A stretch of DNA of 42,410 nt from Paracoccaceae bacterium (GTDB lineage: Bacteria; Pseudomonadota; Alphaproteobacteria; Rhodobacterales; Rhodobacteraceae), in assembly GCA_021775315.1 (NCBI GenBank), contig JAJFIC010000107.1, positions 1 to 42,410 of the forward strand, in the 5' to 3' direction. A program made the translations under genes and the position numbers. The notes under the pieces were generated by a model. The model did not search any database and was not told the origin of the DNA. It was given only the letters and a program-made list of their open reading frames with translations. This document shows, in pieces, positions 1 to 42,410 of the stretch (its first letter is position 1; every line of letters begins with the position of its first letter).

Positions 1-73
1 TGTCGCCGAAAAAATCTTCGGGCCGTTCAACGCCACTAAGCAGTTCGTCCAGTAGTTTCTTGGAAATCGTCAT
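1..73 (-). CDS. IS256-family transposase, N-terminal fragment (runs off the window)
   Basis: Minus-strand translation gives MTISKKLLDELLSGVERPED followed by FFGD, which is the conserved opening of IS256 (mutator-type) transposases. In complete proteins this precedes the DDE catalytic domain. Only 24 residues are visible, so whether the gene is intact cannot be judged. Two ATGs are possible, at 82 and at 73. A good ribosome site (AAGGAG, positions 89-84) lies only 1 nt from the first and 10 nt from the second, so 73 is preferred. Confidence 0.8.
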   Translation of the reverse strand, partial: MTISKKLLDELLSGVERPEDFFGD

Positions 74-151
74 TGTCGTCATGCTCCTTCAGTTTGGAAG
101 CATGAACCAAATTACTCATACACAAAAGTTCGGACACTCTCCGAGGTCCGG
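1..151 (-). mobile_element. IS256-family insertion sequence, 5' end only
   Basis: The window begins inside an insertion sequence read leftwards. The first 73 bases encode the N-terminus of an IS256-type transposase. On the minus strand, positions about 150-120 read GAGAGTGTCCGAAC followed by TTTTGTGTA, which resembles the terminal inverted repeats of IS256-family elements. The exact tip is uncertain (about 146-155), because the other end and the target duplication lie outside the window. The element ends about 30 bp downstream of the HEPN-like gene stop. The family is inferred from the protein and the terminal sequence together. Confidence 0.75.
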
Positions 152-177
152 GCGCTGACCTTTGTTTCGCTTATTGC

Positions 178-756
178 CTAGGGCTCGTTCGGCCATCCAG
201 CGAGCGAACTTCTCGCTGCATTCCCCATGCTTCGCCAATGGGCTTCAATTTGCCTTCGTCTATCACCTGACATATCTTGGGGAACGGTATAGCCGCTATT
301 ATTGCCGACCGCTTCGAGCTCATCAAAAATTTGGCCATAGACAATCTCTGATTGAAGTCTGAGAGGTTTCAGTCTCGGATACGTTTTTGCTCTTTCATAT
401 GGGTCAAAACCTAAGTGTGCAGCAGATGTGTTCCTGTATTTTTGCACGTCCTTCCAAACAGAATCCGAGGTAAGTCCGGGTTCTAAGCCGGCCATCGCAA
501 TCGAAATTTTGTTTCTGACAATATCCACCGAAGAAGAATCGATCAAATTTTTCCAATGGCAATCGTCGGAATGACTCCCAAAGTGTTTCCACCAAGAAAC
601 AATCACGCTGTCCATTAGGCTGCCTCGGTATATGCGAAAGAAATTTAACTCTTCTTTTTCGGGTGTTTGAAGCGCGTCATACATCAATATTCGAGTAAGA
701 AGCTCGGTAAGTGAATGCAAAGTTTCACGGAGCTTTTGAACTTGATCCTCGCTCAT
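178..756 (-). CDS. HEPN / AbiU2-like hypothetical protein
   Basis: This 192-residue protein is not recognised with certainty. It is largely alpha-helical in appearance and carries R108-N-T-S-A-A-H114, which fits the R-x(4-6)-H motif of HEPN ribonuclease domains. The segment around residues 36-60 resembles the AbiU2 subgroup, whose members occur in phage-defence and toxin contexts. That link is inference from motif and general look only. The start codon directly abuts the rpoD stop codon (TAG then ATG, no gap), so it could be translated by coupling from rpoD mRNA. It is visibly richer in A+T than the housekeeping genes beside it and has an IS256 end just downstream, which suggests horizontal acquisition. 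No antitoxin partner such as a MNT nucleotidyltransferase is visible in the window; one could lie beyond the IS. Confidence 0.6.
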   Translation of the reverse strand: MSEDQVQKLRETLHSLTELLTRILMYDALQTPEKEELNFFRIYRGSLMDSVIVSWWKHFGSHSDDCHWKNLIDSSSVDIVRNKISIAMAGLEPGLTSDSVWKDVQKYRNTSAAHLGFDPYERAKTYPRLKPLRLQSEIVYGQIFDELEAVGNNSGYTVPQDMSGDRRRQIEAHWRSMGNAARSSLAGWPNEP

Positions 757-2796
757 CTACTGATCCAAGAACGACCTTAGCTTTCGCGACCGGCTCGGGT
801 GCTTCAGCTTCCGCAACGCTTTGGCCTCGATCTGCCGGATACGCTCCCGCGTCACGCTGAACTGCTGGCCGACTTCTTCCAGCGTGTGGTCGGTGTTCAT
901 GCCGATGCCAAAGCGCATGCGCAGGACGCGTTCTTCGCGGGGGGTGAGCGATGCCAGCACCCGGGTTGTGGTTTCCTTGAGGTTGCCCTGAATGGCGCTG
1001 TCCAGTGGCAGGACGGCGTTTTTGTCTTCGATGAAATCGCCCAGCTGGCTGTCTTCTTCGTCGCCAATCGGGGTTTCGAGCGAAATCGGTTCTTTGGCGA
1101 TTTTCATCACCTTGCGGACCTTTTCCAGCGGCATTTGCAGCTTGGCGGCCAGTTCCTCGGGCGTTGGTTCGCGGCCGATTTCGTGCAGCATTTGCCGACC
1201 GGTGCGCACCAGTTTGTTGATGGTTTCGATCATATGGACCGGAATTCGGATGGTGCGGGCCTGATCGGCGATGGACCGTGTGATCGCCTGACGGATCCAC
1301 CATGTTGCGTAAGTCGAGAATTTATAGCCGCGGCGGTATTCGAATTTATCGACCGCTTTCATCAGGCCGATATTGCCTTCCTGAATGAGGTCAAGGAATT
1401 GCAGGCCGCGATTGGTGTATTTCTTGGCGATGGAAATCACCAGACGCAGGTTCGCCTCGACCATTTCCTTTTTCGCCAGACGGGCCTCGCGCTCGCCCTT
1501 TTGCACCTGATTGACGATGCGGCGGTATTCCGAGATGTCAACGCCGACATATTGGCCAACTTCGGCCATTTCGGTGCGCAGCTCGACCGCTTTGTCGCGG
1601 AAGCGTTCGATGAATGTGTTCCAGCCGCGCCCGGTTTTTTCGGCCACTTGATCCAGCCATGTCGGGTCAAGTTCGCGGCCACGATAGGCGTCGATGAAAT
1701 CACGGCGGTTGATGCGCGACTGGTCGGCCAGTTTCACCATCGCGCCGTCGATCATCATGATCTTGCGGTTGATGCCGTAAAGCTGGTCAATCAGGGCTTC
1801 GATCCGGTTGTTATGCAGGTGCAGTGAATTCACCAGTTCGACGATTTCGGCGCGCAGGGCCTGATATTTGGTTTCCTGCTTTTTGGTGAACGAGCTGTCT
1901 TCGTTCAGGGTGGCGGAAATCCGGTTGTCCTGCATGTCGGCCAGCATCAGGTAATCGGATGCGATCCGGTCGAGGGTTTCCAGAACTTGCGGTTTAAGGG
2001 CGGCCTCCATCGCGGCGAGCGACAGGTTTGCCGGATCGTCTTCGTCATCATCATCGTCGTCATCGCGCGTGATCGGGTTGCCGTCGGCATCTTTTTCCGG
2101 TTCCACAACAGCGGCTGGTTTCGGCGGCGGGGCCGCTTCGACTGCGGGGATGGCTTCTGGCGGGATGGATCCGGCGCCGGGTCCGGCATTTGGGTTTACG
2201 GCCACGGATTCTACGTCGTCGTCGTCAATCGTGCCGCTAAACGTGGTTTCCAGATCAATCACGTCGCGTAGCAGAATTTCCTCTTCCAGCAATTCGTCGC
2301 GCCAGATGGTGATCGCCTGAAAGGTCAGCGGGCTTTCGCACAGGCCAGCGATCATGGTATTGCGCCCGGCCTCGATCCGTTTTGCGATGGCGATTTCGCC
2401 CTCGCGCGACAGCAATTCAACCGAGCCCATTTCGCGCAGATACATCCGCACCGGGTCATCCGTGCGATCCAGAACTTCGGTCGTGGAGGTCGAAACCGCG
2501 ACCTCTTTTGAGGATTCCGAGGCGACCAGATCAGTGGATTTCTGATCTTCTTCTTCGGCGTCTTCATCTTCGATGATATTGATGCCCATTTCGCTGAGCA
2601 TCGACATCACGTCTTCGATTTGTTCACTAGAGACCTGTTCGGGCGGCAGAACCTTGTTCAGTTCGTCATAAGTGATATAGCCGCGCGTCCGCGCATCGCC
2701 GATCATCTTTTTGACGGAGGTTTGGCTCATGTCGCCTAGGGCGGATCGGTCGCCTTGGTCGTCGGTTTTTGTCGCGTCTGTGTCCTTGGGGGCCAT
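757..2796 (-). CDS. rpoD: RNA polymerase primary sigma factor RpoD (sigma-70)
   Basis: The 679-residue housekeeping sigma factor directs RNA polymerase to most vegetative promoters. Region 1.1 is at the N-terminus ([20 protein letters not shown]). Region 1.2 follows ([21 protein letters not shown]), then a long non-conserved spacer with an acidic run of Asp/Glu around residue 247. Region 2 contains [20 protein letters not shown] and [20 protein letters not shown] (core binding and -10 recognition). Region 4 near the C-terminus has [20 protein letters not shown] (-35 recognition helix-turn-helix), and the protein ends in LRSFLDQ. Length and architecture are normal for alphaproteobacteria. It lies about 100 bp downstream of dnaG on the same strand, the classic macromolecular-synthesis arrangement. 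The intervening gap carries clustered GANTC sites. Confidence 0.98.
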
Positions 2797-2822
2797 CGGT
2801 CAGTCCTGCTCTCGGAAGGGGC

Positions 2823-2888
2823 GAATCACCTGTTGGTGGCGCGCGCGCGAAGATTTATGCGAATCAACACAGCGAATCACTGATTCGC
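2823..2888. promoter_or_regulatory. GANTC cluster and palindrome in the dnaG-rpoD gap
   Basis: Four GANTC sites (2823-2827, 2861-2865, 2874-2878, 2882-2886) fall within 66 bp; by chance one is expected per about 256 bp. Three are part of a repeated GCGAATCA word, and the last two form the perfect palindrome GCGAATCA-C-TGATTCGC (2872-2888). GANTC is the target of the alphaproteobacterial cell-cycle methyltransferase CcrM. The palindrome might instead be a regulator site or an RNA hairpin after dnaG. Confidence 0.55.
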
Positions 2889-2896
2889 AATGCACA

Positions 2897-4837
2897 TTAA
2901 TGCTTTTTCTTTACCCAAACCTCTCCATCTATGAGGTTTTGCAGGTATTTCGACATATTTTCCCGATCTTCGGACTCGGTTCCGCCTTCTGGCAGCACTG
3001 TGCGGGTGGTTTTGTTCCGCGTATCTGTTGCTTGTCCGACGCGCCAAGTCAGGCCTTCGTCGACCAATCCGGTCATGTCATGGGCCGCATCTTCGACCTC
3101 GGCGCGGGCGCCGCGTGTGGCTTCGAGTTTTGCCAGTTCTTCGGCCAGTGCGGTGCGCGCTGTTTCGGTTTCTGCGTTCGGTTGAATTGTCGTCAGAAAG
3201 CTTAGATGGCGATAGGCCATCAGTTTTTCAACAGCTTCGCGGCCCAATTCTTGGCCCAGCCGTTCTGTCATCGGTTGACCGCTTTCCGCACAGGATGGGG
3301 CAAGGCGCAGCACAGCGTCGCGCAGGCTGCTGTAACCTTCGGTGGTGAAGTTCAGCCGCTCGATGCTGCTTTCAAACAGGCTGACGAGTTCAGGGTGGTT
3401 GATACAGGTCGCCAGAATGACCGCTTCGCGCAGGCGTTCTTCGGTGCGGGCGTCGCCGCTGCCTTGCGCCAGCATCGAGGCTTTGGCCCCCGGTGTGGCC
3501 AGTTCGGGGCCGCGTTTTTTCCATGGCGTAAAGCTGGACTGACCCCTGCCTTGCGGCTTGAACAACACGGCGCGCAGGTCTTTGATTGCGGCCACATAAT
3601 GGTTGCGGATGGACGGATCGCGAATGGTGCCGATGGCGGATTTGAGGCTGGCGTCAAGGGTTGCGCGACGTTCAGGGCTGTCGAAGTTTTTGCCGTCAAC
3701 TTCGCGTCGCCACAGCAGATGCACCATGGGTTGGGCGGCTTCCAGCAGCTTTTGCATCGCCTGTTTGCCTTGGGATTTGATCAGATCATCAGGGTCCAAC
3801 CCCTCGGGCAGCAGGCAAAATCTAAGGCTGCGGCCCGGTTCCAGCAATGGCAGCGCGATGTCGATCAAGCGCATCGCGGCGCGCAGGCCGGCGGTGTCGC
3901 CATCAAGGGCGATCACCGGTTCGGGCGTCAGGCGCCACAACAACAGCAACTGATCCTCGGTAATGGCAGTGCCAAGTGGGGCGACGGCATGGTCAAATCC
4001 GGCCTGTGCCAAGGCGATCACGTCCATGTAGCCTTCGGCTACGATCAGCGATTGCGCCCGGCCTGCCGCTTCGCGCGCGGGGGCGTGGTTGTAAAGGCTG
4101 CGGCCCTTGTCAAACAGCAGGGTTTCCGGTGAATTCAGGTATTTGGCGCGGGCGTTTGGGTCCATCGCGCGGCCACCAAAGGCGATGCAGCGGTTGCGGA
4201 TATCCCGAATCGGGAACATGATGCGGCCGCGAAAGCGATCAAAGGGTTTGCCGCCGTCATCCGGTTTGATCGCCAATCCGGCATCGACAATCAAATCCGG
4301 CGTTACGCCTTTGCCGGTCAGATGCTGAAATAAAGCGGTGCGGGTGTCTGGCGCAAAGCCAATTTCAAAGCGTTCAAGCGTGGCATCAGGCAGGGCGCGC
4401 CCGGTCAGATAATCCCGCGCGGCGGTGCCTTGCGCGGTTTTCAGTTGCAGGCGGTAAAACTGCACCGCCTGTTCCATCACGTCGACCAGTTTTGTACGCT
4501 GATCGGCCTTGATTTGCGCTTGCGGGTCGCGCGCGGGCATGGTCATGCCAGCCTCGCGGGCCATAATCTCGACCGCTTCCATAAAGCCGACATTTTCGGT
4601 TTCACGGATAAAGTTCAGCGCGTCACCTTTGGCGTGGCAACCAAAGCAATAATAAAAGCCCTTGCGGTCATCCAGATGAAAAGACGCGGTTTTTTCCTGA
4701 TGGAACGGGCAGGGTGCCCAGTAATCGCCCTTGCCCTGATTGGTTTTCTTGGCGTCCCACGTGACTTTGCGCCCGACCACTTGGGCCAGCGATGTTCGTG
4801 TACGCAGCTCGTCTAGGAATCCGGGGGGCAGGCTCAT
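2897..4837 (-). CDS. dnaG: DNA primase DnaG
   Basis: Primase makes the short RNA primers for DNA replication and works with the DnaB helicase. The 646-residue protein starts with the CHC2 zinc finger: C43-P-F-H46 and C64-F-G-C67. The RNA-polymerase core and TOPRIM domain follow, with the TOPRIM glutamate in VAEGYMDVIALAQAG (about residue 268) and the acidic motif ALDGDTAG further on. The C-terminal part, after a Pro/Gly-rich linker near residue 430, corresponds to the helicase-binding domain. Length is normal. It precedes rpoD by about 100 bp and is likely co-transcribed with it. Two GANTC sites lie 31-54 bp upstream of its start. Confidence 0.97.
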   Translation of the reverse strand: MSLPPGFLDELRTRTSLAQVVGRKVTWDAKKTNQGKGDYWAPCPFHQEKTASFHLDDRKGFYYCFGCHAKGDALNFIRETENVGFMEAVEIMAREAGMTMPARDPQAQIKADQRTKLVDVMEQAVQFYRLQLKTAQGTAARDYLTGRALPDATLERFEIGFAPDTRTALFQHLTGKGVTPDLIVDAGLAIKPDDGGKPFDRFRGRIMFPIRDIRNRCIAFGGRAMDPNARAKYLNSPETLLFDKGRSLYNHAPAREAAGRAQSLIVAEGYMDVIALAQAGFDHAVAPLGTAITEDQLLLLWRLTPEPVIALDGDTAGLRAAMRLIDIALPLLEPGRSLRFCLLPEGLDPDDLIKSQGKQAMQKLLEAAQPMVHLLWRREVDGKNFDSPERRATLDASLKSAIGTIRDPSIRNHYVAAIKDLRAVLFKPQGRGQSSFTPWKKRGPELATPGAKASMLAQGSGDARTEERLREAVILATCINHPELVSLFESSIERLNFTTEGYSSLRDAVLRLAPSCAESGQPMTERLGQELGREAVEKLMAYRHLSFLTTIQPNAETETARTALAEELAKLEATRGARAEVEDAAHDMTGLVDEGLTWRVGQATDTRNKTTRTVLPEGGTESEDRENMSKYLQNLIDGEVWVKKKH

Positions 4838-4867
4838 GATGCGCCAATATCGGACGGCTGGCGCAAG

Positions 4868-4891
4868 GATTCAAGGCGGCGCAAACGATTC
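4868..4891. promoter_or_regulatory. Two GANTC sites upstream of dnaG
   Basis: GATTC occurs at 4868-4872 and 4887-4891, within the 92-bp gap in front of dnaG. These are potential CcrM methylation sites and echo the cluster in front of rpoD. Two sites in 24 bp could be chance, so the regulatory role is inference. Confidence 0.35.
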
Positions 4892-4893
4892 TG

Positions 4894-4928
4894 GCCTTCG
4901 GCGAGGATATTTTTTGAAAAAGAGAAGG
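4894..4928. repeat. Dispersed intergenic repeat, copy 1
   Basis: This 35-bp element starts GCCTTCGGCGAGGATATTTT and ends GAAAAAGAGAAGG. It matches 30 of 35 positions of a second copy at 41290-41324 in the same orientation. Both copies sit in gaps upstream of minus-strand genes. The GC-rich start can form a small hairpin followed by T residues, so it may act as a weak terminator or as part of a family-wide repeat. Confidence 0.7.
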
Positions 4929-4929
4929 T

Positions 4930-5250
4930 TCAGGGGCTGGTAATCTGGATGGTTTGGCGCAGGCTGCCGTCTTGTCGGTTGAAGATCAGGATCTGGTTGT
5001 CTGTGGTGACCACGCCATACCAGTCGTTTGCTTGGGTAAAAGCGGTTGCGGTGGTTCCGTCGGGCAGGCTGATCGTTTCGGGCAATGGCACGGGGTCTTG
5101 GGCCGATTGAATAACATTCGGCACACGGATGACAATCAGAACAATGATGGTTACAAGACCCGCAATCATCGTGGCGGTCAGGATCGTTACGAGTATTCTG
5201 AGAAACCGCAGATTTGCGGGTTCGCCTGTGTTTTCTGGAAGTGGTGCCAT
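4930..5250 (-). CDS. DUF6476 family membrane protein
   Basis: The 106-residue protein begins MAPLPENTGEPANLRFLRIL. One strongly hydrophobic segment at about residues 19-42 predicts a single membrane span with a short cytoplasmic N-terminus. The remaining 60 residues (NDWYGVVTTDNQILIFNRQD) would lie in the periplasm. This fits the small DUF6476 family found in Rhodobacterales; no function is known. The open frame extends further upstream, but ATG 5250 is preferred because the upstream part overlaps rluD and has biased, shadow-like composition. Its ATG overlaps the rluD ATG on the other strand (shared CATG, 5248-5251). Confidence 0.8.
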   Translation of the reverse strand: MAPLPENTGEPANLRFLRILVTILTATMIAGLVTIIVLIVIRVPNVIQSAQDPVPLPETISLPDGTTATAFTQANDWYGVVTTDNQILIFNRQDGSLRQTIQITSP

Positions 5251-6271
5251 GTCTGATCCGATCCTGCGCGTTATTATCGGGGAAAACCCTGCCCCACGGC
5301 TTGATAAGGCGTTGGCGGCAATTGTGCCAGAGGCGGCTTCGCTTAGTCGGTCAAGATTGGGCAAGCTGATCGAAGAGGGCGCGGTTGCGCGCGAAGGCGG
5401 CGATGTCGTGCGGGCGCTGAAAACCAAGGCGGTTGAAGGCGAGGTTTGGCTGATCACGTTGCCAAAGGCGGTGGACGTGGAAGCGCAACCTGAAGACATA
5501 CCGCTTGATGTGGTGTTTGAGGATGACGATCTGATCGTGGTTAACAAACCCGCCGGTATGGTGGTGCATCCGGCGCCGGGGTCTGAAAGCGGCACGCTGG
5601 TCAATGCATTGCTGCATCATTTCGGTGGCAACTTGTCCGGCATTGGCGGCGAAAAGCGCCCCGGTATTGTGCATCGGATTGACAAGGATACATCCGGTTT
5701 GCTGGTGGTGGCGAAATCGGATCGGGCGCATCATGGTCTGGCGGCGCAGTTTGCCGATCATTCGCTGGAGCGTCATTACCGCGCGATTTGTTATGGTGTG
5801 CCGAGCCGGGGTGATCCGCGGTTGGCGGGCGTTCGCGGTGTGGCGTTTGAAGAGGGTAATGTTGTGCGGATTTCCGGCAATATCGCGCGCCACAAGGCCG
5901 ATCGTAAACGTCAGACTGTGGTGATCAATGCCGGGCGTCACGCGATCACCCGGTTGCGGGTTGTGCAGGACTTGGCGGTTGCGGCCTTGGTGGATTGCTG
6001 GCTTGAAACCGGGCGCACCCATCAGATACGGGTGCATCTGACCCATGTCGGTCATGCGCTGATCGGGGACATCACCTATGGCGGGCGGCGGTCGATTTCG
6101 GCCAAGACCTTACCGCCCGAGGCGATTGCCGCGATCAAAGCATTTCCGCGACAGGCCTTACATGCGGCGACTTTGGGGTTCAAACATCCGGTCAGCGGTG
6201 CGTTTCTGCGGTTTGAGGCTGAGATGCCGCAAGACATGCAAGACCTGTTGGCCATATTGGCGAAACATTAG
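5249..6271 (+). CDS. rluD: RluA-family 23S rRNA pseudouridine synthase (RluD-like)
   Basis: The 340-residue enzyme converts specific uridines of 23S rRNA to pseudouridine. An S4-type RNA-binding domain is at residues 16-75 (PRLDKALAAIVPEAASLSRS). The catalytic domain carries the RluA signature VHRIDKDTSGLLVVAKS with the catalytic Asp at about 145, and a later GRTHQIRVHLTHVGHALIGD motif. The frame is open back to 5129, but that segment lies opposite the DUF6476 membrane span. ATG 5249 with GGAAG a few bases upstream gives the usual family start. RluD-type specificity (helix 69) is likely from the S4 plus catalytic layout but not proven; RluC is the alternative. Confidence 0.9.
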   Translation: MSDPILRVIIGENPAPRLDKALAAIVPEAASLSRSRLGKLIEEGAVAREGGDVVRALKTKAVEGEVWLITLPKAVDVEAQPEDIPLDVVFEDDDLIVVNKPAGMVVHPAPGSESGTLVNALLHHFGGNLSGIGGEKRPGIVHRIDKDTSGLLVVAKSDRAHHGLAAQFADHSLERHYRAICYGVPSRGDPRLAGVRGVAFEEGNVVRISGNIARHKADRKRQTVVINAGRHAITRLRVVQDLAVAALVDCWLETGRTHQIRVHLTHVGHALIGDITYGGRRSISAKTLPPEAIAAIKAFPRQALHAATLGFKHPVSGAFLRFEAEMPQDMQDLLAILAKH

Positions 6272-6274
6272 CCC

Positions 6275-6303
6275 CTTGAAATTCACTTATCTGATACCTA
6301 TTT
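6275..6303 (+). promoter_or_regulatory. Candidate heat-shock (sigma-32) promoter of rpoH
   Basis: CTTGAAA at 6275-6281, 15 bases, then CCTATTT at 6297-6303 resembles the sigma-32 consensus (CTTGAAA, 13-17 bases, CCCCATNT). It lies 39 bp upstream of rpoH ATG, directly after the rluD stop. This would allow RpoH to amplify its own expression. Confidence 0.55.
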
Positions 6304-6342
6304 CGGCTATGTAACGATTATTAACATCGAACAGGGAAGCAA

Positions 6343-7236
6343 ATGAGCTACGCAAATCTACCGGCCCCGTCACCAGAACAGGGCTTGAACCGTTATATGC
6401 AGGAAATCCGCAAGTTCCCAATGCTGGAACATGATGTGGAATTCATGCTGGCCAAGCGCTGGGTGGACCACGAAGACAGTGGTGCGGCCCATAAACTGGT
6501 CACTTCGCATCTGCGTCTGGCGGCGAAAATTGCCATGGGTTATCGCGGCTACGGCTTGCCGGTGGCCGAGGTGGTCTCTGAGGCCAATGTCGGTTTGATG
6601 CAGGCGGTCAAACGCTTTGATCCCGACAAGGGTTTTCGATTGTCGACCTATGCTATGTGGTGGATCCGGGCCTCGATCCAGGAATATATCCTGCGATCAT
6701 GGAGCCTTGTGAAAATGGGCACGACCTCGGCGCAAAAAAAGCTGTTTTTCAACCTGCGTAAGGCGAAAAACCGGATTGGTGCGCTGGAAACCGGCGATTT
6801 GCGCCCGGAAAATGTTGAGCGTATCGCCACCGATCTGAATGTGACCGAGGCTGAGGTGGTTTCGATGAACCGGCGCATGTCGGGTGGGGATGCGTCGCTG
6901 AATGCGCAAATCTCGACCGACGGCGAGGGGGCTTCGGAATGGCAGGACTGGTTGGAAGATGAGGATGCGGATCAGGCCGGGGACTACGCTGAAAAGCAGG
7001 AACTGGACACAAGACGCGAATTGCTGATGGAGGCGATGGGCGATCTGAATGACCGCGAAAAGGACATTCTAATGAAGCGCAAGCTGGAAGACCGGCCTGT
7101 GACACTGGAAGAATTGTCCGCTGTTTATGACGTCAGCCGCGAACGTATCCGCCAGATTGAAGTTCGGGCGTTTGAAAAGCTGCAAAAGAAAATGCGCGAG
7201 CTGGCGGTTCAAAAAGGCATGATGGCAACCGCTTGA
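6343..7236 (+). CDS. rpoH: RNA polymerase sigma-32 factor RpoH
   Basis: This 297-residue alternative sigma factor drives the heat-shock regulon. It has region 2 (EANVGLMQAVKRFDPDKGFR, then STYAMWWIRASIQEYILRSW) and the RpoH-specific box QKKLFFNLRK at residues 131-140, which separates it from RpoD and other sigma factors. Region 4 is [20 protein letters not shown]. Alphaproteobacteria often have two RpoH copies, and which one this is cannot be told. A sigma-32-like promoter lies just upstream. The DUF4389 gene follows after 20 bp and may be co-transcribed. Confidence 0.96.
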   Translation: MSYANLPAPSPEQGLNRYMQEIRKFPMLEHDVEFMLAKRWVDHEDSGAAHKLVTSHLRLAAKIAMGYRGYGLPVAEVVSEANVGLMQAVKRFDPDKGFRLSTYAMWWIRASIQEYILRSWSLVKMGTTSAQKKLFFNLRKAKNRIGALETGDLRPENVERIATDLNVTEAEVVSMNRRMSGGDASLNAQISTDGEGASEWQDWLEDEDADQAGDYAEKQELDTRRELLMEAMGDLNDREKDILMKRKLEDRPVTLEELSAVYDVSRERIRQIEVRAFEKLQKKMRELAVQKGMMATA

Positions 7237-7256
7237 TCCTAAAGGAGGATGTTCAA

Positions 7257-7547
7257 ATGAGTGATGCAGATAAAGTACAAGATCCCGTGGATCCGACCTA
7301 TGCGCCACCGCGTAATATTTGGATGCGTGGACTGTTTATGCTGATTTTCGCGGCCTTATTTGGTCTGGCAGAAACTGTGCTTGTGGTCGTGGCCGTGATC
7401 CAGTTTTTGTGGATGGTGTTTGCCAAGGAAAAGAATGCTGGTTTGGCGGATTTTGGCCAAAGCTTGGGTCACTGGTTGGCGCAAGTCGCTGAATTTCAGA
7501 CAGCCTCGACAGATGACAAGCCGTTTCCCTGGGCCAAATGGCCCTGA
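7257..7547 (+). CDS. DUF4389 domain small membrane protein
   Basis: The 96-residue protein begins MSDADKVQDPVDP, has one or two hydrophobic segments at about residues 24-52 (MRGLFMLIFAALFGLAETVL), and a polar C-terminus ending in PWAKWP. This is the layout of DUF4389 proteins, small inner-membrane proteins of unknown role. The start is fixed by an excellent ribosome site, AAAGGAGGA at 7241-7249. The longer frame from 7233 overlaps the rpoH stop and is not used. It probably shares the rpoH transcript. Confidence 0.8.
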   Translation: MSDADKVQDPVDPTYAPPRNIWMRGLFMLIFAALFGLAETVLVVVAVIQFLWMVFAKEKNAGLADFGQSLGHWLAQVAEFQTASTDDKPFPWAKWP

Positions 7548-7564
7548 CTTGATCAGGTCAGGCG

Positions 7565-7596
7565 CAATAGGGCGGGCCTTGTATGGCCGCCTATTG
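7565..7596. terminator. Hairpin between convergent genes
   Basis: CAATAGG-GCGG-GCC at 7565-7578 and GGCCGCCTATTG at 7585-7596 pair with two bulged G residues around a short TTGTAT loop. It lies between the DUF4389 gene and the convergent dipeptidase gene, overlapping the latter's stop codon. No long T-run is present on either side, so it is a plausible but weak bidirectional terminator. Confidence 0.45.
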
Positions 7597-8766
7597 TGGC
7601 AGTGACGCGGTCAGGAATTTGACCATGTTTCCGCCCATGACCTTAGCAATATCAATCGGTGTCACCCCGGCGCGTAGCAGCGCGTCGGTCAGGGCGGCCA
7701 GTTCGGACGTGTCGTATGTGGTTTCCACCGCTCCGTCGTAATCTGAACCAAGCGACACGTGATCGACGCCGAGCAAGGCAATGGCCGCAACAATCGCTTT
7801 GGCCACCCCGTCCGGGGTTGCGTCGCAGGTCACGTCTTCCCAATAGCCGATGCCGATCAGACCGCCTTTGGCGGCGATGGCCTGCATCAGATCGTCAGAA
7901 AAGTTGCGCTTAACCTCGCAATGGGAATGGATGCCCGTGTGGCTGACCACAACCGGTACATCGACCATATCAAGCACTTCTTGGGCGGCTTTGGGCGACA
8001 AATGTGCAAGATCAATGATCATTTTCTTGTCCACCATCGCGCGCACCACTTGGCGACCAAATTCGGTCAGCCCGGCATTGGATATGCCGTGCAAAGACCC
8101 CGCCAATGCATTGTCAAAGAAATGCGTCAGCCCCATCAGGCGGAAACCAGCGTCATAAAGCCGGTCAAGATTGGCAAAGTCGCCATCAAGCGCGTGGCCG
8201 CCTTCGGCCCCCAGCAGGCCGCCGATCATCGGTTTGCCAGCGGCGCGGGCGGTCAAAACCGCCTCAAGATCGGTGCGGGTGCGGATGATTTTCAAGGTTT
8301 CCGGGGCGCGTGCCGCAAAACCATGCAGTTTCTTTGACTGATATAACGCGCGTTCTGTGCGGCTGTCCCATGTGCGCATTGGCCAAAGCTGCGCCATGAC
8401 AAGCAAGGTGATGCTGTCATTGGTTTCAGCCGAATTCTGTTCGTAATTCAGGCCCGAGGGGCTTTTGGTGACGGTGGTGAAAAACTGTAGGGCGACATTG
8501 CCATCGGACAGACGAGGCAAATCCACCTGACCACGTTTGCCGCGTTTCAGAAGATCGCGGTTCCACATCAGGCTGTCAGCGTGCCAATCACCGATAATCA
8601 GGGTTTTGTGCAGGTCGCGCGCCTCGTCTGAAATGGCATAAGGCGCATGTTCAACCACTCGGTTTTGGGCGTTTTCAACGATGCCGGGGCCGAAAGTCAA
8701 AAAACCGGCCAGTCCCAAAACGGCCAGTCCGACCAGCCCATATAAACCTTTGCGCAACAACGACAT
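7591..8766 (-). CDS. Membrane-anchored dipeptidase, peptidase family M19
   Basis: The 391-residue metallo-dipeptidase resembles renal/membrane dipeptidases that cleave dipeptides, including D-residue substrates. Residues 8-27 form a signal anchor (YGLVGLAVLGLAGFLTF), placing the enzyme on the periplasmic side. The zinc-site motif H62-A-D64 lies in IIGDWHADSLMWNRD. The bridging glutamate is in LGAEGGHALDGD. Later metal or substrate motifs are VVVSHTGIHSHCE and SLGSDYDGAVET. Length and motif order are normal for the family. It stands alone, convergent with the DUF4389 gene and divergent from the methyltransferase gene. Substrate is unknown. Confidence 0.9.
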   Translation of the reverse strand: MSLLRKGLYGLVGLAVLGLAGFLTFGPGIVENAQNRVVEHAPYAISDEARDLHKTLIIGDWHADSLMWNRDLLKRGKRGQVDLPRLSDGNVALQFFTTVTKSPSGLNYEQNSAETNDSITLLVMAQLWPMRTWDSRTERALYQSKKLHGFAARAPETLKIIRTRTDLEAVLTARAAGKPMIGGLLGAEGGHALDGDFANLDRLYDAGFRLMGLTHFFDNALAGSLHGISNAGLTEFGRQVVRAMVDKKMIIDLAHLSPKAAQEVLDMVDVPVVVSHTGIHSHCEVKRNFSDDLMQAIAAKGGLIGIGYWEDVTCDATPDGVAKAIVAAIALLGVDHVSLGSDYDGAVETTYDTSELAALTDALLRAGVTPIDIAKVMGGNMVKFLTASLPQ

Positions 8767-8876
8767 GTTTTACCTCTTTGTGAAAAACCGGTGGGGTCAG
8801 TCAACCACGCAGGGCAATGAATGGAAACCGTGAATGCGGCAGCAAAGACTCAACTCAAAGAATATTGCGCGTCAGA

Positions 8877-8893
8877 GGACAAATTTCTTGTCC
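8877..8893. promoter_or_regulatory. Inverted repeat upstream of the methyltransferase-TPR gene
   Basis: GGACAA-ATTTC-TTGTCC is a perfect 6-bp inverted repeat with a 5-bp centre. It lies 68 bp before ATG 8961, in the 194-bp gap between the divergent dipeptidase and methyltransferase genes. It may be an operator or a short mRNA hairpin. No matching second copy was seen. Confidence 0.3.
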
Positions 8894-8960
8894 AACGGCC
8901 CCCGGTCGCGTCACACTCGCAAAAAACAAAAGAGCAACAATAAAAACCGAGGCAGATATC

Positions 8961-10823
8961 ATGGTCGATGCGCTGACAAAGCTTGCGATAACCTATGGCA
9001 CGGACAAATTTGGTTATCACGACTACACCCCCAATTATTACAAATTGCTGAAACACCTGAAAAACCGGCCGATCAAGCTGTTGGAAATCGGTGTGGGTGG
9101 CTATCAGGACGCTGATCGCGGTGGTGAATCGCTTGAGGTTTGGCGCGATTTCTTTCCCAAGGCGCAGATCGTCGGCATTGATATTCAGAAGAAGGAAATG
9201 GATCTGGGGGAGCGGGTTTCGATCCTGCAAGGCAGTCAGGTTGATGCGGAATTCCTTGAAACCCTGGTGCGGGATCATGGACCGTTTGATGTTATTATTG
9301 ATGACGGCAGCCACCGGAACGAACATGTGGTGACCTCGTTTCAGCTGTTATATCCGACCCTGGCTGAGGGTGGGATTTACGTGGTTGAGGACGTGCAAAC
9401 CGCATTTTTCCCGCGTTTTGGCGGAAGTCTGGAAATGACGGCACCCAATTCGGTTGGGTATTTTGCCGACATGGTGCGGAAATTTGACAGCGACCGTGCG
9501 GATGTGCCTGCGGATATTACGACGATCAGTCGGTTTCACAACATGATCGCCATGCATAAAGGGCAGGCGGGTCAGGCGACCGACCTGAAGGCCATGTTCA
9601 AACCGTTAAAAGATGCGCCCGTGCGGTTGCTTGAAATCAGCCCTGAAGGTGTGTCGCTTGCAGGTTGGCGGGATTACTTTGCTGAGGGTCAGATAACTGG
9701 CATTGCGACGGGCGAACAGGCCGATGATCTGGGGCCGCGTGTACAGGTGGTGAAGGCGAGCAAGCCAAGTCTGAAAGACATCAAAAAACTGCGCAGCGAC
9801 TTTGGCCCGTTTGACATTGTGATTGATAACACCGGCCATAAAGGCGACAGCGTTAAGATGTTCGAGGCCTTGTGGCCGGGTCTGAACGACACAGGCTATT
9901 ATGTTCTTACCGGGGCTGATGCGGCTGTTGCTGATTTTGCCCATGATCGGTTTGTTGAGGTTGACCACCGCGAAATGCAGGTGTTTTTCCCTGAGGTTGA
10001 GGTCAATCCAGTAGCGCGGCAGATCTATGAGATGACGCGGTCCAAGGGTTTGATTACGCTTTACAAAGCGCCAAATGACTATCCGTCTAATTTCCGGTTT
10101 GAGTTTGACAATCCGCAGGCGGTGCATGCGCTGGATGAAATGGAAAAAGTGCTGAACCGCAGTGGCAAGGAACGCGGTTTTCTGCTGTTCGCCGATATTA
10201 TGACGCGCGGCGGTGATGATAAACGCGCCGCTAAGATGTTGAAAAAGCTGGCGGCCCTTGGGGCATCGTCGCGGTCCTATTTCAACATGGCTGTGCGACA
10301 AGCCAAGATCGACAAAGACTGGGATGGCGCGATGGTTTTGTTGCGGATGGCGGTAAAAACCTATCCGGATGATTATCGCATCCGCAGTCAGCTAGGCTCG
10401 GTTTTCAGCAAGGAAAAGGAATGGGAAAAGGCAGAAAAAGAGTTTGTGCGTGGCATTGAGCTAGCGCCGAAAGACCCACTGTTGCGGATACAGCTTGCCA
10501 ATGCATTGTCACGGCTCGACCGTCCGGACGAGGCGGTGTTGGCCGCCAGTTCGGCCTGTGAATTGGTGCCGGCGCATGTCGGTCACCGGGTTCAGCTTGG
10601 CCGTCTGCAATCCAACGCCGGACAGTTCGAGGCAGCGGTTGAAACGTTGAACCAAGCGGTTGCCCTTGATGGTGAAATGGCGAACGCGCATCGCCAGCTA
10701 AGCCGCGCTTTGGCCGAACTTGGCCGCAATTCCGAGGCGTTAGAAGTGGCTGATAAGGCGCTGGCATTGGTTCCGGAAAACCCGGAATACAAACGGTGGC
10801 AGGAACGGTTGCGCGCCGCTTGA
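8961..10823 (+). CDS. Methyltransferase / pseudo-methyltransferase / TPR fusion protein
   Basis: The 620-residue protein has three parts. Residues 1-200 form a class I SAM-dependent methyltransferase like the MycE/TylE macrolide-sugar methyltransferases: ITYGTDKFGYHDYTPNYY, SAM loop LLEIGVGGY (40-48), GIDI (72-75), and DDGSH (114-118, likely metal and base). Residues 220-325 repeat the same fold in the same order (RLLEISPEG, GWRDYF, FGPFDIVIDNTGH), but with the glycine-rich loop lost and DDGSH changed to DNTGH, so this copy is probably not catalytic. Residues 400-620 form several TPR repeats. The frame is open to 8817; ATG 8961 is chosen because the family begins there, and GAGG lies 8 bp upstream. 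A sulfotransferase-like gene follows after 20 bp. Substrate is unknown; a sugar or secreted small molecule is inferred. Confidence 0.8.
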   Translation: MVDALTKLAITYGTDKFGYHDYTPNYYKLLKHLKNRPIKLLEIGVGGYQDADRGGESLEVWRDFFPKAQIVGIDIQKKEMDLGERVSILQGSQVDAEFLETLVRDHGPFDVIIDDGSHRNEHVVTSFQLLYPTLAEGGIYVVEDVQTAFFPRFGGSLEMTAPNSVGYFADMVRKFDSDRADVPADITTISRFHNMIAMHKGQAGQATDLKAMFKPLKDAPVRLLEISPEGVSLAGWRDYFAEGQITGIATGEQADDLGPRVQVVKASKPSLKDIKKLRSDFGPFDIVIDNTGHKGDSVKMFEALWPGLNDTGYYVLTGADAAVADFAHDRFVEVDHREMQVFFPEVEVNPVARQIYEMTRSKGLITLYKAPNDYPSNFRFEFDNPQAVHALDEMEKVLNRSGKERGFLLFADIMTRGGDDKRAAKMLKKLAALGASSRSYFNMAVRQAKIDKDWDGAMVLLRMAVKTYPDDYRIRSQLGSVFSKEKEWEKAEKEFVRGIELAPKDPLLRIQLANALSRLDRPDEAVLAASSACELVPAHVGHRVQLGRLQSNAGQFEAAVETLNQAVALDGEMANAHRQLSRALAELGRNSEALEVADKALALVPENPEYKRWQERLRAA

Positions 10824-10843
10824 GCATAGCGAAAGACAGATAG

Positions 10844-11599
10844 ATGCACCCGATAATTGCGCTTTGGGCCCATCCGCGATCCATGTCCACGGCCATTGAA
10901 CGCATCATGCGCGAGCGTGGTGATCTTACCTGTTTTCATGAACCGTTCATGTATGATTATTATGTCCAGCGGAAAATCCGTGTCATGCCGCATTTTGACA
11001 TTCAGCCCGATCATCCGGTCACCTATCAGGATGTGCGCGATATGCTGTTGGATCAGGCGCGGCGCGGCCCGGTGTTTCTGAAAGACATGAGCTATTACGT
11101 GATGCCGCATATCCTGTCGGACAAGGTTTTTCTGGATCGGATAAAGCATTGCTTTTTGATCCGCGATCCCGTGGCATCGATCCCATCCCATTACAAGCTG
11201 GACCCCGGTGTGAGCTGCGAGGAAATCGGGCTGGAGGCACAGTGGGACCATTATTCTGGTCTGAAATCCGCCGGGTTTGACCCGGTTGTGATCGAGGCTG
11301 AGAGTATTCGCAAGGACAGCAAACTGGCAATCACCGAACTTTGGCGCTCGGTCGGGTTGCCGTACGTGGCCCATGCGTTTGATTGGCAGGGTGATATCCC
11401 GCAGGATTGGGCGCAGGTTCAGGGTTGGCACGGCGATGTCAGCGCCTCGACCTCAATTCGCCCGATGGATGCGGATGAGTTGGAAAATCGCCAGCGGGCG
11501 TTTGATGATCTGGCGGGGAAGTTTCCGCATTTGCAGGACTATCTTGCGCATCACAGACCGTTTTACGACCAATTGCGGGCGGTTTCGCTGGTGGTGTGA
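10844..11599 (+). CDS. Sulfotransferase-like protein
   Basis: The 251-residue cytoplasmic protein matches the fold of PAPS-dependent sulfotransferases. The 5'-phosphosulfate loop is ALWAHPRSMSTAIERIM (residues 6-22). The acceptor-side motif FHEPFMYDYYV follows. The 3'-phosphate-binding Arg/Ser segment is HCFLIRDPVASIPSHYKL. This subgroup is also annotated as branched-chain-aminotransferase-like sulfotransferase, so transfer of sulfate is likely but the acceptor is not known. It lies 20 bp downstream of the methyltransferase-TPR gene and is probably co-transcribed, which suggests both modify the same molecule. It is tail-to-tail with the aminotransferase gene, only 6 bp apart. Confidence 0.75.
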   Translation: MHPIIALWAHPRSMSTAIERIMRERGDLTCFHEPFMYDYYVQRKIRVMPHFDIQPDHPVTYQDVRDMLLDQARRGPVFLKDMSYYVMPHILSDKVFLDRIKHCFLIRDPVASIPSHYKLDPGVSCEEIGLEAQWDHYSGLKSAGFDPVVIEAESIRKDSKLAITELWRSVGLPYVAHAFDWQGDIPQDWAQVQGWHGDVSASTSIRPMDADELENRQRAFDDLAGKFPHLQDYLAHHRPFYDQLRAVSLVV

Positions 11600-11605
11600 A
11601 ACCGG

Positions 11606-12931
11606 TCAGGACAGGGCGCAAAACGCCTGATCCAGACCGTCGGCCACCTGATCCACATCAGCAAGACTTAGGCATAGCGGCGGCACCATACGCAGCACCG
11701 ATTGAAACGGGCCGGATTTTGACAGGATCAACCCCGCCTTGCGGCAGTTTTCAAACACGGCGGCGGTGGTTTCTTTGTCGGGTTCCAAGCTGGCGCGATC
11801 TTTGACCATTTCGATGGCCAGCATCAGGCCGCGCCCGCGCACATCGCCAATGGCTTTGTGGCGGGTTTGCAGGTCTTTCAGGCGTGCCAACAGCGCATTG
11901 CCGACAGTTTTCGCGTTTTGTTGCAAGGCTTCATCCCGGATCACCGCCAGCACCGCGCGGCCTGCGGCGCAGCTGGTGGGGCTGGCCCCGTAGGTGTGAA
12001 ACAGGAACTTTTCCGCCATCGGGGCCGCGATCTGTTTACGCGCAACGACGGCCCCCAAAGGAAATCCGTTGCCGATGCCTTTGGCCATGACCACAATGTC
12101 GGGGATCACATCATCGGCTTCAAACCCCCACATGTTATCCCCGGTGCGGCCAAAACCTGATTGCACCTCGTCTGCGATGAACAGGCCCCCAGCGGCGCGC
12201 ACCCGCTCCGCCGCGCCTGACATATAGCCTTTTGGCGTTTCGATCACGCCGCCATAGCCTTGCACGGGTTCAATGACGATCCCGGCGATGCGTCCAGTTG
12301 TGGCGGTTGCAATCACGCGGTCGATCTCGTCGAGATAAGGTTGTGTGGTGGCCCCGAAAATGCCGCGATATTGGTTTGGTTCGGGCACAAAGGCGACATT
12401 GCCCGGCATACCGGGATGTCGCCAGCCCGCGATGCCGGTAATGGATTGCGCGGCGGCGGTCGGTCCGTGATAGCCGGTGCGCAGGGCCAAAAGGTCCAGA
12501 TTGCCAGTATAGGTGCGGGCCATGGTCATGGCGAGGTCAATCGCCTCGGCCCCGGAATTGGTGAAATGCACGACCCATTCGATATCGCCTTTTGGGCCTT
12601 TGGGCATCGTGGCGGCCAGTTCCTGGGCGAAATGCGCCGGGACCGGGTGATAGAACATGGTCGTGCAATGGGTCAGGTCCTGTGCCTGCTGCATGGCCGC
12701 ATCCACCACACGCGGATGGCAATGGCCGACAGAGATGCACACATTCATCCCCAGCAAATCGGTATATTTGCGCCCGTCTGCATCCCATAAATACTGCATC
12801 GCGCCTTTCTTAAAGACCAGCGGTTCTGCAAACGGCACGAATTTGCTTTGCGAGGCGGCGAAATAGCTGTCGCGGCGGTTTGCTGTGGCGTCGGTTGACC
12901 ACTCAACAGGCAGGGGTTGGTGGGCTTGCAT
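11606..12931 (-). CDS. Class III aminotransferase (AGXT2-like, PLP-dependent)
   Basis: The 441-residue pyridoxal-phosphate enzyme moves an amino group, often from an omega- or beta-amino acid, to glyoxylate or pyruvate. Motifs include HFTNSGAEAIDLAMTMAR (phosphate site), TGYHG, FIADEVQSGFGRTG (PLP-ring Asp at 254) and the Schiff-base Lys284 in VMAKGIGNGFPLGAVV. Overall it most resembles alanine-glyoxylate aminotransferase 2, whose members also use beta-alanine, beta-aminoisobutyrate and methylated arginine. It is the last gene of a minus-strand operon, 18 bp after the first dehydrogenase gene. That position suggests it acts on the demethylated product. Specificity cannot be read from sequence. 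Confidence 0.85.
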   Translation of the reverse strand: MQAHQPLPVEWSTDATANRRDSYFAASQSKFVPFAEPLVFKKGAMQYLWDADGRKYTDLLGMNVCISVGHCHPRVVDAAMQQAQDLTHCTTMFYHPVPAHFAQELAATMPKGPKGDIEWVVHFTNSGAEAIDLAMTMARTYTGNLDLLALRTGYHGPTAAAQSITGIAGWRHPGMPGNVAFVPEPNQYRGIFGATTQPYLDEIDRVIATATTGRIAGIVIEPVQGYGGVIETPKGYMSGAAERVRAAGGLFIADEVQSGFGRTGDNMWGFEADDVIPDIVVMAKGIGNGFPLGAVVARKQIAAPMAEKFLFHTYGASPTSCAAGRAVLAVIRDEALQQNAKTVGNALLARLKDLQTRHKAIGDVRGRGLMLAIEMVKDRASLEPDKETTAAVFENCRKAGLILSKSGPFQSVLRMVPPLCLSLADVDQVADGLDQAFCALS

Positions 12932-12949
12932 GTGCTCTCTCCAAATTCA

Positions 12950-15388
12950 TCAGGCTTTCAGGCGGTGGTTATCAGGGTCAAACGGCGGCCTGTCCAAAAC
13001 CCGTGCAGCGTACCGCGTGCCAAGGATTTCAACGCTAAGCCTGTCACGCGCGCCACGTTTACGCAAATAGGCAATGGCCAGCATTTTTTGGCAACGATGC
13101 CCAAAGCCGCCTGAGGTTACGATGCCGACAATGCCGGATGGATCATGCACCGCGTGGGCATAAAAAGGGTCCACGTCTGCGCCCGAAACCGCGAGCAGTA
13201 CCATTTCCCAGCGATCCGGGTCGTTCATGCGCGCCAGCAAGGCCGCACGTCCGGTGAAATCGCGCGCCTTTGGGTCGTGCCCATCAGGTTTGACCAAAAA
13301 GCCAAGTCCGCTTTCGGTTGGGCTGCGTTCGGTCGTCAGGTCGCTTCCCCACGCGCGATAGGCCTTTTCCAGCCGCATTGAATTGGCGGCATAGGCGCCG
13401 TAAAATCCCAGATTATGAGGCTTGCCCGCCGTTTCAAGGGCCAGAAACAGGGCGCACATGCCGTTGGCCGCGACGTGCAATTCCCAGCCGAGTTCGCCGA
13501 GATAGGACAGTCTGAGGGCGCGAACGGGGATGCCAGCCACCAGCAGGGTTTTCACGGTCAGCCATGCAAAATCACCGCTTAGGTCGTGGTCCGTCAGTTC
13601 GGCCAGCACGGCGCGTGATTTCGGGCCCATCAGGCCAAGAACACCGAAATCATTGGAAGTATTGGACAAAGTGACGTCAAAGCCATGGGCATGATGGCAA
13701 AGCACGTCCCAATCCATCTGCTCAGCCGCGGCTGCCGAGGTCAGATAGGCGTGATCGTCTGACAGCATCGAAACGGTAAATTCCGAACGAACGCCGCCTG
13801 CCGGGGTCAGGGCGTGGGTCAGGCCGATGCGCCCGGTGGCCGGTGCGCGATTGGCACCTAATGTTTCGACAAAGGCGCGCGCGTCCGGTCCTGTGACGTC
13901 AAATTTTGAAAAGACGGATAAATCAGCGAGGCTGACATGGTTGGTGGTGGTTTCAACTTCGCGGGCAATATGGGCAAACCAGTTTGGCCGGCGGAACGAA
14001 TGCGTGGCGCTGTCGCCGGGTTGGGTCGAAAACCAGTTTGGCCGCTCCCAGCCATATGCCACCCCCATAACCGCGCCGCGCGCCAGCATTTCATCGTGGA
14101 TCGGTGAGCGGCGTTTATTTCGCGCAGCCTCGCGTTCCTCAAACGGGTAATGCACGCCGAATTGCAGGCCAAAACATTCCACGGCTTTCTCAACCCGGTA
14201 ATCCCGGTCGGCCCATGTGCCAAAACGGCGACTGTCGATAGCCAAAGCGTCCATCGGCGGGGTGTTATGGGTCATCCAATGGGCCAGAAACCAGCCTGCG
14301 CCGCCGCCTTCCATAATGCCCATTGATGACCCGGTCAGCAGCCAGGCGTTTTCCAGCCCATGCGCCGGGCCGATCAGCGGATTTGCGTCAGGCGTAAAGG
14401 TGATCGGGCCGTTGACCACGGATTTCACCCCGGCGGTGCCAAGGGCCGGAATACGCTCCATTGCTGCTGTGATGATATGTTCGACGCGATCAAGATCAGG
14501 CGGCATAAGGTCCGCGCCAAATTCGGGCGGCACACCGTCGATGGACCACGTTTGGGCGTGTTGTTCATAGGGTCCAAGGATCAGGCCGTCGCGTTCCTGA
14601 CGCACGTACCAGCTTTCTTCGGGGTCGCGGATGATCGGCAGTTCGGGCAGGCCAGCGGCCATTCGGGCGGTGACGTCAGGCACGGTATCGGTGACCAGAT
14701 ATTGATGCAGCATCGGTACTGAGGGACTATTCAGCCCCATCATATGGCCGATTTCCCAGCCCCATGTGCCAGCGGCGTTGACGATGTGGCGGGCGTTTAT
14801 CACACCCTTTTCGGTTTCAACCCGCCAATGATCGCCTTCGCGTCTGATGGCGCGCGCAGGATTGTAACGCTGGATCGCAGCACCGTTCTGAACCGCGATC
14901 TGGGCCATAGCGTTGGTTGCAAGTGTCGGGTCGACATGGCCATCATCAGGTTCATAAATCCCGCCCAACAAACCATCAAGCCGGGCCAACGGGTGCAGTT
15001 CGGCCACCCGTTCAGGCGTCAGGATTTCCAGCGGGTAGCCGGTGAAGGCTGACAGGCCTGCGACATGGGCAAACTCGTCCATCCGATCCGGATTGCGGGT
15101 GATCCGCATCGCGCCTGAAGCGTGAAAGCCGACATTCTGACCGGTTTCAGCAGGCAAAATATCGCGATAAAGCCGCACGGACGTGGCGCGCAATTCCTGT
15201 ATGGTGGCGTTATGGGCGAAATGGGTGCACAGCCCGGCCGCGTGCCATGTGGAGCCATGGGTGAGGTCGTTTTTTTCAACCAAAACCACGTCTTTCCAGC
15301 CCGCTTTGGTCAGGTGATAGATCAGCGACACCCCCATGATGCCACCACCGATGACCAGTACCTGAGCCTCTGTTTTGCGCGTGTTCAT
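12950..15388 (-). CDS. Dimethylglycine dehydrogenase-like flavoprotein with GcvT domain (copy A)
   Basis: The 812-residue enzyme is expected to oxidise an N-methyl group and pass the one-carbon unit to tetrahydrofolate. The FAD dinucleotide fold is at the N-terminus (VIGGGIMGVSLIYHL). His49 in HGSTWHAAG aligns with the histidine that carries covalent FAD in mammalian dimethylglycine dehydrogenase. The DAO domain runs to about residue 370 (WYVRQERDGLILGPYE, VVNGPITFTPDANPLIGP). An FAO_M segment then leads to the C-terminal GcvT aminomethyltransferase domain (from about 440), with RLSYLGELGWELHV and RLEKAYRAWGSDL. It is closer to DMGDH than copy B is. Its start overlaps the stop of copy B by 4 bp. 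Confidence 0.88.
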   Translation of the reverse strand: MNTRKTEAQVLVIGGGIMGVSLIYHLTKAGWKDVVLVEKNDLTHGSTWHAAGLCTHFAHNATIQELRATSVRLYRDILPAETGQNVGFHASGAMRITRNPDRMDEFAHVAGLSAFTGYPLEILTPERVAELHPLARLDGLLGGIYEPDDGHVDPTLATNAMAQIAVQNGAAIQRYNPARAIRREGDHWRVETEKGVINARHIVNAAGTWGWEIGHMMGLNSPSVPMLHQYLVTDTVPDVTARMAAGLPELPIIRDPEESWYVRQERDGLILGPYEQHAQTWSIDGVPPEFGADLMPPDLDRVEHIITAAMERIPALGTAGVKSVVNGPITFTPDANPLIGPAHGLENAWLLTGSSMGIMEGGGAGWFLAHWMTHNTPPMDALAIDSRRFGTWADRDYRVEKAVECFGLQFGVHYPFEEREAARNKRRSPIHDEMLARGAVMGVAYGWERPNWFSTQPGDSATHSFRRPNWFAHIAREVETTTNHVSLADLSVFSKFDVTGPDARAFVETLGANRAPATGRIGLTHALTPAGGVRSEFTVSMLSDDHAYLTSAAAAEQMDWDVLCHHAHGFDVTLSNTSNDFGVLGLMGPKSRAVLAELTDHDLSGDFAWLTVKTLLVAGIPVRALRLSYLGELGWELHVAANGMCALFLALETAGKPHNLGFYGAYAANSMRLEKAYRAWGSDLTTERSPTESGLGFLVKPDGHDPKARDFTGRAALLARMNDPDRWEMVLLAVSGADVDPFYAHAVHDPSGIVGIVTSGGFGHRCQKMLAIAYLRKRGARDRLSVEILGTRYAARVLDRPPFDPDNHRLKA

Positions 15389-17784
15389 GGTCGCATCCTT
15401 TGGCCGGTCGGATCATAAGGTGGGCGGGTCAGGATTTTGGCGGCATAGCGTTTGTCGGCAATCTCGACCTCAAACGCGCGTTCGCTGGTGATCGCCAATG
15501 GCTCGTCCCTTTTGATGTCGATCAGGCCAAAGGCCAGTGTTAATCCTGTGCGTGCGCCAATGCCGCCCGAGGTTGTCAGGCCGACGATCTGTGTGCCTTG
15601 CCAGATCGGTTCGTCATGCAGGACCAGTGGATCACCACTAAGCTGCATCAGAACAAGGCGGCGTGCCAGGCCCTGATCGCGTTGCTTGCGCACCGCCGCT
15701 TTGCCAAGGAAATCCTTGGACCAGTCGATGGTGAAGCCAAGACCGGCCTCAAGCGGGGAAATCATTGGCCCCAATTCGTGGCCCCAATGTTTAAAGCCTT
15801 TTTCGATGCGGCATGCTTCCAGCGCGTAATGCCCCATAGGTTCGGCCCCTAGGCTGGCAAGGGCCGAGAACACTGTCGGGCCGTGGTGGGCTGGAATGGA
15901 CAGCTCCCACCCCAGATCGCCGACAAAGCTGAGCCTTGTGGCGGTGCAGGCAACTCCGGCGAGTGTTACTGTGCGCGCGGTTGAGAATGGGAAATTGTCC
16001 CAGTTATCTGCGGACAGGGCTTTGATGGTGTCGCGCGATCCTGCCCCCATGACGCCGATCACGACCTCGACCTCAGTTCGGTCGGTGATGGTGACATTTA
16101 GACCTTCAGCGGCACGTCTGAGAAGGGCCAGATCACGACGTCGGGTCGCAGCACCTGAGGTCAGGCGGAACTGGTCTGCGGCGGTTCTGGTGATGGTCAC
16201 ATCCGCCTCGATCCCGCCTGCGGCATTGAGCAACGGGGTGTAGACCGCGCGGCCAATTTCAACGTCGATTTGGGCGCAGGCGAGGTGGTTTAACAGGGGC
16301 AGCGCGGCGCGGCCGCTAAGGTCAAACTTGCCAAAGGGCGACAGGTCTAAAAGGGCGGTGCCGCGCTGCATAATTGCCGCTTCGCGCTTGATAATCGCCT
16401 GCCAGGGTTGGGCACCGACCGAATAGGGCAGGTCACGCTCGGCGGCGTTTTTTGCGTACCACAAGCCGCGTTCCCAGCCTCCAGTCAGCCCGAATTCTGC
16501 CCCGGCTGCGGCCCACTGATCATGCAGGGCTGATTTGCGCAAACCCCGCCCGGCGCGTGGTTGTTTGAACGGCCAGTGCAGCGTAAACTGATCCGCCACG
16601 GCCTCTTGCATGCGCGATTGCATATGCGCGGGGGTTGCAGCACGGGCATCGGCGCGGGCGATATCAACCTCCCACAGGTCCATGGGCGGATGGCCATCCA
16701 GCATCCAGTCGGCCAGAACCCGACCGATCCCGGCAGAGGACATGACGCCGACGGAATTCATACCTGCCGCCACGAACAACCCATCCATTTCCGGCGTTTC
16801 CCCGATCAAGGGCCGGGTGTCATGGGTGAAACTTTCCGGGCCGTTCATGAAATGCTGAATGCCGGTGTCTGCCAGTGCCGGGATCAGGTTGAGGGCGGCC
16901 TGCATGAAAGGCGTGAACTGGTCCCAATCTTCGGCCATTTCCAGAAACGGGCGGTTGCCTTCGGGGCTGAAAGCGTCCCAGCACTTGGCGTCCGCCTCGA
17001 ACCCGCCGATGATCAGTTTGCCTGCGTCACCCTTGATGTAAATCCCGGTGTCAAGGTCGCGTAGCACCGGAAACGGTTGGCTGAGGCCGGGCATCGGTTC
17101 GGTGACCACATACATATGCTGAACCGCCTGTAACGGCAGCGCGACACCGACGCCATCAGTCAGGCGTTTGGACCATGCCCCGGCGCAGATCGCGACCTGA
17201 TCGGCGCGCGCAACGCTGCCATCGCTGAGGCGAACGCCGGTCACTTTGTCGCCCACGCACTCCAGTGCTGTCACCGCGACGCCCTCGCGAATTTCAACGC
17301 CCGCACGTCGTGCAGCACTGGCGTAAGCCATGCACAGGTCAACCGGATTGACGCTGGCGTCTTCCGCCACGGACATGACGCCGACCAGACCGCTGGCATC
17401 GACATCCGGCAGAGCGCTGGCGAGGGTTTGCGGCTTGATCATATGTGGATGCAGACCGAAATGCCGCCCCAAGGCGGCGATCCGGTTGAGCTCGTCCATC
17501 CGCTCGGGCACCCGCGCCAGCCAATAGCCGCCAGTTTCGCGATATCCGGTGGCAAGGCCGGTTTGGGTTTCAAGCTGGGGGAACAATTCACCCGCATACA
17601 TTGCCAGCCGCGTCATGTTGGGGGTCGCGCGCAACGGGCCGACAATGCCTGCTGCATGCCATGTGGTGCCCGAAGTTAGTTGGTTGCGTTCCAACAACAG
17701 CACGTCATCCGCACCACGTTTGCCCAAATGATAGGCAAGGCTAAGGCCGATCGCGCCACCGCCTATGATGATGATCCGCGCCAT
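15385..17784 (-). CDS. Dimethylglycine/sarcosine dehydrogenase-like flavoprotein with GcvT domain (copy B)
   Basis: The 799-residue paralogue of the neighbouring copy has the same architecture: Rossmann fold IIIGGGAIGLSLAYHLGKRG, TSGTTWHAAG with His43 as likely covalent FAD site, DAO domain, FAO_M, and C-terminal GcvT (LSFVGDLGWELSIPAHHG, ACRIEKGFKHWGHEL). The two copies differ widely in sequence, so they are not a recent duplication and probably act on different N-methyl substrates, for example dimethyl and monomethyl forms. It starts 1 bp after the MttB-like gene stop and overlaps copy A by 4 bp, so the three are tightly coupled. Sarcosine dehydrogenase is the main alternative name. Confidence 0.87.
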   Translation of the reverse strand: MARIIIIGGGAIGLSLAYHLGKRGADDVLLLERNQLTSGTTWHAAGIVGPLRATPNMTRLAMYAGELFPQLETQTGLATGYRETGGYWLARVPERMDELNRIAALGRHFGLHPHMIKPQTLASALPDVDASGLVGVMSVAEDASVNPVDLCMAYASAARRAGVEIREGVAVTALECVGDKVTGVRLSDGSVARADQVAICAGAWSKRLTDGVGVALPLQAVQHMYVVTEPMPGLSQPFPVLRDLDTGIYIKGDAGKLIIGGFEADAKCWDAFSPEGNRPFLEMAEDWDQFTPFMQAALNLIPALADTGIQHFMNGPESFTHDTRPLIGETPEMDGLFVAAGMNSVGVMSSAGIGRVLADWMLDGHPPMDLWEVDIARADARAATPAHMQSRMQEAVADQFTLHWPFKQPRAGRGLRKSALHDQWAAAGAEFGLTGGWERGLWYAKNAAERDLPYSVGAQPWQAIIKREAAIMQRGTALLDLSPFGKFDLSGRAALPLLNHLACAQIDVEIGRAVYTPLLNAAGGIEADVTITRTAADQFRLTSGAATRRRDLALLRRAAEGLNVTITDRTEVEVVIGVMGAGSRDTIKALSADNWDNFPFSTARTVTLAGVACTATRLSFVGDLGWELSIPAHHGPTVFSALASLGAEPMGHYALEACRIEKGFKHWGHELGPMISPLEAGLGFTIDWSKDFLGKAAVRKQRDQGLARRLVLMQLSGDPLVLHDEPIWQGTQIVGLTTSGGIGARTGLTLAFGLIDIKRDEPLAITSERAFEVEIADKRYAAKILTRPPYDPTGQRMRP

Positions 17785-17785
17785 G

Positions 17786-19330
17786 TCAGTAATACGCCTT
17801 ATCGGGTTTTTCGGCCTTCCGCCGGGCGATATAGTCTAACAATGCGGCGTCAATCGCCGGGTCCAATCCCGGATCATGATAGTCGCCAAGCTGGCGTTTC
17901 CACTGCGCGTTGGCGCGGCTGGCGGCATCAAGCCCACCATCAGATGCCCATTGTTCATATGAATTGTTGTCAGGCGTGTCTGGCCGGAAAAACGCGTCGC
18001 GGAAATTGGCCTGCGTGTGATCGGCACCCAGAAAATGCTGGCCCGGCCCGGTTTCAGCGATGGCAGACATCGCCTGTGCGTTGATGCTAAGGTCAATGCC
18101 ATCAAAAAACCGTGCGACCTTGCCGCAGATATCAGCGTCCAGCATGGTTTTCTCAAGCCCTGTCACCAGCCCGCCTTCCAGCCAGCCTGTGGCGTGGTTG
18201 ATCAGGTTGGCACCGGCAAACATCGCCATCATCAGGCCCCATGTTGCCTCTTGCTGGCTTTGACCGTCCGGCAGTTTTGACGATGATAGCGCACCAACCG
18301 TGTGCAGCGGTACGCCAAGGCAACGCGCCAGTTGGCCCGAGGCCAGCACCATTTGTGCAGCCTCAGGCGTGCCAAAGGTCGGTGCGCCGTTCTGCATCGA
18401 CAGGGTCGAGGCGAAGCTGCCCATCAGGCAAGGCGCACCGGGATTGATAAGCTGTACAAGACAAAGGCAAGCCATCGCCTCGGCCAGAACCTGTGCCAGT
18501 GTTCCGGCGACGGTGCAGGGGCTCATCGCGCCGGCAAGCACCCAGGGCGTGCAGGCGACAGGCTGGCCCGCGCGGGCATAGGTTTTCAGCGCGCCTGACA
18601 TGTTGGCATCCATCACCAGCGGTGCATTGGTGTTGGATACGCAATAAAGCACGGGGTTTTCCGCCACGAAATCCGCACCGAACAGGATGCGCGCCATATC
18701 CAGCGTATGGCCCGCGCGCTCAGCCCCGATGAAGGCCCCCATAAACGGGCGATCAGACCAGCGGATATGGGCGTAAAGCATATCAAGGTGGCGTTTATTG
18801 GCAGGCAGATCGACAGGTTCGCAGACCACGCCGCCGGAATGATGCAGATGCGGAATTGTATGGTGCAGTTTCACCAACCGGGTGAAATCATCGAAGGTGG
18901 CATAGCGGCGACCGTGGTCAAGATCATGCACGAAAGGTGGTCCCCATGACGGGCAGAGAACCGAGTTCATGCCGCCCAGCCGGACCGATTTGGCCGGATT
19001 GCGGGCGTGTTGCGTAAATTCAACGGGCGCGGTTGCCTGAATGATATTACGGCAGAAACCGGGGGTAAAACGCACCCGCGTGCCTTCGACATCACAGCCA
19101 GCATCGGCAAAGATTTGCAGAATCTCCGCGTCGTCGTGAAACTCCATACCCGTTTGATGCAGGATCAGATCGGCGTTGTGTTCGATCAACTCTAGACCTT
19201 CAACGCTCAGCACCTCGTAACAGCCGAGTTTGCGGCTGATATAGGCAGATGTTGGCGGCGGCGTTTGCGTTCGCCCCTGACGGCCACCTGACCTGCGTTT
19301 GTGCGCTGGCTTTTCTATTTCGATTTCCAT
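17786..19330 (-). CDS. Trimethylamine methyltransferase (MttB) family protein, non-pyrrolysine
   Basis: The 514-residue protein belongs to the MttB superfamily, whose members move a methyl group from a quaternary or tertiary amine to a corrinoid protein. Recognisable segments are an Arg/Gly-rich N-terminus, LILHQTGMEFHDDAEILQIF, NSVLCPSWGPPFVHDLDHGR, and the C-terminal half with GALSSSKLPDGQSQQEATW. The frame has no in-frame amber codon, so it is of the pyrrolysine-free type (as in the glycine-betaine enzymes). The open frame reaches 19681, but the upstream part overlaps the divergent LysR gene; ATG 19330 gives the usual family length. Ribosome site is weak. No corrinoid-binding partner gene is in the window. 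First gene of the operon. Confidence 0.82.
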   Translation of the reverse strand: MEIEIEKPAHKRRSGGRQGRTQTPPPTSAYISRKLGCYEVLSVEGLELIEHNADLILHQTGMEFHDDAEILQIFADAGCDVEGTRVRFTPGFCRNIIQATAPVEFTQHARNPAKSVRLGGMNSVLCPSWGPPFVHDLDHGRRYATFDDFTRLVKLHHTIPHLHHSGGVVCEPVDLPANKRHLDMLYAHIRWSDRPFMGAFIGAERAGHTLDMARILFGADFVAENPVLYCVSNTNAPLVMDANMSGALKTYARAGQPVACTPWVLAGAMSPCTVAGTLAQVLAEAMACLCLVQLINPGAPCLMGSFASTLSMQNGAPTFGTPEAAQMVLASGQLARCLGVPLHTVGALSSSKLPDGQSQQEATWGLMMAMFAGANLINHATGWLEGGLVTGLEKTMLDADICGKVARFFDGIDLSINAQAMSAIAETGPGQHFLGADHTQANFRDAFFRPDTPDNNSYEQWASDGGLDAASRANAQWKRQLGDYHDPGLDPAIDAALLDYIARRKAEKPDKAYY

Positions 19331-19453
19331 CCCGGCAAAGATTTCCGCATTTGGATTGCGAGCCAAGCCTGACAGGTGCCGCGCACAAAGCAATTGCCAA
19401 TGGGCATCATTAGATATTTTAATACAGTTAGGTTCTTTGTAAGGAGGCGCGCC
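19331..19453. promoter_or_regulatory. Divergent promoter region, LysR gene / demethylation operon
   Basis: The 123-bp gap separates the MttB-like and LysR genes. An A+T-rich core at about 19408-19437 (TTAGATATTTTAATACAG) stands out from the GC-rich surroundings and could hold both -10 boxes and a LysR T-N11-A type site. The LysR gene has a strong ribosome site AAGGAGG at 19441-19447. Exact promoter elements cannot be assigned. Confidence 0.45.
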
Positions 19454-20419
19454 ATGCCCAGCCGAATTTCCAGCGACAGCAATCTGACAAGATCGCTTGA
19501 GGTTTTTGTCGCAATCATTGAAACCGGGCAGGTGACGCTGGCGGCGAAATTGCTGGGCCTGACGCAATCTGCGGCCTCGCAACATTTGCAACAACTTGAA
19601 ACGGCTTTTGACGCGACGCTGCTGGATCGCACCAGCCGCCCGCTGAAACCAACGCAGGCCGGGCATTCGGTGCATCGTCATGCGCTGAGGATTCTCAATC
19701 AGGTTGAGGATCTGATTTCAGACATGCGCCATCAGGGGCCGCGTCCGATCAGCGTGCTGCGGGTTGGCATGCTGGCCTCGACCGCGACCACTTTGACGCC
19801 TGATCTGGTGGCCTTGGCCAAGGACAGGTTTGGCGTTCAGGATATGACGCTGCATGCCGGGCAGAGCCGCGATCACGAGGGGTTGCTGCGCAGTAAACAG
19901 GCCGATCTGGTGATCACCTCAAACCCGCTTTATGACATGGACGGCCTGGAACGGCACCCGATCCTGACGGAGTCCTTTTTGCTGGTCCTGCCAAAGTCTT
20001 ATCGCGGTTCAACCAGCGATATGACCGAGATATTCAAGACCCTACCGCTGGTGCGGTTTGCCCATACCACCAATGTCGGGCGGCGAACTGAACAGCATTT
20101 GCGACGGCTAAAGCTGGAAGTGCCGCGGATCATTCAGGCGGACCGATCAAGCATGGTGACCGCCTGTGTGGCGCGTGGAATGGGGTGTACTTTTTTGACG
20201 CCCAGCCTGCTGATTGATGGGTTTGTTGAACAAATGCCGTTGAATATCAGACCCTTGCCAATCGCCGGGTTTTCGCGTGAAATCACTTTGCTGGCGCGCC
20301 AAAAGGAACTGGGCGCGTTGCCCGCACAGTTTGCCGAGACGGCGAAACAGATATTGGCCAAGCAAATCGGTGCGCAGATGGGGGCGACTGGGTTGAACGC
20401 GGTTAGAATTCACGACTGA
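19454..20419 (+). CDS. LysR-family transcriptional regulator
   Basis: The 321-residue regulator has an N-terminal winged helix-turn-helix at residues 12-70 (LEVFVAIIETGQVTLAAKLL, GLTQSAASQHLQQLE) and a C-terminal periplasmic-binding-protein-like effector domain from about residue 95. ATG 19454 is preferred over the longer frame from 19376 because AAGGAGG precedes it by 6 bp. It is divergent from the demethylation operon, the usual layout for a LysR activator of the adjacent pathway, so the pathway substrate or an intermediate is the likely inducer (inference). It is convergent with the sensor kinase gene, 22 bp apart. Confidence 0.9.
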   Translation: MPSRISSDSNLTRSLEVFVAIIETGQVTLAAKLLGLTQSAASQHLQQLETAFDATLLDRTSRPLKPTQAGHSVHRHALRILNQVEDLISDMRHQGPRPISVLRVGMLASTATTLTPDLVALAKDRFGVQDMTLHAGQSRDHEGLLRSKQADLVITSNPLYDMDGLERHPILTESFLLVLPKSYRGSTSDMTEIFKTLPLVRFAHTTNVGRRTEQHLRRLKLEVPRIIQADRSSMVTACVARGMGCTFLTPSLLIDGFVEQMPLNIRPLPIAGFSREITLLARQKELGALPAQFAETAKQILAKQIGAQMGATGLNAVRIHD

Positions 20420-20441
20420 AACCCCGTGTTGTCAAACTGGT

Positions 20442-21767
20442 TCAGACGAGGTGCACAACCACCTCAAATCCGTCCGTGCGATCCGTGGCGGGTGAGGCAA
20501 GCCGGATAGCTCCACCCGCACCCGAGGCGATGGCGCTGGCGATGGCCAGCCCCAAACCTGTTCCGTCCGCTGTGGAATGACCGCGCACAAATGGGCGTGT
20601 CAGTGTGTAAAGAACGTTGCGCGCCACAACCGGGCCGTCATTGACGATGCGCAAAGTGCCGTCTTGGGAAAGCGTTATCTGAACGAGGCCCTTTGGATCG
20701 CCGTGCTTTAGCGCGTTTTCAATCAGGTTGCGCAAAAGAATGGCAAAAGCGTTGGGGTCAATGGCCATCTTGACAGGCGCGTTCGGGAGTTCAACTTTGA
20801 TCCGCTCGGACGGATGCCCGGCCCGCTCAAAATCTGTCAGAACCAGTTGCAGAATGGGAATGATGTCGCCTTTTTGCGCCCCAATCAGCCCGCCGCCTTC
20901 GGACTTGGCCAGTTGCATCAGCTTTTCTGACAGCGCCGAAAGCCGTTTCAGCGCCTGTTCAATCTGGCGCGCCCTGTCTTTTGCGTCGGCATCGGTTGTT
21001 TCTGCGATCAGACGTTGGGTTTGCGCCAAGGCCGCCGCGACCGGCGTGCGCAGTTCATGGGCGCTGTTGGCGGTAAAGCTGCGCTCGCTTTCAAGGGCAC
21101 GGCGCAAGCGATCCATCAGGTTGTTGACGGCAATCGCAACCGGTTTGACCTCGTCCGGCAGGGCATCGGCACTGACCGGAGCCAGATCGCCGCTGTCGCG
21201 GGATTCGATTTCGCGTTGAAACACCCAGACCGGATGCATGGATTTTCGCACCAACCACCAGACGCCAAACAGGCTGAGCGGGATCAGAAATATCAGTGGC
21301 AGCAGCAATGCGGCAAGGGATTCAAGCAAGGCTTCGCGCCGGTGCGCCAAGGGTTCGGCCACGGCGATGGTGATCGTGCCGCGCAGCGCGCTGTCAAAAT
21401 AAATCCGGTGGTTGTCGGTGTCGACAAACCCCATATTCGCAAATGCCGGGAATACCGCGTCTTCGGCGTCATGCGACCGTAAAAGCACCCGGCCCAGATT
21501 GTCGCGCACCAGATAGGTCAGCAATTCGTGGTGATCACGAACCACCGCGACCCGCTGGGAAATGCCCTCTTCCTCGCGGTCGATGATGTCGTTTACGGCC
21601 AGTGGCAGAATGCGCTGGGCGGTTTCTTCGAGTGCTGAGTCGAACACTTCGTTCATTTCAGACCGTATCGTCAGGCCGGTGAAAATCGTGGCGATGATCC
21701 ACATCACCGTAACCCCTGCCACCAAGCCGACAGACAATCGCCATTGCAATGCGTTAGCGCGTTTCAT
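20442..21767 (-). CDS. Sensor histidine kinase (QseC/PmrB type)
   Basis: The 441-residue membrane kinase has a first membrane span at residues 12-33, a periplasmic domain of about 120 residues, and a second span at about 152-173. A HAMP-like linker follows. The phospho-acceptor box is FTANSAHELRTPVAAALAQT with His237. The ATPase domain has the N-box NLIENALKHGD and G-box GTGLGLAIA. The signal sensed is unknown; QseC and PmrB relatives respond to iron, other metals or envelope conditions. Its start overlaps the response regulator stop by 4 bp (ATGA), so the pair is translationally coupled. Confidence 0.93.
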   Translation of the reverse strand: MKRANALQWRLSVGLVAGVTVMWIIATIFTGLTIRSEMNEVFDSALEETAQRILPLAVNDIIDREEEGISQRVAVVRDHHELLTYLVRDNLGRVLLRSHDAEDAVFPAFANMGFVDTDNHRIYFDSALRGTITIAVAEPLAHRREALLESLAALLLPLIFLIPLSLFGVWWLVRKSMHPVWVFQREIESRDSGDLAPVSADALPDEVKPVAIAVNNLMDRLRRALESERSFTANSAHELRTPVAAALAQTQRLIAETTDADAKDRARQIEQALKRLSALSEKLMQLAKSEGGGLIGAQKGDIIPILQLVLTDFERAGHPSERIKVELPNAPVKMAIDPNAFAILLRNLIENALKHGDPKGLVQITLSQDGTLRIVNDGPVVARNVLYTLTRPFVRGHSTADGTGLGLAIASAIASGAGGAIRLASPATDRTDGFEVVVHLV

Positions 21768-22423
21768 CCGTTGCCCAGCCGATAGCCAACGCCGCGTTCG
21801 GTTTCGATCATTGTTTTACCGAGCTTCTTGCGCAGTCGGCTGATATGCACCTCGATCGAGTTGCTTTCGATTTCTGAGGCAAAGGAATAGAGGCGTTCTT
21901 CGAGCTGGGTTTTGGAAAATAACTGTCCGGGGCGTTGGGCGAAGGCTTCAAACAGCACCCATTCACGCGCGGTCAGGGTGACGCGCTTGCCTGCTTTGGT
22001 GATGCTGCGGTTGGCCAGATCAATCAGCAGATCGCCGATTTCGATCAACGGGTTGGGGTTGCCGGAATAGCGCCGCGCAACCGCGTTCAGGCGGGCGGAC
22101 AATTCCGATAAATCAAACGGCTTGACCAGATAATCATCGGCCCCGGCATTCAACCCGTCGATCCGGTCAGAAATCTGATCAAGCGCGGTCAGGATAATCA
22201 CCGGCGTCACGTCGCCTTTGGCGCGTTGGGCGCGCAGGAATGTCAGGCCTTTGCCATCGGGCAGCATCAGATCAAGCAGGATCAGGTCGTAATTGGTCAG
22301 CTGGGTGTGCGCCGCTGCATCATCCAACCGTTGCACCCAATCAATACTGTGCCCGTCATCCGTGACCTGATCGCGCACGGCTGCACCTAAAATCATGTCG
22401 TCCTCGACCAGCAGAACCCGCAT
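21764..22423 (-). CDS. OmpR/QseB-type response regulator
   Basis: The 219-residue regulator has a receiver domain (residues 1-115) with acidic pocket EDD at 7-9, phospho-acceptor Asp51 in LILLDLMLPDG, and Lys101 region DDYLVKPFDLSEL. The C-terminal winged helix (about 125-219) includes TAREWVLFEAFAQRPGQLFS and IEVHISRLRKKLG. Members of this family bind direct repeats spaced 11 bp; such boxes lie 57 bp upstream of its start in the gap shared with the PepSY gene. It is likely autoregulated and controls the redox cluster on the other strand (inference from the boxes). Confidence 0.94.
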   Translation of the reverse strand: MRVLLVEDDMILGAAVRDQVTDDGHSIDWVQRLDDAAAHTQLTNYDLILLDLMLPDGKGLTFLRAQRAKGDVTPVIILTALDQISDRIDGLNAGADDYLVKPFDLSELSARLNAVARRYSGNPNPLIEIGDLLIDLANRSITKAGKRVTLTAREWVLFEAFAQRPGQLFSKTQLEERLYSFASEIESNSIEVHISRLRKKLGKTMIETERGVGYRLGNG

Positions 22424-22478
22424 CGTGTTTTCCCTTGTTCCGCGTCAGTGCGGTGTTGCCTTTGTACTGGCGCGCTGG

Positions 22479-22529
22479 CCTTACGGCAACCTGAAGCACG
22501 GATTGCTGTCCGTTCAGGTTGCTGTAAGG
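22479..22529. promoter_or_regulatory. Inverted pair of 17-bp response-regulator boxes
   Basis: Box 1 (plus, 22480-22496) reads CTTACG-GCAAC-CTGAAG. Box 2 (minus, 22528-22512) reads CTTACA-GCAAC-CTGAAC. Extended arms 22479-22495 and 22529-22513 match at 16 of 17 positions. Each box is itself a direct repeat of a CTKANN half-site with a 5-bp spacer (11-bp period), the geometry used by PmrA/OmpR-type regulators. A third copy is at 23657-23673. It lies between the regulator gene and the PepSY gene. Confidence 0.7.
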
Positions 22530-22577
22530 CGCGTCCTTGATAACGCCGCTATCGCAACCCGAAACGGGGAACCAAAA

Positions 22578-22994
22578 ATGAAAGCTCGATTGTTGATAGC
22601 CGCCGTGATTCTGCCCGCCGTTATGGCCGGTAGTGCCCAAGCCGATGACGACGATTGTTTCGTCCCGATGAACGACTGGCAACCCAGAAGCGCCGTCAAG
22701 ACCATGGCCGAGGCCGAGGGCTGGAAGGTCCGGCGGATCAAGACGGATGATGGATGTTACGAAGTGAAAGGCTGGGATCAGCAAGGCAATGAAATTGAAG
22801 TCAAGGTCGACCCTCAGACGCTTGAGATCGTTAAATTCGAGATCGAGAAGTTTCATGAGGATGATGATCACGACGATGATGATGATCACGACGATGATGG
22901 CGACGATGATGACGATGATGACGACGACGACAATGATGATGACGATGATGATGATGATGATGACGACAAGCCAAATGTCAGGGTGACGGATTGA
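22578..22994 (+). CDS. Secreted PepSY-domain protein with poly-aspartate tail
   Basis: The 138-residue protein starts with a Sec signal peptide (MKARLLIAAVILPAVMAGSAQA). A compact PepSY-type domain follows at about residues 28-93 (DWQPRSAVKTMAEAEGWKVR, CYEVKGWDQQGNEIEVKVDP, QTLEIVKFEIEKF). The last 45 residues are almost pure Asp with a few His, Asn and Gly, which would bind divalent or trivalent cations in the periplasm. ATG 22578 is chosen for its signal peptide and GGGGA ribosome site; the frame is open further upstream. It is the first gene of an operon with cytochrome b561, divergent from the two-component system. Similar PepSY/b561/QseBC groupings are common in proteobacteria; exact function is unknown. 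Confidence 0.85.
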   Translation: MKARLLIAAVILPAVMAGSAQADDDDCFVPMNDWQPRSAVKTMAEAEGWKVRRIKTDDGCYEVKGWDQQGNEIEVKVDPQTLEIVKFEIEKFHEDDDHDDDDDHDDDGDDDDDDDDDDNDDDDDDDDDDDKPNVRVTD

Positions 22995-23524
22995 TGATAC
23001 GTGTTTGGGATCCGCTGATCCGCGTTTTCCACTGGGGTCTTGTGGCCAGTTTCGCAATCGCTTGGGTGACTGCCGAAGGTTTGGAGGACCTGCATGAATG
23101 GGCCGGATACGCCGCCGCCGCTTTGATCGGGTTTCGCCTGATTTGGGGCCTGATCGGGCCGCGCTATGCCCGGTTCAGCCAATTTGTGAAATCACCGCGC
23201 AGTGTGTTGGCTTACCTTCGGGCGATGCTTGCGGGACGTGAAAAGCGGTATGTTGGTCACAACCCGGCGGGCGCTTTGATGATCCTTGCGCTGCTGGCCG
23301 GAATGGCGGCAACCGCCTGGACCGGCTGGCTGCTGACCCTGCCGCAATATGCCAAAATGGATTTGGTTGAAGAAGGTCACGAGATGATCGCCAGCCTGCT
23401 GTTGGCGCTCGTGATCGCCCATGTGGTCGGGGTGTTCTGGGCCACTTGGCGGCATCAGGAAAACCTGGCGCGGTCGATGGTTACGGGCAAAAAACGCAAG
23501 GCCGGGCCAAAAGATATCGCCTGA
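22994..23524 (+). CDS. Cytochrome b561 family membrane protein
   Basis: The 176-residue protein has four hydrophobic segments and histidines typical of di-heme cytochrome b561/hydrogenase-type b subunits: H13 in RVFHWGLVASF, DLHEWAGYAAA, EEGHEMIAS and LVIAHVVGVFW. It would carry electrons across the inner membrane. Start ATG 22994 overlaps the PepSY stop (TGATG), so the two are translationally coupled; a TTG at 22991 is an alternative. A strong terminator follows 50 bp downstream. Its partner is probably the periplasmic PepSY protein or the downstream DUF2271 protein (inference). Confidence 0.9.
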   Translation: MIRVWDPLIRVFHWGLVASFAIAWVTAEGLEDLHEWAGYAAAALIGFRLIWGLIGPRYARFSQFVKSPRSVLAYLRAMLAGREKRYVGHNPAGALMILALLAGMAATAWTGWLLTLPQYAKMDLVEEGHEMIASLLLALVIAHVVGVFWATWRHQENLARSMVTGKKRKAGPKDIA

Positions 23525-23574
23525 ACGAACCCCACCAGTGATCAAAGGCGCACTTGCCCGTGTCACCGGTCAAG

Positions 23575-23603
23575 CACCCCGTTCCGGCGGGGTGTTTTCG
23601 TTT
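23575..23603 (+). terminator. Rho-independent terminator after cytochrome b561
   Basis: Perfect 7-bp stem CACCCCG (23575-23581) / CGGGGTG (23588-23594) with a TTCCGG loop, followed by TTTTCGTTT. It ends the PepSY-b561 transcript, so the next operon needs its own promoter. Confidence 0.85.
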
Positions 23604-23656
23604 GGCGGGCATGACTTTGGCGCACAACCCAAAGCCACGCCAGATTGATCGCCAAA

Positions 23657-23673
23657 CTGACAGCAACCTGAAG
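23657..23673 (+). promoter_or_regulatory. Third response-regulator box, upstream of the DUF2271 gene
   Basis: CTGACA-GCAAC-CTGAAG repeats the core GCAACCTGAA of the two boxes at 22479-22529. It lies between the terminator and the DUF2271 gene, 81 bp before its ATG, in plus orientation. It suggests that the second operon is controlled by the same two-component system. Confidence 0.6.
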
Positions 23674-23754
23674 CAGTTTTTCGCCAAACGTCAGGAAGCG
23701 GTCAGTTCCCGCCGCCATATTGGCACCATACCAACCAAGACAAGGACGCAACTT

Positions 23755-24225
23755 ATGAAAAAGATCGCAACCGCACTGGCCATTGCCACCGCACTTAGCC
23801 TGCCCGCAATGGTGCAGGCGAAACCTGTTACCCTGACCACCCAGCTGAAACGCTATGGCGGCGACGGAGCCTATCTGGCGCTGTATCTGACGGATGCCAA
23901 TGGCGCTTACAAAGGCACGCTTTGGATGTCCGGCGGAAAATCGAAATACTACAAACATCTCAGCGATTGGACCCGCGCCAGCGGCGGAAATAAGGCTGAT
24001 ATCAACGGCATAACCGGGGCCAGTGTCGGTGCAGGAAAAACCCTGACGGTTACGGTTGATCTGGCCGACGCGCTGTTTGATGCCGGATATAACTTGCATA
24101 TTGATGCCTCTGTTGAAGATATGCGCGACAGCCCGTCCGAGGTCGTCGTGCCGCTGGATAGCAACAATATCGGCAAATCCTTCAAAGGTCGCCGTTACAT
24201 CAAAGCTTTCAATTTCAAAAAATAA
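23755..24225 (+). CDS. DUF2271 periplasmic protein, candidate FMN carrier
   Basis: The 156-residue protein has a Sec signal peptide (MKKIATALAIATALSLPAMV, cleavage after QA) and a DUF2271 domain, which is beta-rich (YLALYLTDANGAYKGTLWMS). Residues 82-90, DINGITGAS, resemble the (D/N)GxxGA(S/T) signature of proteins that receive covalent FMN from ApbE, with Ser90 as the candidate site. This is inference from the motif and from the ApbE gene in the same operon. The start is set by AAGGA 9 bp upstream and by the signal peptide. It is 21 bp before the PepSY-reductase gene. Likely role is a periplasmic electron carrier. Confidence 0.75.
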   Translation: MKKIATALAIATALSLPAMVQAKPVTLTTQLKRYGGDGAYLALYLTDANGAYKGTLWMSGGKSKYYKHLSDWTRASGGNKADINGITGASVGAGKTLTVTVDLADALFDAGYNLHIDASVEDMRDSPSEVVVPLDSNNIGKSFKGRRYIKAFNFKK

Positions 24226-24246
24226 TTTCCAGACAGGACAGTGCCG

Positions 24247-26466
24247 ATGCTTCGTCAGTTTCACAAAATTCCAGGCCTGATTGCAGGGCTTCTTATCGTT
24301 GTTCTGGCGACCAGCGGTGCTGTTCTGTCGGTTTTACCCGCGGTTGAGCGGGCTGGCGTGCCGACATCTGCCAGCGCGGAAATCAACGTTGCAGAACTGG
24401 CCGGGGCAGTGGTTGATCGCTACCCCGGTGTTGAACAGATCGTGCGCAAGCCGTCTGGTAAAATTGTTGTCTATTACTTCAGGGACGATCTGCCGGGGGC
24501 TGATGTCATTGATCCGGTGACGATTGACAAGGTCGCTGAATACTCGAAATCCGGGTTTCAGCGTTGGATGACCAATTTGCACCGCTCGCTTTTTCTGGAT
24601 GAAACCGGCCGCGCGCTTGCTGGTTTGGGGGCGTTGGCGATGCTGATCCTCAGCTATTCGGGGCTGTCGCTTACGGCCAAACGGCTGGGCGGCTGGCGTA
24701 AACTGACGGGCCGGGTTCGCGGCAACGGCACCCAGCGCCTGCATGTGGAAACCGGACGCATTGCGGTGGCGGCTTTTGTTTTGTCTGCCGCCACGGCGAT
24801 TTACATGTCGCTGGCCAATTTCGGGTTCATTCCCGACGGGTTAAGTGCGGAACCTGTGTTTCCGCGCAACGTCAATGGCGGCGTGACAATGAGCGTCGCT
24901 GACATTGCCGATTTGCAGGCAATCCCGGTGGCTGACCTGCGCGAATTGACCTTTCCATATGCCGATGACCCAAGCGATGTTTTTGCCATCACTTCGGCGA
25001 CGGGTTCGGGCTATATCGACCAATCGACCGGTCAGATGTTAAGCTATCTGCCCAATGATACCACGCGTAACGTTTATGAGTTTATCTTTATGTTGCATAC
25101 CGGGCAGGGCCTGTGGTGGTTGGGTCTGGTGCTTGGACTGGCCGCGGCAATCGTGCCTGTCATGTCGATTACCGGCACCGTGATCTGGTGGCGTGCGCGC
25201 CGCGCGGCCCCAAAAATTGCCCATAATGCCCTGGCCAAATCCGCAGATACGATCATCCTTGTCGGCAGCGAAGGCAACAGCACATGGGGGTTTGCCAAGA
25301 CCTTGCACGATGCCCTGAACGCCCAAGGGTTTGCGGTACACACCGCGCCGATGAACCGGCTGAAACCCGGTTATGCCAAAGCGGAACGCATGTTCATTCT
25401 GGCGGCCACTTATGGCGATGGCGCTGCCCCGGCGACGGCCAATGCCTTTCTTAAACGTCTGGCGGAATCCCCCTCGGCCCCGGATTATCCGGTTGCGGTG
25501 CTGGGCTTCGGCGATCGTCAGTTCCCCAAGTTTTGCCAGTTTGCCGATGATGTGAACGAGGCGCTGGCCCAAGACGGTTGGGAAACCCTGCTGCCAATGG
25601 ACCGGATTGATCGCCAATCTGCCCAGGAGTTTGCCCGTTGGGGTGATGATGTCGGGGCGGCGATGGGGATCAACCTCGATCTTGTGCACAGCCCGGAGCG
25701 CGCCAAGACCAACACTCTGGAATTGCTGGACCGTCAGGATTTTGGTGCCGAGGTTCAGGCCCCCACGACGATCTTTTCCTTTGCTGTGCCGCAAGCCCGT
25801 CAAAGCAGCCTATGGACGCGCCTGTTTGCCCGCCGCTTGCCAAAGTTCAAAGCTGGTGATCTGGTCGGCATTTTGCCACCGGGCAGCGATATGCCTCGGT
25901 TCTATTCTTTGGCTTCGGCCAGCAGCGAAGGTGTGCTTGAGATTTGTGTGCGCAAGCATCCCGGTGGTCTGTGCTCGGAATTCCTGCATGGTTTGCGTAC
26001 CGGGGATCGGATCGACGCGTTTATCAAGCCTAACCCTGATTTTCGTCCGGCCAAGGGTCGCGCCCCAGTGATTTTGGTGGGTGCAGGAACCGGGATCGGC
26101 CCGCTGGCGGGGTTCATTCGCGCCAATCGCAAAGCCCGCCCAATGCATCTTTATTTTGGTGGCCGCGATCCAAAGTCGGATTATTTGTACGAGGGTGAGA
26201 TCAAATCATGGTTGCAAGACAAACGCCTGCACACCGCCAATCTGGCCTTTTCACGGATAACAGACGCGGCTTACGTGCAAAACCGTATCACGGCGGACGC
26301 CGTTGCTTTGCGAGCTTTGCTGGCCGACGGGGCGCAGATCATGGTGTGCGGCGGGCGTGATATGGCGCGCGGCGTGATGGAGGCCATTGATGCGGCATTG
26401 GCCCCAACCGGTCTGAATGCGGCGGTGTTGAAGGCAGAAGGAAGGTATCTTGAAGATGTCTATTGA
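24247..26466 (+). CDS. PepSY-TM / flavodoxin / NAD(P)H reductase fusion protein
   Basis: The 739-residue inner-membrane flavoprotein has a PepSY-associated membrane part (residues 1-320) with spans near 10-30, 123-145, 170-190 and 290-315, and histidines (H6, H112, H166, H284) that could bind heme. A flavodoxin domain is at about 334-475 (ILVGSEGNSTWGFAKTL, ATYGDGAAP). A ferredoxin-NADP reductase-like domain follows at 510-739: FAD motif RFYSLASAS (551-559), VGAGTGIGPLAGF, MVCGGRDMARGV and a terminal YLEDVY aromatic residue. This is the layout of CysJ-type reductases joined to a PepSY membrane domain. It should move electrons from cytosolic NAD(P)H into the membrane or periplasm, possibly to DUF2271. 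GTG 24241 is an alternative start; ATG 24247 has better ribosome-site spacing. Confidence 0.87.
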   Translation: MLRQFHKIPGLIAGLLIVVLATSGAVLSVLPAVERAGVPTSASAEINVAELAGAVVDRYPGVEQIVRKPSGKIVVYYFRDDLPGADVIDPVTIDKVAEYSKSGFQRWMTNLHRSLFLDETGRALAGLGALAMLILSYSGLSLTAKRLGGWRKLTGRVRGNGTQRLHVETGRIAVAAFVLSAATAIYMSLANFGFIPDGLSAEPVFPRNVNGGVTMSVADIADLQAIPVADLRELTFPYADDPSDVFAITSATGSGYIDQSTGQMLSYLPNDTTRNVYEFIFMLHTGQGLWWLGLVLGLAAAIVPVMSITGTVIWWRARRAAPKIAHNALAKSADTIILVGSEGNSTWGFAKTLHDALNAQGFAVHTAPMNRLKPGYAKAERMFILAATYGDGAAPATANAFLKRLAESPSAPDYPVAVLGFGDRQFPKFCQFADDVNEALAQDGWETLLPMDRIDRQSAQEFARWGDDVGAAMGINLDLVHSPERAKTNTLELLDRQDFGAEVQAPTTIFSFAVPQARQSSLWTRLFARRLPKFKAGDLVGILPPGSDMPRFYSLASASSEGVLEICVRKHPGGLCSEFLHGLRTGDRIDAFIKPNPDFRPAKGRAPVILVGAGTGIGPLAGFIRANRKARPMHLYFGGRDPKSDYLYEGEIKSWLQDKRLHTANLAFSRITDAAYVQNRITADAVALRALLADGAQIMVCGGRDMARGVMEAIDAALAPTGLNAAVLKAEGRYLEDVY

Positions 26467-27421
26467 GGCCAAAGTGGATGATCCGGCCCTTAGTGTGATC
26501 AATGGCGCAACGATGGGAACGCGGTATTCTGCAACCTTTCTGGCGCCCCCGAACACTGATCTTTCCGACCTTGATGCTGCATTGTTTGCAGCCGTGGACC
26601 GGGTCGATGCGCAGATGTCGACGTGGAAGCCACGCTCAGACCTGATGCGGTTGAACGGCGCACCAGTTGGGCAATGGGTTGAAATTCCACGCGAATTGAT
26701 GCGGGTTCTGGGTTGCGCGCTGGACATTGGGCGCGTCACAAACGGGGCGTTTGACATCGCCTTGGGGGATTTGACCAATGTCTGGGGGTTCGGGGCCGTG
26801 GGCCAAATGCCTGATGCGCTGGCGATCAAAACCCGGCTTGGTAAAGTTCAGACACCGGCCTTTGAAGCGGTTGAGTTGGACAGTGAGGGGTTGCGCGCGC
26901 GCCGCTTGGAACCGGTTCAGTTGGACCTGTCCGGCATCGCAAAGGGCTTTGGCGTTGATGAAATGATGCGGTGCTTGCATGGATTTGGCATTAAGAACGC
27001 TTTGGTCAGTCTGGACGGTGAACTTAGGGCCAGCGGTCAGAAAACCGCAGATGCACCCTGGTCAGTGGCGATTGAAAAACCGGATTATGCCAATCGCGCA
27101 CCGCTGGGTGTTATCGCGCTGGAAGACGCGGCGATTGCCACGTCAGGCGATTACCGCCATTGGATTGACGTCGGGGATATCCGCCTGTCACACACGATGG
27201 ACCGCCAGTCAGGTGGCCCGCTTAAGAACCGGGTCGCGTCAGTTTCGGTCATAGCTGAAAGTTGCATGGAGGCCGATGCATGGGCCACGGCGCTGATGGT
27301 TATGGGTGATGTTGCTGGCCCGGCATTGGCGCGGGCCAAAGGGCTGCAAGCCTTGTTTGTTACGCGCGATAGGGATGGCATCGGCGAGATCCCGGTGGGT
27401 CAGGTGTTTTGCAGCCCATAA
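26456..27421 (+). CDS. apbE: ApbE-family FAD:protein FMN transferase
   Basis: The 321-residue enzyme attaches FMN from FAD to a Ser/Thr of target proteins. Family motifs are present: GATMGTRYSATF (18-29), TNGAFDIALGDLTNVWGFG, LDLSGIAKGFGVDEMM, NALVSLDGELRASG, ATSGDYRHW and a metal-site region MEADAWATALMVMG. It overlaps the reductase gene by 11 bp. The ATG at 26456 follows a GGAAGG ribosome site. Unlike typical ApbE lipoproteins it shows no signal peptide or lipobox, so it may act in the cytoplasm; this is odd if its target is the secreted DUF2271 protein. It is the last gene of the operon. Confidence 0.92.
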   Translation: MSIEAKVDDPALSVINGATMGTRYSATFLAPPNTDLSDLDAALFAAVDRVDAQMSTWKPRSDLMRLNGAPVGQWVEIPRELMRVLGCALDIGRVTNGAFDIALGDLTNVWGFGAVGQMPDALAIKTRLGKVQTPAFEAVELDSEGLRARRLEPVQLDLSGIAKGFGVDEMMRCLHGFGIKNALVSLDGELRASGQKTADAPWSVAIEKPDYANRAPLGVIALEDAAIATSGDYRHWIDVGDIRLSHTMDRQSGGPLKNRVASVSVIAESCMEADAWATALMVMGDVAGPALARAKGLQALFVTRDRDGIGEIPVGQVFCSP

Positions 27422-27436
27422 TGGCCAGAAAAGCGG

Positions 27437-28258
27437 CTATTGATGCTGTGCATCGGTTGGCCACAGACCTTTGTCCGCCATTTCAGCTTTCAACATGCTG
27501 CAACTGTCGGTCATGATGCCGTCGACGCCAAGGTCGAACAAAAGCCGGATCGTTTGCGGATCATTCACAGTCCAGACATGCATTTTCAACCCGCAACGAT
27601 GGGCGTAAGCGACCGTTTTAGGCGTCACCAGATTGACGCCATATTGGCGCATTGGAAATTGCACACAATGCGCGCCAAGCCGCATTTTCAGCCCAGCTTG
27701 CGCCGCCAGATAAAACCGTACAGAATTAGATACGCCGATGCTGTGACAGGTGTCCGGGCCCAAAATGTCCAGAACCGCCTTGATCCGCCCATCGCTGAAC
27801 GAGCCGATACAGACTTGTGACGTTTTGTTCATCCGCTGGATCAGGTGCGCCATCGGTGCGGTTGCTGGTCCTGTCTTGGCGTCAAGATTAAAAAGGGCGT
27901 CGGGAAAGGCCTCGAAAAGATCAGACAGTTTAGGGATCGCGTGGTTGCCATTGATCGTCAGACTGTCCAAATCCTTATCCGCCAGATCGCCGATTTTCGC
28001 GGTTTCCCCGGTCAGGCGGCCAAGCGTGGCGTCATGAAACACATATGGCGTGCCTTGGGCTGATGTCTGAATATCTGTTTCAAGACAGGGATACCCAAGG
28101 TCAACCGCCGCCTGAAACGCCGCAAATGTGTTTTCCGGCGCATGGTCGCCAGCGCCACGATGGGCAAAAGGCACGATGCCGGGAGCGGCCAGAATATCAT
28201 GAAAGCTGAACACGTCTTTTGCCACGTCATGCGCCTTTGAGCGGAATAGTGATTTCAC
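27437..28258 (-). CDS. Glycerophosphodiester phosphodiesterase
   Basis: The 273-residue enzyme hydrolyses glycerophosphodiesters to glycerol-3-phosphate and an alcohol, recycling phospholipid headgroups. GDPD motifs: H33-R34-G in FAHRGAGDHAPENT, E60-T-D62 metal ligands in CLETDIQTSAQGTPYVFHD with catalytic His75, and VWTVNDPQTIRLLFDLGVDG IMTD near the C-terminus. No signal peptide is visible, so it is cytoplasmic. The start is a GTG (28258) with a poor ribosome site; a downstream start is possible. It is convergent with apbE (15 bp apart) and divergent from the quinone oxidoreductase gene. Confidence 0.9.
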   Translation of the reverse strand: MKSLFRSKAHDVAKDVFSFHDILAAPGIVPFAHRGAGDHAPENTFAAFQAAVDLGYPCLETDIQTSAQGTPYVFHDATLGRLTGETAKIGDLADKDLDSLTINGNHAIPKLSDLFEAFPDALFNLDAKTGPATAPMAHLIQRMNKTSQVCIGSFSDGRIKAVLDILGPDTCHSIGVSNSVRFYLAAQAGLKMRLGAHCVQFPMRQYGVNLVTPKTVAYAHRCGLKMHVWTVNDPQTIRLLFDLGVDGIMTDSCSMLKAEMADKGLWPTDAQHQ

Positions 28259-28320
28259 CGGACATGAAACAGGGTTAGCATCGCCCCCGCAATATCAAAA
28301 TCCGCAAAAAGGAAATTGTC

Positions 28321-29295
28321 ATGACACGCACGGTAATCATTGAAGAATTCGGTGGCTCTGACGCAATGCAGATTGTCGAGCGTGACGTGGGTGAACCCGG
28401 CCCTGGCGAGGTGCGCATCCGTCACAAGGCTTGCGGTTTGAACTTCATCGACGTTTACCAGCGTTCCGGCCTTTATCCGTTGCCCCTGCCGACCGCGCTT
28501 GGCATGGAAGCCGCCGGGATTATTGAGGCTGTTGGTGCCGGTGTTACCCATCTCAAGGTCGGCGACCGCGCGGCGTATGCGTCTATGCCACCGGGGGCTT
28601 ATTGCGATGCGCGGGTTATGCCAGCGGCGCAGATTTGTCCGCTGCCTGATGGCATCACGTTTGAGCAGGGTGCGGCGATGATGTTGAAAGGTTTGACCGT
28701 TCAATACCTGTTTCACCGCACAACGCCGTTGAACAAAGGCGATACCGTGCTGTTTCATGCGGCGGCGGGTGGCGTTGGCCTGATCGCCTGCCAATGGGCG
28801 CGGGCGGCGGGTATCACGTTGATTGCAACCGCTGGCAGTGACGAAAAATGTGCTTTGGCGGCGGCCCATGGTGCCAACCACACGGTCAACTACCGGACCG
28901 AGGATTTCGCTGCGCGTGTAAAGGAAATAACCGGCGGTAAGGGTGTTGATGTGGTGATGGATTCGGTCGGGAAAGACACGTTTGAAGGCTCGCTCGATTG
29001 CCTGAAACCCCTTGGAATGATGATCAGCTTTGGCAACGCATCTGGCCCTGTTGATCCGGTTAACATTGGCATCTTAGGGGCGAAGGGGTCGCTGAAACTG
29101 ACGCGCCCGACTTTGTTCACGCATATTGCAGACCATGAGGCTTGCCAGCAGATGGCAAAGGCATTGTTTGATCGGGTGCTGTCCGGCGCGGTTGAAATTC
29201 GCATCGACCAGCGGTTTGCGCTGGCGGACGTGGCTGCGGCGCATGATGCATTGGAGGCGCGCAAAACCACTGGCGCGACTATTCTGGAGCTTTAA
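28321..29295 (+). CDS. NADPH:quinone oxidoreductase (zinc-free MDR family)
   Basis: The 324-residue enzyme reduces quinones or enones with NADPH. It has the N-terminal GroES-like half (EVRIRHKACGLNFIDVYQRS, ALGMEAAGIIEAVG) and the Rossmann half with VLFHAAAGGVGLIACQWARA and GVDVVMDSVGKDTFEGSL. Zinc-binding cysteines of alcohol dehydrogenases are absent, as in Qor. Length is normal. It stands alone and its stop codon overlaps that of the convergent NRPS-like gene (4 bp), so transcription of either could affect the other. Confidence 0.9.
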   Translation: MTRTVIIEEFGGSDAMQIVERDVGEPGPGEVRIRHKACGLNFIDVYQRSGLYPLPLPTALGMEAAGIIEAVGAGVTHLKVGDRAAYASMPPGAYCDARVMPAAQICPLPDGITFEQGAAMMLKGLTVQYLFHRTTPLNKGDTVLFHAAAGGVGLIACQWARAAGITLIATAGSDEKCALAAAHGANHTVNYRTEDFAARVKEITGGKGVDVVMDSVGKDTFEGSLDCLKPLGMMISFGNASGPVDPVNIGILGAKGSLKLTRPTLFTHIADHEACQQMAKALFDRVLSGAVEIRIDQRFALADVAAAHDALEARKTTGATILEL

Positions 29296-32243
29296 GGCAC
29301 AGGGGCAGGTGCGTCTGCTATAGGTACGGGTTTGGCGTTTTCCGCGTCTTCCAACAGCTTTTGCACGGTCAGCAGACGACCGCTTTGCGGGAATAGGCGC
29401 AGGCCGAGTGTGATGATCGTGCGGGCTGTATCCAGTTCGCCGCAGTTTATCATCTGTTGTGCGGCGGTCGGAAAATACCGCATCGCACATTCTGGGTCTT
29501 GCACGGCGCGCAAGGCCCATTCGGCCGCCCCTGCAGTATCGCCCTGCATGTTCAGGATGAAGGATTGGCACATGGCACCAGCGGACCGGGCCGGGGGTGA
29601 GGCATATATTTGCGCCGCCAGATCGCGGGCGCGTTTGCGCTGGCCGTTTTTCCAAAGGGTTTTGACCAGCTTAATGCCGCCCACCATCCTTGGCCCCGAG
29701 GCCGTCATTAAATTTGTCAGGCAGGCAATCTGGTTTTTTCGGTCTTTCAGGATCAGCGACAATTCATACCAGATCAGCGGAGTTGCCGCATTCGCAGGGG
29801 TGTCTTTCACCAGCGCATGGGCTTTTTGCGGTTGATCCAGTCGATCATAGAGCCGGATCAGAGACACAATCAGCCATTCCGGCGCGACCTCAAAAGACGC
29901 CAACAACGGCTCGAACAGCTCAATCGCAGAGGTCAGATCGCCAATCCGCGCGGCGCGGCGTGCCATGAGGCGGGTATTGTAAATAGATGAGTTCGGGGTT
30001 CCGGGCAGGATTTTGTCAGGGCTGACGGATGAATGTTTGTCGGCCCGGATGATCTGTTCAATCCGCCCAATCCAAGGCGCATGAATTGCGTTTGCGTGGT
30101 GTGTATCCAGATTGTATATGAACAATTGGCCATGCGTCAGATGTTGCCAATCCGCGGCCATCCGGGCGGTCGGAAAGGCAAAATCACGCAGGCAGCGGAC
30201 GTAATGGATGTCGGCCGTAATCGGCGTGTATTCGTGGTGCAGAACCAGCGACCTTGTATGGCTCAGGATGTGGGTCGGATCGTGATCTTTCAACGGTGCA
30301 AAGTTCAGAAAATCAGACGATGTATCCAGAATGAAAACCTTACCGATGCGCAACCCGGCGCGACTGATCCCCGCCGCCAGCGCGTGGGCAAGGCTGCCGC
30401 CCAATGAAAAGCCCGCCAGATCAATCGGTTGGTCGGGAAATGCTGTCTTGAGGTCGGTCAGGAAATCATCAATCAGCGCATTTAGATCGTTCGGAAACCA
30501 ATCAGGGTCGCCCTGTCGCTCAAAAGACAGGCCGTAAACCGTGTTCTTCCCACCCCAATTGGTGATCAGTTGATCCGCCCAGGCGATGTCGCCGGTGACA
30601 CCGGGCAGGCAAATCAGAGGCGGCAGAGCGTCGTCACCTGCCGAAAGCTTTACCAAATGCTGCGCGCTGCGTTCGGCGACCGAACGGTTTGGCAAGGCCC
30701 GATCTATTTGCGCGCGCAGCGTGCTTAACCGGGCGTCAGACAGGAATTCCACCATACTGACGGCACATTGAAACTGCTTTTCAACCCGCGTTATCATCCG
30801 CACGGCAGATAGCGAGGTGCCGCCCAGCCCGAAAAAGTCAGAACTTTCGGTCGGTACTGCGGGGTGCAGGATCTCTGCCCAGATCGCGACAAGCGGATCA
30901 TGTTCCAAGTGTTCGGCTCGACTCGTTGGCGTCTGCTCGCTTGCCAGAATTTTCAGCGCCTGCCGGGTCGTTTCAGCCTCATTACAAAGGCTTAGGCGCG
31001 TCAGGGCGACATTGGGATCGTCTGTGATTTGGTGCAGAATGCGCTTGTATGCGTCTGCGATGGTTTCAAGCAGGTCGTGGCTGAACAGTGCCTTACGGGC
31101 CTCAAAAACCACCTCGGCCCCATCGTCAATATGACGGATGCCAAGATGCAAATCTGCTGACATGGGGCGTTGTGGTGGTGGGCGCATTTCAAAGCGCAAT
31201 CTGCCATCTTGGCCTGCGAAATCATCAAGATCGGTGGCGTCGTGATACGAGATCGTGGCTTTGCTAAGGTTGGGTGTGTAGGGGGCGCTTGTTTTGCAAT
31301 CGCTAAGGCTGGATTGCGCCGCAGCCATCAGGGAATTGAATTGCCCATGCTCGGTAATATCGCTTGTCAGATCAAAGCTATGCAGCATTGGGCCGACAAT
31401 GCTTTGGACTGCTTGTGTTGGGCGGTCGGGGATCGAGACACTGATGCAAGGGTCAGCCTGATCGCAAAATCTTGCCAACAGCAGTTGATAGCTGGCGGCC
31501 CAAACGGTGACGGGGGCCACATTGCTGGCTTGGGCAGTTTTGCGAATCTCTGCAAGAATGCGAGTGGCGATTTTTTTGGTGATGCGGACAGTTTGGGTGG
31601 CTCTATCCGCAGGCAAACCGGTGGTCTGGGGCATCGGCCAAGCAGGCGCTGACGGTGTGACCCGCGCGGTGGTTTGGCGTGATTTCTGCCCGGCCAGATA
31701 CCCAGAAAAGTCGCCAATTTCGGGCAGGTCCGGCGCCATCTGACGGGTATGTTTTTGATAAAAGGCGTGCAAATCCCGCCCGATGATTTGAAAGCTTTTT
31801 TCGTCACAGATCAGATGATGCATCGACAGGCAGAAAACATGGTGCTGCGTTCTATGCCTGAACAGCCGTGCCCGCCAAAGCGCGTTATCCGTCAGATCAA
31901 TCGGGGTCAAAGCGATATTGGTGATGGCCTGTTCAAGGGCTTTGTTTTGCAGATCAAGTGTTTCACCGGCAATTTTGACCGAATTGACAGAGGCTGTGAC
32001 AGAGGCCGCAAATTCCGGTTTCAGCGCGCCATTGACGGACCGCAAGTGCATCGCAAAGGCATCATGGCGATCAACGAGGTCCGCAAACGCGAGCTGAAAC
32101 GCGGTCAGATCAAGCGGTCCGTGCAGGTTCCAGCAAGCAACATTTGTGAATACCGGCAAGCCGGGTTCCAGCCTTTCGGCCGTCACAATCGCTTGTTGAT
32201 AGGGGCTCAACGCGCCACAAAAGCCGCTCGTTATCGTGTTCAC
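29292..32243 (-). CDS. NRPS-like protein: condensation, carrier, thioesterase, TPR; no adenylation domain
   Basis: The 983-residue protein has an unusual domain order. Residues 8-425 form a condensation domain with intact catalytic motif H142-H-L-I-C-D147-E-K-S. Residues 446-515 are a carrier domain with the phosphopantetheine Ser477 in FFGLGGTSLSAV. Residues 535-735 form an alpha/beta-hydrolase thioesterase with the nucleophile Ser613 in AGFSLGGSLAHALA and likely acid near ILDTSS. The last 230 residues are TPR-like helices. No adenylation domain is present, so the carrier must be loaded from elsewhere. Start is GTG with a weak ribosome site. No other NRPS or phosphopantetheinyl transferase gene is in the window. 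It probably joins two pre-activated groups; the product is unknown. Confidence 0.82.
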   Translation of the reverse strand: MNTITSGFCGALSPYQQAIVTAERLEPGLPVFTNVACWNLHGPLDLTAFQLAFADLVDRHDAFAMHLRSVNGALKPEFAASVTASVNSVKIAGETLDLQNKALEQAITNIALTPIDLTDNALWRARLFRHRTQHHVFCLSMHHLICDEKSFQIIGRDLHAFYQKHTRQMAPDLPEIGDFSGYLAGQKSRQTTARVTPSAPAWPMPQTTGLPADRATQTVRITKKIATRILAEIRKTAQASNVAPVTVWAASYQLLLARFCDQADPCISVSIPDRPTQAVQSIVGPMLHSFDLTSDITEHGQFNSLMAAAQSSLSDCKTSAPYTPNLSKATISYHDATDLDDFAGQDGRLRFEMRPPPQRPMSADLHLGIRHIDDGAEVVFEARKALFSHDLLETIADAYKRILHQITDDPNVALTRLSLCNEAETTRQALKILASEQTPTSRAEHLEHDPLVAIWAEILHPAVPTESSDFFGLGGTSLSAVRMITRVEKQFQCAVSMVEFLSDARLSTLRAQIDRALPNRSVAERSAQHLVKLSAGDDALPPLICLPGVTGDIAWADQLITNWGGKNTVYGLSFERQGDPDWFPNDLNALIDDFLTDLKTAFPDQPIDLAGFSLGGSLAHALAAGISRAGLRIGKVFILDTSSDFLNFAPLKDHDPTHILSHTRSLVLHHEYTPITADIHYVRCLRDFAFPTARMAADWQHLTHGQLFIYNLDTHHANAIHAPWIGRIEQIIRADKHSSVSPDKILPGTPNSSIYNTRLMARRAARIGDLTSAIELFEPLLASFEVAPEWLIVSLIRLYDRLDQPQKAHALVKDTPANAATPLIWYELSLILKDRKNQIACLTNLMTASGPRMVGGIKLVKTLWKNGQRKRARDLAAQIYASPPARSAGAMCQSFILNMQGDTAGAAEWALRAVQDPECAMRYFPTAAQQMINCGELDTARTIITLGLRLFPQSGRLLTVQKLLEDAENAKPVPIADAPAPVP

Positions 32244-32609
32244 ACTTCACAACCTGTCCGGGGAATTTCAGTCGACCATGGACAGTCTTATTGGCTGGAG
32301 GACGCCAAGAAAAGATCAAACACGACAAAAAGGGCTAATGAGATTTGATCAAAGGCCGTTCAAAAACTGTCTAGCGGCCTGTTTTCACTGTGTTTTAAGG
32401 CGCTGTACCCATGTGAAAATCGCTGTTGTATCCGGGTTCGTTTGTGCAGGTTAGGTACAGGTAGGAAAGCGCAATTGCCCCGGGGGGCGGTCTTTTCTTG
32501 TATACTGGTGCAGTTGCTTTCTATGATCGCTGCAAAATCCGCGATGCGTAACAGCCGGAAAACACGCCGGATGCCGTGTGAGAGGGTTTTGAGATGAAGG
32601 GATGAACCT
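32244..32609. other. 366-bp intergenic region between divergent NRPS-like and CapA-like genes
   Basis: No convincing gene is seen. The region contains GATCAAA (32314-32320) and the perfect palindrome TTTGATCAAA (32344-32353), possible operator sites near the NRPS-like promoter. TATACT at 32501-32506 is a candidate -10 box for the CapA gene, with no good -35 (TTGCCC at 32475 is 20 bp away). ACACG/CGTGT arms in the CapA leader (about 32562-32580) could form a small hairpin. Confidence 0.4.
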
Positions 32610-33818
32610 GTGTCAAATGCTGGCCTCAGGAAAACTGTCTGCCTGATGGCAACATTGGCTGTTTTGGCCTTGTCGGTGCCCAGTGTTGGGGCGGCCGATC
32701 TGATAACTGTTTCGGGAAAAAAACCACAGATGACCAAGATCAAATTGCCACCCAAGAAATCCGGCACCATCCTGTTGGCGGCTGTGGGTGATGTTCTGAT
32801 GCACAACACATTGCAACGGGATGCCGCCGGCAAGCCCGAGGGGTTTTCCAGCCAGTTTTCCCGTATTGCCGCGGCCCTTTCGCATGCCGACGTCACGTTT
32901 GCCAACCTTGAAGTGCCTATCGCGGCCAATCTGATCAACACCGGTAAAGAGGTCGCTGTGCCAAAGTCGCGCTATGACGGCAGGGTTTTCACCGGGTATC
33001 CACAGTTTAACGCCCATCCGTCGCTGGCGATGGCCTTGAAAAAGGCCGGGGTGGATGTGGTGCAGACGGCGAACAACCACTCGCTTGACCGCAGGTGGCG
33101 CGGCATTGATCGCTCGATTGAGGCTTTGAAGGCGGCAAAGATGCCCTTCACCGGCACACGCCACACCAAGGATTTGACCGCGCCGTGGTATACGATCACG
33201 CGGGTCAGCAAAGGTGGGCAGAATTACAAAATCGCCTGGCTGGCCTGCACCTATGGCACCAATGAAATAGTGGACCACTACGGTCAGGTGCTGTTCTGCT
33301 TTAAGCAGCAAAAAGAGGTGCTGGCGACCATCGCCGCCCTTGCTAAGCGCCGCGATATCCACGCGGTTATGTTCACACCGCATTGGGGCCGCGAATACCG
33401 TCACGCGCCAACGCCAAGGCAGAAAAAGCTGGGCCGCCTGGCGTTAGAGGCGGGGGCGACTGCGGTGATCGGCACCCATCCGCATGTGCTGCAACCGTTT
33501 GAAAACTACACCAGCGCTGATGGTCGTAAGGGGTTTATTGCCTATTCGCTTGGTAACTTCATTTCCGGACAAGGCTCGCTTGCCCGGCGCAGTTCGGTTG
33601 TGCTTTATCTGGTTCTCGGCCGGGCAAAGGGGGCCGCAACCGGACGCGGCATGAGCAAGAAACTGGCGGTCAAAGGATATTCCTATTTGCCAACCCATGT
33701 GGTGCGCACCACCGACGGGTTTTTCGTGCAACCGGCAGGCACAAGCAAAAACAGCCTTGCCAGCATCGCCCATATCCAGAAAATCCTGCCGAAAGAGGGT
33801 ATGTTGATGCCACGCTAA
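32610..33818 (+). CDS. CapA family (poly-gamma-glutamate capsule-type) protein, secreted
   Basis: The 402-residue protein has a signal peptide (about residues 1-28, CLMATLAVLALSVPSVGAA) and a metallophosphatase-like CapA domain: AAVGDVLMHNTLQRD, TFANLEVPIA, VDVVQTANNHSLDRRWRGID, FTPHWGREYRHAPT and VIGTHPHVLQPFE, ending in the SLGNFISGQ motif. CapA proteins are linked to poly-gamma-glutamate export and anchoring, but many bacteria carry stand-alone members with no capB/capC, as here; its role is therefore open. Start is GTG 32610, chosen for the AAGGGA ribosome site 8 bp upstream and the signal peptide. Confidence 0.85.
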   Translation: MSNAGLRKTVCLMATLAVLALSVPSVGAADLITVSGKKPQMTKIKLPPKKSGTILLAAVGDVLMHNTLQRDAAGKPEGFSSQFSRIAAALSHADVTFANLEVPIAANLINTGKEVAVPKSRYDGRVFTGYPQFNAHPSLAMALKKAGVDVVQTANNHSLDRRWRGIDRSIEALKAAKMPFTGTRHTKDLTAPWYTITRVSKGGQNYKIAWLACTYGTNEIVDHYGQVLFCFKQQKEVLATIAALAKRRDIHAVMFTPHWGREYRHAPTPRQKKLGRLALEAGATAVIGTHPHVLQPFENYTSADGRKGFIAYSLGNFISGQGSLARRSSVVLYLVLGRAKGAATGRGMSKKLAVKGYSYLPTHVVRTTDGFFVQPAGTSKNSLASIAHIQKILPKEGMLMPR

Positions 33819-33970
33819 CCTGGTTGCTGGGGCACCGCGCTAGAGTAAATACCAGAGTATTTTCGGTTCCGGTCCTAGTTACTGGCTTGCAAGTATACCT
33901 CGGTTTTATCCGCAAAGAAGACACAGAGGGGTTTTCGTGATATGCTGAAAATGTAGGGAGGAATTTCGAT

Positions 33971-34636
33971 ATGAAGTTGAAACTTTCACTGCAGTCGGTT
34001 CGCCATATCATAACAGCAATTGCCGTTCTGACATCGACGATTGCGCATGCTGATGCGCCACTGGCCGGAAAATGGGTTGGGACTGTTACCGAACAAAATT
34101 CCGGTACTTACGTTGTTGCGGTCGAGATTTCGGCAAATGGTTCTTCTGGAACGGTTGAGTATCGTCGATATCCTTGCGGCGGCAACTTATCTTTGATTTC
34201 TGGTGATGGAAGTCAAAACCTATATGCAGAGAGTTTGACCTTTGGCCAGGAAAAATGCCTTGGGGGCTTGAATGCCCGTTTAACGCTCTCCGGTACAAAC
34301 AGTGCGTATTTTGAGGAAATTGTATCCGGTTCTGCCGTTGTTTATGGCACTCTGACACGGGTCGGAGGTGGCGTTGGTGCCACCTGTGGTGTGGCTGGCA
34401 TTGGACTGGTTCGTGATGTGGGCACCTGTTTTGAGGCGTCATCGAACCAATCGGCCTGCATCGGACATGCAATGAGAAAATATGAAAACTCAATCGCGGG
34501 CCATCAAGACGGTTGTTTCCTGACATGTGGGAAGATTGTCTATGACTGCATCGGAAACACCCGACCGGCCAATAATCCCGACGGCACGCTTGGTTGTATC
34601 GTGGGTATGCAATCTGTCACCTGTAGCCAGAATTAA
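33971..34636 (+). CDS. Cys-rich secreted protein of unknown function
   Basis: This 221-residue protein is not recognised. It has an N-terminal signal peptide (HIITAIAVLTSTIAHA, cleaved near residue 28). A first half rich in beta-type residues begins PLAGKWVGTVTEQNSGTYVV, a pattern seen in small lipocalin-like or beta-barrel domains. Ten cysteines lie after the signal, most in the last 80 residues (DGCFLTCGKIVYDCIG), suggesting disulfide bonds in the periplasm. Ribosome site GGGAGGAA is strong. The gene is poorer in GC than its neighbours and sits between CapA and tRNA-Leu, so it may be foreign. It has no operon partner. Confidence 0.7.
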   Translation: MKLKLSLQSVRHIITAIAVLTSTIAHADAPLAGKWVGTVTEQNSGTYVVAVEISANGSSGTVEYRRYPCGGNLSLISGDGSQNLYAESLTFGQEKCLGGLNARLTLSGTNSAYFEEIVSGSAVVYGTLTRVGGGVGATCGVAGIGLVRDVGTCFEASSNQSACIGHAMRKYENSIAGHQDGCFLTCGKIVYDCIGNTRPANNPDGTLGCIVGMQSVTCSQN

Positions 34637-34804
34637 ACGCGCCGCGAAGGTTGCAATACTCAAAAGCGTTGAGCCCCGTTGGTATGGTGGCCGATTTCCT
34701 GTGCTAAATGCGACCGGGCCTAACCTGATGTCGCAAAAAGGGACAGAAGTGGGACAGTCCACTATCTGCTAGATGTCGATTTTAAGTGTCAATATTTCGT
34801 TAGT

Positions 34805-34891
34805 TGGTGCGGGCGGTGGGAGTCGAACCCACACGGGCACAAGGCCCAACAGATTTTAAGTCTGGTATGTCTACCATTCCATCACGCCCGC
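34805..34891 (-). tRNA. tRNA-Leu (anticodon UAA), CCA encoded
   Basis: On the minus strand GCGGGCG starts the acceptor stem at 34891 and CGCCCGC plus ACCA closes it at 34805. The anticodon stem CAGA/TCTG encloses loop CTTAAAA with anticodon TAA. A long variable arm (TTGGGCCTTGTGCCCGT) and the T-arm GTGGGTTCGACTCCCAC are present, as in class II leucine tRNAs. Length is 87 nt including the encoded CCA. Confidence 0.95.
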
Positions 34892-35082
34892 AACCGGCGC
34901 TTTAGGTTTCCAAGCCGAAGGGCGGAAAAACCGTTCTTTTACACGCTGCCTTGCACCACTTGGTCAGACTGTTTCAACGGCCAAGGCTTAGGGCCTTGTT
35001 ACTGTGGAATTTACCGCATGGGCAGGGCAGGGGGACCATATCCATTGGGGAAGGTTTGTAAAGCGGCTGTTGGTGATTTGAA

Positions 35083-35116
35083 CGCAAAACACCGCCCTTT
35101 CATTGCGAAAGAGCGG
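35083..35116 (-). terminator. Rho-independent terminator of the cytochrome P460 gene
   Basis: On the minus strand CCGCTCTTTC (35116-35107) pairs with GAAAGGGCGG (35101-35092), one G-T wobble, loop GCAAT, followed by TGTTTTGCGTT. It lies 20 bp after the P460 stop codon. Confidence 0.8.
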
Positions 35117-35136
35117 CGCCACCAGCAAAGGCCCGA

Positions 35137-35694
35137 TTATTTGTAAGCGTTCGAGGTAAAGACGTAATCATCGCCGTCCGCGCCAGTATGACAAGCGATG
35201 CAACCTGCATCCATGCCGTTGGCGACTTTGCCGGCCAAGCGCATGCCTTTGGGGTTTTTGTCAAGTGATCCGTCGGGCAGGTATTTCACCCAGAACCAAT
35301 TTTTGTTGTCCGCGTCATACCCGGCCTCGCGGCGGAACATCACGGTGATTGCCCCCAGATGCGCAGCGGGGTCTGCCATCACTTCGTCTGCTGTTACGCC
35401 AACGGGGCCGTAATTGCGTTTGATCACCAGATCGCCGGTATGTCCTTCGATCGTGGCCTTGGAATAGAAGGTCTCAAGCATCATGCCATGCGGGTCTGTC
35501 CCTTCATAAGGGAACGAGAAAATCGAATTCGGCCCGGCGAGCCTTTGTTCCTGCATCACGGCCCAGATTTGTTTTGCATAACCCGCGTCGTGGTCGCTTC
35601 CGAAGGGGGCCATATCCTGTGCGTTGGCCGCCGATCCAAGACTTGCACAAAGCGCAAATGCAATGGCTGCTGGCCGGATGTGTAAATATGTCAT
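35137..35694 (-). CDS. Cytochrome P460 family c-type heme protein
   Basis: The 185-residue periplasmic protein has a signal peptide (MTYLHIRPAAIAFALCASLG, cleaved after ANAQ near 26). The P460 domain follows, with FYSKATIEGHTGDLVIKRNY and the heme-binding site C165-I-A-C168-H169 near the C-terminus. Lys92 in VIKRNYG is a candidate for the lysine-heme cross-link that defines true P460 proteins. Known members oxidise hydroxylamine and detoxify NO; here that activity is a family-based guess. The frame is open to 35766, but ATG 35694 gives the signal peptide and has AGGA upstream. It is divergent from the cytochrome c gene. Confidence 0.87.
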   Translation of the reverse strand: MTYLHIRPAAIAFALCASLGSAANAQDMAPFGSDHDAGYAKQIWAVMQEQRLAGPNSIFSFPYEGTDPHGMMLETFYSKATIEGHTGDLVIKRNYGPVGVTADEVMADPAAHLGAITVMFRREAGYDADNKNWFWVKYLPDGSLDKNPKGMRLAGKVANGMDAGCIACHTGADGDDYVFTSNAYK

Positions 35695-35761
35695 ATTCCA
35701 TGATTCCTGTCTTAAGTGTTTGGTCCCCCCCAACTGGCAGAAACAGAGGTCACAGTCCCTC

Positions 35762-35817
35762 AACAATTGTTCACCTTGGTGTCATAAGACGTCAGGCAGC
35801 GTGAGCATAATGTGAGC
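35762..35817. promoter_or_regulatory. Palindrome and 11-bp-spaced direct repeat between P460 and cytochrome c genes
   Basis: The 189-bp divergent gap has the perfect palindrome AACAATTGTT (35762-35771) and a direct repeat GTGAGC-ATAAT-GTGAGC (35801-35817) with 11-bp period. Both are candidate regulator sites. No NsrR- or NnrR-type box was recognised. Confidence 0.4.
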
Positions 35818-35883
35818 GATTGTGTAATGTAATCTCTGGGCGTTAGCTGGAAGATGATGAAAAGAGAATCGAAAGGAAATTCA

Positions 35884-36360
35884 ATGCGTTTTGCATTAAA
35901 AAATCTGGCTGTAGTCGCAGCCGCAATTCTGGTTGCTCCGGCAGCATTTGCCGACAGCCATGGCGGCGATGCGGTGGCTGGTGAAAAGGTCTTTAAGAAA
36001 TGCAAGGCCTGCCACATGGTCGGTGAAGGTGCCAAGCACCGCACTGGCCCGGACCTGAACGACGTCATGGGCAGGGTTGCAGGCACGGCTGAGGGTTACA
36101 AATATGGCAAGCATATGATTGCCGCAGGCGAGGCTGGTCTGGTCTGGGACGAAGCATTGGTTGCAGACTATGTCGAAAACCCGAAAAAATTCTTGCAGGA
36201 ATATCTGGATGACACGGCTGCCAAGTCGAAAATGTCGCTGAAGGTCAAGAAAGAGGATGATCGGATGAATGTTGCGGCTTATGTCGGGACATTTTCCACG
36301 CCATCTGTTGAAGAGGCCGAAGAGTCAGAAGAGACAGAAGAAGAAACCTCAAGCGATTGA
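35884..36360 (+). CDS. Cytochrome c2/c550-like periplasmic electron carrier
   Basis: The 158-residue protein has a signal peptide (FALKNLAVVAAAILVAPAAFA), heme site C40-K-A-C43-H44, the conserved RTGPDLNDVMGR segment, and the distal ligand Met117 in AKSKMSLKVK. This is the class I mono-heme layout of Rhodobacteraceae cytochrome c2/c550. The C-terminus carries an acidic tail (EEAEESEETEEETSSD), as in some c550 proteins. It shuttles electrons between the bc1 complex and oxidases or reductases, and may accept electrons from the divergent P460. Start ATG 35884 follows AAAGGAAA; the longer frame from 35854 adds a non-signal stretch. Confidence 0.9.
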   Translation: MRFALKNLAVVAAAILVAPAAFADSHGGDAVAGEKVFKKCKACHMVGEGAKHRTGPDLNDVMGRVAGTAEGYKYGKHMIAAGEAGLVWDEALVADYVENPKKFLQEYLDDTAAKSKMSLKVKKEDDRMNVAAYVGTFSTPSVEEAEESEETEEETSSD

Positions 36361-36695
36361 TTGTTTCACGATTATTGTTGATGGGCGTGTTGGTTTTAGC
36401 GGGATTTCCGGCCGCCAGCGCGCCCATTTGCGTTTTCAACCAGTCAGGGCAAGCCCTTGTTCTGGTTGTGGATGATCTGGATACGCAGCGGATTTCGCAA
36501 GTGGCCGACAACGGCGGGCAATTGTGTATGAAAGCTGAAAGCTCGGCACAAAAGGCGCTGGTCGGGGTTTTCGCCGACGTCGATGCGCTTGAAGGGTGCA
36601 GCCGCCTGACCCGTCCCGGTCAGTTGGAAACGCTGCTGGAATTTACAGAATTTGACAATTGCCGCTGGCAGAAAACCAATCGCGTTTTTGAATAA
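36357..36695 (+). CDS. Small secreted protein of unknown function
   Basis: This 112-residue protein is not recognised. It has a hydrophobic signal-like N-terminus (SRLLLMGVLVLAGFPAASA) and four cysteines after it (ICVF, LCMK, GCSR, NCRW), so it is likely periplasmic with two disulfides. The best start is TTG at 36357, overlapping the cytochrome c stop (TTGA), which indicates translational coupling; ATG 36381 would leave a very short signal. The position suggests a link to the cytochrome c, but no role can be named. Confidence 0.6.
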   Translation: MIVSRLLLMGVLVLAGFPAASAPICVFNQSGQALVLVVDDLDTQRISQVADNGGQLCMKAESSAQKALVGVFADVDALEGCSRLTRPGQLETLLEFTEFDNCRWQKTNRVFE

Positions 36696-36698
36696 CGA

Positions 36699-37238
36699 TC
36701 ACAGGTCTTCACCCTTTGGTTCGATCAACATGGCGCGCTCCGGCAGCCATGGGTTTAGCTGCAAGGCGCGGCGCAGAATTTGTTGCGACGCTTTGCTGCG
36801 CCCCAACCGATCGAGCGTCAAGGCCAGCCCGGCAAGGGCTGCGATATGGTCAGGCGCCAGTTCAATGGTCTTTTCAAGATGGCCAAGGGCCACGGCGTAA
36901 TCTTCGCGCAGAAAACTGACAAAGGCGCGCTGGTTATAACCTTCGGCGTATAACGGGCAGTATTCTATCAACGCATCAAACGCATTTGCTGCCGCATTAA
37001 AGTCGAAAGAGCCGCGCCGGGCCATGCCTTGGTCAAGCAATTGTTGCGATTTGTCATCCGGTGCCAGTGCCCAGAATTGCCACAGCGCATGGGCTGCAAC
37101 CCGTGATGTCATGTAATCAGGGGCGAGGCGCACATCCTCCATCAGTTTTGCTTTTTCAGCCGTGCGCTCACGCAACTCAGGGCAGGTTTCGGCCCAAAGG
37201 AATGTCGGAAATAAAAGGCACAAGACGACAATACGCAT
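36699..37238 (-). CDS. Exported tetratricopeptide-repeat protein
   Basis: The 179-residue protein has a signal peptide (MRIVVLCLLFPTFLWA) and TPR motifs, seen at about residues 79-112 (GSFDFNAAANAFDALIEYCP) and 113-146 (EDYAVALGHLEKTIELAPDH), with a third partial one. It probably acts as a protein-binding scaffold in the periplasm. It is convergent with the small secreted protein gene, 3 bp apart, and ends 72 bp upstream of the metG stop on the same strand. No partner is evident. Confidence 0.8.
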   Translation of the reverse strand: MRIVVLCLLFPTFLWAETCPELRERTAEKAKLMEDVRLAPDYMTSRVAAHALWQFWALAPDDKSQQLLDQGMARRGSFDFNAAANAFDALIEYCPLYAEGYNQRAFVSFLREDYAVALGHLEKTIELAPDHIAALAGLALTLDRLGRSKASQQILRRALQLNPWLPERAMLIEPKGEDL

Positions 37239-37310
37239 GCGGCCAAGATTGATCGCTCAGCGGTCTTGCGTCAAGCAACGGCGCGGCTAGGCCACGGCAT
37301 TGTGAAGGTG

Positions 37311-39026
37311 CTAGACCTGCCCGGCAAAGCGGGCTTCCATTTCGGCGCGGGCCTCGTCTGTGATTTTGGCAAACAGCACCTCGGGCACCTCGAACGTGTG
37401 ACCCGCCGGTAACGCGGCCAGTGCGGCGGTCAGATCATCAGGCCAGTCAGCGCTATCGACATGCATCGCGTCCAGCATGGATTTGGACGCATCCGGAATG
37501 AACGGTTGTGACAGCACGGCATAAAGCCGGATCAGGTTCAGCGCGAACCGCACAGTGGCAGCGGCGGTATCCGGGTCGGTTTTGAACATTGCCCAGGGGG
37601 CCGCCTTTTGCAGATATTCATTGCCTGCAACCCAGATGGCGCGCAATTCGGTGGTTGCTTTACGCAGCTCAATCGCCTCCATATGGGTTTCATAGGCTTT
37701 CAGTCGGCTGGCGATTTCGGCTGTGACTTCGGCTTCGGCTGCGCCATAAACGCCGCCATCCGGCACCACTTCGCCAAATTTCGAGCGGCAGAATTTGGTG
37801 ACGCGTGATACGAAATTGCCCAAGACATCCGCCAGATCTTTGTTGACGCTGGCCTGAAAGTTTTCCCAGGTAAATTCGCTGTCTGAATTTTCCGGCACAT
37901 GGCTTAGCAGCCACCAGCGCCAGTAATCCGATGGCAGAATCTCTAACGCCTGATCCATGAAAACGCCACGGCCCTGCGAGGTTGAAAACTGCCCGCCGTC
38001 GTAATTCAGGAAGTTGAAGGATTTGATATAGTCGACCAGCTTCCACGGCTCGCCCGACCCCATGATGGTCGCCGGAAAGCTGAGCGTGTGAAACGGCACG
38101 TTGTCTTTGCCCATGAACTGCACATAGCGCACGTCATCCGCACCCATGTCAGTGCGCCACCAGCGTTGCCAATCCGCGTCGGGTTTGTTGTTGGCGTCGG
38201 CCCATTCGGCGGTGGCGGCGATATATTCAATCGGCGCGTCGAACCAGACATAGAACACCTTGCCCTCCATCCCCGGCCAGTCCTGTTCGCCGTCTTTAAC
38301 GGGAACACCCCAGTCCAGATCACGGGTGATGCCACGGTCGCGCAAGCCGTCGCCATCGTTCAGCCATTTCTTGGCAATTGATGTGGTCAGGATCGGCCAG
38401 TCCTTTTTGCTGTCGATCCACGCCTCAAGCTTTTGTCGCATTTGTGATTGGCGCAGGTATAAATGCCGGGTTTCGCGTACCTCCAGATCGGTCGAGCCTG
38501 TAACCGCCGAGCGTGGGTTGATCAGGTCGGTCGGGTCCAACTGCTTGGTGCAGTTTTCGCATTGATCGCCCCGGGCGTTTTCATACCCGCAATTGGGGCA
38601 GGTGCCTTCGATATAGCGATCCGGCAGAAACCGCCCGTCTGCATGGGAATAAACCTGCTTTTCAGTGACTTCTTCGATCAGGCCGGCGTCGTTCAGCTTG
38701 CCTGCGAAATATTGCGTCAATTTGTGGTTTCGTGCTGACGATGAGCGGCCAAAATGGTCGAATGACAGGCGGAAACCATCGCCAAGGTCTTTTTGTACTT
38801 GCCACATCGCGGCACAAAATTCATCGACTGGCTGGCCCGATTTCGCCGCTGCCAGCTCTGCCGGAGTGCCGTGTTCGTCCGTGGCGCAGATGAACATGAC
38901 CTCGTTGCCGCGCGCGCGCATGAACCTTGCATAAGCGTCAGCAGGCAGCTGACTGCCGACCAGATTGCCCAGATGCTTGATCCCATTGATATAAGGAATT
39001 GCCGAGGTGATAAGTATACGTGCCAT
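37311..39026 (-). CDS. metG: Methionine-tRNA ligase
   Basis: The 571-residue class I aminoacyl-tRNA synthetase charges tRNA-Met. The HIGH-type motif is [11 protein letters not shown] (residues 11-21). The zinc knuckle [17 protein letters not shown] has C143, C146, C156 and C159. The KMSKS-loop region reads [13 protein letters not shown] at about residue 345. The FSTS form is familiar in this subfamily, but the usual first lysine is replaced by Gln. The anticodon-binding helical domain is in the C-terminal third ([20 protein letters not shown]). There is no C-terminal tRNA-binding extension, so it is the shorter form. Length is otherwise normal. Confidence 0.95.
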
Positions 39027-39133
39027 GTCGCGCCTTTTAAGTCTGTTGGCCGATCTTTAGCGCAGCCACCGCCCAAGGACCAGAGAGCAATCTGAAAAGG
39101 CGGCGCGGTTTTGGTGCCGCAATTCGTCAAAGG

Positions 39134-40417
39134 CTAAGAACCATTTGGAGCGTCAGGCTTGGATGGCGTTTCAGCAGGCGCTTCCGGCTTTGCGGCTGTT
39201 GGCATACGGCGGCGGCGCAGGATCGAGCCGAGCACGAAACTGGTGCGCGGCGTGTAGGCATAGCTGGTGCGATCCTCGACCGTTTCACGCACGCGCATCC
39301 GCAGCAGGCTGAAGGCGACCAGAACCACATGGGCGCAGGCGATGAACACAAACAATGCCGCAGGGCCAAAGGTCTGGATCAGATTGGACGAAATCAGCGG
39401 GCTGGCGATGGCGCCGAGGGCATAAAGGAACATGAAGCTGGCGCTCAGTTCGACCATCTGATCCGGCCGGGCAAAATCATTGCCGTGCGCCGTTGCCACC
39501 GAAAAGATCGGGAACGTCGTTACGCCGAAAAGGATGGCGGCCCCGAAAATGACCGACTGCGAACTGCTGCCGACGATCGTGGTGCCAAGGCTGATCGCGA
39601 TGGCCGCAATTGACAGCCAGATCATCACCCAGCGTCGGTCGTATTTGTCTGCCAGCCAGCCAATCGGATATTGGACCAACGCCCCGCCCAGCACGAAACT
39701 TGCCAAAAACAGCGCGATCTGATCGGCGTTTAACCCGACCTCAAGCCCGTAAATCGGCCCGACCATACGAAAGGCCGCATTCGTCAGGCCCGCCGTCACC
39801 ACACCAGCCGCAGCTAACGGGGACATGCGCACCGCCATCATCGGGCGCAGGCGTGGGGCTTTGGGGGTTTCCGGCGGGCTGGATTTCGTCATGGCCAGCG
39901 GCAAAAGCGAGGCACAGCACAGGATCGCCAGCAGGTTGTATGACATATAAGATGCGGGCGTGAGGATCGAAATCATCATCTGCGCCGCCAGTGACCCGCC
40001 CATATCAACAAAGCGGTAAGCACCCATGGCCTTGCCACGGTTTTCATTCGTCAATTTGGCATGCATCCATGCCTCGATCACCGTATAACAACCCGCGACA
40101 CACAGCCCGGTCATGACACGCATCATCGCCCAAGCGGTCGGGTGGATCAGCATCATATGCGAAAGAATGCCAATCGCCCCAAGCGAGGTGAACACGGCGA
40201 ATGCTCGGGAATGTCCGACTGTGCCCATCAGGCGGGGTGACCACCAACAGCCAAGAAAAAAGCCGAAGAAATGCGCCGAGCCAAGGATGCCGACCTGTGT
40301 TGTGGTGAAACCTTCTTGCAGGCCGGACAAGGCGTCCAGTGGACCAACGCCGCCCGAACTAAGCTGCAACAGCACCGCAGACAGGAACAAAGCGGCGAAA
40401 GTGATAATCAGGCGCAT
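39134..40417 (-). CDS. Major facilitator superfamily transporter
   Basis: The 427-residue protein has about 12 hydrophobic segments in two halves, with the MFS signature loop GWLADKYDRRWVMIWLSIAA between helices 8 and 9 and WSPRLMGTVGHSRAF in the first half. The N-terminal helix (ITFAALFLSAVLLQLSSGGV) is followed by GPLDALSGLQEGFTTTQVGI. The layout is that of the YcaD-like subgroup. The C-terminal tail is basic then Pro/Ala-rich and cytoplasmic. Substrate cannot be predicted. It is followed on the same strand by metG after 107 bp and preceded by pcs. Confidence 0.88.
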   Translation of the reverse strand: MRLIITFAALFLSAVLLQLSSGGVGPLDALSGLQEGFTTTQVGILGSAHFFGFFLGCWWSPRLMGTVGHSRAFAVFTSLGAIGILSHMMLIHPTAWAMMRVMTGLCVAGCYTVIEAWMHAKLTNENRGKAMGAYRFVDMGGSLAAQMMISILTPASYMSYNLLAILCCASLLPLAMTKSSPPETPKAPRLRPMMAVRMSPLAAAGVVTAGLTNAAFRMVGPIYGLEVGLNADQIALFLASFVLGGALVQYPIGWLADKYDRRWVMIWLSIAAIAISLGTTIVGSSSQSVIFGAAILFGVTTFPIFSVATAHGNDFARPDQMVELSASFMFLYALGAIASPLISSNLIQTFGPAALFVFIACAHVVLVAFSLLRMRVRETVEDRTSYAYTPRTSFVLGSILRRRRMPTAAKPEAPAETPSKPDAPNGS

Positions 40418-40503
40418 TTTGTTGCCGGGCTTTCAGGTTTTGTTGACCTTGCGGCGGTTTGCGTGCGGGACCTATCAGTTTTTCGACAAACGATGCCGCT
40501 TTT

Positions 40504-41205
40504 TCAACCTGCCCGGGATTTTTGCGGAATTATCTGCATCGCAATTCCGGCAAACAGCAAATAGCCCGACGTAATGGAAAGGGCGGCGATCACCAATTGG
40601 CCGGGATCAAAGTCAAGCCATGCGGCCCATCCGGCAAAGAATGTCCAGGCAAAGGCCACCGGCAATGTCAGCGACCGCCAGCGTTTGGTGCGCACTGGGT
40701 GGACAAATTCCAGCCGGGTGAACATCGAGGCCGCGATTACAACCACAATCCCAAGGATCACCCAGAAATTCGGCTCGGTCACAAACAGCACCAGCACCAC
40801 CATGTTCCAGCAGCCGGGAAACCCGGCAAAGCTGTAATCCTTGGTTTTCATGCGTGTGTCGGCAAAATACATCGCCGAGGTAAAGGTAATAACCAGAATG
40901 CAGACCCAACCGGTCCAATCCGGCAACAAGCCGCTGCTAAACAGGGCAAAGGCCGGGATGAAGACATAGGTCAGGTAATCAATGATCAGGTCCAAAAGCT
41001 CGCCGTCAAATTCAGCGGCGTGGGTTTTGACCTCGTATTTTCGGGCAAGCGGGCCGTCGATACCGTCGACGATAAACGCGACCACCAGCCAAAGGTACAT
41101 CAGGCTCCACTTATGCTCAACCGCTGCCAGCATGGCCAGCATGGCGAAAACGGCACCGGTGGCGGTGAAAAGATGGACAGCAAGGGCACGGGTTTTAGGC
41201 GTCAT
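40504..41205 (-). CDS. pcs: Phosphatidylcholine synthase
   Basis: The 233-residue integral membrane enzyme condenses CDP-diacylglycerol and free choline to phosphatidylcholine. It has the CDP-alcohol phosphotransferase motif DGIDGPLARKYEVKTHAAEF (47-66) followed by D67-G-E-L-L-D72-L-I-I-D76, with the longer spacing between the AR and G positions seen in bacterial Pcs. About eight hydrophobic segments are visible. Presence fits alphaproteobacteria that live with choline supply. The upstream gap carries repeat copy 2. It is the first of a same-strand group with the MFS gene, 86 bp apart. Confidence 0.93.
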   Translation of the reverse strand: MTPKTRALAVHLFTATGAVFAMLAMLAAVEHKWSLMYLWLVVAFIVDGIDGPLARKYEVKTHAAEFDGELLDLIIDYLTYVFIPAFALFSSGLLPDWTGWVCILVITFTSAMYFADTRMKTKDYSFAGFPGCWNMVVLVLFVTEPNFWVILGIVVVIAASMFTRLEFVHPVRTKRWRSLTLPVAFAWTFFAGWAAWLDFDPGQLVIAALSITSGYLLFAGIAMQIIPQKSRAG

Positions 41206-41289
41206 TTGCCTTTCATAAACGAGTTTTTTGGGCTTGCCTAGTCGCTGTTGGCCAAGCGTCTAAAACTGGCGGTGCAGCAAAGTGATAAT

Positions 41290-41324
41290 GCCTCCGGCGG
41301 GGATATTTCAGGAAAAAGAGAAGG
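41290..41324. repeat. Dispersed intergenic repeat, copy 2
   Basis: Starts GCCTCCGGCGGGGATATTTC and ends GGAAAAAGAGAAGG; 30 of 35 positions match the copy at 4894-4928, same orientation. It lies between pcs and the xerC stop. The arms CCTC/GGGG around CGGC could form a short hairpin. Confidence 0.7.
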
Positions 41325-41353
41325 CATCAGGATGGTCGATGTGCCGGGCCGTT

Positions 41354-42274
41354 TCAGGCGCGGGCTTTGGGGTGCGCGGCGGTGTAGACCTCCATCAGGC
41401 GGGCCTGATCGACTGCGGTATAAGCCTGAGTTGTCGACAAGGAGGCGTGGCCGAGCAGTTCCTGAATGGTTCTGAGATCACCGCCCGCCGCCAGCAGATG
41501 TGACGCAAAAGAATGGCGCATCGCGTGTGGGGTGACAGAGGCGGGCAAGCCGAGTTGCAGGCGCGCCTGTTCCATCACACGCTGTATTTGGCGTGGGTTC
41601 AGCGCCCCGCCCCGGACGCCAAGGAACAGCGGCGCATCCGGAGTTTGGGCATGGGGGCACAGGCGCAGATAGGCCGCAACCGCGCGCCGCGCCGGATCAA
41701 TCACCGGCACAAGCCGGGTTTTGCCGCCTTTGCCTTTGATGCGAAGCACCTCGCCCAGTGGTGCGTCTTTTGCCTTAAGTGACAAGGCTTCGGAAATGCG
41801 CAAGCCGCAGCCATAAAGCAAAGTCACCACGGCCGTGTCGCGCGCGCCTATCCATGGTTCAGTGTGCTGAATGTCGACCGTTTCCAGCAAAGCGCGTGCA
41901 GATTTTACGGCAACCGGGCGCGGCAATTTGTTTTGAAATCTGGGGGCGCGTGTGGCCAAAACGGCGGTGGGTTCAAAATTGTCCCGCTCGCCCAGCCAGC
42001 GGTAAAACCCTTTGACGGCGGACAAAGACCGCGCCAGTGACCGGGCTGAGACGCCGCGTGCCCGGTCGCGTGCCATCCAGGCCCGCATGTCGCGCAGGTC
42101 TACGGATTTCAGGGTGGATCTCGCGGCAATTTCACCGTGGTGATCGGTCAGAAACCCCAGAAATCCCGACAGATCACGCTGGTAAGCCTCAAGCGTTTTA
42201 TCAGCCGCACCGTTTAGTGCGCGCAATGAGGCCAGCCAGTCTTGTATCAGTGCTGCGGCCCCGGCTGAGATCAT
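41354..42274 (-). CDS. xerC: Tyrosine recombinase XerC
   Basis: The 306-residue site-specific recombinase resolves chromosome dimers at dif together with XerD and FtsK. The SAM-like core-binding domain is at residues 6-95. The catalytic residues are all present: R159 in YGCGLRISEAL, K182 in KGKGGKTRLVPV, H250 and R253 in PHAMRHSFASHLL, H276 in LLGHASLSTTQ, and the nucleophile Y285 in TQAYTAVD. It is XerC rather than XerD by its position directly after a DUF484 gene, as in many proteobacteria; the two genes overlap by one base (TGATG). Confidence 0.92.
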   Translation of the reverse strand: MISAGAAALIQDWLASLRALNGAADKTLEAYQRDLSGFLGFLTDHHGEIAARSTLKSVDLRDMRAWMARDRARGVSARSLARSLSAVKGFYRWLGERDNFEPTAVLATRAPRFQNKLPRPVAVKSARALLETVDIQHTEPWIGARDTAVVTLLYGCGLRISEALSLKAKDAPLGEVLRIKGKGGKTRLVPVIDPARRAVAAYLRLCPHAQTPDAPLFLGVRGGALNPRQIQRVMEQARLQLGLPASVTPHAMRHSFASHLLAAGGDLRTIQELLGHASLSTTQAYTAVDQARLMEVYTAAHPKARA

Positions 42275-42410
42275 CAGTCAAGCCAGCGGCGCATCGTGCG
42301 TTCAAAAGCGGCGGCAAAGAAGGCCAGCAGATCAAGGCCCTGATTTGGATGGAACATATGCGGGTCTTCGGACCCCATCGCCAGCATTCCGGGCAGGTTG
42401 CCTGCCCCAA
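42274..42410 (-). CDS. DUF484 family protein, C-terminal part (runs off the window)
   Basis: The 44 visible residues (NLPGMLAMGSEDPHMFHPNQ, then GLDLLAFFAAAFERTMRRWL and a final Asp) match the C-terminus of DUF484 proteins, which have a GAF-like fold. The family is commonly found next to xerC, and its function is unknown. The stop codon overlaps the xerC start by one base. The N-terminus is beyond the window. Confidence 0.8.
   Translation of the reverse strand, partial: GAGNLPGMLAMGSEDPHMFHPNQGLDLLAFFAAAFERTMRRWLD

Follow-up and report, generated by a model that had tools for sequence, protein, structure and literature searches.

A conserved operon with one MttB-type and two dimethylglycine dehydrogenase-type genes, and a co-occurring sulfotransferase: a candidate route for a small trimethylammonium compound in Rhodobacteraceae

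Two described systems lie close to the locus analysed here. In Ruegeria pomeroyi, a published study describes a corrinoid protein, a homocysteine S-methyltransferase and a DUF1638 protein as a set, suggests that the additional MttB paralogues may act on other substrates, and reports other routes for choline (BetABC) and carnitine (CdhABC) (PMC12478193). In Eubacterium limosum, choline must be phosphorylated by MthK before the MttB-type enzyme MthB accepts it (PMC12155760). Marine bacteria carry many MttB paralogues with no assigned substrate, and the operon described below contains one of these together with a complete set of partner genes. The initial annotation knew of no described pathway with exactly this gene set, and we likewise found no description of the set, of its substrates or of a sulfotransferase in demethylation in the literature searched, which was mostly without subscription papers.

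The window, that is, the whole stretch of DNA analysed, comprises 42,410 nucleotides of contig JAJFIC010000107.1 from a Paracoccaceae bacterium. Four open frames on its minus strand, at the positions given in Table 1, encode an MttB homologue, two flavoenzymes and a class III aminotransferase (AT). The MttB gene and the first flavoenzyme gene are 1 bp apart, the two flavoenzyme genes overlap by 4 bp, and 18 bp separate the second from AT. The gene for a LysR-type regulator diverges from the operon; its start is probably the ATG at 19454, which is preceded by AAGGAGG, and not the GTG at 19376. A sulfotransferase-like gene (ST) is convergent to the operon. Our initial annotation had described an MttB-like methyltransferase, two distinct dimethylglycine dehydrogenase (DMGDH)-like enzymes and a class III aminotransferase in one tight operon with its own LysR regulator, and this description is borne out by the frames, the Pfam matches, the spacing and the 30-38% identity of each flavoenzyme to the other's orthologues.

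Table 1. Genes and putative regulatory region of the operon and its surroundings in the window
Feature	Position	Strand	Evidence
MttB-superfamily methyltransferase	17786..19330	-	514 aa, non-pyrrolysine; PF06253 637 bits
DMGDH-type flavoenzyme 1	15385..17784	-	799 aa; Pfam; 406 bits vs mammalian DMGDH
DMGDH-type flavoenzyme 2	12950..15388	-	812 aa; Pfam; 654 bits vs mammalian DMGDH
Class III PLP aminotransferase (AT)	11606..12931	-	441 aa; Aminotran_3 297 bits
Divergent LysR-type regulator	19454..20419	+	HTH_1 and LysR_substrate (Pfam); longer frame from 19376
PAPS-type sulfotransferase-like protein (ST), proposed sixth component	10844..11599	+	251 aa; Sulfotransfer_5
Putative divergent promoter region, MttB/LysR	19331..19453	.	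Sequence

We surveyed 80 loci, each of which had been brought in by AT alone. Since the MttB homologue, both flavoenzymes and AT were nevertheless found together in 67 of them, the grouping of the four genes is more than chance, and a relative of the LysR regulator (at least 40% identity) accompanies 56 of these 67 complete loci. The conservation that the initial annotation had proposed to check is thus present: the operon is kept across Rhodobacteraceae and some other groups, in two layouts. Among the 13 incomplete loci, nine run into a contig end, one has a broken operon (L113) and three have AT alone (L093, L108 and L109); inspection of the latter by eye revealed no informative neighbours.

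The MttB homologue belongs to the MttB superfamily, as it matches PF06253 over its full length (residues 12-508) and its gene contains no in-frame amber codon. Ten MttB paralogues are present in the host genome, and two of these, the operon protein and a paralogue at C34, were compared with the MtgB-type structures 4yyc and 2qne. Within this comparison the C34 paralogue (749 and 419 bits, respectively) is a closer candidate for the glycine betaine methyltransferase MtgB than the operon protein (568 and 357 bits). In a tree of the window's MttB with 18 of the 36 usable type A operon sequences and 16 of the 33 of type B (19 and 16 rows, respectively), the operon MttBs form a clade of their own, with the window's protein inside operon clade A. 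Judged from these sequences, the operon clade stands apart from the enzyme of this genome that likely handles glycine betaine, which agrees with the earlier view that the substrate is not plain glycine betaine. Elsewhere in the genome we found a stand-alone B12-binding (corrinoid) protein at C45, next to DUF1638 and homocysteine S-methyltransferase genes, and two pterin-binding proteins (PF00809 matches), so that the predicted partners of a corrinoid-dependent demethylation are present.

Both flavoenzymes contain the Pfam domains DAO, FAO_M, GCV_T and GCV_T_C, and the order of these domains, together with a WHAAG stretch whose histidine we take to be the FAD carrier, assigns both to the DMGDH/sarcosine dehydrogenase type. 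The second scores higher than the first against mammalian DMGDH (Table 1). The two enzymes would act one after the other.

The nearest solved relatives of AT are 6tor (ETNPPL) and 5g4i (a phospho-lyase). We aligned 94 AT rows (the window, 14 from family genomes and 79 from the surveyed loci, the incomplete L073 having been dropped), and Lys 284 and Arg 414, presumably the PLP lysine and the carboxylate-binding arginine of transaminases, are present in all of them, as expected for the class III transaminase that the initial annotation had seen in this protein. At the His, His and Lys positions of the phospho-lyases 6tor and 5g4i, the orthologues have Phe (92/94), Ser (94/94) and Arg (94/94); the Lys, by contrast, is shared by 6tor, 5g4i and all 15 class III paralogues, while each His is absent in two of the 15. 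AT therefore lacks the ETNPPL signature GNGHP/HVGH/LK, having Phe or Ile, Ser and Arg in place of residues that would bind phosphate. These transaminase-type residues also argue against a lyase that expels sulfate. The position of the putative GABA-carboxylate arginine, which we take to be Arg 141 of E. coli GABA-AT, is occupied by Pro in 92 of the 94 orthologues and by Ala in two. In NCBIfam, none of the best 25 of 69 matching families reached its cut-off with AT.

ST matches Sulfotransfer_5 with 32 bits (cut-off 23). Its AF2 model has a pLDDT of 91, and the best PDB fold matches are sulfotransferases (best E 7e-7), on which the model superposes loosely, with a TM of about 0.5. Of the 33 ST sequences found, 19 were aligned, and none of these deviates from the motifs HPRS.ST and R.P.....S, which we take to bind the 5' and 3' phosphates. 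Motifs and modelled fold together predict a PAPS-dependent sulfotransferase, which would transfer the sulfuryl group from PAPS. The only plasmid-borne relatives of ST are distant ones from Streptomyces, and in two gammaproteobacteria ST lies beside a TRAP transporter and an HpnW-type flavoenzyme.

Among 248 family genomes, flavoenzyme 2 orthologues occur in 13, ST in 14 and both in 12 (Fisher p=1.4e-17, a test that takes the genomes as independent though they share ancestry). In G228, the one genome with flavoenzyme 2 but not ST, the flavoenzyme gene is broken, and ST stands without flavoenzyme 2 in G004 and G208 (ST 47%). In six genomes (G036, G038, G073, G133, G200 and G223) ST and the operon are on separate contigs or some 600 kb apart, and a shared neighbourhood is therefore not the cause of the co-occurrence. 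With AT as the marker (at least 61% identity), 15 of the 248 genomes are found and 12 of these have ST; the others are G228 and two without flavoenzyme 2 (G064 and G215). The survey of the 80 loci comprised 31 with a local ST, 35 genomes searched whole, and 14 outside the search (L117 among them). ST was found elsewhere in 26 of the 32 operon genomes searched that had no local copy, and was not found at E<=1e-30 in the other six (L055, L069, L089, L104, L114 and L118), with Roseovarius nubinhibens ISM among the operon carriers lacking an ST match; it was present in none of the three AT-alone genomes searched. The two sets of counts overlap, with the same ST coordinates in at least three pairs (G629/G036, G643/G038 and G663/G223).

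PAPS synthase was sought in 112 and 26 stretches (six shared), about 65 of which hold ST. Five carry a PAPS synthase gene within the ST cluster (L062, L090, L171, L172 and L175), and none was found in the window or in about 60 of the some 65 ST-bearing stretches. CysQ is present at L090 and L170; at L090, in Pseudohalocynthiibacter aestuariivivens RR4-35, it shares the locus with the operon, ST and PAPS synthase. Some of the five PAPS-synthase-bearing relatives belong to related genera. Considering these data, ST is likely a sixth component of the operon's route. Sulfation does not fit easily with a betaine of beta-alanine or GABA, which suggests a hydroxylated trimethylammonium compound of the choline or carnitine type as the substrate, or some other use of the sulfate.

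The remaining neighbours are less specific. Genes for OpuA-type binding proteins adjoin the operon in 14 of the 80 loci (best solved relative 4xz6, 142 bits), and such transporters would define the substrate no more narrowly than as betaine-type. In some loci there is a short-chain dehydrogenase near 3-hydroxybutyrate dehydrogenase. A probe for aldehyde dehydrogenase matched at seven other loci, between 2 and 9 kb away from the operon and never adjoining it, in neighbourhoods whose families are partly annotated. In G208, the surroundings of the ST homologue include a BKACE-type gene, a gene for a Rieske oxygenase and one resembling L-carnitine dehydrogenase (269 bits, where the cut-off is 414), a suggestive neighbourhood in one case.

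Our preferred reading, to which we give not quite an even chance, is that a catabolic route of six parts breaks down a small trimethylammonium compound and includes PAPS-dependent sulfation. The MttB homologue would pass the first methyl group to the shared corrinoid protein and from there to tetrahydrofolate, the two flavoenzymes would remove the second and third by oxidation, with folate as the acceptor, and the class III PLP enzyme would then take off the amino group. ST would sulfate a hydroxyl group, either on the substrate itself or on an intermediate, in which case the substrate would be an N-trimethylated amino alcohol (choline- or carnitine-type) and not a plain omega-amino-acid betaine. 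By analogy with the phosphorylation of choline in E. limosum, the sulfate could provide an anionic "betaine" for the enzymes to bind; alternatively, it could serve the PLP enzyme as a leaving group. The genes, their families and folds, their conservation, the co-occurrence and the PAPS-synthase linkage in some relatives are directly established, and from them we infer the order of the steps, the point of sulfation and the substrate. Against this route count the other routes that R. pomeroyi has for choline and carnitine, the six of 32 genomes without ST, G004 and G208, the sparse PAPS synthase and the TM of about 0.5. A more specific version, which we consider rather unlikely, is a sulfation-activated catabolism: the amino alcohol would be sulfated by PAPS and demethylated three times as the sulfate ester, the PLP enzyme would free ammonia, perhaps expelling sulfate, and the PAPS synthase of some relatives would re-activate it.

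The initial annotation had favoured the betaine of some beta- or omega-amino acid, for example beta-alanine or 4-aminobutyrate (GABA), which would lose three methyl groups and then its amino group by transamination. On this reading, which would also cover a taurine-like compound, ST would answer some other, correlated need. This guess keeps the support of the MttB clade and of AT, with its invariant Arg in place of the Lys of paralogues and phospho-lyases; betaine-type importer genes adjoin the operon, and the dehydrogenase seen in some loci could take the semialdehyde. It leaves unexplained, however, the co-occurrence of ST (12 of 13) and the PAPS synthase of five relatives, and the Pro or Ala at the presumed GABA-carboxylate position also speaks against it, so that we hold it to be somewhat improbable. 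ST could instead work at the end or side of the pathway, on an alcohol made by the short-chain dehydrogenase from the AT-derived aldehyde and sulfated for export or other use. The dehydrogenase does adjoin a transporter and ST in several loci, but it is linked in only 11 of 80 (at least 59% identity) and the step would be wasteful in catabolism; we regard this as quite unlikely.

Since no solved protein is closer to AT than ETNPPL, phosphocholine was the first alternative that we considered: it would be demethylated to phosphoethanolamine and split by the PLP enzyme, as ethanolamine-phosphate phospho-lyase does. In three loci (L063, L065 and L068) the operon has a gene for an APH-type phosphotransferase in its vicinity, and the E. 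limosum MthB demethylates phosphocholine (PMC12155760). Nevertheless, the residue counts at the three signature positions of AT speak against a phospho-lyase and the proposal ignores ST, which leaves it extremely improbable. The locus could also be a further operon for glycine betaine, in which AT would act on glycine/glyoxylate or on an unrelated amine; this would suit the DMGDH-like flavoenzyme 2 and the relationship of the operon MttB to glycine betaine methyltransferase. Yet the C34 paralogue is the closer MtgB candidate, the operon MttBs form their own clade and glycine needs no transaminase, and we find this very doubtful.

How does the six-part route compare with known systems? With MtgBCD of R. 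pomeroyi it has in common an MttB-family enzyme, shared MtgC-type corrinoid and MtgD-type pterin proteins, and later demethylations by other enzymes in aerobic Rhodobacteraceae; it differs in its MttB clade, two dedicated DMGDH-type enzymes, class III AT and ST (PMC12478193). Glycine as the product would moreover leave AT unexplained. With the MthK/MthB/MthC/MthA pathway of E. limosum the proposed analogy is a quaternary amine esterified before an MttB-type demethylase; that pathway, as far as the available portion of its description goes, uses a kinase and ATP where ST and PAPS would act here, demethylates choline once, operates in an acetogen and has no aminotransferase among the components described (PMC12155760). 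Mammalian dimethylglycine dehydrogenase (4pab, 4p9s, 5l46) shares the domain order, WHAAG and the folate domain with both flavoenzymes, whereas the operon carries two paralogues of unlike sequence. The ETNPPL-type phospho-lyases and the large fusions PRK06148/06149, which presumably carry a kinase-like domain, are by score the closest class III relatives of AT; AT differs at three signature residues, has Arg at the acid-binding position and has ST as its partner. The fold matches of ST include the sulfotransferase domains of CurM (4gbm) and an olefin synthase (4gox), which activate a hydroxyl for elimination; those are polyketide synthase domains, whereas ST is a stand-alone protein linked to a demethylation operon. 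Fewer substrates remain candidates once the link to ST is considered. Were the route to include sulfation, the cell would spend PAPS to degrade a source of carbon and nitrogen, an expenditure of which we know no description, and marine methylated-nitrogen turnover would be tied to sulfate activation. Sulfation-activated catabolism, if true, would be a sulfate-based counterpart of the kinase/phospho-lyase pairs and of the MthK/MthB route.

The operon lies on contig C10 of a genome of 3.69 Mb in 111 contigs. Its four genes, whose family assignments are each backed by Pfam, follow one another in transcription order: the first two are 1 bp apart, the second and third overlap by 4 bp, and 18 bp separate the third from the last. 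A LysR gene diverges from them. This agrees with the initial annotation, which had proposed a tight operon with its own regulator.

Genes of the window referred to in the text
Feature	Position	Strand	Remarks
MttB homologue	17786-19330	minus	first in transcription order
Flavoenzyme 1 (DMGDH-type)	15385-17784	minus	second in transcription order
Flavoenzyme 2 (DMGDH-type)	12950-15388	minus	third in transcription order
Class III aminotransferase (AT)	11606-12931	minus	last in transcription order
LysR regulator	likely start 19454		divergent from the operon; ATG preceded by AAGGAGG
PAPS-type sulfotransferase-like protein (ST)	10844-11599		convergent with AT; Sulfotransfer_5, 32 bits (cut-off 23), slightly over threshold
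Methyltransferase-TPR protein	8817-10823	same as ST	ends 20 bp ahead of ST
Frame with long Asp-rich terminal tail, then membrane-protein frame, PepSY/flavodoxin reductase, ApbE	22395-27421		
Unusual short NRPS-like gene	29292-32243		983 aa; condensation, carrier, thioesterase and TPR domains

Both flavoenzymes have the domain order of mammalian DMGDH and the WHAAG stretch. Since they are unlike, flavoenzyme 2 scoring 654 bits and flavoenzyme 1 406 bits against the same DMGDH reference (they had been described as distinct), their sequences fit two different demethylation steps, without proving them. The MttB homologue, which has no in-frame stop, scored 568 bits against 4yyc and 357 bits against the D. 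hafniense protein 2qne, itself nearly identical to the glycine betaine methyltransferase 9yce. The genome encodes ten PF06253 proteins, of which a paralogue on contig C34 scores higher against these two structures, at 749 and 419 bits, respectively. In a tree with long branches flagged, the operon MttB types A and B form sister clades (100/98), with the window's protein inside A and the nine other paralogues outside both. A separate cluster on contig C41 (L124, positions 1-19900) combines two MttB homologues with an FAD oxidoreductase of DAO type and with one gene each of DMGDH type and of the DHDPS family, and is perhaps another betaine pathway.

Because the nearest solved relatives of AT are phospho-lyases (6tor, acting on ethanolamine phosphate, and 5g4i), we considered this activity for AT. 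The acid-binding position is Arg in all 94 orthologous rows, and Lys in 15 of 15 class III paralogues and in both phospho-lyases; from GABA aminotransferase, we take this Arg to bind the acid. The two phospho-lyase His positions, each kept as His in 13 of the 15 paralogues, are Ser in 94/94 orthologues and Phe in 92/94 (Ile in two), respectively. These residues disfavour a phospho-lyase and point to a transaminase that would use a keto acid.

Conservation of the operon, a check proposed initially, was assessed in 80 named loci, the best of 204 matches in a scan with AT alone. All four genes occur together in 67 of these best 80, in a single direction in 38 and divergently in 29, and in 28 of the divergent loci MttB is of a more distant type (~52% identical). 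Of the remaining 13, nine are truncated where their contig stops, L113 (Ruegeria spongiae) carries a broken operon, and L093, L108 and L109 have AT alone. Judged by record titles, carriers are chiefly Rhodobacteraceae; Hyphomicrobiales, gammaproteobacteria and other groups contribute some. On a Mesorhizobium plasmid (pB1-1-8, L131, 2772-6352) the same gene set occurs, with a 62% AT and a betaine ABC transporter; nearby are amidohydrolase, Rieske protein and hybrid-cluster reductase genes, which may provide an additional activation or cleavage step. Again among the best 80 of 204, OpuA-type binding proteins (nearest solved relative 4xz6, of betaine type) accompany 14 loci, and 11 carry a short-chain dehydrogenase at least 59% identical to that of the relative L090, nearest to 3-hydroxybutyrate dehydrogenases and below their cut-offs. 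In three related loci (L063, L065, L068) an APH-type phosphotransferase gene, at ~12400-13700 shortly behind AT and ST, could, as a kinase, be relevant to an alcohol substrate.

A likely further component, overlooked initially, is ST, which co-occurs with the operon. HPRS.ST and R.P.....S are invariant in 19 aligned rows (of 33 found), and the AlphaFold2 model (pLDDT 91) has sulfotransferases as its top PDB matches (E 7e-7, TM ~0.5), with some kinases lower in the list. ST orthologues are local in 31 of the best 80 of 204 loci, frequently as immediate neighbours of AT or of flavoenzyme 2, or separating MttB from flavoenzyme 1. Among 248 family genomes, flavoenzyme 2 was found in 13, ST in 14 and both in 12 (p=1.4e-17); G228 has flavoenzyme 2, with its gene broken, and no ST, and G004 and G208 have a 47% ST and no flavoenzyme 2. 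In six of the 12 shared genomes ST is on another contig or ~600 kb from the operon, with no operon gene within ~9 kb on either side of it. Among 385 class-level genomes, ST was detected at E<=1e-40 in the window's genome only, and 18 others have a flavoenzyme 2 match (E<=1e-220) at 45-49% identity. Of the named genomes lacking a local ST, 26 of the 32 operon carriers and none of the three with AT alone encode it elsewhere; among the operon carriers it was not found in L055, L069, L089, L104, L114 and L118, and is therefore not universal among carriers.

Near the ST homologue of G208 (L144, 9864-15633) are L-carnitine-dehydrogenase-like, BKACE-type, SDR and Rieske oxygenase genes; counterparts of its Rieske gene (75%) and regulator (61%) adjoin the operon in L070. 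In two gammaproteobacteria (L174, 3785-10484, and L181) ST clusters with a TRAP transporter and a flavoenzyme gene, in L174 of the TIGR03364 family and with a 2-aminoethylphosphonate-type ABC transporter adjoining.

Sulfate activation genes accompany ST in some relatives. L090 encodes two such proteins between AT and ST: one scores 1037 bits as a bifunctional sulfate adenylyltransferase/APS kinase, against a cut-off of 669, and the other 260 bits as CysQ, against a cut-off of 229. PAPS synthase directly adjoins ST in L062 and L172, which end at a contig edge, and in L171 and L175, which run flavoenzyme 2, dehydrogenase, betaine importer, PAPS synthase, ST; in L170 CysQ adjoins ST. PAPS synthase thus occurs in five of ~65 ST-bearing stretches, and no such gene is in the window. 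Where present, this dedicated supply suggests that sulfate transfer would keep pace with catabolic flux.

The route proposed initially is sound in outline: one corrinoid-dependent demethylation by the MttB homologue and two flavin-dependent ones by the DMGDH-type enzymes would precede the loss of nitrogen. It is incomplete in that it missed ST, whose link to the operon changes the substrate question. The betaine of beta-alanine or GABA guessed at first would pass through these same steps and offers no hydroxyl on which ST could act; we consider it unlikely. Choline- or carnitine-type compounds do offer one. A hydroxylated substrate is our tentative preference, held at slightly less than an even chance; against it, bacteria of this kind handle such compounds by other routes (PMC12478193), and AT resembles a transaminase more than a sulfate-expelling lyase. 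The bolder part of the hydroxylated-substrate reading, a full sulfate cycle, is doubtful.

The components are of known kinds. The initial annotation knew of no such pathway, and we likewise met none describing this gene set in the literature searched for it, within which the combination and the link to ST appear new. Against ten MttB homologues in ten places, the genome has three B12-binding proteins, and a single one of these, on contig C45, is small and stands alone (254 aa); its neighbours are genes for DUF1638 and homocysteine S-methyltransferase. One corrinoid partner may therefore serve many demethylases. With two pterin-binding proteins also encoded, this arrangement matches the split system that PMC12478193 reports in Ruegeria pomeroyi. 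In E. limosum the MttB-type enzyme acts on choline only once this has been esterified with phosphate (PMC12155760), which by analogy may be a precedent for sulfation here.
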